Below, piece by piece: positions 1-64,000 of a DNA stretch of 64,000 bases (position 1 is its first letter; the number at the start of each line of letters is the position of its first letter). A model generated the notes under the pieces. It made no database searches and was not told the DNA's origin. It saw only the letters and a program-made list of their open reading frames with translations. This DNA comes from Sinohyriopsis cumingii. Taxonomy: Eukaryota > Mollusca > Bivalvia > Unionida > Unionidae. A program made the position numbers and the translations under genes. Location of the stretch: positions 86,759,540 to 86,823,539 of the forward strand of contig CM068839.1 of the NCBI GenBank assembly GCA_028554795.2, given 5' to 3'.

Positions 1-900
1 TTCTATGTTCGGAGTTTTGTGGCCCACTTGTCGAGATGGTTCTCTAAGCTCCACGCACCCAGTGAAGCAGGCCTGCCATGGCGGGCAGCACCTTACTGAC
101 TGGGGGCTGCCCAGCTTGAGGCGGGCGGTAGGTGTCCAGTGAGACCTGGTGATCTCTCCCACCGTCAGAAGTAACCCCTGGCGCCAAGCTCTACGCCAGT
201 CGAGCTTTGACTTAGAACCGGTAAACTGCTACTTCTCGTGTTGTGCCGACACCGTACGACGACGCTGGAGTGTCCTCTCCAGTGGAGCTATGAAGCCTGG
301 GCAGGGTGGTATGGAGAATCAGCTGTTGTCCATGCAGCAGATCCCCCCTCTCCACGCAGCTGGTGTGCCCAAGGGAACGACGAATGCCGATACAGCTTTG
401 CACCAACGGCGTCGCAGGAGTTGCCGGAATGACGTTGAATTCAATGCCAGACTGCCTTAGGGACTCCATCTCCGGATTTTCTGTCGGGGTTTACTCTCTT
501 AGCCTTTCCCATGAGTGGGTATAGCCACAAGGCAGCAGAGGTTTGGAATCGGAGTTTTCCTTCTCCTAGATGAGCTACCATCCAAGGTTTACGAGTCCCA
601 TTTACCCGAAGCAACTGGTTTTAAGGCGCCAGTGGGTCTCCTTCACCCCTTCTCCTGTTAGTAGAAAACATGGTCTGCCGGGCTTCAAATCTAAGCCACT
701 CGCGAAGGCCAGGAGCTGGAATTTAGTTGACAGAGGCAGTCAGAAACGCAAGCCGTATGGGGCATTTTTTGGAGGATTGGGGCGCTTGTCTCCCACTCCC
801 ACCCAGGGCAATGTCAACCTTAGACCACACCTTTTAGCTACTTCGGTTGGAAGGCCACGAGCTGTTTGCGCAGACTGGCAATAGATGGGCACATTTTTTC
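1..900. repeat. unclassified GC-richer repeat-like block
   Basis: This stretch is clearly richer in G and C than the AT-rich DNA that follows and has an abrupt compositional edge near 900. Open frames exist on both strands but none has a recognisable domain or codon pattern. It could be the untranslated part of a retroelement or another dispersed repeat truncated by the window start. I cannot name a family. Confidence 0.3.
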
Positions 901-2770
901 CGTCACCACCATCTACAGCACGCTCACACTGGTACCACTATGCATATTAGTTGAAATGTGTTCAAGTTCAATAAACGACATCGCCAATATATGTGGATAG
1001 CAAACATACGTTCCTACTGCTACATTTCTCGAGGTGAATGACAGCACCCATTCCAATGAACATATATGAGAGCGGCGGCGGCATAGGTATCCGTTTTCTG
1101 GGAGCAAATCGACATGCATCTACCACCACAAAACATCTACCACTACTACCTTGCGTCGAATATCACAGACGTCGACAACTATTATCGTACATGCTCGTTT
1201 ATAAATCAAGTCCAACTATAAATTACCGACACTTAGATCTGCGGTCGCATGATGCATAGGAAGTTCTGCATCTGTACATTTTTGTTGTGAGTAGTCAGTA
1301 GAATAAACAATATATACCCTGATCTGCAAGCGCATTATACTGAGGCAGATCAGGATTGTTGTTCTGTAGAGTTTGACTCAACTTAACTCCCATTATATAC
1401 GGTATTGGACAGCATTGTGCCTATTGCCATAAACTAATACTTTTATTATACTCTTAGCATGAGTCTTCAAATTTGTGTGACCAGCTCATAACATCTGTTG
1501 TTACACTGCACCATACGAATCCTTAATATCAATATAACTAGGTTTTTCACTCGTCAAATCTTTTTGTTTAATAATCTTCGTATATTTTACTTTTGGTTCC
1601 ATACTCATACGATTATGAAACAGAAACATTTCATGAAAGTTAAGAGAGTATCAGAAATTATTAACAAGCAACGTTTAAGGTGAGGTATTTAACTGGAAAG
1701 CAAACTGTTTCAATTACTATCCTTTCATGTATGCATTTGACGACTTCAAATATATATTTGCCTTCGTAAAGGCCTTAAAATGCAAATGGCATTGAAGAAA
1801 CAATATAAACTATTCAATTTTCGAGTATCAATATGTGAATAGTTTCATAAACAAATAACTAATAAGGCGTAATTTTACACCTAATTATCATTAGGGTACA
1901 TTTTATCGCGCGCTCTTTTCTTAATTTAATTAGAATGCATAATAAAGCATTATTCATTACATCCGAAATTATTGACTTTGATTTTAAGATATGAATGCAT
2001 TCGTACTGTAGCCAGTTTATATTATCGTTCCCATTATAGGGTTATATTGGATATGTAAATGAGATGAAGGCATGAGGAGAAACCAATTTGTAATTGAGTC
2101 ACTTGACATCAAAAGGTTTGGATCTGAAGAAAACAAATCAGATGACGTTGCAATGGATTAATCAGTAAATGAAGGATATATTACTAATGATTTAGGATCT
2201 TATGAACACTAGTTGGGCTCTGTTGTTTAGGCAAAAGTACAAGAATGATTATTAAAACGTAAATGGTTATCAATTTCAACATAAATAACTAGAAACAGTC
2301 TATACTTGAAAATGTTTTAAACTGATTAGCAGATATTACATGGTTAAGAATGATATAGACAATTCCCCTTGAACCCACGAAGAGAAAGGACGCCACAAGA
2401 CGAAAATTAAAGAAATCATACATTGATAAACGTAGATTTTAAATTTATATCGAAATTTGCTCGCCTGGTTGGCCTCAGGTGTATTTTTAAGATTTCGTTT
2501 ACACAGTTTGTCTTTTTATTAGTGGGGATGGCGTTTTTCGTTATAACAATTCTGTAAGCATAAACACTGGCTTAAAACAAGAATGACTAAGGCAAACATC
2601 CACTGATATTTACTACTACTGTATTTACTATTCCTCTCTCAATCATTAATTGTCTATTTTGCTCACACTAACATACCAAATAAGAATATAAGATACAAAG
2701 GTCATTCCTTGCTACTTGTTTAAACGGATGAAACGCGAAATTTTCATATAACTGGTTCGATATTGAATTT
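901..2770. other. AT-rich non-coding DNA
   Basis: No convincing gene, RNA or mobile element was seen. Reading frames are short and of random composition. Confidence 0.6.
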
Positions 2771-5700
2771 ATGTATGACCTGGCAATGCTAGGTGACACC
2801 ATACTCTTTAGCATGTTACCTACAAATACCAAACTTAGAGTGCACATGTATGACATGGCAATGCTAGGTGACACCATACTCTTTAGCATGTTAACTAAAA
2901 TACCAAGGTAAGAGTGCATGTATATGACATGGCAATGCTAAGTCACTCCATGCACCTAGTATTTTATCTAAAGGTAACAAGGTTGAAGTCCGTGTATATC
3001 ACATGGCAATGCTAGGTGACGCCATAATTTTAGCATGTTACCCACACCTACCAAGGTTATAGTGCATGTTTGACATGGCAATGGTAGGTGACACCATACG
3101 CTTTGCATGTTACTTACAACTACTATGGTTAGAGTGCATGTGTATGACATGGCAATACTAGGTGACACCATACTCAAAGCATGTTGCCTACGACTGCCAA
3201 GGTTAGAGTGCATGAATATGACATGGCAATACTTGGTTACGCCATACTCTTAGCATGTTACCTACAAATACCAAGGTTAGAGTGTATTTATATGACATGA
3301 CAATGCTAAATCTCTCGATGCGCCAAGTATGTTATCTAATGATACCAAGGTTAGTGTGCATGTATATGACATGTCAATGCTACGTGTCACCAATCTCGCA
3401 GCATTTTACCCACAACTACCAAGGTTAGAATGCATGTATCCTGACATGGCAAAACTAGGTGATACCCCACTCTTAGCATATTACCTACAACTACCGAGGT
3501 TAGAGTGCATGTATATGACATGGCAATACTAGGCGACACGACACTCCTAGCAAGTTACCTGCAACTAAAAGGTTAGAGTGCATATATATGACAGAGAAAT
3601 GAATGCTAGGTGACACCATAATCGAAGCATGTTACCAGCAACGTTGAATGTTTAGTGTATGTATATATGTCATGGCAATGCTAGGTGACAACATAGTCTT
3701 ATCATGTTACCAACAACTACCAAGGTTAGAGTGCATGTATATTACATGGGAATGCTATGTCACTATATGTACCAAGTATGATAACAAGGTTGAGGTGCAT
3801 TTCTATGACATGGCAATGATAGGTTGTTGTTGTTGTTCTAGGGTTTAACGCCATTTTTCAGCACAAGATAGGCTATACATGCCGGCCAGTATTACTGGTG
3901 GAGGAAGAACCCTGGAAAACCCAGGGAAGAACCACCGACCCACGAGAAGCTACTGGCAGGCTTTCCCACGTACCCACGCTAGCCGAGCCTTGGACTCGAA
4001 CCCACGCAGACAGAGGTGAGATGGCAGTGATCCGGAACGGTGAGCGCTTTAGACCACTCGGCCACTCTGGGCCCCGCAATGATAGGCGAAACCATAATCT
4101 TAGCATTTTACCTACACCTACCAAGGTTCGAGTGCATGTATATGACTTGGCAATGCTACGTGAAACCATACCATTAGCATGTTACCTGCAACTACCAATT
4201 CTAGAGTGCATGTATATGACATCGCAATTTTTTCTGACACCATTCCCTTAGCATCTTACCTGCAACTATCAAGGTTAGAGTGAATGTATATGACATAGCA
4301 ATACAAGGTGACACCATACTCCTTGCATGTTACATGCAACTAACGTGGTTTGAGTGCATGTGTTTGACATTGCAATGATATGTGACACTATACTCTTTGT
4401 ACGTTACCTAAAACCACCAATGTTAAGTCACTCCATGCGCACTGTATGTTATCTAAAGATACGATGGTTGGAGGGTATGTGTATGACATGGCAATACTAT
4501 GTGACTCCATACTCGTAGCATGTTACCTGCAGCTACCAAGGATACAATGCATGTATACGCCTAGTATGGTATCTAAAGATTCCAAGGATGGCGTGCATCT
4601 GCATGACATGGTAATACTATTTGACACCATACTCTGAGCATGTAACCTGCAACTACCAGGTTTAGAGTACACGTATATGACATGGCAATGCTTGGTGGCA
4701 CCATACTCTTAGCTTGTTACCTACAACTACCCAGGTTACAGTGCATGTATATGACATGTCAATGCTAAGTCAGTCCATACGCGTAGTATGTCATCTAAAT
4801 ATACCAAGGTTGGAGTGCATTTATATAAAATTGCAATGATAGGTAAAACCATACTCTTAGCATATTACCTACACGTACCAAGGTTCGAATGTATGTATAT
4901 GACTTGGCAATGCTAGGTAAAATCATACCATTAGCATGTTACCTGCAACTACCAATTATTGAGTGCATGTATCGCTGTTTGTTGTGACACCATACTCGTA
5001 GGATGTTGCCTGCAACTACCAAGGTTAACGTGGATGTATATGACATAGCAATGCTAGGTGACACCATGCTATTAGCATCGTACCTGCAACTAACAATTTT
5101 AGGGTGCATGAATATGTTGTCAATTCTAGGTGACACCATGTTCCTTGCATGTTACCTGCAGCATCCATGGTGTGAGTTCATGTGTATGACATTGCAATGC
5201 TATGTGACACCATACTCTTAGTACGGTACCTAAAACAACCAAGGTTAGGGTGCATGTATATGACATGGCAATGCTAAGTCACTCCGTGCGCTTTGTATGT
5301 TATCTAAAGATACCAAGGTTGTAGTTCATGTGTATGAATTTGCAATACTAGGTGACATTATGCTTGAAGCATGTTACATGCAACTACCAAGGTTAGAGTG
5401 CATGAATATGACATGTAAAAGCTAGGTGAAACCATACTCTTAGCATGTTACCTACAACTACCAAGGTTAGAGTGCATGTATAAGACATGGCAATGCTAAG
5501 TCACTTCATACGCCTGGTATGTTATATAAAGATAGACAGGTTGGAGTGCAATACTAGGTGACACCATAACCTTATCATGTTATCTAGAAATATGAAAGTT
5601 AGAGTACACGTATATGACATAGCAATGCTCTGTGACACCACGGTATTAGCATAGCACCTACAAATACCTAGAGTATAGTGCATGTATATGAAATGGCAAT

Positions 5701-7481
5701 GCTAAGTCACTGCATACGCCTAGTATGTTATCTAAAGTTACCAAGGCTGGAGTGCATGTATATGTCATGACAATGGTAGGTGTCACCATACTCTTAGCAT
5801 GTTGCCTGCAACTACCAAGGTTAGCGTTATTTGAATGAAATGACAACGCTAATTCACTGCATACGACTATTATGTTAAACTAACATTACCAAGGTTGGTG
5901 TGCATGTATATGACATTTCAATACAAGTTGACACCATACTCTTAGCATGTTACCTGCAAATACAAAAGTTAGATTGCTTTTGTAAGACATGGCAATGGTA
6001 GGTGAAACCATGCTAGTATTATGTTACCTGCAACTAACAATTTTAGAGTGCATGAATATGACATGGCAATACTAGGTAACACCATAGTCTTAGCATGTTA
6101 CCTGCAACTACAAGTGTTATAGTGCATGTATATGACATGGCAATGATATGTCACTCTATACGCCTAGTATATTATCTAAAGATACCAAGGCTGCGGTGCT
6201 TGTTTATGACATGGCAATACCAGGTGACACAATACTCTTAGCATGTTTACCTACAAATACTAAAGTTAGAGTACATGTATATGACATGGCAATACTAGGT
6301 GTACCATACTCTGTGCGTGTTACCGGCAACTAACAAGGTTAGAGTGCATGTATATGACATGGCAATGCTAGGTGACACCATAATGTTAGAATGTTACCTG
6401 CAACTACCAATATTAGAGTGCATGTATATTATATGGCAATGCTAGGTGACACCATACTCGTAGCATGTTACCTGCAACTGCCAAGGTTTGAGTGCATGTA
6501 TATGATATGGCAATGCTAGGTTACACCATACTATTAACATGTTTCCTACAACTACCAAGGTTAGAGTGCCTGTATATGACACGGGAATGCTAAGTCACTC
6601 CATACGCCTAGTATGTTATCTAAAGATATTAAGTTTGGAGTGCATGTGTATTACATGACAATACTAGGTGACACCATACTCTTAACATGTTACCTACAAC
6701 TACCATGGTTAGGGTGCATATGTATGACATGGTAATACTAGGTGACACTATACTCTATGTATGTTACCTAAAAGTACCAAGGCCACAATGCATGTATATG
6801 ACATGGCAATGCTAAGTCACTCCATACGCATAGTATTTTATCTAAAGATACCATGGGTGGAGTGCATGTAAATGACATGGCAATGCTAGGAGACACCATT
6901 ATCTTAGCTGGTTACCTACAACTACAAGGTTAGAGTGATCGTATTTGACATGGCAATGCTATGTCACTCCATCCGCATACTTTATTATCTAAAGATACCA
7001 CGATTGAAGTGCATTTATATGACATGGTAATGATATGTGTGAAACCATACTCTTTGCATGGTACCTTCACCTACCAATGTTTGAGTGCAAGTACATGACA
7101 AGGCAATGCTAGGTGACAACATACACTTAGCACGTTACCTACAACTACCAAAGTTCGAGTGTATATATATGACATGGCAATGCTATGTGACACCATACCA
7201 TTAGCATGTTACCTGCAGCTGCCAAGCTTGGAGTGCATGTATATGATATCACAATAGTGGGTGACACCATACACATAGCATGTTACCTGCAACTACCAAG
7301 GTTTGAGTGCATGTATATGAATGTCAATGCTAGGTTACAACATACTCTTATCACCTTACCAACAACTACCAAGTTTAGAGTAATGCTAAGTCACTCCATA
7401 CGGCTAGAATGTTATTTAAAGATAGCAAGGCTGGAGTGCATGTGTATGACATGACAATACTAGGTGACACCATACTTTTAG
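2771..7481. repeat. 74-bp satellite array, about 60 copies, two monomer types
   Basis: The spacing of the recurrent core GGCAATGCTAGGTGACACC is 74 bp (for example 6361 to 6435). Two monomer classes alternate irregularly. Type A has the core GGTGACACCATACTC and then AGCATGTTACCTGCAACTAC. Type B has AAGTCACTCCATACGCC and then AGTATGTTATCTAAAGATAC. Copies differ by scattered substitutions and small indels, so the array is old. It is interrupted by a SINE (3824-4075) and by Polinton 1, and resumes at 20304. Short open frames in it are by-products of the repeat. Confidence 0.92.
3824..4075 (-). mobile_element. tRNA-derived SINE in the satellite
   Basis: Read on the minus strand it begins with a tRNA-like head containing an A box (TGGCCGAGTGGTC) and a B box (GGTTCGAGTCC). 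It continues through a body shared with the copy at 42224-42385 and ends in an (AAC)n-type tail. The 11-bp target duplication GCAATGATAGG lies at 3813-3823 and 4076-4086, made from satellite sequence. The insertion is therefore younger than the array. Confidence 0.88.
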
Positions 7482-7487
7482 CATGTT
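7482..7487. other. left target-site duplication of Polinton 1 (CATGTT)
   Basis: CATGTT directly abuts the first base of the terminal repeat and is repeated at 20298-20303. Six bases is the duplication length known for Polintons. Confidence 0.93.
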
Positions 7488-7810
7488 AGTAGTGAATGGG
7501 GTCACTATAGGGACAATGGGACTTACCATTAAAAACAGGGCTGGGTCACTATAGGGACTAGGTAAATTTAACATGGGGAAAATTGCTGGGTCACTATAGG
7601 GACAAGGGGAATTTAACATGGCAGAAGAAAAAAAATAGCAATTCTAGGGACAAGGGGAATTTAACATGGGAGAAAAAAAAGCAATTCTAGGGAGAAGGGG
7701 AATTTAACATGGGATTTTTTTTTAAATAAAAAAATTAAAAAAGGGTAGGCAATTGAAAGTCTATCTCTTTTCGAGAGATGTGAGTGGCCCTGAAAAGGGC
7801 CTTTGGGTTT
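7488..7810. repeat. left terminal inverted repeat of Polinton 1
   Basis: It matches the reverse complement of 20065-20297 with few mismatches. It is about 90 bp longer because the unit around GGGGAATTTAACATGG was reduplicated at about 7620-7705. The inner end carries a histone-type stem-loop (7786-7801). Confidence 0.93.
7786..7801 (-). terminator. histone-type 3' stem-loop 1 (left terminal repeat)
   Basis: The minus strand reads GGCCCTTTTCAGGGCC, a perfect match to the metazoan histone mRNA 3' hairpin (6-bp stem, TTTC loop). It is preceded by AAA and followed by ACTCA. About 8 bases later comes the purine-rich CGAAAAGAGATAGA (plus coordinates 7761-7774), where a U7-binding downstream element is expected. 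Confidence 0.8.
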
Positions 7811-8383
7811 CTTTTTCTTCTTCTTCCACCAAGTCCTCACTTTTTCCATTATTCCTTTCTTCTTCCTCTTTTCAGTTTCTGTTATCCAGTCAGGATGACC
7901 CATATCTCCGAATTTCTGTTGGATCTTCATCCAGTTGTTATTCAATCTTTCAAACTCTAATTTCTTCTTCTTATTCTCTTCTTCCTTTCTCTCTTTGCTC
8001 CATTTTTCTTTTATCTTCATCACTTCTACTTTGATTACCTCTCTAATTAGTTCTTCTGCTTTTATCAACTGGTTAAAACCCCACTTTACGTACCACCAGT
8101 CAGTTCAATAAAAGCTATTTTCTAGGAAGCTCCTGACTTCTATGACATGATCCAAGGCTTCCTTTAAAGTACCTACTCTCACGTAAGGTGGGTCAATGAA
8201 TCCTCTGATTCTTTCTACTTCTTCCTCAATCATTCCCCTTATTAGATCTTTTGCTACTCCAAGACTCTTCACATTGTTCAGGCTACCTTGAAATCTTCCT
8301 TCCTTATTCAATCTTTTTACTACATAAGTCCCATCCATGATCCAAAAATAGCTATGTCTCAAATCGTTAAATAATTTTGTCAC
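7811..8383 (-). pseudogene. cassette A: small charged protein, interrupted by a stop
   Basis: The frame opens at 8383 and meets a TGA at 8105-8107. It then continues in the same frame with a similar segment to about 7811, running without a stop into the stem-loop of the left terminal repeat. Two tandem copies of one domain are visible. Each ends in a helix of the pattern LIRxxIxxEV-x-IK, as in VAKDLIRGMIEEEV and KAEELIREVIKVEV. The C-terminal half is very rich in K and E and is probably coiled. Related proteins are in cassettes B and C. The function is unknown. The in-frame stop and lost terminal stop suggest decay, although readthrough cannot be excluded. Confidence 0.55.
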
Positions 8384-8452
8384 CTCCAGCTTCTTTGTTT
8401 ATTCCTTAGAATGGTGCGAACGACTAACACTGTGGATTCTTATACGAAAAGT

Positions 8453-8543
8453 GCGGACGTGAAGGAAAACATCCCCCTAAAACAAAATTTATATTACCTA
8501 GATCATGACCAAACAATGCGCGGACGTGAAGGAAAACATCCCC
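8453..8543 (-). promoter_or_regulatory. cassette A promoter: duplicated 20-mer flanking a TATA box
   Basis: Two copies of CGGACGTGAAGGAAAACATC (plus strand) lie at about 8454-8473 and 8521-8540. Between them, in minus-strand orientation, is TAATATAAATTTTG, which contains a TATA box. The cassette A start lies about 70 bases downstream. The same arrangement precedes cassette B, and a single copy precedes cassette C. Confidence 0.6.
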
Positions 8544-8559
8544 TACTTTTCTCATCTCA

Positions 8560-8727
8560 TATTATCTACTATCCACATACGCGAAGCAGCAATAAACAAA
8601 CCCCAAATCTACTATCCACACACGCAAAGCATTAAAATGAAACCCAAATCTACTATCCACACACACCAACTTAAGCTCTTACAAAACCCAATAATCTACT
8701 ATCCACACAAACGTACGTGAGCGCTTA

Positions 8728-8764
<37 letters not shown>
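8560..8764. repeat. short direct repeats ATCTACTATCCACACA plus (CA)n
   Basis: Four spaced copies of a core near CTACTATCCACA occur between about 8568 and 8708, followed by a (CA)n run at 8730-8764. Similar copies lie upstream of cassette B at about 10285-10390, so they belong to the duplicated cassette upstream region. Confidence 0.7.
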
Positions 8765-8768
<4 letters not shown>

Positions 8769-8851
8769 AAAAGAGTCAGTGTTTATATTGACACTACTCT
8801 ACATACACACACTGGCAAATCGATTGTTATTTCTTTTCTAAAGGTTTGGGT

Positions 8852-8867
8852 AGCCCTGAAAAGGGCT
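8852..8867 (-). terminator. histone-type 3' stem-loop 2 (cassette B)
   Basis: The minus strand reads AGCCCTTTTCAGGGCT followed by ACCCA, with the purine-rich TAGAAAAGAAATA about 9 bases further on. The stem is perfect, and the outer pair differs from stem-loop 1 in a compensatory way (G-C changed to A-T). Confidence 0.78.
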
Positions 8868-9028
8868 GTTTGTTTTTGAACTCCAGTGACACCTGGTTAA
8901 TGATGGCACCTTCCAGGCCTGGCACCACACACACATTTTCTTCCCCAGTCTCCTTTTACTTTTTTTCTTGAGAGCGCAGAGGGAGGATGATTGGCTTAAG
9001 CACCCCAATCCTCTGTCTCTGGTATCTT

Positions 9029-9205
9029 TTAAGCCATCCTCTCTCCTATTTTCTTTTCCTCCTCTTCCCTCTGTCTTCTCTCCTCCTCTTCCTTCTTTAT
9101 TCTTCCCTCTTCTACTATGGCCTCCGCTGCCAGTTCATTTAACAGACGCCTGACATATTCCAGATGTATCTGGAGATCAAGAAGTTTGCTTATTCTGGTA
9201 TTCAT
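9029..9205 (-). CDS. cassette B: small charged coiled-coil protein
   Basis: This is a 58-residue frame if started at the second methionine (9205); an upstream methionine at 9244 would give 71 residues. The N-terminal part (ISKLLDLQIHLEYVRRLLNE) resembles the domain in cassettes A and C. The rest is almost purely E, K and R and is a likely charged helix. A stem-loop lies about 160 bases after the stop and the 20-mer promoter motif at 9271-9290. The function is unknown. It may be a truncated paralogue, since cassette C is about twice as long. Confidence 0.5.
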   Translation of the reverse strand: MNTRISKLLDLQIHLEYVRRLLNELAAEAIVEEGRIKKEEEERRQREEEEKKIGERMA

Positions 9206-9270
9206 TGTCTTGTTAACGAATGAACAGGGTAGATAGACTGCCAAGCGATTTTCAATTTATAGTTAAAGCG

Positions 9271-9290
9271 CGGACGTGAAGGAAAACATC
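9271..9290 (-). promoter_or_regulatory. cassette B upstream 20-mer (proximal copy)
   Basis: An exact copy of CGGACGTGAAGGAAAACATC. The distal partner was separated from it by the retroelement at 9317-10178 and now lies degenerate at about 10208-10228. Confidence 0.65.
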
Positions 9291-9316
9291 CCCCTAAAAC
9301 AAAAGTTATATTACCT

Positions 9317-10178
9317 GCAGTAATGGCGGCTATAAGTGGAAGCTAGTAAAGTGGGCTCTGTAGATTTTGGCAGTTATAAGTGGTTATTTTTACAGTGAAA
9401 TGGTTCATACTTGTTGGGATTATGTGTGAATATTCAAGGAATGCAGGACATACAACATTATTGGTAGATCTTAATCAGTTTTGAAAAAAATATGTTTTTC
9501 CATTCAAAATTCAAATATGATGGAATAGAGATGGAAGTTTAGTGGTGCAGTTTTGAGACATTCCCTACCTGATCTGTTTGACTCATTTACTTACTTCAGT
9601 GTAGTTTGCCTTCAACTGTAAGAATTGTTTGGCACATGGTGAGTAATAAATGTCAGTGTCACAACTGAGTAGTGAGAAAAAATTAGTCCAAATAAGATTA
9701 TCTACAAGTATGAGTGGAAAGAAAGATCAAGGCAAGCAACAAATAAAAACCAGATTACAGAGTGGCACCCTAATGGAGACATCTGACACAAGTATGAGTG
9801 AATCAACCTTGAGTACAATTCAGCTGGACTTGGATGAAATAAAGCAAAGTCTCAGAGGGAGCATTTCAAAAGCAGATTTTACATCTGCTATTGCTGACTT
9901 GGTGAAAAAGGATGACCTAGCAGAAATTGTTACAACTATTGTGAGGAAACTGTTAGAGAACGTGAAGGAGGATCTGAGAAAGGAGATAGTAGTAGAAAGT
10001 GAGAGGGTAATAAAGGAGAGGACAGGAGAGTTGATGGACAGGGTGGATTCACTGGAATTTGAAAACCACCAACTGTTAGAAAAATTACAAGAAGCAAAGA
10101 AGGAAAATGATAAAATGAGGATTGATATGAAAAAAAAAAAAATAAAAAAAAAAATAAAAAAAAAAAAAATAAAAAATA
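9317..10178 (+). mobile_element. retroposed LINE ORF1-type sequence inside Polinton 1
   Basis: The insertion splits a promoter block that is still continuous at 8479-8545. It is flanked by the 10-bp duplication TATATTACCT (9307-9316 and 10179-10188) and ends in an A-rich tail of A runs broken by single T bases (about 10130-10176). It contains a 5' leader and one long frame. Ordinary LINE copies lack their 5' end, whereas this one keeps it and lacks the 3' part. That suggests priming on an internal A-rich stretch. Confidence 0.8.
9650..10177 (+). CDS. LINE ORF1-like coiled-coil protein fragment
   Basis: This open frame of about 175 residues ends in the A-rich tail. It has a low-complexity N-terminus (about 1-60) and then a long charged coiled coil. 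Typical stretches are LVKKDDLAEIVTTIVRKLLE and VDSLEFENHQLLEKLQEAKK. This looks like the N-terminal coiled coil of L1/Tx1-type ORF1 RNA-binding proteins; the RNA-recognition part is absent. The last residues are translated tail and Polinton DNA. It is not part of the Polinton gene set. Confidence 0.55.
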
Positions 10179-10279
10179 TATATTACCTAGATCATGACCA
10201 AACAACGCGCGGACCTAAAAGAAACACTCACTTACTTTTTTATACTACCTATAACTATTCTTAAAAAAATTCATTAAAC

Positions 10280-10465
10280 AAATAATATACTATCCACATA
10301 CTCAAACCAGTCAAATCAAACCCCAAATCTACTCTCCACGCACGTCAAACAGCAAAAAAAAAACATGATCATTATCTACTATCTACACAAACACATACAC
10401 TCACACCACAAAAGAGTCAGTGTTTATATTCACACTACTCTTACATACACACATTGGTAAATCGA
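10280..10465. repeat. cassette B upstream repeat block
   Basis: Copies of the CTACTATCCACA-like repeat are followed by AGAGTCAGTGTTTATATT and ACATACACAC. The same succession occurs at about 8768-8815, immediately outside stem-loop 2. The parallel order shows that the whole cassette was duplicated in tandem. Confidence 0.7.
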
Positions 10466-10493
10466 ATGCTATTTCTTTTCTAGAATATTGGGT

Positions 10494-10509
10494 AGACCTG
10501 AAAAGGGCT
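10494..10509 (-). terminator. histone-type 3' stem-loop 3 (cassette C, one mismatch)
   Basis: The minus strand reads AGCCCTTTTCAGGTCT, then ACCCA, then TAGAAAAGAAATA about 9 bases on. One stem position is mispaired. It begins 27 bases after the cassette C stop codon, a spacing usual for histone mRNAs. Confidence 0.7.
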
Positions 10510-10535
10510 GCTTTTGTTTTTGCTATGGCAATCTT

Positions 10536-10899
10536 TTAGTTTCTAAGAATGCGATGTCCTCTGACGATAGACTTTCTGACGATAGGTCTGCTTCTTCGGA
10601 AAGAGAAGAAGAACTCTTTGGTGTCGATACGACAATCGACAAAGCCTCTGTCAGGTTCAGGTTGCTGCTGCTGCTGTTGTTGCTGTTGCTGCTCTCTCTG
10701 CTGTTTCTGAAGTCTGTACTTCTCTGTCCATTCTTCTTTCTCCCTGTCCACTTCTTCTCTGAAGAGCTCTTCTATCAGGTCTTCAGTGACTTTTAACATT
10801 CTCACATTCTCTATCTCTTCTGGCTTCGGTATCAGACTGTGTCTGACCCTATGCAAATTCACGTAGGCTTCGTTTAGCTTAGCTAGTTTGGAGCACATC
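10536..10899 (-). CDS. cassette C: small charged Q-rich protein
   Basis: The likely start is MCSKLAKLNEAY at 10899, about 70 bases below the 20-mer motif (10968-10987); an upstream extension to 11027 would read through that motif. The protein is about 120 residues. It has an N-terminal helical region and the family helix VTEDLIEELFREEVDREKEEW (about residues 40-60). A glutamine run follows, coded by CAG/CAA repeats (10660-10690 region), then a basic tail. The stop is followed closely by stem-loop 3. It shows no known domain and its function is unknown. It is the best-preserved member of the cassette family. Confidence 0.6.
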
Positions 10900-10967
10900 T
10901 TCGTAGGAGGATGAGTCGACAATGGATGGTTAGACTGATGGCTACCCCCGGCTTTAAAGTCAAAGCG

Positions 10968-10987
10968 CGGACGTGAAGGAAAACATC
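10968..10987 (-). promoter_or_regulatory. cassette C upstream 20-mer
   Basis: A single exact copy of CGGACGTGAAGGAAAACATC about 70 bases upstream of the cassette C start, the same position as in cassette A. Confidence 0.62.
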
Positions 10988-11027
10988 CCTCCACGGTTTT
11001 CGAGCCGCAACGTTCAATGAGTGTCAT

Positions 11028-11289
11028 GAGAGGGATAGTAAGAAGTCAAAGAGCATGAATCAAAATTCCTATAGCCAAACAAAAGACAAAGGCATTTTTT
11101 TTTCAAAACACAACATTTTTTATTCAAAATCACTTAACACTAACAAACAACTATAACATTTTTAATAATAATTTAACAATATAACATCAAACATTTTTTT
11201 TCAAATGACAAACATTTTTTTTGGCAAGTCACACATTATTTTGGGCAGGGTTGACAACGTTGTGAATGAAATTGTGAATTCCACTGTTG
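11028..11289. other. A/T-rich low-complexity spacer with a poly(A) signal
   Basis: Runs of A and T separate the cassettes from the capsid gene remnant. The minus strand contains AATAAA near 11131-11136, a possible polyadenylation signal for the leftward capsid transcripts. Nothing else was seen. Confidence 0.4.
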
Positions 11290-11965
11290 GAAGTCATTAG
11301 GCCATTGATGGACACTACGTTTCCTAGCTTGAGACAAAAGATAAGCATAATGGTCACAAAACCATCGATCTACTTTCACATCGTTTCTAACCACATGTCC
11401 AAATGCAAACGATCCATCAGTTCTAAACTTCGCCCTTGCAGAATTTTCTTACGACGGTCGTTAACCCCACATTGTGAGGATTGTCATCTTCTGTCAGGAC
11501 TGTGTCGCTAAACGTGGCTACACCTGCCGTGTCAGGTTTCCATACCACGCAAGCATCCAGATGAGTATTCTTGGCTTCTTTTCCGTACGTCAAGAGATTT
11601 TCCAGGTAGGCACGATATGGGTAAGTATCCATGCTGCTGCTGACCAGTTTGTTATTCAAGTACAAGTCCACTTCGCTGAACAAGGAATGCATGAAATTGT
11701 TGACAGGAGCTACTCTAGCATCGCCTTCTGGATTGGTGTTGTCCGTTTTGATCACTTTGACTTTCAAATAGAGGTAACTGCTACTCAGATCGATGTAATC
11801 TTCGGGCTGACCTTTGATTTCAAACTCGATGGGAGCGGAATCCGTCAAAGAGGAGACGGGGTGAAATTCCACCCACTGAGATTCTTGCATGGTCATCATG
11901 GTGGGGGGCATGGCAAACAGATCCAGTTCCGACTTGGAACAAGCGCAAGACTCTCGGTGCATCAT
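11290..11965 (-). pseudogene. major capsid protein, N-terminal third (truncated)
   Basis: The frame starts at 11965 and is open to 11423 (180 residues). It matches the N-terminal jelly-roll of the Polinton double jelly-roll major capsid protein: a conserved CACSKSELDLF start, an EFEIKGQPEDYIDLSSSYLY strand region, and VNNFMHSLFSEVDLYLN with NTYPYRA-like DTYPYRAYLENLLTYG. After the stop, a second frame shows a short matching stretch (ELMDRLHLDMWL). Then similarity ends at the AT-rich spacer. Family members are about 500-600 residues, so most of the protein is lost. This is a broken relic. Confidence 0.85.
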
Positions 11966-12074
11966 TTTTCTCTGTGTCTCAATAATCGAAAACGTCTAAG
12001 TCTCGGACGATTCTTCTTTTCTTTGCCTTTCTAGCTTTAGACGTGTGAAGTCTGGTGAAAGTGTGTTTTCTTCG

Positions 12075-12404
12075 TCATCTCTTTCTGTCTTGTCCTTGTT
12101 GAATGCCTGACTCGGTAGCGTGCAGGGCATTTATAGGTGTTTCTCGTCGGCCCAAGAGGTCTTTGCCCGTTTGCAGCAAGACATTTTTGCCTGCCCTCAT
12201 GAAGGCTTCTTTAGGATTTTGTTTGTCGATGATGACATTTTGGAGAAATTCTTTGCCTTGTGTCAGTGCGGCATCTTTCAAGGCGTGCAATCCGCGTGTC
12301 ACCATCGGTTTCAACACCGGGGCCACCGAACGAAAGGCCGATTTCAGCATATCTCCTAAAACGTCTCCTCGCTGTCGAGCAACCCCTCGGTACACTGGAT
12401 ACAT
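12075..12404 (-). CDS. pX-like virion/core protein
   Basis: An intact 109-residue frame whose start lies 4 bases from the stop of the penton gene, so they are probably co-expressed. The N-terminus PVYRGVARQRGDVLGDMLKS is followed by an amphipathic, basic segment (FRSVAPVLKPMVTRGLHALK). This matches the small basic protein next to the capsid genes in many Polintons, which is compared with adenovirus core protein pX or pVI. Polinton 2 has a clear counterpart at 24901-25353. The likely role is binding DNA or membrane inside the particle; this is inferred from family and position. Confidence 0.65.
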   Translation of the reverse strand: MYPVYRGVARQRGDVLGDMLKSAFRSVAPVLKPMVTRGLHALKDAALTQGKEFLQNVIIDKQNPKEAFMRAGKNVLLQTGKDLLGRRETPINALHATESGIQQGQDRKR

Positions 12405-12407
12405 GAC

Positions 12408-13338
12408 TTACGAGTCGTGAGAGAACCGTTTTCGAAAATGGAGTTTCACCGTGACTTTTCCTTTGGTGAATGGACTATTTTGTCCCAGATCTCCTTTTAT
12501 AGCAATGTTGACCGTGTCCAAATACGACTTGCTGACAGGCAAATAGTGAGGATGTACAAATTCGCGGTGAAAGTAGTAAGTGTTTCCACCTTCCTCGTCA
12601 GCGGTCGTGGCAGAATCCACTTTGAAAGGAATGACACTTACTAACGGCACAGAGGTGTGTCCCACCACGTTGTACTCCACCACATCGGAGTACACAAACA
12701 TCAAATTTAGTCCTTGGTTCAGTTCTACCGGGGCACGAAATAACTTGCTAAAAGACTCGTTGTCGTAAATGATTAGTAATTCGTTTTTCTTGAGCATGGC
12801 CATTCTCATGTCCATGTCTCCACCCAACATGTCAAACAATTCAGAACAAAATAAAATGTACACGATTTTACTCCCGTCAAATTTCATCAAGAAGCGACGA
12901 GCTGCTTTGTGGTATTCCATGGTGACACTTTTTTTGACACTTTCCAAAGCTTTCAGAAACACGACATTAAACCTGGAGGTTATGGTGCTCACCAAATGTT
13001 GACCACTAAAATAATAGCCTGGGGGAAGGAAAGTGATAGGTGGTGTACTTTTGATTTTTTGTGCCAGGGGTTTTCTTGTCATATTTGCCATAGGTATCCA
13101 AGTACTGTTGCAATTGTTCGTCATGAACTTCCACATCAAAAAAATTTTGATTGGGAAGGACATTGAGGACTTGAGTCGGGTGAATGATTTCTACTAAAGC
13201 CACTTCCCAATGGGCTTCGTGATCTAATGGGATGGTCTGAGGTAATTTGGCCGTGTAACAGCACAACGTGTTCTTGGGAAACACCTCTATGGAACTGTCA
13301 CTGGGTAAGGTTAAGTAAAAGTGGTTTTGGTGACTCAT
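12408..13338 (-). pseudogene. penton-type minor capsid protein, frameshifted
   Basis: The N-terminal part (frame 13338 to about 13030) has the family signature FYLTLPSDSS...AKLPQ...WEVALVEI. The rest lies in another frame (about 13060 to 12408). It has the PPGYYF start of the second half and the conserved C-terminal strands PHYLPVSKSYLDTV and GKVTVKLHFRKR. The switch falls near 13020-13060, close to T6 and C-run tracts. Together the parts have the length of an intact Polinton single jelly-roll protein, so this is a simple frameshift, either real decay or a sequencing error. Confidence 0.85.
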
Positions 13339-13643
13339 AATTCCAGAGTTCTGTGGTTGTCCGAGGGGTTACTGGACGTCAGAGTCGTCTCTCCGCCCAA
13401 AATAGGGTTGTTGCTGTTATTGGAGTGGTGACTGGCACTGGCACTGGACACAAGGTTCCCGTTGTTCCCGTTGGAAGAGAATTTCAGGGAGGGAATGGGA
13501 AGCAGGTAACCGATGCAACTGCTCAATAAAATAGTCCACAATTGTTTGTCTCCTTGTTGCAAACTCAAATTGGCAATGGCTGCACCGATGACACAATACA
13601 CCACGAAGATTTGGCAGAAAAAGACGATTTGCGTTTTAGGCAC
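13335..13643 (-). CDS. small membrane protein of the Polinton virion block
   Basis: An intact 102-residue frame that ends overlapping the first codons of the penton gene. Two hydrophobic segments (about residues 5-25 and 36-52) are separated by a short polar link (NLSLQQGDKQLW). The C-terminal half is rich in S and N. A short two-helix protein directly upstream of the penton gene is a recurring Polinton feature. No enzymatic motif is visible. Confidence 0.6.
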   Translation of the reverse strand: MPKTQIVFFCQIFVVYCVIGAAIANLSLQQGDKQLWTILLSSCIGYLLPIPSLKFSSNGNNGNLVSSASASHHSNNSNNPILGGETTLTSSNPSDNHRTLEL

Positions 13644-13740
13644 ATGTTCTCCACATCACACCCACAAGGGCTGTTTCTGTAATTCTTGCAGAGAAGAACT
13701 GGGTGAAGGAGTGGTCGACGTAGCTGCGTCTGCATGATGG

Positions 13741-14338
13741 TCACTTCTTTTTATAGTCGATGACTTGCGAAGCGTCGATCCAAGAATCAAAACTGGGTGG
13801 GTATCCTTTCCAACGTACTTTGACTTCTTTGACACGTCGTTTACCCACTTTACGGGTTCTGCGTTCGAGAATGCCTTCGATGTCGTACACGTCGTCTTCT
13901 TTTTTGGTGACACGTTGTAACTCGGGCAAATAAAACGTTCCTTTGAGCACTTCTCCGTTCATGTCTTCCAATTTATAGAGGCAGGATGTCGGCCAACACT
14001 CGTCCAGTGACACGAAACAATTCGGTAGTCCAGTTAGGTAAGTAACCTTTGTCGAAAGTGCGTTTGGTTTTGCCAATGCGCACCCAATCTCCTACGGTCA
14101 ACACTCCACTTTTCTTGGGGACAGCCCTCGTCGGGGACGTACCAAACAGGTGCTCAAACACCAACACTTCGTTCTCGGGAGTCACTTCTTGCGGGGCACG
14201 TCCGATGCTTCGATGGTAAGATTGGTTGTACGCTTGCACCAGGTACGGTAAGATGTCGATGTACTTCAGAGTGTGGTGATGCGTAAAATATTTCCACATG
14301 CGGTCACACACCTTTTTTATACTGGAACGCGTCGCCAC
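13741..14338 (-). pseudogene. integrase C-terminal half with chromodomain (truncated)
   Basis: The first frame (14338-13973) carries the end of a retroviral-type integrase core (YLVQAYNQSYHRSIGRAPQEV) and the following SH3-like segment (VGDWVRIGKTKRTFDKGYLPNW). A second frame (14076-13741) carries its end and a chromodomain (YDIEGILERRTRKVGKRRVKE...WKGYPPSFDSWID). The frame changes near 14000-14030. Upstream of 14338 only about 100 bases separate it from the next gene, so the catalytic core with the DDE residues is deleted. Confidence 0.85.
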
Positions 14339-14439
14339 TGATTGTCTTTACGTCGTATTAACTTCAGGACAGGCATGACACGTCGTGCAGGGGTACGTAA
14401 CGGACTAAATCCAGCCAGTTCTTGCTTGGACAAATCCAG

Positions 14440-14939
14440 TTAACTTTGTAACATGCCCGATCTTTCTTGAAGTTTGATTTTGGGAGCAGGTACTTTGTGA
14501 GCAGCAGCCACTGCCACTAAATTGGAGGGTCCTGCCACTGGGGAAGTTCTTGGGGTCATCAACGGAGAAGTTCTTGGTGTAATCAACGTCTCCAAGTACT
14601 CGTCAGTTCTTGGTGTCATCAACGGGGAAGTGGATGAACTTGAGGCTGCCGGAGACGTGGTCACCACTGTTGCAGGTCGTGGTTTGCGAGTGTAAGGTTG
14701 CGTCCTGGTTGAAGTGCCTCTCTTGCGACTAGTTTTCTTCTGTGGACTTTTCTGGGGACTTTTTCTCTGCTTCTTTTTCTGGGGGCTTCTTTTCTTTTTC
14801 CGGGGTGGTGTCTGGTAAGAGGAGGGTCCCGCCACTGGAGAAGTTCTTGGAGACACGGGTCTCCTTGGGGACCTGGTCTTTTTCTTCTTCTTCTTGGAGC
14901 TTCGTTTGACTTTTTTCTTGGGGAGAACTTTGGGGGCAT
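14440..14939 (-). pseudogene. basic S/P/K-rich core-like protein, frame broken
   Basis: The likely start is 14939 (MPPKFSPRKK). The basic low-complexity composition then continues in a second frame from about 14885 to 14440, where the motif TPRTSPLMTPRTSPVAGPS is repeated. A TAA ends it at 14440, and about 40 further open codons in the same frame suggest a nonsense mutation. Composition and position between the ATPase and integrase suggest a DNA-condensing virion protein, but no homology is assigned. Confidence 0.5.
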
Positions 14940-14976
14940 TAGGATCCCATCTTAAGAGAGCGAATGATGACCCCTC

Positions 14977-15268
14977 CTAGAGTACCGCTCCAGGTTTCAA
15001 AATGATTTGTTTTTTGGTTTGAGTGTCGATGCGAGGATCGGCCAGTTGGGTCAAAGCGACTTTGTTTCGATCAAAAAAGCGTTTGGTTTGATGAGGAATC
15101 TGAATGATCCCTTGTAGTAATTGACGTGCAGTCACCGCGAACCATCGTAAGACTTCTTTGAGACTAGCTTCTAAGACACGAGCTCGTATTTGTGGATTTT
15201 TTTTCTCGACTGATGCCATACAAGGCACGAATCAATTTGACGGGAAGATGCGACTGAAGGGACGTCAT
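14977..15268 (-). pseudogene. Polinton-associated small protein, frameshifted at A8
   Basis: A start at 15268 (MTSLQSHLPVKLIRALYG) lies 40 bases below a TATA box (15308-15315). The frame shifts at an A8 run (plus-strand T8 at 15197-15204) into the conserved part: LEASLKEVLRWFAVTARQLLQGIIQIP, then KVALTQLAD and KKQIILKPGAVL. Short proteins with this pattern are common in Polintons and related elements. The function is unknown. The A-run makes a sequencing error as likely as a mutation. Confidence 0.55.
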
Positions 15269-15307
15269 GTTCAAACTGTGTGTGAGACAAACGAAAAGTG
15301 TCTGAGG

Positions 15308-15315
15308 TTTTTATA
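15308..15315 (-). promoter_or_regulatory. TATA box for the gene starting at 15268
   Basis: The minus strand reads CTATAAAAACC about 40 bases upstream of the start codon, a normal polymerase II spacing. Confidence 0.6.
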
Positions 15316-15335
15316 GATTTTTTTGTTGAGTGAAG

Positions 15336-16055
15336 TTAAGTCGAGGACGGAAACGTGTACAGGACAGGCCCTCCGTCTTGGCACCAGTGGTGAAACAAGT
15401 GGGTACGAAATCGCAAATCATCGGGGGTCGTCGGTTTCAAATCGACGAGTAAATATGCGTGTGGAGTTTGAGTGGCATCGTCGTACGCCTGAGTCAGCCA
15501 AGGCGTTCCTAACTGTTTGGCTAAGACTTGCACTTGCGATTTATCTCGAGGGCTTTTAAACAAGACCACGTAATGTGCATTGAGACTGATGGTGCGATGG
15601 GCTTTACTTTGTTGAAACAAATTTTGGGTGATGTAAACGACACTGGCATTACGGTGATGCCCTTTGCGCGTGAACCACAGTTTAATTTCTTCTTCGTCTT
15701 CTCCTAACATGTCAAAAATGACCAGATGGGTTTGACGGGAGTCAGAGACGATGCCGTCGTCTTCTTTAGGAATGCCTTCCACAAACACGATGGAATCGCC
15801 TTGACTTTCTCGCAAGAGGCTGTACGCCGATTGCCACTCTTTGTAACACCACAAGATGCGCTGTCGATCGATCAAATGATGTTTATGTTCGATCAAGCGT
15901 TTAACGAGTTCGGTTTTGCCTGAACCGCTAGGTCCAGCAATGAGCATGTTAAAGGGATGGCGAAGATACAAAGCCTCCCAACTGGCACGATCTAAGTGTT
16001 CGTCGATGACTTTGACAGTGGAGGAAGAGGGAGCAGAGACAGCAGAGGTAGCCAT
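15336..16055 (-). CDS. genome-packaging ATPase (FtsK/A32 type)
   Basis: An intact 239-residue frame. The Walker A motif GPSGSGKTE is at residues 41-49 and the Walker B strand LVIFDML at 111-117 (Asp115). The sensor-like YITQNLFQQ follows at about 135. This order and length match the packaging ATPase of Polintons, adenovirus-like and A32-type viruses, which pumps DNA into preformed capsids. A TATA box (16102-16109) lies about 45 bases upstream. It is the only clearly intact enzyme gene of this element. Confidence 0.9.
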   Translation of the reverse strand: MATSAVSAPSSSTVKVIDEHLDRASWEALYLRHPFNMLIAGPSGSGKTELVKRLIEHKHHLIDRQRILWCYKEWQSAYSLLRESQGDSIVFVEGIPKEDDGIVSDSRQTHLVIFDMLGEDEEEIKLWFTRKGHHRNASVVYITQNLFQQSKAHRTISLNAHYVVLFKSPRDKSQVQVLAKQLGTPWLTQAYDDATQTPHAYLLVDLKPTTPDDLRFRTHLFHHWCQDGGPVLYTFPSST

Positions 16056-16101
16056 AGTGTTAGGAATGTCACTTGTGACACGAAAACAAACAAGACGAGA
16101 G

Positions 16102-16131
16102 TTTATATACTTTTTTCAGGACACGTTTATT
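16102..16131 (-). promoter_or_regulatory. ATPase TATA box and upstream gene poly(A) signal
   Basis: The minus strand contains GTATATAAAC (16102-16109), about 45 bases upstream of the ATPase start. Just before it is AATAAA (16126-16131), suitable as polyadenylation signal for the gene ending at 16186. Compact head-to-tail units with their own signals are implied. Confidence 0.55.
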
Positions 16132-16185
16132 GAATGTTTCAAATATGAACAACACGAAAGACAAAAATACATAAAAGCCAAATAG

Positions 16186-16904
16186 TTATGTACAGGATAA
16201 AAAACACATCAAAACGATCAAAGTGGAATATAAACAAGTCTCTGTACAACATGTTTTGGGTAACCAAGATGTCCTAAGGACAGTGTGTAATGTTCTTACA
16301 GTCTCTATATGAGGTATTGTCACACAAGTGTCCTCCCGGGATGATCTTTCAGGAATGTCCATGACAGTCCTGTCCTGAAGCGAGTGGTTGTTCTCGGTGA
16401 CGGGTTCTTCTGGCACTGTCACTAACACAGGTTGAAAAGTAACTTTTTTCCTTGAACAACTCTTGTGCATACTGGGCCACTTCTTGGGTCCAAGCCTCAA
16501 ACCCCCCTTTTTCCAGTCACGAACATCTGTCCAATGGAGGTGTAAGTCACAAGCTACACACACATCGTCATACACGTCTTCGGTAGCTAAAAGTTGACGA
16601 ATCCTTTTTTCCTGTTGAGGTCGAGAAGTATCCAGATGAAAACGCAAGGCTTTGAGCAAAAGGAGTCTTTCGTGACCATTTAAGGAAATTGGGGTGGTAA
16701 GTACTGATCGTAAAGAGTCCACAAGGAATCGGCTGGTAAACGAAATTCCAGAAAACAAGTCACTAAGACACACACTATGCGTCGTCCCAAATTGAATGGA
16801 TACAGTTCTTGTAATAATTGATGGTAATGATCCACGGTTTGAATATGGTCATTGAGTTCCTTCCACGGAATCTGTTCAATCACTTGTGACATAAGCCGTG
16901 GCAT
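16186..16904 (-). pseudogene. unknown protein in two overlapping frames
   Basis: The frame from 16904 to 16680 (MPRLMSQVIEQIPWKELNDH, then NLGRRIVCVLVTCFLEFRLP) overlaps a second frame, 16773-16186. The second continues naturally with NGHERLLLLKALRFHLDTSR and a Cys pair region (CVACDLHLHW). The two together look like one gene with a frameshift near 16690. The C-terminal third has acidic and hydroxyl-rich tracts. I do not recognise a family. Position next to the F-box-like fragments suggests an accessory host-interaction gene. Confidence 0.4.
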
Positions 16905-17367
16905 GGATTCCTGATTTTATACTCTCTTTATTTCGGAAGCAATAAAGGTACTTTATAACTAGACATCTTCGTTCTCTAGTAGAGAATCTAAATCTTGCAT
17001 ACCGTAACCTACACTTCAGAGTTTGTCTAGATGTTTCGTCTTCCGCTAAGCAGATTCCACGTAAAATATGTTGGTAATCCTTTAACTCGTCTTCCTCAAT
17101 ACGTTGCTCTAGGTGAATCTCGAAGTAACCAAAATTACGAACATTTAGTTCATTCACTAACTGAAAGTGATGAACAAGGTCTGACCACTGAAACAATTTC
17201 TGACAAATCAGTCCTCTTATACCATTCAGGTACCAGTGGTTCAAACACCGGTGACGTAACGGATGCAATTATTCTTTACGTTTGACTTGTATTTTGACCA
17301 GCTCTCGGTAAATGCGTTCTCTTAACTCCACAGGCAAACCACGAATGTTCTCTTGTAAAGTATCCAT
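16876..17367 (-). pseudogene. F-box-like accessory protein, in-frame stop
   Basis: The start at 17367 (MDTLQENIRGLPVELRERIY) resembles an F-box (LP-x-EL-x3-IY). A TAA at 17269-17271 interrupts the frame, which then continues to 16876. The later part (EEDELKDYQHILRG...RQTLKCRLRYARFRF...LVIKYLYCFRNK) is clearly related to the adjacent fragment at 17380-17583, so the gene was duplicated. The F-box assignment rests on a short motif. F-box proteins recruit targets to SCF ubiquitin ligases, so a host-modulating role is possible but unproven. Confidence 0.45.
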
Positions 17368-17379
17368 GAATATTTCATA

Positions 17380-17583
17380 CTAAATTCTCTGTCTGACACA
17401 ATAAATGTACCGTTTGCACAGACATGGTTTTAATTCATTGTCGAATCTAAATCGTTTAATCACTAATCTACACATTAAAATTCGTTCAGAAGTTTCCTCT
17501 TTCACTAAGTTGACATTGCGTAAAAGATTTTGGTAATTCGTTAACTCTTCCTCTGGAATTGGATCCAGTAAGTTTACAATGTA
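17380..17583 (-). pseudogene. fragment of the F-box-like gene, second copy
   Basis: The frame contains LLDPIPEEELTNYQNLLRNV and a segment matching RILMCRLVIKRFRF and KRYIYCVRQR. It aligns residue by residue with the C-terminal half of the neighbouring gene. It is fused directly downstream of the polymerase stub, so a deletion or recombination probably joined them. Confidence 0.55.
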
Positions 17584-17589
17584 CTAGAT

Positions 17590-18180
17590 AGAATTATCAA
17601 TAAGACCTTTCTGCGGCCAGTCCCTTGAGGAGGAGAGACGTGGGTCATGTCCAGTGTGGCTTTTCCATCGGTGATGTCAAACTGGTCATTGGATTGTTGC
17701 ACGTGTTGAATCTTGTCCATGACTTTGGAAGCGGTCAATTCTGTAGGGCTGCTAAACTCGATCCAAACGGGATTTCAAACCGTCGTGTTGTGTGGAAAGT
17801 CTCAAGCGATCGTCTTCTTTGGGTTGACATTGTCGCTTGAGTGTGGCAAGCAAAGAATCCCACATCTCGGTGATGAACCCTTCTGCTTTCTCTAACGGTA
17901 CTTCGGACTTGAAATCTTTAAACTTCACCGTGTATTTGTAAGCCGTGGTTCTAAGTTTTCTAGAGGGACGCTTTTCCGTCTCTCGAATGTCATAGTACTT
18001 TTCAGGGTTAACTAAGGGTGGTGAACTTTGTTTAGAGGGTTTGGATTCTGGTTCACTCATGTCCTCTTCAAAATCACTGGCATGAATTTGTGCCAAGACT
18101 TCAGCCCTGGTACGAGGCGATAGATCACGTTTCTGCCTCTTACTTTCTTCTTTCTTCTCAAATGAATTGGATCGTTTCAT
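17590..18180 (-). pseudogene. protein-primed DNA polymerase B, N-terminal stub
   Basis: The frame from 18180 has a basic, serine-rich start and a conserved segment (TVKFKDFKSEVPLEKAEGFI). It ends at 17752, and the match continues in another frame (NPVWIEFSSPTELTASKV...IQHVQQSNDQFDI...THVSPPQGTGRRK) to about 17590. This succession is typical of the region upstream of the catalytic domains of Polinton polymerases. No exonuclease or palm motifs follow, so more than 2.5 kb of the gene is missing. It cannot encode a polymerase. Confidence 0.65.
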
Positions 18181-18227
18181 CCTGATAGCAAAAAGTCAAA
18201 TGACTAAAGTTTAAACACCATGGACTA

Positions 18228-18260
18228 ATTTATAGTCATGGCAGACCAGCGTATATAAAA
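18228..18260. promoter_or_regulatory. divergent promoter with back-to-back TATA boxes
   Basis: The minus strand has CTATAAATTAG (18228-18234) serving the polymerase stub, and the plus strand has GTATATAAAAGGG (18252-18260) serving the zinc-knuckle gene. The boxes are only 17 bases apart. Confidence 0.65.
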
Positions 18261-18314
18261 GGGTATGTGTCTTGTCCTTCCACTATTCATTTCACTCTCA
18301 AACTGAGCACAACG

Positions 18315-18685
18315 ATGGAAGAGACTACCCAGATCGAACGTTTCATCAGAGCTTTGCGAGGGTCATTAGAAAATTCTCTTCAGACCAGCCGACGGACTAC
18401 TCTCCTTCCTTGCGAGATAAAAGTGAAGATACTTGCTATATCTGTCAGAAGAAAGGGCATTGGTCTTCAGAGTGTCCAGACCGTCAAAAAAGAAAAATAG
18501 GGGTTAAAAGAGACAAAAGTCAAGATACCAGTTATTATTGTCAAGAAAAAGGACATTGGTCTCCAGATTGCCCAAAAAAGAAAGAAGAGGAGCCAGAAGA
18601 AGAGAGGGATTCTTCAGAGGAAGAAGAAGAGGAAGAAAGCAGACAGGTGAAGAAAAAGAAACAGGAGAAGAAGGGAAGAAAGTGA
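18315..18685 (+). CDS. CCHC zinc-knuckle protein, frame uncertain
   Basis: The only well-placed ATG (18315, 55 bases below the TATA box) starts MEETTQIERFIRALRGS. The zinc-knuckle part lies in the next frame, so a frameshift near 18375-18390 is implied. The knuckle CYICQKKGHWSSEC has full C-x2-C-x4-H-x4-C spacing. A second copy (SYYCQEKGHWSPDC) lacks the first cysteine. The tail is an acidic then lysine-rich run. Such knuckles bind single-stranded nucleic acid. AATAAA follows at 18832. The direction is opposite to the capsid genes. Confidence 0.55.
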
Positions 18686-19000
18686 GGAGGAAGACGAGGA
18701 AAAGACTGTGAAGGTGAAGAAATTTAAAAAACAGGGAAACTAAATAATGAGACAGAAGAAGTGTATGAACTTTTTAAAGTGATTTGTTGAGAATTGTGAA
18801 TCGTGAATTGGATTGTAAATATTTATAAAAGAATAAATTAGGTATAAAAGGTAAGTGTCTTTGAGTTTTGATTTTGAAATAAGAACGTACACTCACACAC
18901 TCATACACACGTACTATAGGGGTAAAATGGGTTGTTCTGTTTTCTTTGAGTTTGAATGGATGTTGGCAATTGAAAGTCTATCTCTTTTCGAGAGACGTGG
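18686..19000. other. spacer with poly(A) signal and TATA-like motif
   Basis: It contains AATAAA at 18832-18837 for the zinc-knuckle gene and a TATAAAAGG-like motif near 18843. No gene was seen. Confidence 0.4.
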
Positions 19001-19002
19001 GT

Positions 19003-19018
19003 GGCCCTGAAAAGGGCC
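19003..19018 (-). terminator. histone-type 3' stem-loop 4
   Basis: The minus strand reads GGCCCTTTTCAGGGCC followed by ACCCA and, 9 bases on, CGAAAAGAGATAGACTTTCA. The flanks are nearly identical to the terminal-repeat copies over about 55 bases, so this is an internal copy of the repeat's inner end placed behind the gene at 19179. Confidence 0.8.
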
Positions 19019-19178
19019 TTTTTTGGTGATGGGGTGAGTTTAAGCAATCAACTTTAACTGTCTTAAGCCTTTGCCACGGCCAAGACCTACTTCTGGACTG
19101 CGTACTGTTGATGCTGATGATGATTTGATTGAAATCACTAAGGGTGGCACGGTAGGCTTAGTCACAGGGTTGGCGTGT

Positions 19179-19604
19179 TTAGCTCGGGAAGGTCGTATTC
19201 TCTTCGGTCGTAATAAAGAAATCTAATACATTTGTTTCAGACTTCTTAACTCCGCTAAAATGTCTAACAGTGACCGTTTGATTTTCACACCCTTGTTTCT
19301 TTGCTGCTGCTTCTTCTTCTTGTTTTTTTCTTACCTCTTCTTCTTGCTGTTGTTGCTGTAGGAGAAAAGCTTGTTCCGCTTCCTTTTGCTGTTGTATAAA
19401 TTTCTCCAATTCTTCTTTCTGTCTCTGTCTAAAATTCTCCACGTGCGGTAATGAAGAAGGTGACGAAGGTTCCGGAACAAATTCTTGCGAGGTAAGAAAC
19501 TCCACAAAATCCCAATTTACCTCTTCTGAAAGTAAGTCCGGGTTCCCTTGGGTGGTCTCCACTGCTGGTGCACCCCAATTGATCGTTTTCTGAGTTTCCG
19601 TCAT
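19179..19604 (-). CDS. Q/E-rich coiled-coil small protein
   Basis: The start is taken at 19604 (MTETQKTINWGAP), about 50 bases below a TATA box (19653-19658); an upstream methionine at 19664 lies before that box and is unlikely. The protein is about 141 residues. It has an acidic N-terminal part (residues 1-55), then a Q/E/K coiled coil (about 65-105), then a polar tail. It resembles the cassette proteins in composition but lacks their helix motif. A histone-type stem-loop lies 160 bases after the stop. Function unknown. Confidence 0.55.
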   Translation of the reverse strand: MTETQKTINWGAPAVETTQGNPDLLSEEVNWDFVEFLTSQEFVPEPSSPSSLPHVENFRQRQKEELEKFIQQQKEAEQAFLLQQQQQEEEVRKKQEEEAAAKKQGCENQTVTVRHFSGVKKSETNVLDFFITTEENTTFPS

Positions 19605-19652
19605 GTTGAATAACTGTCGCATGAATTGACTGCGCACAGGCGCTAGCGAATC

Positions 19653-19779
19653 TATATAGACCACGTGACGTCACAGACTGCTCTCTTCGGATTGGATGCG
19701 GGCTGACTGAATTTTGTAACGCGTGTTTGGATTGGTCAATGAACTCAATCCGTTTCAATCCTTCCTCTACCTATAAATA
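19653..19779. promoter_or_regulatory. bidirectional promoter: TATA, E-box/CRE, two CCAAT boxes, TATA
   Basis: In order: TATATA (19653-19658, serving the leftward gene), CACGTG overlapping the palindromic CRE TGACGTCA (19662-19673), ATTGG at 19691 and 19731 (inverted CCAAT boxes), and TATAAATA (19772-19779, serving the rightward gene, 45 bases before its ATG). These are standard metazoan polymerase II elements and resemble ATF/NF-Y-driven viral and histone promoters. Confidence 0.72.
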
Positions 19780-19823
19780 AGCGCAGTTCACTGCATTGAT
19801 TCACCTGTTCTCGACGCCTCAGC

Positions 19824-20054
19824 ATGTGGACCGACGTTGAATCTTCCACCCTTGTGTCAACAATGATGTTCAGGACGGACTTACCGATGTATGTCCGGTC
19901 CGAATGGACAATTGTCCATAGGACCGCCACAAGCCTATGGATACGTAGGATTTACGTGGAAAGGCAAGGATGCCTCAAAAGAGTGTTAGTGTATGGTCCT
20001 ACCATTAGACAAAGCCTAAGGACAAGAAGAAGTCACAGATGCCCTTTATGTTAA
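19824..20054 (+). CDS. small basic protein transcribed into the right terminal repeat
   Basis: A 76-residue frame (MWTDVESSTLVSTMMF...) follows a consensus TATA box by 45 bases. It ends 19 bases before the histone-type hairpin of the right terminal repeat. The C-terminal half is arginine-rich (RIYVERQGCLKRV, RTRRSHRCPLC). No family is recognised. The promoter and 3' hairpin on either side are the main reason to believe it is real. Confidence 0.45.
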   Translation: MWTDVESSTLVSTMMFRTDLPMYVRSEWTIVHRTATSLWIRRIYVERQGCLKRVLVYGPTIRQSLRTRRSHRCPLC

Positions 20055-20064
20055 AGGCATATAT

Positions 20065-20297
20065 AAACCCAAAGGCCCTTTTCAGGGCCACCCACATCTC
20101 TCGAAAAAAGATAGACTTTCAACTGCCTACCCTTTTTTTATTTTTTTGTTTAAAAAAAAATCCCATGTTAAATTCCCCTTGTCCTTATAGTGACCCAGGA
20201 ATTTTCCCCATGTTAAATTTACCTAGTCCCTATAAGTGACCCAGCCCTGTTTTTAATGGTAAGTCCCATTGTCCCTATAGTGACCCCATTCACTACT
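20065..20297. repeat. right terminal inverted repeat of Polinton 1
   Basis: The 233-bp inverted partner of 7488-7810, ending CATTCACTACT-3'. It includes stem-loop 5 and lacks the reduplicated unit of the left copy. Confidence 0.93.
20074..20089 (+). terminator. histone-type 3' stem-loop 5 (right terminal repeat)
   Basis: The plus strand reads AAA-GGCCCTTTTCAGGGCC-ACCCA, then CGAAAAAAGATAGACTTTC. It lies 19 bases after the stop of the rightward gene at 19824-20054. Confidence 0.8.
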
Positions 20298-20303
20298 CAT
20301 GTT
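20298..20303. other. right target-site duplication of Polinton 1 (CATGTT)
   Basis: Identical to 7482-7487. The satellite motif AGCATGTTATC resumes here, so the empty site is an ordinary monomer. Confidence 0.93.
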
Positions 20304-20430
20304 ATCTACAAATACCATCGTTAGAGTGCATGTATATGGCATGGCAATGCTAGGTGACACCATACGTTTAGCATGTTACCTGCAACTTCCAATATGACAT
20401 GGTAATGCTTGCTCACGCCATACTCTTACA
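20304..20430. repeat. right remainder of the 74-bp satellite
   Basis: Just under two monomers continue the array interrupted by Polinton 1 and then fade into unique AT-rich DNA. Confidence 0.85.
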
Positions 20431-23400
20431 ATGAAAATTATATATATCAAGGGTATAGACTTTTGGACCATACGGTATCGTTTGAAGGAACAACTTACTC
20501 ATAAGTTTACAATTGATCTTCACCTTATATGGAGACTTCAGGAGTCGTTGTAATGCATGTGAACAAAAGACTCTACTAGTTATGTATCCAATGTACGATG
20601 ATCATTCCTTACTGCTGTTTTAGACGTATGTACGTGTATGAAATCTTTAATCAACGCTTTTGCAGTGCTTGACCAAGTCATTGCCACTGAAATGAGCAAT
20701 ACCTGTGTATAGCATATTCTGAAGCAGTCAAGATTATCGTAAGTTTATAAAATCGGCATTTATGTCTAAATACTAGCTCTCCTTGTGTTGAAAAATAACT
20801 TCACGTATAGAGAAAGAGTAATTGCCCATATTTCAAAGTTACAGCACGATGTGTTATTCAGTTTTGGTCAGCCTAATGTCGAATGGCATATAAATACAAC
20901 ACCAGCCACCCCAACCCCTCCCACACCGCTCAAAAATATCTATAGTCACTAGTGCAAGGTCACACGAAAATCGGCATTATAATATAAAACAACAGCTGGT
21001 GCACTGGAATCCATCGCATTGGAACTAACCTTCTGGGCATGTGAACAAATTGGAAAACTGACAATGACAAGACTTAATTTTATCACTAATGTAAAATTAG
21101 GTCAGGTGTTATCGTAAGAAAATGAAAATTGTTTGAATGTAATGATGTTTTGAAAACAGATACAAATGCTTAAATTTTATTGATATCAAAGTTATCGTTT
21201 CTGAACATGATTGATATTATTTGTACATACCATTACAATATCCACGAAGCTATTCCTTCGCTTTGTTGTAGCGTAATTTAAACCTTTTTGTGATGGTTTT
21301 TTAAGCCTTGACCCTACTATATTTAGTCTGATGTTTTGTTATGAGATTCTGTCACATGCTAATGACCATCTATGTTCTTGAACAGTTAATGCCAGTAGAA
21401 GCATAAAAGTGTTTAAACGTTTTAAGCATGCAATTCTCCCCATAGAGTAGTAATGTTTCCCAAAATATTGTGGCTATCTCCATATTTGTTCCGCGCCACC
21501 TATGCATACCTATTGTCTGGCTTAATCCATCATATTATGTATTGTATAGCGGACGTATGTCTTATCATATTAAGGTGTTAATTAGGCATCAATGCATACA
21601 TGAAACATAATAATGGTACAAATGTAATGTCAATGCATGATGTTTAGCAGCTTTGAACCATTCTACTTCAGGAGGAAAGCGGATTTGAATGACTTGCTAC
21701 TGCAAATGGTTTCATTAGATAGTCTTGAATGAAGACAAATCATTCCTCAACGAACTCCAATATTCCACGAGCGGTTGGATAGGTCATTATCTGCTTGTCA
21801 AAACTGCTACCGTTGTTGAATGGCACTAGCAACTGCACTAATTTATCAAAACGGATTAGCATTGTTTGTGATAAAATTAAAAATTCTGGACATATTCCAT
21901 TATCGTTTGTTTTATCCTCAAATTACTAGCTAGGGTTAACTGGCAAGAAATAGGAATACGATGCTGCGATCAGTTTATTTACTCTGGCCAACGACCATAT
22001 AAATTATTCTTTCTGTAAAGCCTCGACGAGAGAGACTACGTTACGTCTTTGGGAACGATAGTATACTATAGATGTAGGCCATATATTACCTCTTCTGCCA
22101 AGTCAGTGAGCATATATTATCACTAAATTAGTTCCTTGCGTTCGGTTTGTACATGCACTGACAAGACAATACTATGACAAAGTTACAAGAATGAAAACAT
22201 GGGATTTACTGTTTCACTTGCATCATGAGTTCATAACGTACGACATTATTTGATTAGTTTTGCATTGCGAGATAGAAGTCGTTATGTTTAATATCCTTTC
22301 ATCATTCATTCATTTAACGGGTTTAACTATTTTTGCAATGGTTTCGTCCTTCTTTGGACTTACTGAGATTCCCGGTTGCTTTTCGGCAAAGGTAGTTTAT
22401 ATGTATGTGTCATTCGATAGAGGCAACTTCCATAACAATCTGCACAGGCCTATATTAAAACGGCTTCTGGCGATAATAATACAACAGGTGCAGAAAAAAA
22501 CAAGTATTACTTACTAATCGGATGCTAGTTTACAGCTTTCTCTGAATTAGTCTTTAGGACAGAATATAACCATTCACATCTGATGATTGTGTAGCCAATT
22601 AAATTAATTTTCATAAATCAGCATATAATGAAGAAAAATAACACTATAGCCACAACATTTATTCATCGCTGAATTGCTCTAGCCATGGCTTGCCTCTACT
22701 AGTAGCAGATTTTAGTTTGATATATGTAGTCTTTACTATCTGAACAAATATATTAGCCATTGGTATTGTTAATAGGAATAGAGGGTAGTTTGCCAATATA
22801 TAAAACTTAATTTCACCCTTAAGTAACAAATGCTATCTATCTATCTATCTATCTATCTGTCTACCTATCTGTCTAGCACATTGCTAAAACAGTACCTCCA
22901 ACTTAAGAGGGAATGAGTTTTAGAAATCTGATTTACTATTAGAAACTGGAATCAATTTTACTAATCAAAGTGATTAATACGGAAACAAGACATCGGAAAG
23001 AATTTTTGTTAACTGGCTTGTAAGAGCAAAGCTGTTTAGCGTACACTAGACCATAATATTGAACAGTGGTTCATTCACGCCGTGTGTGAAATGTCCAAAT
23101 GACTTCTTTCCACCAACTCTACAACTAAAAACCGATCATGAGCATTTGCTACCCGCCCTTTCTTTGTGACCGAACAGCTTTAAGCTCGGCCTTTAAATAA
23201 TAGACACATTTGGTTTAAAATGAAAGGTGCCTGGCCATATGTGTCTGCTAAAGAAAGACTAATATGTAAGCTAAAGATCAAAACTGTGAATATCATGAAA
23301 TATATTAACTCAAACACAAATGAAACCGACAAGACTGTGTCTCTTGTCTAGGCCGCAGAGGTGGCAATTTTAACCATAGACAATCACTCGTATAAATTCA

Positions 23401-23455
23401 TATATAATCGTATAAATATAAAGTGTGTATGTGACTTGGATTTTTATCGTAGCGT
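20431..23455. other. AT-rich non-coding DNA
   Basis: No gene was seen. A (CTAT)n microsatellite lies near 22835-22860. Confidence 0.6.
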
Positions 23456-23540
23456 TTAACAATTGTTCAGTCATATCGCCATGATGTCTGCAGGGAGGCA
23501 GTTTATATTTATGTCTGGCAATGAAGCATCATGCCGCAGA
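23456..23540 (-). mobile_element. 3' half of the SINE split by Polinton 2
   Basis: On the minus strand this matches the 3' part of the SINE at 55266-55581 (CATGTCTGCGGCATGATG, then the ATATGACTGAA-ATTGTTAAA tail). The other half is at 38711-38797. Polinton 2 therefore landed in a pre-existing SINE. Confidence 0.85.
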
Positions 23541-23545
23541 CATGT
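23541..23545. other. left target-site duplication of Polinton 2 (CATGT)
   Basis: CATGT abuts AGCAGC on the left, and CATGT follows GCTGCT at 38711-38715. The unsplit SINE has one ACATGTAGC at this point. Five bases are certain. A sixth base (CATGTA) is possible if it overlaps the terminal A. Confidence 0.85.
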
Positions 23546-23759
23546 AGCAGCAGGGAGGGCGAACAGACCGAAACTAAAAGTAGAATAAATAGATAAAAAC
23601 AGTTTCACAAATACAGGAGGGCCAAACACACAAAAACAGTTTCCCTGGCGATGCTAGCATCGCTCGCGGGGTCCGTCATTGAAAAATCCATGATCGGCCC
23701 CCCCCCCCCCCCCCCGCTGTGAGAAATCTTCGAGTTTCCAAGGAAACATTTTTATGTTA
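23546..23759. repeat. left terminal inverted repeat of Polinton 2
   Basis: It is nearly identical to the reverse complement of 38500-38710. It contains a C18 run (23698-23715) and the palindrome GCGATGCTAGCATCGC (23648-23663). Confidence 0.95.
23648..23663. repeat. GCTAGC-centred palindrome in the left terminal repeat
   Basis: A perfect 16-bp palindrome GCGATGCTAGCATCGC in the wider motif TTTCCCTGG...TCGCGG, also present at 30902, 32967, 38593 and, with changed centre, 31828. Confidence 0.9.
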
Positions 23760-23787
23760 GCGGAATTAAATCATTGACAAATAAATA

Positions 23788-24867
23788 ATGGCAAATATCG
23801 GAGAAGCACTTACTACTAGATTAGCTCGAGAACGTCTCGAAGCAATTCAGAAATTTCTTCCTATCCGTGATAGTGTCAGACAAAAATTACAACTAAGACA
23901 GCAAGCACGGGAAGTCTTTGCAGAATCCGCGGAGGAATTATTTAAACCCGTGACCAAAGCTACTGAGAAAGTTACAACTGTCATCAAAGAAGATCTTCTT
24001 CCGGTATCAAAACAAACTGCGACGCAGGCTGAAAAAATAGCAAGAAGAACTAAACAGACAAAGAAGATTTTACGAGATCTTCCAACTGATATCGCTGCGG
24101 CTCAACCTCCACCTGAAGGTACTGACGTCGCCGCCGGGGAAGAAAAACCAAAATCAGTAAAAGAAACCGCAGAATTGATTAAAAGATTTAAGGAAGATTT
24201 TATCGAAGAAATTAAAAATACTAAAAGGGAAGAATTACCTAAAAAAGTATTACACGGTTTATATAATAAAACTAAAATTTTAACCCCCACCCATGAAAAA
24301 GCATCTGATGCTAATATTATCAAATGGATATATCGAATATACACAAACAAAAAGCAAGCTAGAGATGATGATCCAGATTTTATAAATTTTCATGAAGATT
24401 TAACAAACCTTCATAAGATACTAGTAAAACAAGCAAAAGAAGAACAAGCAAAACAAAAACAAATAGAACAAAAACAACCCGCCGGGTATCAACTTCCTCC
24501 ACCTCTGCAACAACAGCAACAACAGCAACCTTCTTCTCGGCAGCAGAAACAAACTCGGCAGCAGAAAAAACAACCTTCATCATCTCAGCCACAACTTCGG
24601 CCGCAATCTCCAGAGGAAGAATTTCACGACGCACCAGCCGCTACTGGTAGTGGTCTGGGAAATAATTTTATTTGTCCTGATAATATCATCAATGACGTAT
24701 CACGGTTGGAAGTTCTCATCGGAGGAAGACGTGCCGGAAACAACTCTCCGGAAATTATAAATGAAGCCGCAGATATCTGTCAGAGACTATTTCAGCGTGG
24801 CATTATGGATATCGGCATCTACCGGGGGCTCATTGATGAACTCGCGGATGGTTACTACAGCGACTAG
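23788..24867 (+). CDS. Polinton 2 unknown Q/K-rich protein
   Basis: A 359-residue frame starting after AAATAAATAATG, the first gene after the left repeat. Residues 1-130 are charged and helical. Residues 130-215 form a more globular region (VLHGLYNKTKILTPTHEKA). Residues 220-280 are a Q/P-rich linker. The last 65 residues are a distinct acidic domain with LIGGRRAGNNSPEIINEA and ending DELADGYYSD. A short domain of this type closes proteins at the same position in other Polintons, as far as I recall. The function is unknown. A virion-internal or scaffold role fits its place before the capsid genes. Confidence 0.75.
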   Translation: MANIGEALTTRLARERLEAIQKFLPIRDSVRQKLQLRQQAREVFAESAEELFKPVTKATEKVTTVIKEDLLPVSKQTATQAEKIARRTKQTKKILRDLPTDIAAAQPPPEGTDVAAGEEKPKSVKETAELIKRFKEDFIEEIKNTKREELPKKVLHGLYNKTKILTPTHEKASDANIIKWIYRIYTNKKQARDDDPDFINFHEDLTNLHKILVKQAKEEQAKQKQIEQKQPAGYQLPPPLQQQQQQQPSSRQQKQTRQQKKQPSSSQPQLRPQSPEEEFHDAPAATGSGLGNNFICPDNIINDVSRLEVLIGGRRAGNNSPEIINEAADICQRLFQRGIMDIGIYRGLIDELADGYYSD

Positions 24868-24900
24868 CAAATTTAGTTAGAGAAACAATAATTAAATAAA

Positions 24901-25353
24901 ATGATCGTGCACAATTCTCAACCTAGACACGCTAGCGTGTTACCAGTCCGCGTAGTGAACTCGCGATTACCAGTCTACAGAGCAACCTACGGAGATGGTC
25001 TCGGTGATACAATTACTGGTTTGTTTTCAAGAATAGCCCCTAAAGCGATTCCAATTGCAAAACAATTGTCGATGAAAGCTATTGATGTTGTCAAGGATAA
25101 AGCCCTTGGATCTGTTGGTGATCTCGCCGGGAAGGCATTCGCGTCAATCAAGGATAGACTGTTACGGTTAACTCGTAGATCAAAAAAACCGCCACCGGTG
25201 AAACTGGCCAGTACTGAACTTATGCCCGCGGACGTCAGTAAAGTAATAAATCAGGCTGCCAATCAAAAACTTGCAGAGCTTGTAACCCAAACACCCGAAC
25301 AAATAAATACAAGCCTGATATCAGGAAGCGGATTTCGTTTTAGAAGACGATAA
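24901..25353 (+). CDS. pX-like virion protein
   Basis: An intact 150-residue protein, 33 bases after the previous gene. It has the family pattern PVYRATYGDGLGDTITGLFS, an amphipathic basic helix (IAPKAIPIAKQLSMKAIDVV), and a polar middle. The C-terminus is rich in arginine (SGFRFRRR). It is the counterpart of 12075-12404 in Polinton 1. It is comparable to adenovirus pX/pVI by size, charge and position, which suggests DNA or membrane interaction. A perfect palindrome CACGCTAGCGTG overlaps codons 10-13. Confidence 0.7.
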   Translation: MIVHNSQPRHASVLPVRVVNSRLPVYRATYGDGLGDTITGLFSRIAPKAIPIAKQLSMKAIDVVKDKALGSVGDLAGKAFASIKDRLLRLTRRSKKPPPVKLASTELMPADVSKVINQAANQKLAELVTQTPEQINTSLISGSGFRFRRR

Positions 25354-25364
25354 TTTTATATAAA

Positions 25365-26783
25365 ATGTTTAAACCTATATCTGATCCAGCGTTCGACATG
25401 GATGCACCAACACTAAAAGATGAGTCCGTGCGCGATTATCAGTATTATTCTTATGAGGCAACAGTACCTAATCAACGCGGACGAATTGAATTACGAGTCC
25501 AGGATACAAGTAGATATTTCCTGCCCGCTGAAGCATTTCTTGAAGTCACGGGTGAACTTGTAACAGATGTTGCCGCTAATACAGCATACGGAGCTAATGT
25601 TCGAGTTGGTTTTGTTAACAACGGTATCATGGCGCTGTTCAAAAGTGCTTCATACAGCATTGACGGAAGAGAAATTGAAATAATTCAGGATAATGTTGAC
25701 GTTGCTACAACAATCCTGGGATTAGCGAGATACTCAGATGATTACACTAGATCAGCTGGTCCGACTATGATGTTCGCTAAGGATAATTCTGATCATCCTG
25801 AACACAGATCTACTATTCAAGTACAAACAGCACAAGGCACTGCTGTAGACCCGCAACCGGCTGGATTTGCGGCCAGACCAGGTGCTGCATTTTCAATATT
25901 AAGGCCTAGTCCAGATTACAATTTAGGTTTTGCTACACGTAAATTAATGTTATCAGGTGAACGTAGGAGATTTTCATGCGCAATTCCACTGTCTCACATC
26001 TTTGGATTTTGCAGACATGTCAGAAAGGTTATTTTTGGAGCCAATCATACAGTTGTACTTAACCGAAAAAGTGATGACGTTGACGCCATCTGGCGAGAAG
26101 ACGGTGTTGCTGGCGGTAAAGTAATATTATTCAAGCTTGCTTTGTGGATGCCAGTGATGTCCCCATCGATCACTGAAGAGCAACGGTTACTCTCTTTCAT
26201 GGACACAGGCGGTAAATCACTGATATCGTGGTTAACAACAACAACAGATTCCATTCAAGGTGCCGGTCTCGGGCAGTTTACGTGGCATATATCATCACAA
26301 CAGGGAATATCAGCGCCGCGACATATTTTTGTTGCACTCCAGCAAAATGCGAGGTTGACTTCCCAACTACAGAGTCATATGATATTTGACAAACTTGCTG
26401 TCTCTGAAGTTTCGCTGCGAATAAACGGACATCAAGAACCATCCGAAGATATAGTGATAGATTTTGAAAACAATCAGGTCGCGCGTGCGTATCATCGTTT
26501 GATGACATTTATGGGACGTGATCAAAATATTGATACCGGGTTGCAGATATCACAACTGGATTTTACAACGCTGTATCCGATTTATTACTTTTCGCTGGAA
26601 CATTTGGATCTAACCAGACAATCTGTCGTTGATATACACTTCAAAGCTCGTGTAGGTGAGTTTCCCCTCGGCCCGCCTGCTGGTTTTAGAGCTGTCGCGG
26701 TTATACTCTCCGATAAAGCAATGCTGCTTGAAGGTGTTGGCGGACGAATGAGAGTTATTGACGCTCCAGTAGAAAACATATAA
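25365..26783 (+). CDS. major capsid protein (double jelly-roll)
   Basis: An intact 472-residue frame, 11 bases after the previous gene. Features typical of a double jelly-roll hexon-like protein are a beta-rich N-terminal half (YEATVPNQRGRIELRVQDT, then FLEVTGELV) and the link region PSPDYNLGFATRKLMLSGER. The second barrel has VILFKLALWMPVMSPSITEE and APRHIFVALQQ. It ends with a C-terminal strand AVAVILSDKAMLLEG. It is distant from the Polinton 1 capsid protein and fits the second Polinton capsid lineage. It forms the icosahedral shell in related viruses. The assignment is by pattern and by gene order between pX-like and protease genes. Confidence 0.85.
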   Translation: MFKPISDPAFDMDAPTLKDESVRDYQYYSYEATVPNQRGRIELRVQDTSRYFLPAEAFLEVTGELVTDVAANTAYGANVRVGFVNNGIMALFKSASYSIDGREIEIIQDNVDVATTILGLARYSDDYTRSAGPTMMFAKDNSDHPEHRSTIQVQTAQGTAVDPQPAGFAARPGAAFSILRPSPDYNLGFATRKLMLSGERRRFSCAIPLSHIFGFCRHVRKVIFGANHTVVLNRKSDDVDAIWREDGVAGGKVILFKLALWMPVMSPSITEEQRLLSFMDTGGKSLISWLTTTTDSIQGAGLGQFTWHISSQQGISAPRHIFVALQQNARLTSQLQSHMIFDKLAVSEVSLRINGHQEPSEDIVIDFENNQVARAYHRLMTFMGRDQNIDTGLQISQLDFTTLYPIYYFSLEHLDLTRQSVVDIHFKARVGEFPLGPPAGFRAVAVILSDKAMLLEGVGGRMRVIDAPVENI

Positions 26784-26808
26784 CAATTAGATTAGTTTCT
26801 GAAATATA

Positions 26809-27264
26809 ATGTCATACAGTCACGTTAACGTCACCTTGACTTCCGGTCAGACAAAGAAATTGCAATCGAAGAACGCAAGCACATGCGGGACATCAATAAC
26901 ACTAAAACGAGATCAGATTACTGGCGGTCCAAACAAATTGTCGTTGACTAATACTCAGATTAAACATTTTAATAAGGCACTAACAGCAAAACCCGGTGTC
27001 CGACTTAATTTCTCTGCTGCAGCTATCAAGGACATGACTAAAACCGGTGGAATATTTCCTCTTCTCGCAGCAATACCGGCGTTGATTGCCGCGGCAGCAC
27101 CAGCCGTAGCAAAGGCAGCAGCACTCGGTGCAGTTGGAACTGCAGCTGGAATGGCACTAAAGAAAGCAACCGGACACGGGTACAAAAAAAAGGGGAGATC
27201 CGCTCGCGGATCAGGGCTAAGACTACCGGGAACTCCCGCATCATGGTATCCAAAAAATTTCTAA
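26809..27264 (+). CDS. virion protein with a glycine/alanine hydrophobic segment
   Basis: A 151-residue frame after GAAATATAATG. The N-terminal half is polar with the segment LSLTNTQIKHFNKALTAKPG. It continues MTKTGGIFPLLAAIPALIAA and an Ala-rich membrane-active segment to about residue 120, then a basic tail (YKKKGRSARGSGLRLPG). Small proteins with a K-x-GG-F/I-LP start to a hydrophobic stretch sit beside the capsid genes in many Polintons and adintovirus-like elements. Membrane disruption, as by adenovirus pVI, is the likely role, by inference. Confidence 0.65.
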   Translation: MSYSHVNVTLTSGQTKKLQSKNASTCGTSITLKRDQITGGPNKLSLTNTQIKHFNKALTAKPGVRLNFSAAAIKDMTKTGGIFPLLAAIPALIAAAAPAVAKAAALGAVGTAAGMALKKATGHGYKKKGRSARGSGLRLPGTPASWYPKNF

Positions 27265-27278
27265 CGCTGAAACACAAA

Positions 27279-27713
27279 ATGTTTCCAATGTTGAAGCTTC
27301 CAGCTTCTAAGTTTGATTTACTCGATGCTGTTAAAAAATTGCACATAAAACATTTCAGAGGAGTATTTATGCGAGATCAATTACCGCAACAACCGAATAA
27401 TCCAGAAACTGGCATTATCAATCTCGACAACAAAGATGGTCCGGGAACTCACTGGGTTGCTTACGCGATCGATCCACGTGGAATTATCTATTTTGATTCG
27501 TACGGGCTAGCACCGCCAGTTGAGTTTCTCAGGTATGTCAGCAGATTTTCTAATGTTCCAGTGTGGCAGTCGACGTTACCAACACAAACATTAGTTGATC
27601 CGCCCATTTGCGGAAACGAGGTTTTAAATGTTCTTGATGCAATCTCAAGAAATCCAGCAACTCCTCCTCATAAAGTAGTGCATGAATATACCGCATCCAA
27701 TGCTAGCATTTGA
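27279..27713 (+). CDS. adenain-like maturation cysteine protease
   Basis: I start it at 27279 after the A-rich ACACAAAATG; an upstream ATG at 27243 would overlap the previous gene by 22 bases. The family order is clear. GTHWVAY carries the catalytic His (58), YFDSYGL the Asp (73), then Gln103 and Cys111 in PPICGNEVL. The spacing agrees with adenovirus protease (His, acidic, Gln, Cys). The usual CG-x2-C lacks its second cysteine. It should cleave capsid precursors during particle maturation. At about 144 residues it is short for the family (200). Confidence 0.88.
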   Translation: MFPMLKLPASKFDLLDAVKKLHIKHFRGVFMRDQLPQQPNNPETGIINLDNKDGPGTHWVAYAIDPRGIIYFDSYGLAPPVEFLRYVSRFSNVPVWQSTLPTQTLVDPPICGNEVLNVLDAISRNPATPPHKVVHEYTASNASI

Positions 27714-27731
27714 AAAACAGCAATAAGAATA

Positions 27732-28892
27732 ATGGTGGATATTTACGGAAGACCTTTCACACGAAGAGGTAAACCAAGCACAGATGCTGATCTCTCAAAA
27801 TATGCGACCCGAGATGAAGTCGAAAATCTTTTGAATCTAGCCGGAGTTGACCCAGATGAAGTTGCTATTTTCCAAGACAAGCAAGGAAAACTAAGAACGA
27901 GCAACATTAAGTGGAATGATATAATTCGCAGAGTTATGGGAGCTACCAAGGATAACTTCGTTACATTTAGTGATGGCGGCCGGATCAAGGACTCGAATAT
28001 ATCAATCGCAAGCATCAAAGACAGTATTGATAAAGGTGTTGATAAATGTGTGAAAAAAGCCGGCGACGTAATGACCGGCGAACTCAGCATGAACGGCAAC
28101 AAAATAACCGTTCTAAAAAATCCGGAAGGTCTCGAAGATGCCGCAAATAAACAATACGTCGACGCGCAGTACCAACACGTTGCTGGCCTAATCATCGACA
28201 GAGTAACAAAATCCGGCGACGTAATGACCGGCGAACTCAGCATGAGCGGCAACAAAATAACCGCGTTAGCGAATCCCGAATCCGACCAGGATGCGTCAAA
28301 CAAACAATATGTGGACATCATCAACGGTAAACTAAATACGCTGCGGTCAGAGTATGATGTTCACGTGAACGGGTTTAAAAGACTCCAAAGAAACTTCGCA
28401 AAAACTGATGAGTCCGTGGATAAGTTCTTTGGGTCTCCTCCAGTCGTCGGTGTAAACCTCGCTGATATCAAGACCGACATTAACACGATCAAACAAACAC
28501 AGCAGGATATCGTATCGGGTATTCCTAATATCGTTAACAAAACCAGTTTGATTAAAGTTCCCACTGAAGTTACTCCCGGGCATATCACCAACATCGTATT
28601 CACGGTATCATCGGGATTCGCAACATGGTCACAAGAAAATAACACTATCAAATATACAGCAACAGCCACCGGTGTTTACAGGTTGTCTGTGTTTTCAGCC
28701 GCTAAATTTGAAATCTTCACAACATATCCTTGGAGACATTCCACCGATAGGTATTCGGGGGTTGTAACTATAATACTAAACAGCGGAACCGAGGAAACAT
28801 TTATGCTTGAAGCCGACGACAAGGAATTAACATCAACATCTTACTGGTGGTGTTTGGAATTCGTCGCTGCAACTCCTCAATTGGTTACGTAA
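27732..28892 (+). CDS. fibre-like receptor-binding protein with phage-type repeats
   Basis: An intact 386-residue protein. After an N-terminal anchor region (1-110) it has two copies (about 111-144 and 162-195) of a repeat with GDVMTGELSM-x-GNKIT followed by DA-x-NKQYVD. This is the trimeric shaft motif seen in many phage tail fibres. A linker helix region (200-270) and a beta-rich C-terminal domain (about 280-386, ATGVYRLSVFSAAKF, YSGVVTIILNSGTEE) follow, suggesting a knob. The two repeats are almost identical in DNA (28070-28118 and 28219-28267), so the duplication is recent. It sits between protease and membrane-protein genes. A vertex fibre for host attachment is inferred. Confidence 0.75.
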   Translation: MVDIYGRPFTRRGKPSTDADLSKYATRDEVENLLNLAGVDPDEVAIFQDKQGKLRTSNIKWNDIIRRVMGATKDNFVTFSDGGRIKDSNISIASIKDSIDKGVDKCVKKAGDVMTGELSMNGNKITVLKNPEGLEDAANKQYVDAQYQHVAGLIIDRVTKSGDVMTGELSMSGNKITALANPESDQDASNKQYVDIINGKLNTLRSEYDVHVNGFKRLQRNFAKTDESVDKFFGSPPVVGVNLADIKTDINTIKQTQQDIVSGIPNIVNKTSLIKVPTEVTPGHITNIVFTVSSGFATWSQENNTIKYTATATGVYRLSVFSAAKFEIFTTYPWRHSTDRYSGVVTIILNSGTEETFMLEADDKELTSTSYWWCLEFVAATPQLVT

Positions 28893-28936
28893 TTGAAAAT
28901 TACCAGTAATTGAAATCGCCAGCGATTTTAAATAAT

Positions 28937-29524
28937 ATGTCAACGTTGAAATCCGAAGGATTTCCAGATGCTCAACAATATCGATACAATCAAGTTCGTG
29001 AATGGCAATCTGAGTTAAAAACTGTCATCGAAGTAACCAGTCAAAAAGTAAAAAAATACCGCAGACGCATAACAGTGCTGGATATTATGGTTTATTCAGT
29101 ATCTGCCGTTGTTGCATCCGCGGGGGTAATACTATCAGCGGTCACTCCGGTAATTGCAGTCGCGGCCACGATTTCTGTTTGTACGACCACTACCGCGGCA
29201 GGAGTTTTCGGCATCATAGCAAAAAAAATATCCTCGTGTGCTAACACAAAATTACACGATTACACGACAAAATTAAATACAGCCACGACCGCATATCAGA
29301 AATTATCATCGCTGATATCATCATCGTTAGACGTGCAAGGTAGCGACGCCGCGTCGATATCAGATTCTGAATTCAAACTAATGTCAGATGCGTACAATGA
29401 CTATTTGAAAACTAAACAAATAAATAATGTCAATAGAACTGCTTCAACAAATAGTCACAAACACAACACCGGTAAGGACCACAATGATCTCAGTGTCCTC
29501 GACGACACCAGAATTTGGTATTAA
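28937..29524 (+). CDS. two-helix membrane protein
   Basis: The start at 28937 (MSTLKSEGF) follows AAATAATATG; an in-frame ATG at 28910 lies within the hairpin region. The protein has a charged helix with YRYNQVREWQSELKTVIEVT and VKKYRRRITVLD. A pair of hydrophobic segments follows (about residues 50-72 and 76-98), then a polar helical tail. This pattern, helix then a membrane hairpin then helix, recurs in Polinton virion blocks (SLATT-like). The last 33 codons overlap the next gene in another frame. Confidence 0.62.
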   Translation: MSTLKSEGFPDAQQYRYNQVREWQSELKTVIEVTSQKVKKYRRRITVLDIMVYSVSAVVASAGVILSAVTPVIAVAATISVCTTTTAAGVFGIIAKKISSCANTKLHDYTTKLNTATTAYQKLSSLISSSLDVQGSDAASISDSEFKLMSDAYNDYLKTKQINNVNRTASTNSHKHNTGKDHNDLSVLDDTRIWY

Positions 29525-30839
29525 TTTTCGAACTCCAATTCCAGTGAGTGAAATCGCGTTGGCAAAGCTTAGTGTGTATCACAGCTGGCCCAATATCAGG
29601 TCGGAATCATTTGGTGGTTTGCAGCCGAATAATTCGTTTGTGTTCGGGAGACCCAGCGCGGACCCACAACGTGAACTTGAATGGGATACAATTACGCTAC
29701 CCACTGGGAGTTATCAGATCGAAGAAATCAACAATGAGATACAACGCCAAATAAAACGAATCACCGGCAAGGAAGCCAAAATATCTTTGACCGCGCACGA
29801 ACCAACGCTGTCTGCGGTCATTGAAATCTCAACACCGGGATACGCCGTGGATATTTATAGCAGCTCTCTTCGAACATTATTAGGATGGCCACAAAAACGA
29901 CCCGAACCTGAACCGGGCCCACAACCACCCCAAAAATCAGATTTCGAGACCGTTAAGCAAGACCCACACGACCTCGTCGGGGATTATTTATTATTTGCAG
30001 ATAAATTAATATCCGGAGAAGCCTGGTTTTCAACATCACCTAGAATTCCCGTAGATATAATAGAGGCAGCTTTCACGGGCGGGGAATACCGTCAATACCA
30101 GCCAGAAGATATAGAAGCTCATTTTTTTAATCCGATCAAACAAGCACATAAACAACAGCTAGAACTCCTGCGAGTATATTTTCAAGATTATATTTCTGAT
30201 TTAACAAGTTCACGCGATAAAATTATCACAGCCATAGAAAAACTAAACAAACTCGCATCCGCGATGGAAATTATAAATCAAAAAATAATTCAGAATCTAC
30301 TGAATCTCAAGGGCGATTACGGAAACGAAAAAAGATCGAATTTTGCATCCCAATTTGGTATTCCCGTGGAGAAGATTTCAGAATTTACACTTCCTGGATA
30401 TAACGCGCACACGCTGAGAAAATCGGTCTCTGATCTTGTCGCGAAATCTTTCGAAGATATTCTTGCCGCGTACACGCGAACAAAACCACAACCTGTTATT
30501 CTCAAGCACGACAACAGTACATCCGCCGATGGCAGACACATCTCACCCGGGATCGTTTCGATCACAGATGTTATCGCGGTCAATCTTGTATGTGACGTCA
30601 TCGACGGTAGCTACAGCGCATCAGATAATACTACGGCCCAACAGGGGTTTATCCTGTACACGTTCACACCAAAAGACCCCCCTGGTTTTCTGATTGTGCA
30701 AGAACCAATCAATCCTGTCTATCTACGGTGTAATAATCCGTGGTTGTCAACGATAAATTTCAAACTTGCCGACCAACGGGGGAATTTGTTGGACCTGCGT
30801 GGCGAGACCGTCAGTATAAACTTACTGGTGAAGTCCTGA
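29427..30839 (+). CDS. penton-type minor capsid protein with a large insertion
   Basis: An intact 470-residue frame after AAATAAATAATG. The first 150 residues show the family beginning: ISEIA-like VSEIALAKLSVYHSW, LPTGSYQIEEINNEIQ and VDIYSSSLRTLLGW. Residues 155-330 are a proline then helical insertion absent from short family members. The C-terminal 120 residues carry AVNLVCDVIDGSY, then NPVYLRCNNPW and a final strand region with GNLLDLRGETVSINLLVKS. This is the Polinton single jelly-roll protein that forms the vertices. The insertion may be a spike base for the fibre protein, as inference. Confidence 0.82.
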   Translation: MSIELLQQIVTNTTPVRTTMISVSSTTPEFGINFRTPIPVSEIALAKLSVYHSWPNIRSESFGGLQPNNSFVFGRPSADPQRELEWDTITLPTGSYQIEEINNEIQRQIKRITGKEAKISLTAHEPTLSAVIEISTPGYAVDIYSSSLRTLLGWPQKRPEPEPGPQPPQKSDFETVKQDPHDLVGDYLLFADKLISGEAWFSTSPRIPVDIIEAAFTGGEYRQYQPEDIEAHFFNPIKQAHKQQLELLRVYFQDYISDLTSSRDKIITAIEKLNKLASAMEIINQKIIQNLLNLKGDYGNEKRSNFASQFGIPVEKISEFTLPGYNAHTLRKSVSDLVAKSFEDILAAYTRTKPQPVILKHDNSTSADGRHISPGIVSITDVIAVNLVCDVIDGSYSASDNTTAQQGFILYTFTPKDPPGFLIVQEPINPVYLRCNNPWLSTINFKLADQRGNLLDLRGETVSINLLVKS

Positions 30840-30935
30840 AATTGGAAATGCAAAGCATTTCTGGAAGAGTTTCCAAATTGGAAATGCAAAGCATTTCTCT
30901 GGCGATGCTAGCATCGCTCACGCATTTAAAAAAAA
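30840..30935. repeat. hairpin cluster after the penton gene
   Basis: Two copies of the hairpin GAAATGCAAAGCATTTC (30845-30861, 30881-30897) and one GGAAGAGTTTCC precede GGCGATGCTAGCATCGCTC (30901-30919). They lie directly after the penton stop codon and could act in transcript ending. The same composite appears elsewhere in the element with different arm sequences. Confidence 0.85.
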
Positions 30936-30948
30936 ACAGTTGTGTATA

Positions 30949-31245
30949 ATGTATGAATACATTCACGCACGAGTTCATATTCATGATAAGCAAATTCTTC
31001 ACGAGGCAATAAAAACCGCATTTGGAAACTCAAAGAGTTTCTCGGGACAGACACACGAACAGTATTTCCCCGTTCGAATAATCGTTGACGTGTACGGCGA
31101 CGAAGACTTCTTGTTGACTCGGTCACAATTGACGCAGTTACAGCAAAATCATATGATCACAGCTTGGTGTCAACGAGAACAGATCATGAACTATTCTCAT
31201 TGTTGTATTGATGCTGAAGCGCTCAAGCAAATCCTGAAAATGTAA
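30949..31245 (+). CDS. unknown 98-residue protein
   Basis: The start follows TGTGTATAATG. It is a mixed alpha/beta-looking sequence (YIHARVHIHDKQILHEAIKT, VRIIVDVYGDEDFLLTRSQL) with no family I recognise. A hairpin sequence GAAACTC-AAA-GAGTTTC of the element's palindrome family lies inside the gene near 31027-31043 without breaking the frame. The stop is followed by a short convergent spacer to the next gene. Confidence 0.55.
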   Translation: MYEYIHARVHIHDKQILHEAIKTAFGNSKSFSGQTHEQYFPVRIIVDVYGDEDFLLTRSQLTQLQQNHMITAWCQREQIMNYSHCCIDAEALKQILKM

Positions 31246-31330
31246 AACATTTCCAAAATCTGAAATTGGAAATACAAAAAAAAATAATACACTTTTTTTT
31301 TACCGTGAGAAGTCTCTTTGACTCGTGCAT

Positions 31331-31735
31331 TTATACTTCCTCGGGGTCACAAATACTAGTACATGTAGGCATTTCCGCGTCCTTTATATAACCTCGCAAC
31401 AGTCTCACCCTGGTGTTAATTAATTTTCGAGTCTCATACTCGTGTGACAATTCAAGACGAATCTTCTCAACTGCACGACATAGTGGAATAAATTCAGATA
31501 CCTGATTGGACGTTATCGTGGCAAGTGATTTGTAAATGCGATCTTGCAAACCCTTAATGAACCTATATCTGGCAGGGAGATTGTTCTTCTTCGTTGATAG
31601 CTCATTCAAGGAATCAAAATCTGACATAATTGTTTCAGTGTCTAGTAAAATATTAAAACCACGATGTTGTAATTTTTTAATTTCAACAAGTATGGTATTT
31701 ATATTTTCGTGATTCATATTATTATATATTTTCAT
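31331..31735 (-). CDS. unknown helical protein
   Basis: A 134-residue frame; a second ATG at 31717, after ATAATATG, may be the true start. It is predominantly helical by composition (ILVEIKKLQHRGFNILLDT, LCRAVEKIRLELSHEYETRK) with two cysteines near the C-terminus. No domain is recognised. It is convergent with the previous gene and precedes a palindrome-rich gap. Confidence 0.55.
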   Translation of the reverse strand: MKIYNNMNHENINTILVEIKKLQHRGFNILLDTETIMSDFDSLNELSTKKNNLPARYRFIKGLQDRIYKSLATITSNQVSEFIPLCRAVEKIRLELSHEYETRKLINTRVRLLRGYIKDAEMPTCTSICDPEEV

Positions 31736-31739
31736 ATTT

Positions 31740-31855
31740 TTAAATGCGTGAAAACGCTAGCGTTTCTCAGGAAATTCTTTGCATGAGAAGTTCCTTGGAC
31801 TTCCAGAGAGAAACGTTAACGTTTCTGGCGATGTCAACATCGCTCATGCTTTTGT
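31740..31855. repeat. hairpin cluster between two minus-strand genes
   Basis: AAACGCTAGCGTTT (31752-31765), GAAACGTTAACGTTTC (31810-31825) and GCGATGTCAACATCGC (31828-31843). The first two are perfect palindromes. The last is the element's core hairpin with a different centre, keeping most of the pairing. The layout matches the cluster at 30840-30935. Confidence 0.85.
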
Positions 31856-31889
31856 TTTTTTTTTGTAAACTCGAAGAGTTCTATCTGGG

Positions 31890-32402
31890 TTACAACATCG
31901 GCGGAGTTATATAACAGAATGAAATCTTCTGTTTGAGCTTCTTGGAAAATGCTGTTTTGTAGATCCCATCTGCGACATGCTGTACAGCAGGTGGACAAAT
32001 ATCGAAATGCTTACTGGCGGCGTTTATTGACTGGAATACAATTTCTTCACCTGTAATTGTGTTCGTGGATTTGATAGCTCTTCTTGTAACTGTTTTACAA
32101 CACCCTGTGTTACCCAGTAGGCAGTTCTTGCTCTGAGTGACCATGCGAAGATTGTTTATAGAGTTATCAAGTATATTACCGTTAATGTGATCAATGACAA
32201 ACCCCTTAGGGATCACTCCAAAGAAACATTCATAGACGAAACGATGACATAAATACCTCTTTGAGCGCGTGGCAGTAAATCGTGAATAACCACCATTATC
32301 AACTCCACCAACTGGTCGTCTTCGCGTGCAGTGTCGCACCGTGCCATCTCGTGACGCTTCATAATTTGGAATAGTTGGATGTGGGACGAATTCTTGATTC
32401 AT
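31890..32402 (-). CDS. HNH endonuclease with NUMOD domains
   Basis: A 170-residue protein starting after TATTATAATG. It has an N-terminal NUMOD4-like segment (IPNYEASRDGTVRH). The HNH_3 nuclease motif follows: HRFVYECFFG, then the catalytic-type VIDHINGNILDNSINNLRMV. It ends with a NUMOD1-like DNA-binding segment (FQSINAASKHFDICPPAVQHV). Enzymes of this build are homing endonucleases of phages and large viruses. Here it stands free between genes and has no intron partner. It could spread with its flanks or act on competing elements. Confidence 0.85.
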   Translation of the reverse strand: MNQEFVPHPTIPNYEASRDGTVRHCTRRRPVGGVDNGGYSRFTATRSKRYLCHRFVYECFFGVIPKGFVIDHINGNILDNSINNLRMVTQSKNCLLGNTGCCKTVTRRAIKSTNTITGEEIVFQSINAASKHFDICPPAVQHVADGIYKTAFSKKLKQKISFCYITPPML

Positions 32403-32454
32403 TATAATATAAGCAAAATTATTTGTCTAATTCATAATTTGCCTGAAAACTTAT

Positions 32455-32715
32455 TTATGTAATCACGCTCCGAGAGAGTGTTATCACAGTTTGGATATTT
32501 TTATCATAATACCGTTTTAGTTCTCGATAGCGTTTTCCACCACACGCTGAACATAATTGCGTTTTTCCTCGTACTCCAATGCCGCATCTGATACACGGCA
32601 TCGGTCCTAAACTACCACCGCGGACCTGTTGAGCATGTTGTCCACAGTATTCGTGTCTGCATGGTTTGCTACACGGCGCTGATGAATTTAGTTTGATCCA
32701 CTTGCACTGGTTCAT
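32455..32715 (-). CDS. small cysteine-rich zinc-binding protein
   Basis: An 86-residue frame starting after TATATAATG. It has CKWIKLN, then C-x3-C-x4-C-x2-H, and later C-x2-C...C-x2-C (MPCIRCGIGVRGKTQLCSAC), so two zinc sites are likely. The C-terminal part is a basic helix and a hydrophobic end. It is transcribed divergently from the polymerase gene with only 46 bases between start codons. Family not recognised. Confidence 0.65.
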   Translation of the reverse strand: MNQCKWIKLNSSAPCSKPCRHEYCGQHAQQVRGGSLGPMPCIRCGIGVRGKTQLCSACGGKRYRELKRYYDKNIQTVITLSRSVIT

Positions 32716-32761
32716 TATATATAATATTTTTGCCTATTTAAATACTTGTCTTAATTATAAT
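32716..32761. promoter_or_regulatory. 46-bp divergent promoter region
   Basis: A pure A/T-rich spacer, with TATATAATG reading left and TAATTATAATATG reading right. Start codons lie within a few bases of the AT motif, as elsewhere in this element. This leaves no room for a usual TATA box 30 bases upstream of a transcript leader. Confidence 0.5.
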
Positions 32762-35700
32762 ATGGAGGAATTTGAAAGACTATCCAGAATAAAACCCGTA
32801 TCAGGTTCTCGATTCGATCTTGACCGGTTAACCGCTGATCCACGACGAAGAAGGTTAAAGGAACTGCTTGGTGTTATCAAGAATGCCAAGGAAGAGTTTC
32901 GTCGTGATGGTGCCGCACACACGTGGTCTTCGTATAAAATTATCCCCGAAACTCAAGGAGTTTTTGGCGATGCTAGCATCGCTCGTGGCCGTATTATTGA
33001 TGCTACCATGAACGATACAATCGCGCGTAACATAATTGGGTATCTCGACGATAGAAGATATTTCATACAGATAAAATTTATTGTTAAAGACGACGAAACG
33101 TGGATTATCAGAGACAAACTAGACCCTGTTCTTGATGCCAGGCGGGGGAAAACCGTTCTGTTAAGTAAAGACTCAAACCCGGGAGTACTTGTTGGGATTG
33201 ATATACCATATTATGCCAGAGCGTATCCTGTGACCGCAGTCATTTATGGAATTTATCCGATGAAGAAACCACGCGTTGATAAACTCAAACCGATGAAGGT
33301 GTCGCTGACAGAGTCAAGGATGAATTGTGTAGCTGAGCGAGTAATGGAACATTTTAAAAATGCAATGCGAGGAAACGGCCTAACACCGCTAAGACAAACT
33401 AAAATAACAGCGTGGGCGACACGAGTAGCGGATAAAGGAGCGTCAATAAATGATGTTGCTGAGCTAGAGCGATTACTAAAATTTCCTATAACGGTTTCAT
33501 CGTTAACCGGTGAGGTATTGTATGCGTGTAAATATGATTCCCGTGGAGCACCAATAACTATTATCGATCATAACAGTCACGCCTGGTCTGTCTCGGTTAG
33601 GATATTCCCGCGAGACCGTGTTGTGAAGTATTATCCGGAATTGCCGAGCGGAACCGCTAACGGTTCTATGTTTGATTTTATTTATCAGATAAGTAAAACC
33701 GATCCGGTGTCTGTGTGGTTATTCAGAAGTAGCGAAGATGGAGAATATGATCAGTTTGTGAGACCCGACGGGGAAATATACAGAACAATGGCGTTACAGC
33801 ACGAAATGAAAAAACTCGCAGAAAAATATCATGCGACGGACATTGATACGTTACTGACACACTGTTTTACTGTCCCCGGTGTTGCCGCACATGTAGCCCG
33901 GGAACGAAATTCATGGAGACCAACTCCGAAAAGTTTTCTTGGGGATATCCAACAGAGCTGTGTCGAATACGGACACGGCGGTTTGTGGAATACTCGATAT
34001 GATTACCGCGGTATGATATCCGTGGACATGACGGCGTGTTATCCAGGAAGTTTCCTTGGGCGTGGAGAATGCAGCGAATATTTTAAACGGTTTGGCCACG
34101 TTACAAACTCGATGACAAGAGTTGCTGTAAACGGACCATTGCCTGATTTTGACCTGACAGGATTTGCTTGTGTGTCGTCGTTTAAATTCGCTAAGGATTT
34201 ACATCCTGTGTGTTATGTTTGGTTTGGCAGACATTTCGTTGAGAAGCGATGGGCACCGATAGTGTTATTGCGATACATGCTTGACAGTCGAATACTGTTG
34301 TCGCTGACGGTCAGCGAAGCGATTATATGTTATTGTCGTCAAACCGAAGTTTGGTTGCCAACTCCAACGCGGGTTACGTTAGAAGAAGTCATCGAAGATT
34401 GGTCACGAGAACATCCAGAAACTTCTATCGACGCTATCATCAAGAAAGCTCCTGAAGTACTTAAAAGCAAACTTGGAAATGATGAAAGCACAGCAAAAGA
34501 TCTAGGACGAAGAATAATAGGGAAATTCACTCAAGGTGGAGCGTATGATCATAAACAACATCACAGTCGATTAATCATGGACAAGACTGAATTGGATCTT
34601 GTTGTCGCTGATGCAGCCGCGAACAACATGTTCTGTAACCGCGAAGATGTGTTTCTGTCAAACGGGGAAAAACTAGGAACTGTTTTTAGTTATATCGACG
34701 GAGAATCATCTCAGTACACACATTTGAGATCTTCGATGCTAGCTTATGTATCCATAAATTTGTTGTCGATGATTAATAGATTCCCTGTTATCGCAGTGAG
34801 AGTTGCAACGGATTCATTTTATATCGATAAAAAACACTCAGCGCTGTTGGATAATGTTATATCGGATGATCCATCGTGGGGCTCGTGGAGAATAAAGAAT
34901 GAAATGTTACAAGGATATTGTGAATCAGCTGACGTTGAAATCAAGGATGAGTATCGCAGCGCAGAAATGTCTTCGTCGGGGACAACTTCGTTGTTGCCGC
35001 CGGTGCACGATCCTGTTACAAGACACAAAACAGTTTATCTGAACGGGCCTGGTGGTTCTGGTAAGACAACTCGGGCGATTGAATTATTTAGAAACTCTGA
35101 CATGATTGTGCTAACACCCACACACAGACTTGCCAGGGAGATGAGGCAACGGGATGTTAACGCGTGCACGTATCACAGTTTTTTCAAATACAGCGGCGGC
35201 ACGTGGACACCTGAACGAATGGGTACGAAATATATTCCCGAGAAAATAATCTGGGATGAGATAGACACTGTGCCGTTAGATATATTAAAACAGTTTCTGG
35301 ATTGGTTGCTAAAGAAAAATACCGCAGTGGTGATGTGCGGCGATCATGGTCAACCACCCCCATTTACAGGTGAATCTCCACACGAGTGGCTGAAAACTTT
35401 TGTAGATTATTATGAGGAAATAACTAACGATCACAGATCACTCGATGAAACGCTGAAAGAGTTTAAGGCGTTGATCAGGCTACAAACCAATAAAGTCCAG
35501 TGTGAGATAATGCGTGAAATAATTCCAGAGACTTCGCTGAGCGACTTTTGGGAAACGTGGAAACCAGGTGATCTCATAGTGGCAAGTAGAAAGATAGTCA
35601 GGGACACACTTCAGCAGCGGTTATTTCAGTTACATCAGAAGAAATTTCCCATGCTGGCAGTGCCGTTGTGTTATAGACCAGCTGATACGCGATTGCAGAA

Positions 35701-36304
35701 TATTGACGTTGATATTCCAGGGCGCCTGACTGCGTCGGGGGTGGAGAAACAGAATTTAGTATTGAATGATATTGTCACAGTTGATGTTGATGCTGTCGAA
35801 CAGGCACTGAAAATGAGCAAATCCCCGTGGACGCTAGGATACGCTATGACCATCCACAGTTCGCAGGGACTAACTATTTCAGATACAACAGTTTGGATTG
35901 TTGATGATCGCATCGAGTGGTCAAATTTAGTTTATTTAGCCGTGTCAAGAGTAAGAAGGATAGCTCAGTTACAAAGAATTGTATTAGATGATGTTGTCAA
36001 CGACAGCATCAACAGATCAATCGTTGATGATACAATAAGAAAGAAATTAGCCGGTTACAAACAGAGCGACAAAAAAAATGGTAGAGAGTTTGATCTCGAC
36101 GAAACACTCATTATACAATTACAACAACAGCAGAATAATCACTGTGCGAGTTGTAATTGTTTATTGCTGTGGCAGTATTCGAAAAACGACCCAAGACAAT
36201 TTACCGTAGATAGAATAGATAGCAGTCGTGGTCATACACGTGAAAATGTGATGTTGACCTGTCTTGAGTGTAACCGACGCAGAGGTGTTGCTGCAGTTAT
36301 TTAA
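32762..36304 (+). CDS. protein-primed polymerase B - SF1 helicase - HNH fusion
   Basis: An intact frame of 1180 residues from MEEFERLSRI (the usual AT-rich start). Residues 1-400 are a conserved N-terminal region (MNCVAERVMEHFKNAMRG, VIDHNSHAWSV-like IIDHNSHAWSV). The polymerase palm follows: motif A SVDMTACYP (Asp422), motif B RRIIGKFTQGG (Lys588), motif C VATDSFYI (Asp684). Then comes an SF1 helicase: Walker A GPGGSGKTT (762-770), Walker B IIWDEID (Asp832), GDHGQPPPF, and motifs MTIHSSQG and VYLAVSRVRR. The last 55 residues are an HNH module: C-x2-C, VDRIDSSRGHTREN, then C-x2-C. One chain thus combines replication, unwinding and nicking functions. The palindrome at 32967 encodes FGDASIARG in frame. 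Confidence 0.9.
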   Translation: MEEFERLSRIKPVSGSRFDLDRLTADPRRRRLKELLGVIKNAKEEFRRDGAAHTWSSYKIIPETQGVFGDASIARGRIIDATMNDTIARNIIGYLDDRRYFIQIKFIVKDDETWIIRDKLDPVLDARRGKTVLLSKDSNPGVLVGIDIPYYARAYPVTAVIYGIYPMKKPRVDKLKPMKVSLTESRMNCVAERVMEHFKNAMRGNGLTPLRQTKITAWATRVADKGASINDVAELERLLKFPITVSSLTGEVLYACKYDSRGAPITIIDHNSHAWSVSVRIFPRDRVVKYYPELPSGTANGSMFDFIYQISKTDPVSVWLFRSSEDGEYDQFVRPDGEIYRTMALQHEMKKLAEKYHATDIDTLLTHCFTVPGVAAHVARERNSWRPTPKSFLGDIQQSCVEYGHGGLWNTRYDYRGMISVDMTACYPGSFLGRGECSEYFKRFGHVTNSMTRVAVNGPLPDFDLTGFACVSSFKFAKDLHPVCYVWFGRHFVEKRWAPIVLLRYMLDSRILLSLTVSEAIICYCRQTEVWLPTPTRVTLEEVIEDWSREHPETSIDAIIKKAPEVLKSKLGNDESTAKDLGRRIIGKFTQGGAYDHKQHHSRLIMDKTELDLVVADAAANNMFCNREDVFLSNGEKLGTVFSYIDGESSQYTHLRSSMLAYVSINLLSMINRFPVIAVRVATDSFYIDKKHSALLDNVISDDPSWGSWRIKNEMLQGYCESADVEIKDEYRSAEMSSSGTTSLLPPVHDPVTRHKTVYLNGPGGSGKTTRAIELFRNSDMIVLTPTHRLAREMRQRDVNACTYHSFFKYSGGTWTPERMGTKYIPEKIIWDEIDTVPLDILKQFLDWLLKKNTAVVMCGDHGQPPPFTGESPHEWLKTFVDYYEEITNDHRSLDETLKEFKALIRLQTNKVQCEIMREIIPETSLSDFWETWKPGDLIVASRKIVRDTLQQRLFQLHQKKFPMLAVPLCYRPADTRLQNIDVDIPGRLTASGVEKQNLVLNDIVTVDVDAVEQALKMSKSPWTLGYAMTIHSSQGLTISDTTVWIVDDRIEWSNLVYLAVSRVRRIAQLQRIVLDDVVNDSINRSIVDDTIRKKLAGYKQSDKKNGREFDLDETLIIQLQQQQNNHCASCNCLLLWQYSKNDPRQFTVDRIDSSRGHTRENVMLTCLECNRRRGVAAVI
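32967..32982. repeat. palindrome inside the polymerase gene
   Basis: GCGATGCTAGCATCGC preceded by the imperfect hairpin GAAACTC-AAG-GAGTTTT, the same composite as in the non-coding gaps. It is read in frame as part of the N-terminal region, so the frame tolerates it. Confidence 0.85.
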
Positions 36305-36345
36305 AATGATTGAATCACTTCCGCGAATCACTTTAGTGATCGAGG
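36305..36345. terminator. hairpin between convergent polymerase and integrase genes
   Basis: The 23-base gap and the end of the integrase gene contain GAATCACTTTAGTGATC, a stem of ATCACT/AGTGAT. It may separate the two convergent transcripts. Confidence 0.4.
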
Positions 36346-37302
36346 TGGTAATTGTGTATCCGTGGGAATCACCTGAAGTTGCTCGCGTGTGAATCCACGC
36401 TGAGGAGCAGTTGAATCTAATCTGTAGATTGCGTTTCTCCCAGTTGATCTTGTTATGCTGGATATCTTATGTGTAGTAACACTCCATGTGGGATCAGTTG
36501 CTCTTTTTTTTCCTCCTTCTAGTTCGCCTGGTTCGTATAAATACCTAACGGTGACATTACCCAGCAGTGGGAACGCTAGCGTCCCTGGCTGCGTTGAAAT
36601 ATGTCCACGTTCGACGCCGGGTATATATTTTTTTGTGATTGCATTTACAGGTCTCATGTTTGTTGTTCTGGTAATTTCATTATTCAGCGCGGCTATCACG
36701 TTTGGCAGTCTTGCAACCCATTCACGAGATCTCGTATCGTAAATGAATTCCCTCGCGTACTGGTATCCGAATAATCTCTCAGCGAGTGTTCTATTAAATC
36801 GCTCAACAATTGCCTGATCCCGATGAATTTCAGTATGCCCTCGTCGTATAACAACGTTATGCTGCTTTGTCAGTGATGATACCGCGCCCTGAAATTCTTT
36901 ACCAGGATCAACTTGTAATAATCGGGGCCAGCTTAGAGGTCCTCGCTGATAAATTCGTTTAAACGCAGAGGCGACTTCGGACGCTGTTTTAGTCGCTAAC
37001 GGTTCTGCTTCTTTGTATCTACTAGCAACATCAACTACTGTTAGCGCATATTTGTATGTTTTTCTACGGACAGTATCATGAGGCAGGAATAGTATGTCAG
37101 CCTGATGAACTTCATTGGGCACACTAACATCAAAATGTGCAAAGTTGATTTGTCGAGGTGGTGGTAAGTAGATTTGCCATATTGCTTGTTTTGACAGCCA
37201 TTTTTTGGCAACCTCGCGTGTTACTGATGCCGCGTTGGCGAGTTTATTAATTGCTGAGTTACCTCTCCAGTATCCGATTGGGGAATAATAAATCGCTTCC
37301 AT
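36328..37302 (-). CDS. retroviral-type DDE integrase
   Basis: An intact 324-residue protein. The catalytic core shows Asp69 (VHQADILFLP), Asp132 (LLQVDPGKEF) and Glu167 (AIVERFNRTL); the last two are 35 residues apart, as in the D,D-35-E family. TVVDVASRYKEAEPL and GPLSWPRLLQVD are typical Polinton positions. The N-terminal 60 residues lack a clear HHCC zinc motif. The C-terminal part (YRLDSTAPQRGFTREQLQVI) is a short beta domain; no chromodomain is visible, unlike Polinton 1. It inserts the element with a short target duplication. Confidence 0.93.
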   Translation of the reverse strand: MEAIYYSPIGYWRGNSAINKLANAASVTREVAKKWLSKQAIWQIYLPPPRQINFAHFDVSVPNEVHQADILFLPHDTVRRKTYKYALTVVDVASRYKEAEPLATKTASEVASAFKRIYQRGPLSWPRLLQVDPGKEFQGAVSSLTKQHNVVIRRGHTEIHRDQAIVERFNRTLAERLFGYQYAREFIYDTRSREWVARLPNVIAALNNEITRTTNMRPVNAITKKYIPGVERGHISTQPGTLAFPLLGNVTVRYLYEPGELEGGKKRATDPTWSVTTHKISSITRSTGRNAIYRLDSTAPQRGFTREQLQVIPTDTQLPPRSLK

Positions 37303-37311
37303 TGTTATTAA

Positions 37312-37811
37312 TTATCCAGCGCCTAATGCTAATTTAGATTTCATCGCTGATCTTATTAACCAATTAGCGAGTGACTCCTTAAATGATTTATTTTTTATGG
37401 CGCTTAGTGCATGAATTAATTTCACATCCGCGATATGCCTGTCTTGTAGATCTTTACTTCGATAAGCAACATCATGTATGTGACACGCTGCGTCGATAGC
37501 GTTTATCGGATACTCTCCCGGTTTTGGTTTAGACTGTTCATCAAGTCTGATATCTAGTCGGGTCCCTGGACCGCAGTAATTGTATCCTGGGAGATGCTTT
37601 TCTCCGGGATACTTTGCCCAAGGGGTACCTGGAAGTCGTCCGAGGGTGGCTGCGATGTCACCTCCGCTAAGCTTTTTTTTTGAAATCTAAATTTTTTTGT
37701 GCCACATCGCGTACACGTACCAGAAAGTGCTTGTCTGTTATTTTTTGTTGTAATGGTTGTTATGTCGTTTGTAGGGGTTCGTGCCTTACACTTCACACAA
37801 TATAGATCCAT
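37312..37811 (-). pseudogene. zinc-ribbon (DUF5679) - phospholipase A2-like gene, split at A9
   Basis: The first frame from 37811 holds a zinc ribbon: CVKCKARTPT and GTCTRCGTKK (two C-x2-C), typical of DUF5679. At an A9 run (37673-37681) the coding pattern passes to another frame. That frame has no ATG of its own. It carries HLPGYNYCGPGT and AACHIHDVAY, the calcium-loop and catalytic His-Asp motifs of the parvovirus-type PLA2 domain, and ends at 37312, 10 bases before the integrase start. In related Polintons the two domains form one protein. This is a broken, mis-sequenced or frameshift-expressed gene. In parvoviruses this enzyme serves endosomal exit. Confidence 0.8.
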
Positions 37812-37833
37812 AATTATTATTTCTTATATACAA

Positions 37834-38502
37834 ATGGAAATTACAGATTTTTCTGCGACGCGAAGAAAGGAGCCAATCAAGCATAATTCAGTGCTACCAA
37901 ACTCTATCAGAATGATCATCATAGGACCGTCAGGATCGGGTAAAACGCAACTGCTGTTGAACATGATAATGAAGTGGATGAAGTGGGATAAGCTGTATTT
38001 GGTAGCATCATCTGTAGATGATCAGCGATGCTATAATGTTATAAAAGATTTTAATGAGAGTGCAAAAGCGCTGAGTGAAGACGGCGAGGAAGTAGTTGAA
38101 TTTATCACTGATATCGAAGAAGCTCCCAGCGTTGAAGACCTTAACGGGGAAATAAATAACCTAGTAGTGTATGATGATGTGATGCTGGACAAGCAAAAAA
38201 ATCCTGCAAGAATATTTTCCCGGGGTCGTCATAAAAACACCGATGTCATTTATGTTACTCAACGTTACACACAAATACCAAAAGTAATCAGGGATAACTG
38301 TAATCTTCTTGCTGTGTTTAATGGAGTTGATGTTCACACGTTGAGAAATATTCATCAAACCTGGTGTAGCGGCGATATGGATATTAATAAGTTTAAGAAT
38401 TTCTTTAGTCGCGCTCAAAGAAACCCGCATGGATTTGTGACAATAAATTTACACGACCCGCGGACACGATACCGTATCGGACTTGATACATTGTATGGTT
38501 AA
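37834..38502 (+). CDS. genome-packaging ATPase (FtsK/A32 type)
   Basis: The start is taken at 37834 (MEITDFSATRR, after TTATATACAAATG); the frame is open further upstream but the added part is antisense to the zinc-ribbon gene. It is a 222-residue protein. Walker A GPSGSGKTQ is at 31-39 and Walker B NLVVYDDV at about 109-116. VIYVTQRYTQIPKVIRDN follows, the region that is conserved in Polinton and A32-type packaging ATPases. Its TAA stop codon is part of the first bases of the right terminal repeat. It is only distantly similar to the ATPase of Polinton 1. Confidence 0.93.
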   Translation: MEITDFSATRRKEPIKHNSVLPNSIRMIIIGPSGSGKTQLLLNMIMKWMKWDKLYLVASSVDDQRCYNVIKDFNESAKALSEDGEEVVEFITDIEEAPSVEDLNGEINNLVVYDDVMLDKQKNPARIFSRGRHKNTDVIYVTQRYTQIPKVIRDNCNLLAVFNGVDVHTLRNIHQTWCSGDMDINKFKNFFSRAQRNPHGFVTINLHDPRTRYRIGLDTLYG

Positions 38503-38710
38503 CATAAAAATGTTTCCTTGGAAACTCGAAGATTTCTCACAGCGGGGGGGGGGGGGGGCCGATCATGGATTTTTCAATGACGGACCCCGCGAGCGATGCT
38601 AGCATCGCCAGGGAAACTGTTTTTGTGTGTTTGGCCCTCCTGTATTTGTGAAACTGTTTTTATCTATTTATTCTACTTTTAGTTTCGGTCTGTTCGCCCT
38701 CCCTGCTGCT
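38500..38710. repeat. right terminal inverted repeat of Polinton 2
   Basis: A 211-bp partner of 23546-23759, ending GCTGCT-3'. Its G run has 15 bases against C18 on the left, and otherwise differences are very few. It contains the palindrome at 38593-38608. Confidence 0.95.
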
Positions 38711-38797
38711 CATGTAGCATGATGTCCCACCCAGTCAGATTATCATTACACCAGACCGACCAGTCCTAACACTAACCTCTTAACGCCGAGCGTCTAG
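38711..38797 (-). mobile_element. 5' part of the SINE split by Polinton 2
   Basis: It starts with the CATGT duplication. On the minus strand it matches the middle of the SINE at 55266-55581 (AAGAGGTTAGTGTTAGGACT, then GACTGGGTGGGACATCATG). The tRNA-like head is missing, so the host copy was already truncated. Confidence 0.82.
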
Positions 38798-41700
38798 CTA
38801 GTATAGATAGAAAGAGTTATCATGTAAAATAGTTTGAACTCATTATACATTAACCCAGTTTGAATACACATCGAAATAAAATTCGCTCCCACACATCACG
38901 ATTTGAACATTAGCTATCCTGGAACAAAGTGTACAAGTAACATATCTTGTTAATCAATCTAACTTTTCGGAAGAATCAAAATATATTTATAGGTTATATT
39001 GTTATGTATCTTTAATTTGCATTGTTTACTTTTTTCTTTATATGCTACGGGTTATATAAAATTATATTTTGTTAGTGACGTTATCCAAAATCAAGTGCAT
39101 TGTTTACCTAACCTTAAGGACATTGTGCTTACCATGTTCTTTATTAAAATTTCAGAAACATTTTTTTTGGAACGGAAGTTTCCATTCAGTAGTATGTGTT
39201 TTCTCAGAAAATGCTATTTTTAATCTAGGTAAAGTAATTAGCTTTATAATCTTGTTAACTGGGAAAATGATTTATTCGTGATGTAAGCTCTTGAAGAAGA
39301 ATTAGTCTTGTTGTTGTACATAGTTGTTGTGCACCAACGAGGTGCTGCAATTTGTTTATTCACAAGATAAACAAATTGCTCATCTATACTATTCTTGGAC
39401 CTAGACAATAACAGTGATTCGACAAAAGAATATTAGCACATCATTACAATTCAGGATATTAGTACATTAGTTCTTTAGAGACTACCCTCACTACAAGTAC
39501 ATCAACGCGTTCAGCCTTAGAAATTATTTGAAATACCACTAAAGATTATTCATAACTTTACTAATTAATACCTATGTTAGAAATGTTCTGATTATTTGGG
39601 ACTTACTATGCAATACTTTGTTATTTTTAAATTTTCACCTTGTATTCTACTGAGATCATTTATTTGTTGAGTCTTGCAAAACTTGTTAATTTTCTCTCTT
39701 TTCTATTAATTATTTGTATCATCATGGAGCCGTAACAATATTACCAGGTATATTCAGTTCATCATAAATATCTACTTAATTATCTGGATATTTCTAAATT
39801 AGACAATACAAAGAAAGAAGGTTTGAAGTGCCATATAACTTTAACTGAAACAACCGCAAGTCTAAAAGTCCTGCGAAATAATAAAAGAATACGATAAGCT
39901 GAATATTTTAAAAGTAGTTTGGAAAGATATTGGTCCATAGCATGCAAAGGTTATTCGTTTACGTTATAATTCTGGGCAAAAAGGTGTAATAACGTTTCCT
40001 CTAAACGCGGATAAACCAAAATATTATTTGCAAACTTGAAGACACATCTCCTGACTTAATATAGCTTGCTAAATTTGCATCAACATGGATTACTATAGAC
40101 AAAATCTTGTGCTAAAAGCAATTATTAATAATAATCAAACTGGTTTCATGAAAGAAAAATAATTAGGGAAAATATCCGTACTCTTTATTAGCTTTATTTA
40201 ACATTTCTTAATTGATTTTAAGATGATTTTCACACTGTTGCACGACCTTTCATTGACACAATATTGGACTTTTTCAGGTTCGGAGGAGACTTAATACATT
40301 GGATTAAATTATTTTACACAACTATTAAATCATGCATTATTGTAATTAGACAATGTTGGTCTCCTGGTTTAGTATTATCTTCTCTGATCATGTATTTTCC
40401 ATCTATGCAGAAATAGTAGTGCAGATGATCTGCAAAAATCTAAAAATTAAATGAATTTAAAAAATCATATAAAGTATCTTAATTCACAGTATGCAGATAA
40501 CCATGCACTCACTCTGGGTGGCTCTGAAAAGTCCCTGAATCCGCAACTGATATTTTATCAATAAGCACTATTCCGGACCTTAGTACATATATTGTATCCC
40601 AAAAGCAATCTGGATTAGAAGTAGAACAGGTAGTAATATAAAATACTCCTAAGAAAACCATTTAAATTATGATTCATCTGAATTTATTTACCTAGGCATA
40701 TAATTTTCCACAGAGCTAAACAAACTATTAAATTAGACCATGCTAACAAAATGAGGAAGATAAACAAATTACTTTTACAGTGGTCAAAAGAGAACGAACC
40801 CCTTTTGGTAAGGCTACAGTTATCAAAGGTGTGACAATATCAAGGATTATTCCTCTGCTAATGGTCACTATCTCATTCTCATATTATACTCCACGAACTA
40901 GATTTACTTTGTTCTTAGAAATGTTTTTAGTGGGATAAAAATAAGTAAGTATGAAACAGTATCATGAGGGTGGTCTTAAGACAGTAGATAGCAGTATCAT
41001 TGTAGATTCGATAAAGATAGCATGGACCAGAAGATTGAGCCACTCTTGACGTCAAAACGAAAAGCATCTTGCTTGCTCATCTCTAAACACAGAAAACAAT
41101 TCCTATTTGGAACAGATTTTCTTAAAAGTGGCAAGAAATGCCTGAACCTTTTTGATAGATATATTTTCAACATATATAACATTATACAATACGTTGAAGG
41201 TTGAGACCATCGAATCATTAATTGAAACACAAATATATATGAACCCAAAGCATGATTATTGGAAATTCTAGTTTAATGTAAAAAAACACTAGATTGAAAA
41301 AGGTGTCCTATCTCAATGCCTTTGTGAACAAAGATGGTTCATGGATCAATGTTGATAGGTTTTGCAATAAATTGGGAGTCCAAGTAATTTTTATAGAACT
41401 TGGTTTGTAGTGCCTATATTGACGAAAGTAAAAACTTATATCAGTATCGATTAATATGTACAAAACCAACGTATGCAATGATCTGTTCTACGTAAAAGAA
41501 TAGATTCAAATATATGGAAAGGAATATACACATTTGCTAAAGTCATGAGCCAATCTCAATTGCATCAAGAAATACAACACATTTGGTAAGTATATGGCCT
41601 ATACTTAAATGGTTTCAAAATACGTTTTACACTGAATGTTAACAACTAATAATTTTCTAAAATTAAATTGGAAACAATTCTGTAGTAATGTATGTATTAA

Positions 41701-42215
41701 TTTGAAAACTCTGAAAAAAGTTTTATCACATGGTTTATATGAGTGTTCAAACATAATTATTATTGACCAGGTTTATACACTGGAAACCTATTTTGAATGT
41801 CAAAGTATACGTTACCTGAGCTACATTCTTAAAAATATCCAAATAACTCTAAACATAAATTATTCATTGCGGAATACGTCGATGTAGGTCTCCGTACAAA
41901 TGTGTAACAGTACATGTCCTTTTCTACACGGTATACAAAATGCAGCACATCTGGTAAATTAACTAATTGCAGAATTCGAAAACTGCTAAAAGGACATCTG
42001 GTTTTCGTAAAAATATAAATATCTACGCGAGGACAGCATGGCGTCATCCAGAAGAAAAATGTTGATCTATTTGATTGCATGTGTATTAGATGTAAAACGT
42101 TGCACAGCTTGTGTGCGTGTATACAAATGCGTCAGACATAGACTTCGAAAGGTTGCAGATTCATTTACGAGACAAAATATTATTCATGTGTACGTTTTGA
42201 TACTTATCGCTACAT
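38798..42215. other. AT-rich non-coding DNA
   Basis: No gene or recognisable repeat was seen. Confidence 0.55.
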
Positions 42216-42223
42216 GATAAACA

Positions 42224-42385
42224 CAGCCAATGTGGGCATGTGAGAAAGCTTGCCAGTAGCTTCTCGTGGGTCGGTGGTTCTTTCCGGGGTTTTCCGGGTT
42301 CTTCTTCCAACATTAATACTGGCCGCCATGTATAGCCTATCGTGCTGAAAAATGGCGTTAAACCCCACAACAACAACAACAACAC
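42224..42385 (+). mobile_element. 5'-truncated SINE with (AAC)n tail
   Basis: It shares CCAGTAGCTTCTCGTGGGTC and the TGGCGTTAAACCCC end with the SINE at 3824-4075, but lacks the tRNA head. It is flanked by GATAAACA (42216-42223, 42386-42393). Confidence 0.85.
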
Positions 42386-42393
42386 GATAAACA

Positions 42394-42632
42394 TATTCGA
42401 TATATTTATTCAATACATAGTTATTTGAGAATCAGTTTTGAAATGTAAGAGGAGTGAATTCTTATTTGCATCTTGCTTTCGCTTGAATCCTTGTTTACAA
42501 CACCGTAGCTTTGTTCATGTTTTAAAACAATCTATCATCATATGCGTGTAGCCCAATTTCGTTGGAGCTTTTGATGGTAAGCCCAGCAGCGGTTGTGAAA
42601 TATTTGATAATGATTTATGTTTTTGGTCGGGG

Positions 42633-42663
<31 letters not shown>

Positions 42664-45105
42664 AACAGAGAATGAAATTTATCTCATCGCATGTAAGATC
42701 TGTAGCATCCTGTTGTATGTCCGAGAAACTTGAAACACTACACAATCTTCATAGATTTGATTGTATGACAAACAAACTGTACAGAAGCCCAGTCGCAGAA
42801 CACTTCTTCTCCCATCACCACACTTTCAGTGATATAACACTTATAGCAATTGCTCAACACCCCAAATGGAGTTCCGAAACGAGGAAAGAAAAGGAATCTT
42901 ACTGGATATGCCACCTTAGAACATTGAAACCAAACGGTTTAAGCCAAAACAACTAGAAAAAGACAGCCATTCACAAATAAAATAACCTTTGTTCTCTTTC
43001 CAATGATTCACTAAATTTGCTTATTAATCACCCAATAACCTACAATTACAACTATAACGATGAAATATCGGGGCTATGATTTGCGCGTACATACATTTAC
43101 ATAAAATAACGGATGACGCTATGACTCGTCGATTTCTAGGTCAATATATAATATCTTTCATCATCCGCAACAAGTCATAGTCACGTAAAGTTTTACAAAG
43201 TTAACGGTTTGTCTCTTTTATTTGTTTGCCTTGTCTGTGTTTTGTATTTGCCTTTGAAAAGACTCATTAAGTGTCGAAAGCGCATAGGCTAGCTAGATAT
43301 AGTTTTGCACTGTTCGTAGTTAGTTATTACATTTATACATACATACATACATACATACATACATACATACATACACACATCTCATAAACTAGTCTGTCTT
43401 GACACAATGATACGTTTCTTCAACATTTTACGATGTATACGTATTATTGTCTTTATTTCTTCATTTTCCGCTGTCATTATGTACTTTAATTACATCGTGG
43501 TCGACAAAAGGGAGAAGCTAGGTAACTGTCAGATTTCTAATTATAAGCTCATAAAGTCAATACAGCACAAATGGATTTTGACCCTTTGACGCAGTCGGTT
43601 TTCAGCTTGATAAACCAATGATTCACATCTATCAAGGAACTGATATCTGACGGTTATTCTATCATGTGTTCAACTGCTATTTCACAAAAAGCTTCTGTCA
43701 GCTCCCTTGGCAAGCTGGTAGTACAGCCATGTGCTTAAGACTATCAGATAGGAATCTGTAAACAACGTCAGAGAGTTGACAATGATCACATTGAATTACA
43801 TCGGTGGCAAGTTATGATAAATTAATCAAGATTGATACCCGACTCGATCTTCTTTTGAATCTTAATTAGAGTTTGTGGAAACTTTACTTCTTATATTTTT
43901 TGTAAAAGTGTTCTTTATTTAGCAGGAACATGTTTAAACTGTTGTGGGTTGGCTATTAGTTCACAAATTATTGTCGCATTATTATTCGAAAATGATATAA
44001 AATATGTACTTTCTCAGTAATATTGTCACTGAGAGAATCATTGCTTGATCTACCCCCGCATAACGAACAAAATCACGATTTCATCTAAATGCAGTCGCTT
44101 TTGTAGAACCACGTGACTCCAGATCAATAAAAAGTTCATGATTTCACTGGCTGAGCGCAGAGAGCTAAGGAGATCGGCTTTAGAAATAGAAACGGAGAAA
44201 GTCACTCCTTGCATCAGTCTACGGGCAAATGATTCCAATATCAGCTGTTACTTCAGTGGTGCGGGGATGCGATCGTGGGCAAACCATTGCTAGCTTCCTT
44301 GAACTGACACTTTTCTTTTGTCATTTGAACAGACTCGGTAAAGTTCTTGAAACAGATGGATTTCACCTGTAGCTTTAACTGTTTGAGAAGGATTATTTAT
44401 TTTCCATTTTCCCCCTAAGTTTTGGTTGTACGTTTACTGTGTTGTTTCCAACAGAGTGGAATTTATCTACTTAATACACTGTTACTGTCACTTTACAAGC
44501 AAAGGTAAGTACAGTTAAATACACACACACACACACACACACACCTATCACGAAGGCTTTATTTTCTGCTCAGTGTAGATATGCTATTCTATTGGGTCTG
44601 TGTGCAAAAACAACTCCAATACAATAACAAGATTTGAAGGATAATGTACCTATGTTGAATTTCACATATCATTTGTACAGTTTGATGTATTAAAAAATGT
44701 TACTTTTTTGTTTCATAGGCGTTGTAGAATGTGTTCTAATTTCCTCCAAGATTGACGCTGATGATCATATAATCTCATGATATTTATGCATAAAAGAAAT
44801 CATAAAAATACTGACCTCACATAAAGCAAATATTCTTCGTTGAATTTAAGTTATCATCTAATGCAGTCCTAAAAACTAATGTGATATTAACCACAAGTAG
44901 TGGGTCCATAATGCAACAGACTTTAAACATAGATTTACCCAAAACACTGAATTACACGTATACTGAAGAATGCACAAAGAGCCAAAGCGTTGGATATCAG
45001 TAAGTTTAAAGTTTGTTGGAAGGGAGAAATACAGTCTATCCGAAAACAACTGGGCAGATATCGGAAGCAAAGTACATTGAACTTGCAGCCTTTTCCTTGA
45101 ATTTA
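42394..45105. other. non-coding DNA with microsatellites
   Basis: A (TTTA)n run at about 42640-42663, (ACAT)n at about 43336-43372 and (AC)n at about 44521-44545. No gene was seen. Confidence 0.6.
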
Positions 45106-45107
45106 CC

Positions 45108-45126
45108 TGTGTGTGTGTGTGTGTGC

Positions 45127-45165
<39 letters not shown>

Positions 45166-45265
45166 TGAGAGAGAGAGATAACGACAGAAAGAAATAACGA
45201 AAGAACGAAAGCACACATGAAAGAAAGAAAGAATAACAAAAGAAAGAAAGAAAGAAAAGATCGTA
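45108..45265. repeat. (GT)n / (GA)n / (GAAA)n microsatellite
   Basis: A compound simple repeat of GT, then GA, then GAAA-type units. Frames translated from it (HT-rich) are artefacts. Confidence 0.9.
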
Positions 45266-45974
45266 ATTGGAAGCTTATCTCTAATTCCTAATTCATCCTC
45301 ATGCTGAGATGCCTTTTCAAACGAATTTTCTAATGATCTGACTGTTTTCCGAATATTCGTCCTTCCGTAGAAGCCTTTACTACTAAGAAGCCGTTAAAAC
45401 TAAAAGGTCTTATGGGAGTATCCGATTAAAAGATATATATGTTGATGACTTGATCAAACATCTGTCAGAAATCCTGACGACGGTCATTTTACGTAATTAA
45501 CACCACTTGACCGCTTCACCCAATACCTGTCTGACATATAAGTAATATAATTCACTGAAAGGAAATAACCTGTATTATATGCTTTAGATAAAATATATAA
45601 AGTACGGGGATACTTCGTTAAGAACTAATCTAACAGCATTTTCAGAATAGATTTATATAGTGCGACATAGTCTGTTCAAGAATTATTCACTATACAAACA
45701 TAATAGAATGTACTTTTCTGGCTAATGATTGTCCTTTTCTAAACACCAGTGAGTACATGTGGCGCATATATGTGCACATACCATTGTAAAACTATTAAAA
45801 AGAACAATGTAAATAAATGACTAAATAGCCTATCAATTAAATTAAATTTTAAACCATTGGGCTTATCATGCAACTGTATGCAAGGCTTCTTTGAAATGAA
45901 TATCAGCATTTGAGAATGAGTTGTTCGAAAAAGCTCTTACTAACGTAACTAAAACATATCTGCAAACATTAGTT

Positions 45975-46315
45975 ATAATCCTTTAACTTTGAATACAATG
46001 AATGGCGATTAGGTTAGGTTTTGTAGCTTGGAATATATTGGATGGCGATTAGGTTAGGTTTTTAACTTTGAATACATTTGTATGGCGATTAGGTTAGGTT
46101 TTGTAGCTTGGAATATATTGGATGGCGATTAGGTTAGGTTTTTAACTTTGAATACATTTGTATGGCGATTAGGTTAGGTTTTTAACTTTGAATACATTTG
46201 TATGGCGATTAGGTTAGGTTTTGTAACTTGGAAAATATTGTATGGTTATTAGGTTAATATATTGTATGGTTATTAGATTAATATATTGTATGGTTATAAG
46301 GTTATATATTGTGTA
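45975..46315. repeat. 40-bp minisatellite, two alternating unit types
   Basis: TGGCGATTAGGTTAGGTTTT recurs at 46003, 46043, 46083, 46123, 46163 and 46203, exactly 40 bases apart. The second half of each unit is of two kinds (GTAGCTTGG or TAACTTTG). The array ends in degenerate shorter units. Confidence 0.93.
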
Positions 46316-47402
46316 CCATAATTTCAATTTAATTATTTAAAAGTACATTCAGTTGGTGAAGAAATTTAGAAAAACATGATGAAGAAATATTTCAAAGTTA
46401 TGTGATCACCAGTATAAAAAGTGTGCTTTGTGAAACGCGTCTCGTTGTTAATGATGCCAGGTTACACCTTGCTCTAACTTTTCTTTCCAAATACTGAAGC
46501 CCTGGGTTTATAAAAAACTATTTTTTATATATCAGCGGTAGTTACTTTACAGCTCCTTTATCCCTAACAGCGTTTATTTCTGGTATTATTTTCATCACAA
46601 ATTAAGAAAAGGAAGAGACTGTTTGATGATATTCCAACTCCTCCCTCCCGTCAGACATGCGTATTTTTTATATCACACATCTCAACGATTAGCGCACAGG
46701 CTAAGAAGTTTTTGTTATTTTAATTTGTTGGGTAGGGGATGTAGATCTGCAGAATGGTTTTACAATCTCAATCGATCCCCTGGAAATATGTGTGTACAGT
46801 TTGATAACGTTTTTCGTAACATATAATTAGGGAGAGGTTGGGAGGTAATTCAATGAGTGAACGCTTTAGAAATAATGGCGAGATAGTTCTATGAAAATAA
46901 ACTTGACGTGCAGAACAAGAATATATTTAACATTAAAAGACCGATGTCATGTGTTCTGATTTCTTTCCTTAAGCGTCCTACTTAGACTCCACCACTGTTA
47001 ACAGAAAGTCAAACGATTTTTGTTAGAAAATGACATGTTTTTAAGTGTTTGCTTTCTTCTATTTATTCAGACACTTTTGCACCATACACATAACCATTAT
47101 ACGAAGATATACGCTGATGTCTTTAGGAGAGGTTTGTTTTACTGATTATATTGTTTTTTTTTTCCAGTTGGAAAACTTATTTAACATTATGCCAGTCAGA
47201 CGAAAACGTGTGGGAAATGCTATTACTATGCGAGACATATCAATCAATGCTATTTTTGGAAGCTTGTTAATTTTAAATAAATCATGCTTTATTGCCATAA
47301 AATGCAAGCATTTAAGGTTAGACAAAGCTTACAAGCTTAGTTACAGCCCTGTCCGTACCTAGTTTGCTCAGATATTGTGTGAGCTTTCACCACCTCTCCC
47401 TC

Positions 47403-47449
<47 letters not shown>

Positions 47450-50400
47450 GAGAGAGAGATGAGATAGAACCCACGTTGTAACAACAAACCCTACCCACCA
47501 CTAAAATTTATTTCACTTATCTAATTACATTATATTCATATTTAAATATGTGAAAAAATGGTTCATATAACATATGTACAAAAGTGTTTACGTGCGTAAA
47601 AACAAATGTTACACAAACAATTAAAAACGGATTCCACATGTGCAGAATAATCTTGTACTGCATACATTTAACGAGAATAAATGACCTTCCCTATGTGTGA
47701 AATATTATTTTCAATACATGTGAACTCCGTTTTACATAAGAAACATAACTGGACCTTATTTCACGTACGCAAAAAAGAATTTTACATACGTCGAATATTT
47801 TTTCATTTTTGCAAAATAGTTTACTTTACTTTTGCAAATCGAAATTTCACGCAAATGAAAAATAATTTTACATATCTGAAAAGAAGTTTTATATATCTAT
47901 AAAATGACTTTTCTTTTGAAATGTGACTATGATACATAAATAAATCGATATCTGTGGTGATGCCGACAACGCTTAAGAGAGGTCGCTTCGCCAATCTTCC
48001 GGTGATTCAGAATTTAATTGATTAAGAGCATTTCAATTAATTGGGGAAAATTTGAACACAGAATAGAATTTACCTACCTTGGACACAATTGCATATTTAT
48101 TGGAGACCACAATATAAAGCGTTTATACAATTTTGAAACTGATTATGACTTAATTGTTATCAAAACAATGTCCTGAGAATTGGATTATAGACAGTAATGT
48201 TATCTTCAGCTTGTCATACATGAGTCCGGGTTGTGTATCATTGTAGATAATCTGTACATCTATGTATTCATCTATCTAGATACATTTATATATAGAAACT
48301 TATATTTGAAATGGATGCGAGAATTTTTTCATGCACATTAATGCCAACAAATTATCATTTGTCCGCAGCAAGCATTTATTTTAATGACATTTATAAATCT
48401 CTTAGTACCTGAAATTTACATAGTCGTCACATAATTGTCAGAAAAGCAATATATTTAGCTCAGTTTTTAAAATATCATAATATGCAGCTTTAGTCAATAA
48501 AAAAACGATGCTTTTGCAGAATTTCAAAGTTTATAATTGATGTTCATTTATGGAGTTTGCAATTCAACAACTTTTAATCGATGTTTTTTTTTTCCATTTT
48601 TGTCCTTTTTCATTCTCGAATGCAAATTGATGCTAAATTATTTCTGTTATAACGTGACATCGTGACGACTTTAAACTGAAAATCCAGGTTATGGTATAAC
48701 ATGTACTCAATCAATAGAGCTCATTATCTGTATTTCATCTGTAAAATCGGAGCGCTATAGGTCCAACAGTCAATAAAAAAATCTCTTACATTTTTACCAC
48801 GCAGGACCTTAAATCCGCAATAGTATAGTACAATTAGATAAATTGAACTGAGGCCGACTCTTACGTATACGAGTAAATGACACGAGTATATGGTCAGTCT
48901 TAAAAACTGTCGGATACACATTAATTTATATTTATAAAAAAAAAACACGAGTAAAGATTGTCAGCAGAGTTTATTTGATTTACTAAGTAACTTCTCAAGG
49001 TCTTTTGAAGAATGTATACAGAAAGAACACTTTCTTTCTTTGATCAGCCTGTAGACCGGGATGAAAATGATTATATAATATCGTACTTCCTAGGTCTACT
49101 CACGCGAGTAAATAAATGAAATACTTGAAGAAGCGTACTGTTGCGTACTTTCTTTTATAAAATTATATTTCTATGAATGTCAGAATTAATTTATTTCTTA
49201 ATTTCTATGTCGTGTCCATTTTAAATCCTGCGTACATATAGTCCGTGCGATTTCTTTGGGGCTAATTCACTGGAGTCCCTACTAATGGACCAAGTTTAAA
49301 AATTCCACATATTTCATAATCTCATTAAGACGATTAAAACACGGAGGAAGAAAGTTGATCTAGCAAAGCAATTAAAAAAAAGAGGTATTGTGTGAGTTAA
49401 ATAAAAAGACGATATACGTCTTTGTTTGTTTTGTTCGTCTCTGAACACTCGATCGTTGCATATAATGAACCTATATCTCAGTCCGTATTAACATTCTGGA
49501 CGGAACGAGTCCAGCCAATTAAGGACAGATAAACGATTTCTGCCTTGATCCCATTATCTAATACCATCGAATTTTCCCTCATTTCAAAGGAATTTCCATA
49601 GCCTAAGTAAGAAAACTACAAAGATGGTTAAAGGTGTACATGTAAAGAAGTACGGAGGCTGCTTGTTGTAAACAGATGAGTACGTACAAGCTAGCTTACA
49701 TAATTTGTTATGCAAGAATCGCGGGTGGGGTGTAATCTATATAGATTTTCTCTATCTAAACTATCAGTTTGCAAGAATGTGAAATGACATAAATAGATCC
49801 ATTACACATCAAGGTATATTGAGCAATTATTTTCTACAGGAAGAATTGAAATTAGCAGACTTAATATACAATATTGATTCCTTCATGAAAGAAAAGTATT
49901 TAAAAAACTTATGTAACCAAGTCAGTACGTTTTTGCTTGGTTATGTACGCTGATAAGGATCGTTTGTAAAATATTATGTGTACTCATTCATAATGACGGT
50001 ACAGTAATACAATGGTTTGATGTTAGATTTGATTTCCGGTGTTAGTCGCGATATAAGTAATCGATATTTTTCACCATGAAAGTAATAAATAATGGCCTTA
50101 GGTCGGGTGCCATTTTCTAGAAGTGGAATTACTTTTTAAAGCAGCTCTGAATTCAATCAACCGATTTAAGTACCATTTTGAAGGCACATTATTTAAAAAA
50201 ATTTAAGACGAAGAAACCATTCCTTTTAAAGGTTATCTGAATTCTGTAATACTTTTTCTTCGCATGTTCCGTCACAAATGAGTCAAAACGCTAAACAGAC
50301 TAATACTAGAACCCTTCTCAATTATCGATTTCAAAGTCGCATAATAGGTCCGATTTATATGCAAAAATATCAAATGAATTTAAAAAGACTAATTTCTGAC

Positions 50401-51293
50401 GTCGTCGTTATTATCTGGTACCGAGATAACTGTCAACTTACGTATGTGCTGACGTAAATATCTAAATTCATTGTTACATGTTGATGTATCAATTTACAGT
50501 ACTTAAAGACATTTTTCCTTCATAAATTTACACGTGCAGACCCGAACAAATATATATTAGACTAGACGAACAAACAGATGGACAGACCTGCAAGAGTCAT
50601 TTACACACCGTATTCATCTGACGTTTTCAAGAATACTTTGAGCTTTCACGTCTATTTTATTTATATTATACAGCTATAAGCTACTATCATTATCGGCCTA
50701 TTTGCTGAAGAGAAAAGAATAAATACGCAAAAATAGAAGTGTCTTTGCTCAGAAGAAAATGGAAAAAGAGACACGAAGGTACGGCAAGGTTTGGAATACA
50801 CATGTCATCATCTTTTACTTCGCAACTAGACTAAAGACTACTTCATTCGAGTTTGTAAATTGAATCACGTAATGCTGCATCACTTGCAGATAGTGAACGG
50901 TTGATACTGTTAAGAGGACAACATACGGTATTGAGCAGCTAACTCATTGAAGCATAAAACTTATTTTTATACTCCATTCAGGCAATATTCTCTATCATAA
51001 TAAATACTCTCTGGATAAATATTGCTTTCTAAAATCCCAGAAGTCTATGGTTTCTCTATCCTTAATTCAGTTTCTTTCTGTCAGTGCCAGACGCCATTGT
51101 GTATAGTTTTACAGGCTTCGGACTTTATAGATAATACATAGATCCCCACTCCGAGGATGTGTACCCTGATTCCACACGTGAATAAAAGTTTTCCGTTTTT
51201 TGGAACTGATAAACAAACATGATTCGTATATGGATATATTATCTTTGGTGATCAATGTATATAATTTATAGACAAATATGGATAGCATCTGAT

Positions 51294-51298
<5 letters not shown>
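46316..51298. other. AT-rich non-coding DNA
   Basis: No gene was seen. An (AT)n run followed by a short (GA)n run lies at about 47405-47460. Confidence 0.55.
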
Positions 51299-51327
<29 letters not shown>

Positions 51328-51830
51328 TACGGACTTTGTGTAGCGATTAATCTTTAGAAGCGCAAAGCGCTTTACAACATTAGACAACACCTATAAACTA
51401 AAAAACATATATAATGATATTATTACAAAAACAAACACCATGAAATTAGACTAACATAAAAAAACATGCTGAATATATTTAAGGTAGGAAACATTATTAG
51501 GTCTTTACGTTGGTTCTTGCAGTTGAAATAAGTGAGTTGTAAGAGCCCTCTTGATGTGTGGTAGGAACTGAATATTGTGGTGAGGTTAAGACGTTTAATC
51601 ATGGAGTTCTTTGTGATGACAGCAATTCCACCTCCGCGAGAGTGGTGGGGTAACGACTTGATGGTGTAACTGGTGGGTGTTTGATCCGCGCACTTGGGCT
51701 CATCGCCTGATGTTTTTAGCCATCGATATTCTGATTGTTGAAAAAATTAACTGTTTCTGTGCGCTATTCCAATGGTCCTGTTGATTTGGCATTGCATAAC
51801 GCAGTACGAAGAGTATCTCTTGGATAGTTG
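51299..51830 (-). mobile_element. internally deleted LINE: endonuclease fragment joined to a 3' tail
   Basis: On the minus strand, 51830 to about 51490 encodes a broken AP-endonuclease domain of a LINE in shifting frames. TLRTALCNAKS is the usual start of the domain. GDEPKCADQTPTSYT and HHSRGGGIAVITKNS belong to the core around the catalytic GGG-V/I-A motif. It is then followed directly by a non-coding end with GCGCTTTGCGCTTC and a (TTA)n tail (51299-51330). Reverse transcriptase is absent. Confidence 0.65.
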
Positions 51831-54185
51831 ACACAAAGGTTGACGATTTAATAGGGATTTGAATTAGGTTATCTAAATTAACGATCGAATTTTTAAATTG
51901 TTGAGCCGAAAAGAGCACAAGGGAGATAACTGTAATTCTTCTTCCTATTCTACGCCGTCCAGCTTTGAAACAATGTTTCTTTTTTCGCTTCTGTTTACAT
52001 TTAAGTATCGATGAATGAGTCCCAGTTCGATTAGTCTAGAGCACAGTGTAGTGTGGAGAGCCAAGGAGTGGTCATTTAAAGCAATTAATGAGGGTCCATC
52101 ATCGCATAAATGGGTTGACTGGCGAGTATCACGTGATTCCGGTTTGTTCAACAACAAAGGAAGATGTAGCAGTGGAGAAAGACAGCTGAGAAAAAGTCGA
52201 ATTGTTTTCGTTTCCAAAACAAGGAGATGGAGAAACACATACGAACTGAACAGCCAGTGCATGATGAACATAATAACGTAGACGAAGACAGACAACAAGC
52301 ACATATATCATGAAAAAGGCACAAAAATCGGAACAGCTGCTTCAAGCCGGTTAAGCGATAGCGGCCATCTTGACACTCTTATGCTACATGTTTAAGCTCT
52401 AATAAACAGTAACAAAGAAAAAAGTGAAAAAACAAGCTTTGTAAAATTTAACAAATAATTTATTTCCCTGGAAACAAAAACAATGTAAAATTGAGAAATT
52501 AAGAACTTATGGCTTTTTAGAAACAAATCCAAAACCGATCCAAGAATACTCTATGAATTCAATTTTAGAAGTCCTAATAATGAAATATTCTAAAGAATTC
52601 AAGTTCGTATCCCGACGAGAAATCCAAAATGGAAGGCAATGATGTATATTGTAGTCAGTATAGTGCTGACGTGTTTACAGCAACTAATATTCCGGTGTTT
52701 GAATTCAGAATAAAATTTGAAAAAATGTCCTTGAACAAGAATTATGTATGAGAACTCAAATATTTCCAGGAAAAAATAACTTTTTAGAATCCAAATATTT
52801 TGAATAAAATTTAAAATGTAACTCCAAACTGGTCACAACGAAACACTTTCCAGTGTCCAAGGTAAAAGCCCAAATTGAGATTATTTCTCCATGGACAAAG
52901 GTTATACAGTCAAATAATGCGAAAAATAGATACCCGTATGAGGGTCACGTGATCACATTCCAGAACAGTTTAAAATCTATTTACTTGTCTAAGGTCACGT
53001 ATTCCAGTACGGCCTTGATTTCACTATTATCATTCACACGTTAAGAATCAATCTGAAAAAAGTTGCTTACTTGATTCTCAATGAAATCTAGGAACTAGGT
53101 CAACAAAATGATACAAGATTCTATGTTTAGGTGTTTTCAACTGAACAGTCAGGTCAAACTAATTTCTGGAAAATATAAAATTCCTAGTTAACAAAATTGC
53201 ATTACTTGGACATGTAATGAATTCAAAACAATTAAATTAAATCAAATATACTCAACAATATCGCCAAGAGTATCAATGGATAGGACTTTTATACAAACAT
53301 TAACCGCGGATGATTTTATTAGAAAAGCTGGTCCAAGTCTAGAATTTGTACCAAAATGAGAACACGTATATGACATCCACACATCGTAAGTGCTTATTAT
53401 TTGTTTTCACTCATACATCGCCATTGAATTATTGACTTTAGTGGTATCTCGTAATGTCCCAATGACGATCACGATGTATTTCCGGTTCCACGGCTCTCAT
53501 TGATTGGTCTAGGAGCAGCCACGCATGACCTGCTCCTCACTAATTCTGCGACTTCCGCTACAACAACAGCTCTACGGGAGACAATTGCTCCCGTAAGGTA
53601 CACACCGTCTTGACAAAACTTGTTATATTGTGATAATAAAGTCAGTCTTTGCACTATAAGCAGCCTGATTATGGTGAAATCCACGACCACGGAACTTGAG
53701 GTAATGTGTTTCTCACCGCAAGCGCTTTTCTCGTACAACAGTGGGTGAACCGAACTAAGAATTTTGAAATCCGAGTACTTTTACGAACATTTTCCACAAG
53801 TGAATAAAAACTTCAAGAACCAGTCCGTGTGTTCTCGAAAGCAACAGCTGGATATGTGAACGGAATAAGTCACTTCGGTTGCGTTTTTAAGTAATGCTCG
53901 CATTCTTGATAGAAGAGAACAAACCAATTTGTAAATGGCAGAAACAGTTTAAAGGAGACCAGAAACCAATGGAAATATTGGATAATAATAAAGGTACTAT
54001 AGCAGTAAACCTTATTCTGAAGTATCATCTGCGACCGAAATGCCAATATTAAAATATTGGCCTATCTTCTAGGAGCTGAATTTCCGTGACCTCGTATGCA
54101 AAATTTCCGCGCCTATTCGGTTACTTTCGGGATGTGACGTCATAGTAGCGACTCCAGCAGCCCAAGTGGGAGTTGCCAGAGTAAA
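51831..54185. other. AT-rich non-coding DNA
   Basis: No supported gene was seen. Possibly intron or upstream region of the THAP gene. Confidence 0.45.
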
Positions 54186-54187
54186 AG

Positions 54188-54525
54188 ACAATACCGTTTT
54201 GCGTTGCTTACGGGTGTAATAAAACATTAAGAAAAGCCAGTGGACAACACTTTTTTTTTTCTTTTCCGAAAGATAAAGGCATACTGAAAGAATGGATACA
54301 TTATTACAGACGAGTCGATTTCAAAGCAACACCATACAGCCCTATGTGCTCGTTACATTTCTCAAAGAACTGTTACGACAGGGATTCTGAAAAAATGGCA
54401 GCTCAAGGATACGCAAATGCTAGGCTTAGACAAAAAGTTGGCTCTGTTCCAGACATAACGTTGAATATTTTAAATCCTGGGAAAAGTGTTGAACGTACGA
54501 GTTACGAAAATAGGCAGAAGGCCGA
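54188..54525 (+). CDS. exon encoding a THAP zinc-finger domain (partial host gene)
   Basis: The frame contains the C2CH signature. Cys at 54200 and Cys at 54215 (FCVAYGCNK, C-x4-C) are followed 43 residues later by C-x2-H (PMCSLHFS). Typical positions between them are FPKD, LKEWI and RRVDF. The exon ends with a strong donor, GA/GTAAGT at 54526. An in-frame stop lies just upstream of the domain and no ATG is seen, so a 5' splice junction near 54180-54190 is implied. THAP proteins bind DNA as transcription factors or derive from P-element transposases. Other exons are not recognised. Confidence 0.72.
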
Positions 54526-54529
54526 GTAA

Positions 54530-55246
54530 GTGACCACAAAATGCAACAATCAATTCACAGATCTTTTATCTACACCAGCAGTGCTAAAAATAAATCGGAT
54601 AGCCCGACACCCTGGGTCCCTCTGGTTTTAGTTCCGGCCCATCCTGTATTCAAAATGAGGTGCCCGTCAGGCTTGTCGAAACAAAAATTGTTTGCCTGAG
54701 GAAACTTTGATCGCGCTGGTGAAATTAGTAAATGTATTTTCAAGATGTTGACATGCATGCCTTAACACGGTACAATCTAAATCAAATCAATACTGTCCAA
54801 GGTGAAATTTAGATCTGATTTTAATCAAATGGAGGCTTTGCCAAAAATAATATTCTAAACCTGTCGTGTTTCGAGAAAACACAATTTTCAGTAATCTTAT
54901 AAAAATTACAAATTTAAAAAAAATATCATTGTATACATGTAGTATGTATAAACGGTAATCTGTAATGATTGGAACTGATATAAAATTATTCCTTGGGCAG
55001 TTTAAATAACAGCGATTAAAAGAAAAGAGGTCAAAGTTTCACATTAAATGGCTGACAATAGAAACGGGGGGTGGGGGGGTGGGGACTATTGACCCAACCC
55101 CTTGCCCCAATGTGCGAGCGCCCATGGGACGTACCTTTTCTCCATGTGATACGCCTTATTATTCCCCCAGGACAAGCCCATTTTGCATATTCTGGTCAGC
55201 TCTGGCTAAATTGCAAAATAGCTAAAGTTTTGATTTAAGTACGCAA
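54530..55246. other. non-coding DNA, presumably intron
   Basis: Follows the splice donor. A G-rich run lies at about 55063-55085. No exon was recognised. Confidence 0.4.
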
Positions 55247-55265
55247 ACAATAAAGCCGATGTGAC

Positions 55266-55581
55266 CGTTCCGGTGGCCTAGTGGTTAGAGCGTCCGCCTC
55301 GGATGCGGGAGGTCGTGGGTTCGATCCCCGGCCGAGTCATACAAAAGACTTTTAAAATGGTACTAACAGCTGCCTCGCTTGGCGTTCAGCATCAAGAGGT
55401 TAGTGTTAGGACTGGTCGGCCTGGTGTCAGGATAATGTGACTGGGTGGGACATCATGCTACATGTCTGCGGCATGATGCCCCAGTGCTTAACATCACTAT
55501 AAACTGCCACATTGCAGACATCGTAGCGATATGACTGAAAAATTGTTAAAGCTACGTTAAAAATCAAAATCACATCACATC
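55266..55581 (+). mobile_element. full-length tRNA-derived SINE
   Basis: The head has an A box (TGGCCTAGTGGTTAGAGC) and a B box (GGTTCGATCCC) in a tRNA-like fold whose anticodon-loop position reads CTCGGAT. A conserved body and a CATCA-rich tail follow. A perfect 19-bp target duplication (55247-55265 and 55582-55600) marks it as young. It shows the unsplit form of the SINE that Polinton 2 entered. Confidence 0.93.
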
Positions 55582-55680
55582 ACAATAAAGCCGATGTGAC
55601 TGATGAGCATATTCCATCCTTGCATTGATCTTGTGAAAAGGACTGCCCTTCGGACATACTTCAAAGAAACCCTGTTCGAC

Positions 55681-55709
55681 AGTGTGTGTGTGTGTGTGTG
55701 TGTGTGTAA
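55681..55709. repeat. (GT)n microsatellite
   Basis: An uninterrupted GT run. Confidence 0.9.
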
Positions 55710-56204
55710 GCTCCAGCAATTGATTGCCAAAATAAACGATGCCTATTTTGTTGTTACTTACGATGCCATGGACTTCAGGTTTAAGTCTTAATGCATGTAA
55801 CACTGTTTGCTGAACAAAATATTTATTCAGAATTAGTTCTTTAGGGCCACATATACTGCATGGTATATTTTGTTTTATTCCTTTTAATTTAATTATGGTA
55901 ATTAAACTTTACATATACGGTCGAGGAATGTCAGGTGTTAACTGGCCGAGTTTCTTTGGCGGAAATGGAGATGCGATTTTTGTTTGCAGAGAAAATTTCA
56001 CAGTGATCATTCATTTAAGCTAATTGGTGACAATTGTATTCTTTTTATTTTGTTATACTATAGTACTGTTGTAGTTGTTTAAAAACATCTGAAATTTACT
56101 TGAATAAAGTTTAATTTTCACGTTCTATTTACTGAAGAAGAAAAAAAAAAGAAAAAAAATGTTGTGTGATATTAATTATTTCGTCCAGTGCCGGATTTAG
56201 ACGT

Positions 56205-56295
56205 GTGTGCGTGTGATTTGAATTTTTAACGTAGTTTTAACAATTTTTCAGTCATATCACTACGATGTCTGCAGTGTGGCAGCTTAGACTGTGGA
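56205..56295 (-). mobile_element. 3' fragment of the same SINE family
   Basis: On the minus strand it matches the end of 55266-55581 (CTGCAGACATCGTAGTGATA, then GACTGAAAAATTGTTAAA). No head is present. Confidence 0.8.
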
Positions 56296-59200
56296 TTGCA
56301 TACGTTATATCTATTTATAAACGGTTTGGGGTTGGTTTTTTCTTCTTCTGACAAATGAAAATTGACAGACATAATGTAATTATCGGGACTTCGCTGCGAA
56401 AAATTTAGAGATATTACGAGATCGAGATGTAGATCAGGAAATACCCCCAAAATCAGGAGGTTTTTCTCCCGGCTTGAGAGTTGACAGGTATGAACTGTCC
56501 GGGCTTGTGGAATTTCAGTCAGGGCTTGAGTTTATTTAAGTCACCTGCCCGGGGCCTGTGCCTAAAAAAATTTTTTTAACACTGACCAGTACAGTACATA
56601 AACTATTATATCAGACTGCAGATTCAAGTTTTGAATGTGCAACCCAAATGTGGTCTCCTTCCGTCTGCCTCGCTCGCCAATGTTTATGTTTGTATTCGAG
56701 GACTGGCTAGTATTGCGTCACGGTACCACGTGATCTGTCGTCTCATTAAAACTCGGAAAAACTCGGCAATTTACGGAATCGTGGTATCTTCCATGCAATA
56801 AAATCACTACCCGCTTACGATATTTAATTTATAAACATGTCAGTCGAATTAAAATCTGTAGAGAATTACATACGTAGAAGGAAAATTTTGATTTCTAGTC
56901 TCCTTTAAGTAAAGGGATAAATGATACACTTATTACCTATATGTTACATGTGTAAATTAGAAGAAACTAATTAGCTTATAAAGCAGCTTTAAGCCGTAGT
57001 TTCCAAAATAAGATGCATGATTTTCTAGTTATCGAAATGTAATTTCACAAGATATGTATTAAACCTGTGTTTTGGCCCAAAGGATGAGGTACGTGTTCCT
57101 TAGTATACAGGTTTACTTTCCAATGTGAATAGAACGTCGACACCATTATTTATAAGTAAATGTAATTTTAGTGAATGTCCCTTATTTCACTACTGTTTAC
57201 ATATTCATTAAGTTTGATTTTCTCTTAATGTGGCCTGGTCATTAAAGTACTGATCCCAGTTATTCATTTTCCCGTTGTGCCATATCAAAAATTCTTTAAG
57301 AAATCTTGTGTCTAGACAATTTGTCCATATTTATAAATTATCTATAGACAATTTTAAGAAGGAAAAACTTAAACAAACGAAATTTTATATTGCATACGTG
57401 CAGTTTATAGTTTTCACGTGTGCCATCATAGGTCTGTGAAACTTCATATCTTAGTATAACAATTACTATCTAGCAAGTCAATATCTTATCTGACAATTAT
57501 ACCAGTGAGGTCTAAAGCAAAACCAGTTAAAAATATAAATATACTTTAAAGTACATTTGCCATATACAAAGGATTTCAATATTATTTATTATTATTATTA
57601 TTACTAGTAGTAGTAGTAGTAGTAGTAGTATTTATGTGGGTTAACCCACAATGCGGATTTAGGAGTTGTGATACTAACATGGAAATATCATGAACCCCTC
57701 TACTTTTATACCTTTTACAAAGGCATTTGCCTATAGGTTTTCCTAAACTCTCAACCACCAAGCTATTCTGTCGACAACTGGTGCGAGCATATCATGGGGT
57801 TCCAAGGATGACTTTCTGGATCAGAAGCATTTACACATCTTTTTGATCGGAGAACCCGAATACCTTTAGTAAACAAACGCCACCTCGAGTAGATACCGGG
57901 AGAGATCAGTATATGCAACACGGTAATGAATAAGGACTTGGGGCTGAAAACATCAAGCTTGCGAATCAGACTTGAATAGGTATGACTGGTTCTTTTGCAG
58001 TCACCTAAACGTTTTCTACTTCATAGAAACTTTATTCACTTACATAATTCAACGTTCTTTGCATTATTGCCATATTAAGCAAAACCATTTAAATGAAATT
58101 GCATTCCAAAATACGAGCCTCAGTAAATCACTTGTATGTTGTAGTTAGCTCCGTATTCGTTCTACTTAATTCTTGGTTCTCTGATAAGGTATGTATATAA
58201 CTTACACCAAAAACAATATATTTTTGTAGCAATATGTATCACAGCTTGGAACATAAATAGGTGTTGCATATGTGTTTCGTGTGCAAAAGTTAAATAAATT
58301 GTATGAAGATCTGGCATTAGATTTACAATATTTTCGATTGCCAGAATTAACGAAATAGGCACGTTAATAATATAAGGTAAAATAAACATAAAAGTCATAC
58401 TGTTTTAAAATTAAAAAAAAAAACACGCTGCTTTACACTCTAGACTAGATAAAGGAGACAACTTCAAATTTGTTACTACCGATTAGGCACGTAAATACAA
58501 CGTTATTGAAATTAAGACGATATTGAAAATAAACCTTTCGAATTTTTTTACCAAACTGGAAATTGCTACGCAGCTTAATTTCTCAGCTGTATTATATTAC
58601 ACTGACTGTGCAACTGTTGAGATACTTACTATGAGCCAGTATTCGACATAAAATATCTCGTACGACAACACCAGTAATCTAAGAGTTGAAAGGTTTTGTC
58701 AAGATGCCAGTAAAACAAGTCTCATTTTTCTAAATTTAGCATATTGTTAGGCATCCTATCAATCTATTTTTTATATTGATCTAGATATGAAATTGTACAC
58801 CATCTGTCGACTGTCAGTAAGGAAGTACGAGTAACCTTCGTATCAGCATTAACATTTTATTCTCGATATTAGAGTTTTCGTAAATAACTAGAGTTAAAAT
58901 TGTTTACGTTGATTATTTAAATATATTCATATCTTACACTATGAATCCCTGATATATATATTAGACGAATGCTGCAGATTATCTAACTTATATACCAAGT
59001 AACTCAGCCTTAAAATGTACAAAAGTCAAACTTTTGTGCCAATCTTCAGTTAAAGAAGCACTATTTACGAAAAGAAGGTAAATATTATGAATGACACAGT
59101 TTTTTTCTGTTTTAGTAGGACTCTTGTGTGTATGTAGAATCAACACGAGTTTTCTTTTCATTTTTACAAATGACAGAGTTAAAAGGCACAAAACAAACTC

Positions 59201-61485
59201 CAAACGTTTTAATAGTCAGCTGATGGTTCCAGAATGCATTTATCCAATCACTTCGTTAAAGGTACGCAATATAATGTCCCATAGCATGACTGTGCCATTT
59301 AGAAACGCAAAAGAGGAACCTTGTAAGGTGCCAATTTACTGCCGTTGCCAGAGTTATAAAATTCGTTGGTAATTGGCATTACAATCATAGGTGAATTGAA
59401 TCTCATACTGCTGAATTAAATGGAGTTAAACATATTCTGATTTCGTTAAGAAACAAGGAGACTTTCCTTTCATTCTAACGTGTTTCAGTAAAAGCTATTT
59501 GTCTAGCAAGCATTTTCATTAGCAAACGTTTTCACAGAAATCGCTATTGTAAAATGCTTGAATGATTAATTGCTATGAAAAACCAGGATGGTGACTATGC
59601 GGTGTTACATAGTCTTAACATACAATGGTGTTGTTCTTGTTGAGGAGCCTTTTGCATGTTTTGATAGAATAATTATGCAGAAATGTCTTGTATTCATTTT
59701 TAAATAGCAGAATAACTGTTCAGTTATAAAACTGCATGATGGCATGGAACATTGTGGATTGTCGCTTATGATTGTATACCATTAATGCTCTATTAGACCA
59801 TTCTTGCAGATTACACTCTTGGAAGGCAACGTAATTGTCTTTTCCTAATTTTGTCGTTTCATCATGAAAATCGAATCTCACGAAAGGTGGCTCTAACATA
59901 AAGCACATTTGCTGGTGTGTGGGCATTCTTTACTTCCGCATATCCACAAAGGAACGACATCGTTGACATTTCCAGATTGAACATGTGGTATTCATTCTAA
60001 ATGGATGTATACATGTTGTATGAATTCAAATAAAGACAGGATACCTGTAACAACGACATATACGATACGGTAAAGGAGCGACAGAAAAACACGATTCTTC
60101 CCATTTTGTAAAGATACTACGGTTATTCAGCACTTGAATGCGCTGATTTGTGGAAACAATTCATCTAAAGACGAACACAAAGAAACCGTTTTGAGAAGTA
60201 ATGACGAGCAGATTCATATAAATGCTTCATTTATTATTCTTTTCTATCACCACGTATCATTCCATTGACGTTAATAGAATTTCCATGACATGTAGGTTAC
60301 AACAGCTTATTAAATGCCACATTATAGCAAAGATTTCAATATATTGTTTCGCATTACAAACAAACATTTATACTTCAAACAGTAATCTAATTTCTTTACA
60401 CCTAGTATTTTTATGAAGACACAGCTGCATGTCTTTCAAACAAATAAATATGAATGGTTTCTAGTGTATTCTATTAGTTTTTATATGAAACTATGCTTAC
60501 ATCAAGATTAAACCATGCTCCAATATTAGGCAATCCAAAATGAATATGATTAGTATAACCCATGGAGTATTATTGGTATCTTGGATCAGTGGAATATGGT
60601 TGTTAATGAGTTTAAGTTTTGCATGTTAAGACGAAAACACTTCCATGTTATCATTTTATATCGTTGATTAGTTTATTCCGTAATAGCATCGTCAGGTGTG
60701 ATTTCTTAAATATTTTTAATGAGTACACATTCAAGCTTGTCACATAAAGATTGGTTTACATTCACGTGTCTTTGTGAGATATTTAAAAACTGATGTTTAG
60801 AGAATGTATTCAAGTATATTGCATGGTAATCTAAATATAAAGGTCTGTTACAATTTAATTTCTGCTATACTAGTGTTTGCTGCTTGATATTCAGCTTCAA
60901 ATGAAGGTAATTGAAAACCAGTAAAATAAAATGGGATTCTAATCGTGACCTATGGGGATCACTAAAAAAAGCAGCTAAAACAAAACGATGTGGTATCTGC
61001 CGTTTTTAAATACAGACTGCGAAAAGCGTTAAATTTGAACATCAAAATATTTCCTAGTTTGTGCTGCAGAATAGTGGGATCGATGAAACCCAATGCTTTA
61101 CCAGGAGCTAACAGTAATAAGTCAAAAACATTTATTTTATTTATTCACTGTTGTCAAAAATAATAATGTTTGTAAAATCCCTTTTGACAGGAGTAGAATT
61201 TTCTAAAAGCTGATATGTTTGGAATAACAAATTATGGTTTTATAAGAAGAATAATACTGCATATAAGCATGTAATTCGAACAGTTTTCGCAGTAAAGGAA
61301 ATACAGAAACAAGCCATTGCATTTATTTATCGTCTTTTGATACCTTTCAGAGTTGTGGTTTGCGTGCCAGGTAATGTACCTCTTTATTTCATTTTAGACG
61401 AATACTAGTTAAACTTTCTTCCATTAGTTGGAGAGTGTTCCGCTTTTATATTTATGTTTATCTCTTTGTTTCAATGAGATATCGA
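56296..61485. other. AT-rich non-coding DNA
   Basis: No gene was seen. A (TTA)n then (GTA)n microsatellite lies at about 57585-57632. Confidence 0.55.
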
Positions 61486-61489
61486 TAAC

Positions 61490-61680
61490 CTAATTCCAGC
61501 ACACATATTATGCCATATTTCACTGTAGTCTATGCACTCATGTTATGCTATATTTCATTATAGTATAAGCACTCATGTTATGCCATATTTCACTGTGCTG
61601 TAATCACTCATGTTATGTCATATTTCACTGTTGTGTAAGCACTCATGTTATGTCATATTTCACTGTAGTGTATGCAGCGT
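61490..61680. repeat. about 35-bp minisatellite, five copies
   Basis: Units contain GCACTCATGTTATGCCATAT and then TTTCACTGTAGTG with few differences. Confidence 0.85.
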
Positions 61681-62297
61681 TTAAACCTGCATAAAAGTGA
61701 ACAAACCAACTGTATTTCCTTTTGATATTAGATACATTAATGATAACTTCGATAGTATTCTCTGTATGACACCTATGAAAATGATGCATCAAGGATAAAA
61801 TCATATATGCTCTTGACGTCGAAGCTGCGTAAGAATATGAAAGGAGTTAATAGAGTTTAGATGTTGTTAACACATCTTGTATGGGGATACCAAGAGTTCG
61901 TTCTATTTCGTGAATATGATGAAACATGTGGCAGGAGAGAAAGTACGATTTAATATGTGTTTCGCCAATTGACTAATACAAAGATTCGTTATCTTCTTTT
62001 GAAATGGCTTTCTCTGCCTTATCATTGCAACTGCTAAAAGGAGAATGTACTCCTTAACACAACATAGATTTGACACATGTATACACAGTCCAATCGCTTG
62101 TTCTTGATCTATCTTCAGTTAAGAAAAACCCGCATACATGCCTTCGGTTTTATTGTTGAATGTAATTCAGTAATATTAGTTAGTCACCCAAGTTCAGTGT
62201 GTTTTTGACACGTATCTCTGAATATAGGAACAACCAAATTTGCATTTGATCCTTTAAAGTGTCTACTAATATTATTAATCCGTATTTTACCTTCACA

Positions 62298-62412
<115 letters not shown>

Positions 62413-63145
62413 CAGAGATGGCTATGATTTTATTTTGAACCGAAATTTTTATTCTTGTAAGTTAATATATTTTCTCAATTGATCTAATTTAATTGTTTAC
62501 GTTTGTCTATAAATCTGATCAGGACCATTGTTACTCAAGTTTGCCTCCATAACTGGAAAAGTCCGCGCTAAATAAGGCTAAATGGTCGGTCCCTAATGAG
62601 CTATTTTAAAGAAAATCAGAAATATCACGACAAGAAAATTTCCAAACACTTCTGATATGTGTGTTATGTGCAAAGGAAGTGAAACAGTTAAGATTGTTCC
62701 TTATTGTCAAATGGTTATTGAAAATAATCATTGTCCTCTAAACGAGAAACATTTTGATAGGAGTACGACCCGTCAGTTTTTAAAAAAAGATGTAATCATT
62801 CATTTACTCGTAGCAAAATATGATGTATTAAACGCGGTACACAACAAAACTACATAACTCGTGACACCGTAAAATTCTTCATGAAAAATAAATGAAAAAG
62901 TATGTTCTAGTTTCGGACCTCGGCATGTGGCTTAAAATTTCAAATAATACAAAAATATGGGACACTCACACACACGCACAGATTACAATTGTATAAGTAT
63001 ATCATGCTACAAATTTTGGCTTACTTCCAATTCTTCAAATTTCATTACTATAGTCGTAATATTGTACTTTTAAATATTGCCTTAGTCGAGAAATAGACGA
63101 AATTAATAATAAATATTTTTACTTGAGCTATCATCTTCCAGAATA
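62413..63145. other. AT-rich non-coding DNA
   Basis: No gene was seen. Confidence 0.5.
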
Positions 63146-63149
63146 TGGA

Positions 63150-63305
63150 TGATAACTTTAATGTATTGCGCTATATTATTTTAGAGCAAGGCTATAAGAG
63201 TACAATATTACGCCATATTCTTTTAGAGCAATGCTTTAAGAGTATAATATATTACGCTATATTCTTTTAGAGCAAGGCTATAAGAGTATAATATTACGCC
63301 ATCAA
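63150..63305. repeat. about 46-bp minisatellite, three copies
   Basis: Units contain TTTTAGAGCAAGGCTATAAG and the link TATTACGCCATATTC. Confidence 0.85.
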
Positions 63306-64000
63306 CTAATAGTGATGCACGGCAAATCATAACTCAGTACTGTTTTGTGACCTTGCTTGTATTGCATCGACAATAAACAAACACTGATACATTCAAACCA
63401 ACAGTAAAGACACAGCAGATGAGACGATGAAATACAATATTTAGGTCTCTACAATGATTGCTCCAAACTTTTTATTCATTTTATTTCATTTTTTTGTTTT
63501 GCTCTTTTCTTTGCTGTCACAGTTCCACTTTCGACGATAATGTAAAGATCAGTTTTAACCATTTCCTTACAAACCAAAAAGTCTGATTTTCACACTTCTG
63601 TATGATGATTGTTCGGAACCAGCGTGGTTCGATTCGACTGATTAAGCTATTAATAAGTCAAGCATTAGATAGTGTATGGTAATTCCCTAGTGTTAGACTA
63701 TTGGGGAGACTGTGTGTCGTCCATTTTACAGAATCGTAACTAAATCATCTATTAGACACTAGGAATGTTTTGTACATGGACATTCGCCTGAATGTATTGT
63801 TTAAAAGAACGCAAAGAAATGTGAACAAATAATTAGATTGTATAACTTGTGAATCTGACAGATTATACCGTATTTTTTCAAAACTTCTTGGTACACAAAC
63901 TATTTAATTGTTCAGTGTAGTCACATAGGTCTAATAATATTTCGTAAAATGGGCTCACGAATTCCTGCATACTTTTTTATGAATTTATTTAGGTCGTAAA
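63306..64000. other. AT-rich non-coding DNA
   Basis: No gene was seen up to the window end. Confidence 0.5.

Follow-up and report, generated by a model that had tools for sequence, protein, structure and literature searches.

Histone-type mRNA 3'-end signals in a Polinton-derived element of the bivalve Sinohyriopsis cumingii

A Polinton-derived element in the genome of the bivalve Sinohyriopsis cumingii carries five copies of a complete histone-type mRNA 3'-end signal, for which there is strong sequence evidence. Each copy, hereafter called a module, combines a stem-loop, an ACYCA motif and a purine-rich block. As the initial annotation of this DNA had stated, the stem-loops are located behind small genes and in both terminal repeats of the element, and all five are oriented in the sense direction of the open reading frames (ORFs) that they follow. 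Judging from these signals, the element probably ends small mRNAs without poly(A) by means of the stem-loop binding protein (SLBP) and the U7 snRNP of its host, and these mRNAs would probably be coupled to S phase. The features are listed in Table 1, with positions in the analysed stretch of 64,000 nucleotides (assembly GCA_028554795.2, contig CM068839.1, positions 86,759,540 to 86,823,539), here called the window.

Table 1. Features of the element and their positions in the window
Feature	Position	Strand	Description
Polinton-derived element	7488..20297	.	12,810 bp, broken copy; inverted repeats, CATGTT duplication, gene content
Left terminal inverted repeat	7488..7810	.	inner edge is 5' flank of histone stem-loop
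Gene C remnant	7661..8338	-	two same-frame ORF pieces, TGA between
Module C / left repeat	7750..7806	-	stem-loop 7801-7786, ACTCA, 8 nt, GAAAAGA
Repeated upstream box GGATGTTTTCCTTCACGTCCGCGC	8451..10988	-	before A, B, C
Module B	8816..8872	-	stem-loop 8867-8852, outer pair A-U, ACCCA, 8 nt, GAAAAGA
Gene B	9029..9205	-	small ORF (MNTRISKL...), stem 161 nt past stop
Module A	10458..10514	-	stem-loop 10509-10494, outer pair A-U, ACCCA, 8 nt, GAAAAGA
Gene A	10536..10898	-	small uninterrupted ORF (MCSKLAKL...), stem 26 nt past stop
Putative major capsid gene, N-terminal part	11236..11995	-	47% identity over 148 aa to L001 ORF
Putative minor capsid (penton) gene	12408..13338	-	split over two frames
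Integrase C-terminal remnant with chromodomain	13741..14347	-	Pfam Chromo E 1.3e-7
Packaging ATPase (Pox_A32)	15336..16055	-	Pfam E 8.4e-7
CCHC zinc-knuckle gene	18236..18685	+	Pfam zf-CCHC E 3.7e-12
Module D	18967..19023	-	stem-loop 19018-19003, ACCCA, 8 nt, GAAAAGA
Gene D	19040..19604	-	broken; two reading frames used, 19179-19604 and 19040-19222
Divergent D/E promoter region	19623..19823	.	TATA boxes in both directions; CCAAT/ATTGG sites (two); one TGACGTCA
ORF E	19824..20054	+	76 aa, coding status uncertain; stem 19 nt past stop
Right terminal inverted repeat	20065..20297	.	inner edge is 5' flank of histone stem-loop
Module E / right repeat	20069..20125	+	stem-loop 20074-20089, ACCCA, 8 nt, GAAAAAA

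Directly outside the ends of the inverted repeats, the sequence CATGTT is duplicated at 7482-7487 and 20298-20303, and a target duplication of 6 bp is typical of Polintons. The left repeat contains additional internal repeats, which are absent from the right one. The packaging ATPase has 530 homologues at E<=0.001 in a protein search; the named source of one related protein from this search is a Thiodiazotropha taylori symbiont assembly. What was seen of the integrase is its C-terminal part and the chromodomain, and one piece matches the integrase region of L001, the single related DNA locus obtained, which stems from genome contigs whose source is named as a Bathymodiolus symbiont assembly. 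The match in L001 adjoins an rve fragment (E 5.4e-6, under Pfam's cut-off). The capsid ORFs were assigned by gene order and by similarity to L001: a piece (12408-13163) of what we take to be the minor capsid (penton) gene is similar to an ORF of this locus (35% over 100 aa) and the order is conserved, and the neighboring ORF presumably represents the major capsid gene. Neither of the two putative capsid genes yielded a family match in Pfam. A search of the gene intervals for the LxCxE motif in three frames gave two matches, one of which spans a stop in the ATPase interval, while the other, LFCSE, is in the penton interval.

The protein-primed DNA polymerase B (pPolB) is called universal in Polintons in passages of an earlier paper (PMC4642659). 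No Pfam polymerase match was obtained among the 28 ORFs of the element that were scanned, which are a subset of its ORFs; the longest ORF in the element is at most 260 aa, and small pieces of pPolB might be present unrecognized. A protease was not found in this copy either. In view of its broken state and with neither pPolB nor a protease recognized, the copy is designated here as Polinton-derived rather than as a complete Polinton. The original label of Polinton agrees with the ATPase, the chromodomain integrase remnant, the capsid-type ORFs, the repeats and the 6-bp duplication, but not with the missing polymerase and protease.

The five stem-loops described in the initial annotation, four perfect and one mismatched, were recovered by a stem scan and with the Rfam Histone3 model (RF00032, gathering score 34 bits). 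In the covariance search of the window, which had been suggested as a check, three of the five passed the gathering score, i.e., modules E (20069-20114, +, 40.7 bits, E 1.5e-8), C (7806-7761, -, 38.8 bits) and D (19023-18978, -, 37.1 bits). Modules B (8872-8828, -, 31.1 bits, E 1.4e-5) and A (10514-10469, -, 18.8 bits, E 0.54) scored below it, with 16 kb searched. The stem of module A contains one C.U mismatch and is weakened (-1.8 kcal/mol). The ACCCA-like sequence reported after the stem is ACYCA in all copies, with ACTCA in the left repeat. The purine box, placed earlier some 8-10 bases further on, begins as GAAAA 8 nt past ACYCA in all five, but reads GAAAAAA instead of GAAAAGA in the right repeat. 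The outer pair does vary between G-C and A-U, as claimed; however, the change to A-U is common to the related copies A and B and therefore probably represents a single event, and the covariation, which is equalled by 42 of 500 shuffles, is weak.

In the 64 kb, a perfect stem of 6 bp closed by a TTTH loop occurs five times, and four of these hairpins are modules, all with a TTTC loop. The fifth, at 54059, is AT-rich and unrelated to the modules. A pattern of stem-loop, ACYCA, 4-14 nt and GAAARRA, which was composed after the copies had been seen, has five matches in the 64 kb and none in 100 shuffles. As 300 simulated elements did not contain any module either, the idea that the hairpins arose by chance was discarded.

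Conservation between the modules is concentrated in the signals. Within the signal blocks, the similarity among modules C, D and E amounts to 87-100%, and these three may be recent copies. When these three are compared with A and B, the mean identity is 0.84 in the stem-loop, 0.93 in ACYCA and 0.88 in the purine block, vs. 0.47 in the 5' flank, 0.42 in the spacer and 0.43 in the 3' tail. Of the columns in the blocks, 26 of 32 are invariant, compared with 6 of 25 in the remainder (Fisher p 3e-5), or 23 of 28 compared with 9 of 29 with a narrower purine block (p 1.5e-4), with block limits that were set after the alignment had been viewed and with columns and copies that are non-independent. That the five copies resemble descendants of a single module would also be expected if a host histone 3' UTR had been captured by chance and had multiplied within the element as a functionless passenger, and the damaged stem of one module and the broken state of the element would suit such a history. 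This explanation is unlikely, though, since the diverged groups lost their spacer and flanks and kept the signals, since the modules are placed behind small ORFs, and since a homologue of gene D on another contig has a matching run-on, as discussed below.

The stem follows the stop codon at 19 nt in E, 21 nt in D and 26 nt in A. In D, this distance refers to the stop of the piece 19040-19222, and the same stop is found in the nearest homologue, P0121. Two cases do not fit such short spacing, i.e., B, with 161 nt, and C, with its internal TGA and an ORF that crosses the stem, as the second piece of gene C has its reading frame open through the module. Gene D is homologous to a protein family of ~200 aa, for which no Pfam match over the cut-off and no convincing PDB match were found. 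ORFs E, D and A show no mutual similarity (blastp, E<=1), the gene A region (10536-11027) has no Pfam match, and none of the small ORFs matches a histone in Pfam.

Upstream of A, B and C, the box GGATGTTTTCCTTCACGTCCGCGC is repeated, with its first bases at 10988, 9291, 8541, 8474 (one mismatch) and 10230 (seven mismatches). The first of these belongs to gene A, the ORF of which is open back to an earlier ATG at 11027, and the second to gene B, which also has a TATAAA at 9261; no TATA match was detected upstream of gene A with the pattern used. Ahead of ORF E, TATAAATA is present at 19772. The ATPase gene and the gene at 17752 likewise have a TATA sequence 52-56 nt ahead of the start, and this feature is therefore not peculiar to the small genes.

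Further information comes from P0124, encoded on another contig, which is the only one of 16 gene D homologues that extends beyond the family stop. Its run-on is known from protein residues alone, and the last 22 residues fit module D best among 127,868 places in the window, with 10 forced differences in 66 nt, followed by modules E, C, B and A (12, 13, 17 and 17 differences), whilst the best other place requires 23. At the sixth position of the stem, the run-on requires an A and, consequently, the closing pair is changed or lost. These data also bear on the proposal that the module is a DNA element, i.e., a signal by which the terminal repeats serve replication, packaging or integration and which resembles a histone stem-loop by coincidence, with stray duplications as internal copies. 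Both terminal repeats do have the module at their inner edge, and module D shows 93% similarity to the right repeat over 60 nt and little beyond. Yet, three copies (A, B and D) are situated in the interior of the element, each in the sense direction of the ORF before it, the conserved blocks represent an RNA signal (ACYCA and a purine box at a fixed gap), which is more than a palindrome, and the gene D homologue on another contig fits the module. A mere DNA signal is thus rather improbable.

L001 contains no module. Terminal repeats were not found in it, and neither was any clear match to the small genes of the element; when this locus was searched by tblastn with the small ORFs and with the gene D family, all matches had E values of 0.05 or higher. 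A model of the module retrieved the five copies in the window and elsewhere weak matches at chance level, the best of which was in L001 (E 0.49). Searches of viral contigs with the ATPase, the penton piece, an ATPase alignment, stem-loop patterns and a gene D alignment revealed no relatives. No match was obtained for the ATPase in plasmids and phages (tblastn), nor for the translated left-repeat region in a protein search.

AATAAA or ATTAAA is absent between stop and stem of A-E. Such hexamers are present 70 nt past the capsid fragment (ATTAAA at 11166, with AATAAA further on at 11124), 55 nt past the ORF at 16186-16848 and 147 nt past the CCHC ORF (AATAAA at 18832). AATAAA is also found within the gene B ORF (9101) and past module B (8403). 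Together, the block-wise conservation, the placement of the stem 19-26 nt past the stop in three of the five cases, the run-on of P0124 and the lack of an intervening hexamer bear out, at the level of sequence, the earlier claim of a full signal of the histone type.

On this basis, the stem-loop would be bound by the SLBP of the host, ACYCA would be the cleavage site, and the purine-rich histone downstream element (HDE) would recruit the U7 snRNP of the host. The mRNAs of the small, apparently intronless genes near both ends of the element would then finish without poly(A), and the capsid and zinc-knuckle genes would use ordinary poly(A) hexamers instead. Since animals couple SLBP/U7 processing to S phase, a link that is presented as general in sections of PMC5011920, the small genes would probably be expressed during host DNA replication. 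We infer processing, absence of poly(A), use of U7, S-phase coupling and a benefit to replication of the element from the DNA, and this broken copy itself is perhaps not expressed. Pairing of the 45 nt downstream with human U7 (sequence from PMC7026596) was no better than that of shuffles, the proportion of shuffles pairing as low being 0.28 for C, 0.67 for B, 0.09 for A, 0.22 for D and 0.53 for E.

Histone-type ends might also be used mainly as terminators or insulators at the edges of the element and between tandem genes, and not for S-phase control. Consistently, the modules in both repeats face outward, and the tandem genes A, B and C have a module between the gene and the next promoter box. 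However, module D closes a lone gene and the S-phase link mentioned above is general, which makes a role mainly in termination or insulation very unlikely.

SLBP/U7-dependent ends with S-phase coupling may be part of a larger design. Tentatively, the element could represent an animal Polinton lineage with a programme of two gene classes, i.e., small S-phase genes built on the histone design and a capsid class with poly(A). The S-phase class would be intronless, with a divergent CCAAT/TATA promoter, an SLBP/U7 3' end and perhaps an association with the histone locus body, and it would be sited at both ends of the element and terminate within the terminal repeats. Metazoan histone mRNAs are regarded, in the relevant part of PMC6303110, as the sole protein-coding mRNAs with this terminal stem-loop, and no description of a Polinton-type element with histone-type mRNA 3' ends was found in the literature. 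If true, the two-class programme would be the first known non-histone class of protein-coding mRNAs that owns the metazoan histone 3' end. Use of the signal by a virus-like element would show that this pathway can serve other genes. Histone-type ends would give an integrated DNA element a simple route to sense S phase and would explain a possible absence of such genes from poly(A)-selected RNA libraries, and the modules would offer natural SLBP/U7 substrates whose variation is independent of that of histones.

With Polintons/Mavericks (Polintoviricetes), the element shares the long inverted repeats, the 6-bp duplication, the packaging ATPase, the chromodomain integrase remnant and the capsid-type ORFs, in the order seen in L001. 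In contrast to them, it measures 12.8 kb, pPolB and protease were not found, and its small genes have histone-type ends. Viral use of, or an effect on, histone/SLBP biology is touched upon in portions of reports on SARS-CoV-2 frameshifting (PMC12166091) and HTLV-1 Tax (PMC2276518), but these portions are apparently not about a histone 3' signal on viral mRNAs.

The canonical histone genes of Hydractinia, as far as described in sections of PMC5011920, have an HDE, a predicted TATA box and a stem-loop shortly past the stop, and the poly(A) signal is absent. The 3' end of replication-dependent histone mRNAs (RF00032) shares with the modules the 6-bp stem, the UUUC loop, ACCCA and a purine HDE at a short, fixed distance. 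Unlike in histone mRNAs, the stem begins with an A-U pair in two of the copies, and the small ORFs concerned have no Pfam histone match and are carried by a mobile element. Like histone genes, these ORFs are small and uninterrupted, and three of the five have the stem shortly past the stop. Histone gene pairs are divergent with intervening CCAAT sites, and two ORFs of the element are similarly arranged, divergently and with CCAAT sites between them.

All five copies of the histone-type 3'-end module in the element at 7488-20297 follow one plan, i.e., a 6-bp stem with a TTTC loop, ACYCA, 8 nt and a GAAAA purine box. The initial annotation had described five histone stem-loops, four perfect and one with a single mismatch, each followed by ACCCA-like sequence and a purine element. 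This description holds, with the mismatch located in module A. With the Rfam Histone3 model, three copies in the 64 kb exceeded the gathering score, all within the element, and two further copies fell below it. The module pattern, which was written after the copies had been seen, matched the sequence five times and none of 100 shuffles, and 300 simulated elements contained no module under a looser rule. Thus, a chance origin of the five modules is excluded.

Each module lies in sense 3' of one small ORF, in the left-to-right order C, B, A, D, E. The stem begins 26 nt after the stop codon of A, 21 nt after that of D, and 19 nt after that of E; these three showed no similarity to each other in blastp. 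The distance is 161 nt for gene B, and gene C is too broken for any distance to be given. The products of A, B, and C appear, as judged by eye, charged and coiled-coil-like, and these small proteins had no Pfam match above cut-off. The inner end of the inverted repeats coincides with the 5' flank of the stem and, therefore, each repeat opens with a putative 3'-end signal for outward transcription.

The modules form two diverged groups, C, D, and E vs. A and B. Between these groups, identity is 0.84 in the stem-loop, 0.93 in ACYCA, and 0.88 in the purine block, against 0.47 in the 5' flank, 0.42 in the 8-nt spacer, and 0.43 in the 3' tail; the length of the spacer is kept, but its sequence is lost. 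Such block-wise conservation matches what recognition by the stem-loop binding protein (SLBP) and U7 would preserve. Of the columns in the blocks, 26 of 32 were invariant, against 6 of 25 elsewhere (p 3e-5); narrowing the purine block changed these counts to 23 of 28 and 9 of 29 (p 1.5e-4). This statistic serves as a guide and not as a formal test, since the block limits were chosen with the alignment visible and the module copies are related. The outer pair had also been reported to vary with compensation. The change from G-C to A-U is indeed present, but it is common to the related modules A and B, and covariation alone is weak.

The gene D family offers a second source of sequence. It comprises 16 proteins at E<=0.001 with up to 86% identity, 14 of which are 193-230 aa long, and no known domain was found in the members tested. 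Gene D is broken in the element, and its C-terminal piece stops where its nearest homologue, P0121, stops, 21 nt before the stem. One family member, P0124, continues beyond the stop used by its relatives; its gene (71% protein identity to D) is on a 1,150-base contig (JGI and ENA sources). When its last 22 residues were fitted to all 127,868 possible 66-nt positions in the window, counting both strands, module D fitted best, followed by E, C, B, and A (10, 12, 13, 17, and 17 forced differences), and the sixth-best place was far poorer (23 forced differences). To encode these residues, the stem has to begin with G-G-C-C; the TTTC loop, ACCCA, and GAAAAGAGA are compatible with them, and the stretch so fitted is located ~28 nt past the lost stop. 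However, they leave no choice but A as the sixth base of the stem, so the closing U-A pair must be altered or absent in this gene. Because the tail fits the modules best and permits their parts, the D gene of P0124 most likely keeps the module at the same place, as read from one predicted protein. The other 13 long homologues end ahead of the module position and are thus neutral in this respect, as are P0135 and P0136, each of which is short or hybrid. P0136 joins the start of the D family to residues resembling, by eye, ORF 17574-17774 on the minus strand (ITDGKATL.MTHVS.PQGTG), and it seems to represent a relative that has lost by deletion the segment separating D from this ORF. This link argues that gene D belongs to this kind of element.

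The hairpin was also sought in a related locus. A Bathymodiolus-symbiont assembly includes the contig L001, which holds a diverged relative whose ATPase, integrase, penton-type ORF, and capsid-type ORF keep the same order. L001 contains no module at E<=5 (Rfam), and a module-specific model did no better than E 0.49. However, long terminal repeats are missing from it as well, and neither the small ORFs nor the D family matched it clearly (best E 0.05); therefore, the absence of the module is weak evidence against the histone-type reading. The Polinton-type gene block at L001 9788-15444 is found inside a bacterial symbiont assembly (contamination) and is probably of mussel origin. Pairing of the modules with human U7 was unremarkable.

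The element had been called a Polinton. Its terminal inverted repeats start with AGTAGTGAATGGGG, the 6-bp duplication CATGTT borders it on both sides, and it contains an integrase C-terminus, a packaging ATPase, and capsid-type ORFs. Its insertion site is a 74-bp satellite array, which spans 6500-7487 and 20298 onward. Polintons are described as carrying pPolB and an RVE integrase (PMC4642659, PMC11071308). Because neither pPolB nor a protease was found in this copy, the best name for it is that of a broken and Polinton-derived element. The ATPase has 530 homologues at E<=0.001, and the nearest among the 120 listed (92% identity) represents a 65-sequence cluster; the size of this family suggests many copies. 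At 16186-17583 on the minus strand, two or more ORF pieces appear related by eye (motif like RFRF...CL.K.YIYC.R), and Pfam gave no match for them.

No AATAAA or ATTAAA is found from stop to stem in A-E. In contrast, the capsid fragment is followed by ATTAAA at 70 nt and AATAAA at 112, and such hexamers are also located 55 nt 3' of ORF 16186-16848 and 147 nt 3' of the CCHC ORF. Two gene classes, with histone-type and poly(A) ends, may exist, a picture that rests on few genes, since the ATPase, the integrase remnant, and the intervening ORFs have neither signal near (next hexamer 2.6-4.2 kb away) and AATAAA is also present within the B ORF and past module B.

In animal histone pre-mRNAs, SLBP binds the stem-loop and U7 snRNP the purine-rich histone downstream element (HDE), and CPSF73 cuts between them; the resulting mRNA lacks poly(A), and its supply is linked to S phase (PMC5011920, PMC7026596). 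By analogy, we infer that the small genes of the element would be processed likewise, by SLBP, U7 snRNP, and CPSF73. The likely gains would be expression while the host replicates its DNA and export of intronless transcripts. A literature search, with subscription papers mostly outside its scope, revealed no paper with both "Polinton" and "histone stem-loop", and among the titles and abstract openings listed by broader searches of the same scope, none dealt with a signal of this type in viral mRNAs, Polintons, or Mavericks.

A second virus-like element with long open frames is present at 23785-38502, and Histone3 had no match in it. Its ORF 32633-36304 (1,223 aa stop-to-stop) shows, by eye, PolB-like motifs and an HNH-like end, together with an SF1-type helicase (Pfam AAA_19, AAA_30), and is perhaps an unusual polymerase-helicase fusion.

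Modules of the Polinton-derived element and ORFs of the second virus-like element
Feature	Position	Strand	Location
Module C			left repeat, behind gene C remnant
Module B			behind gene B
Module A			behind gene A
Module D			behind gene D
Module E		+	right repeat, behind ORF E
DJR-type capsid ORF	25344-26783		second virus-like element
Protease-like ORF (by eye)	27042-27713		second virus-like element
HNH ORF	31890-32426	-	second virus-like element
rve integrase	36328-37311	-	second virus-like element
PLA2-like domain	37312-37686	-	second virus-like element
Pox_A32 ATPase	37684-38502		second virus-like element

TATA boxes are located 52-56 nt upstream of the starts of B, D, and E and also precede the ATPase and 17752 genes; none was found before gene A. 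D and E diverge from a shared intergenic region that holds two CCAAT/ATTGG sites and one TATA box for each direction. A LINE-like insertion (identified by eye) at 9317-10178, with a coiled-coil ORF and an A-rich tail, lies within the promoter region of gene B and is bordered by TATATTACCT at 9307 and 10179. An upstream box, GGATGTTTTCCTTCACGTCCGCGC, is common to A, B, and C. A unit consisting of this box, CA-rich and TATCCACAC repeats, and the module is duplicated at 8440-8877 and 10168-10519; as a result, A, B, and C form a tandem array in which each gene is followed by its 3' signal and then by the next promoter. In its layout, this array resembles a histone cluster.
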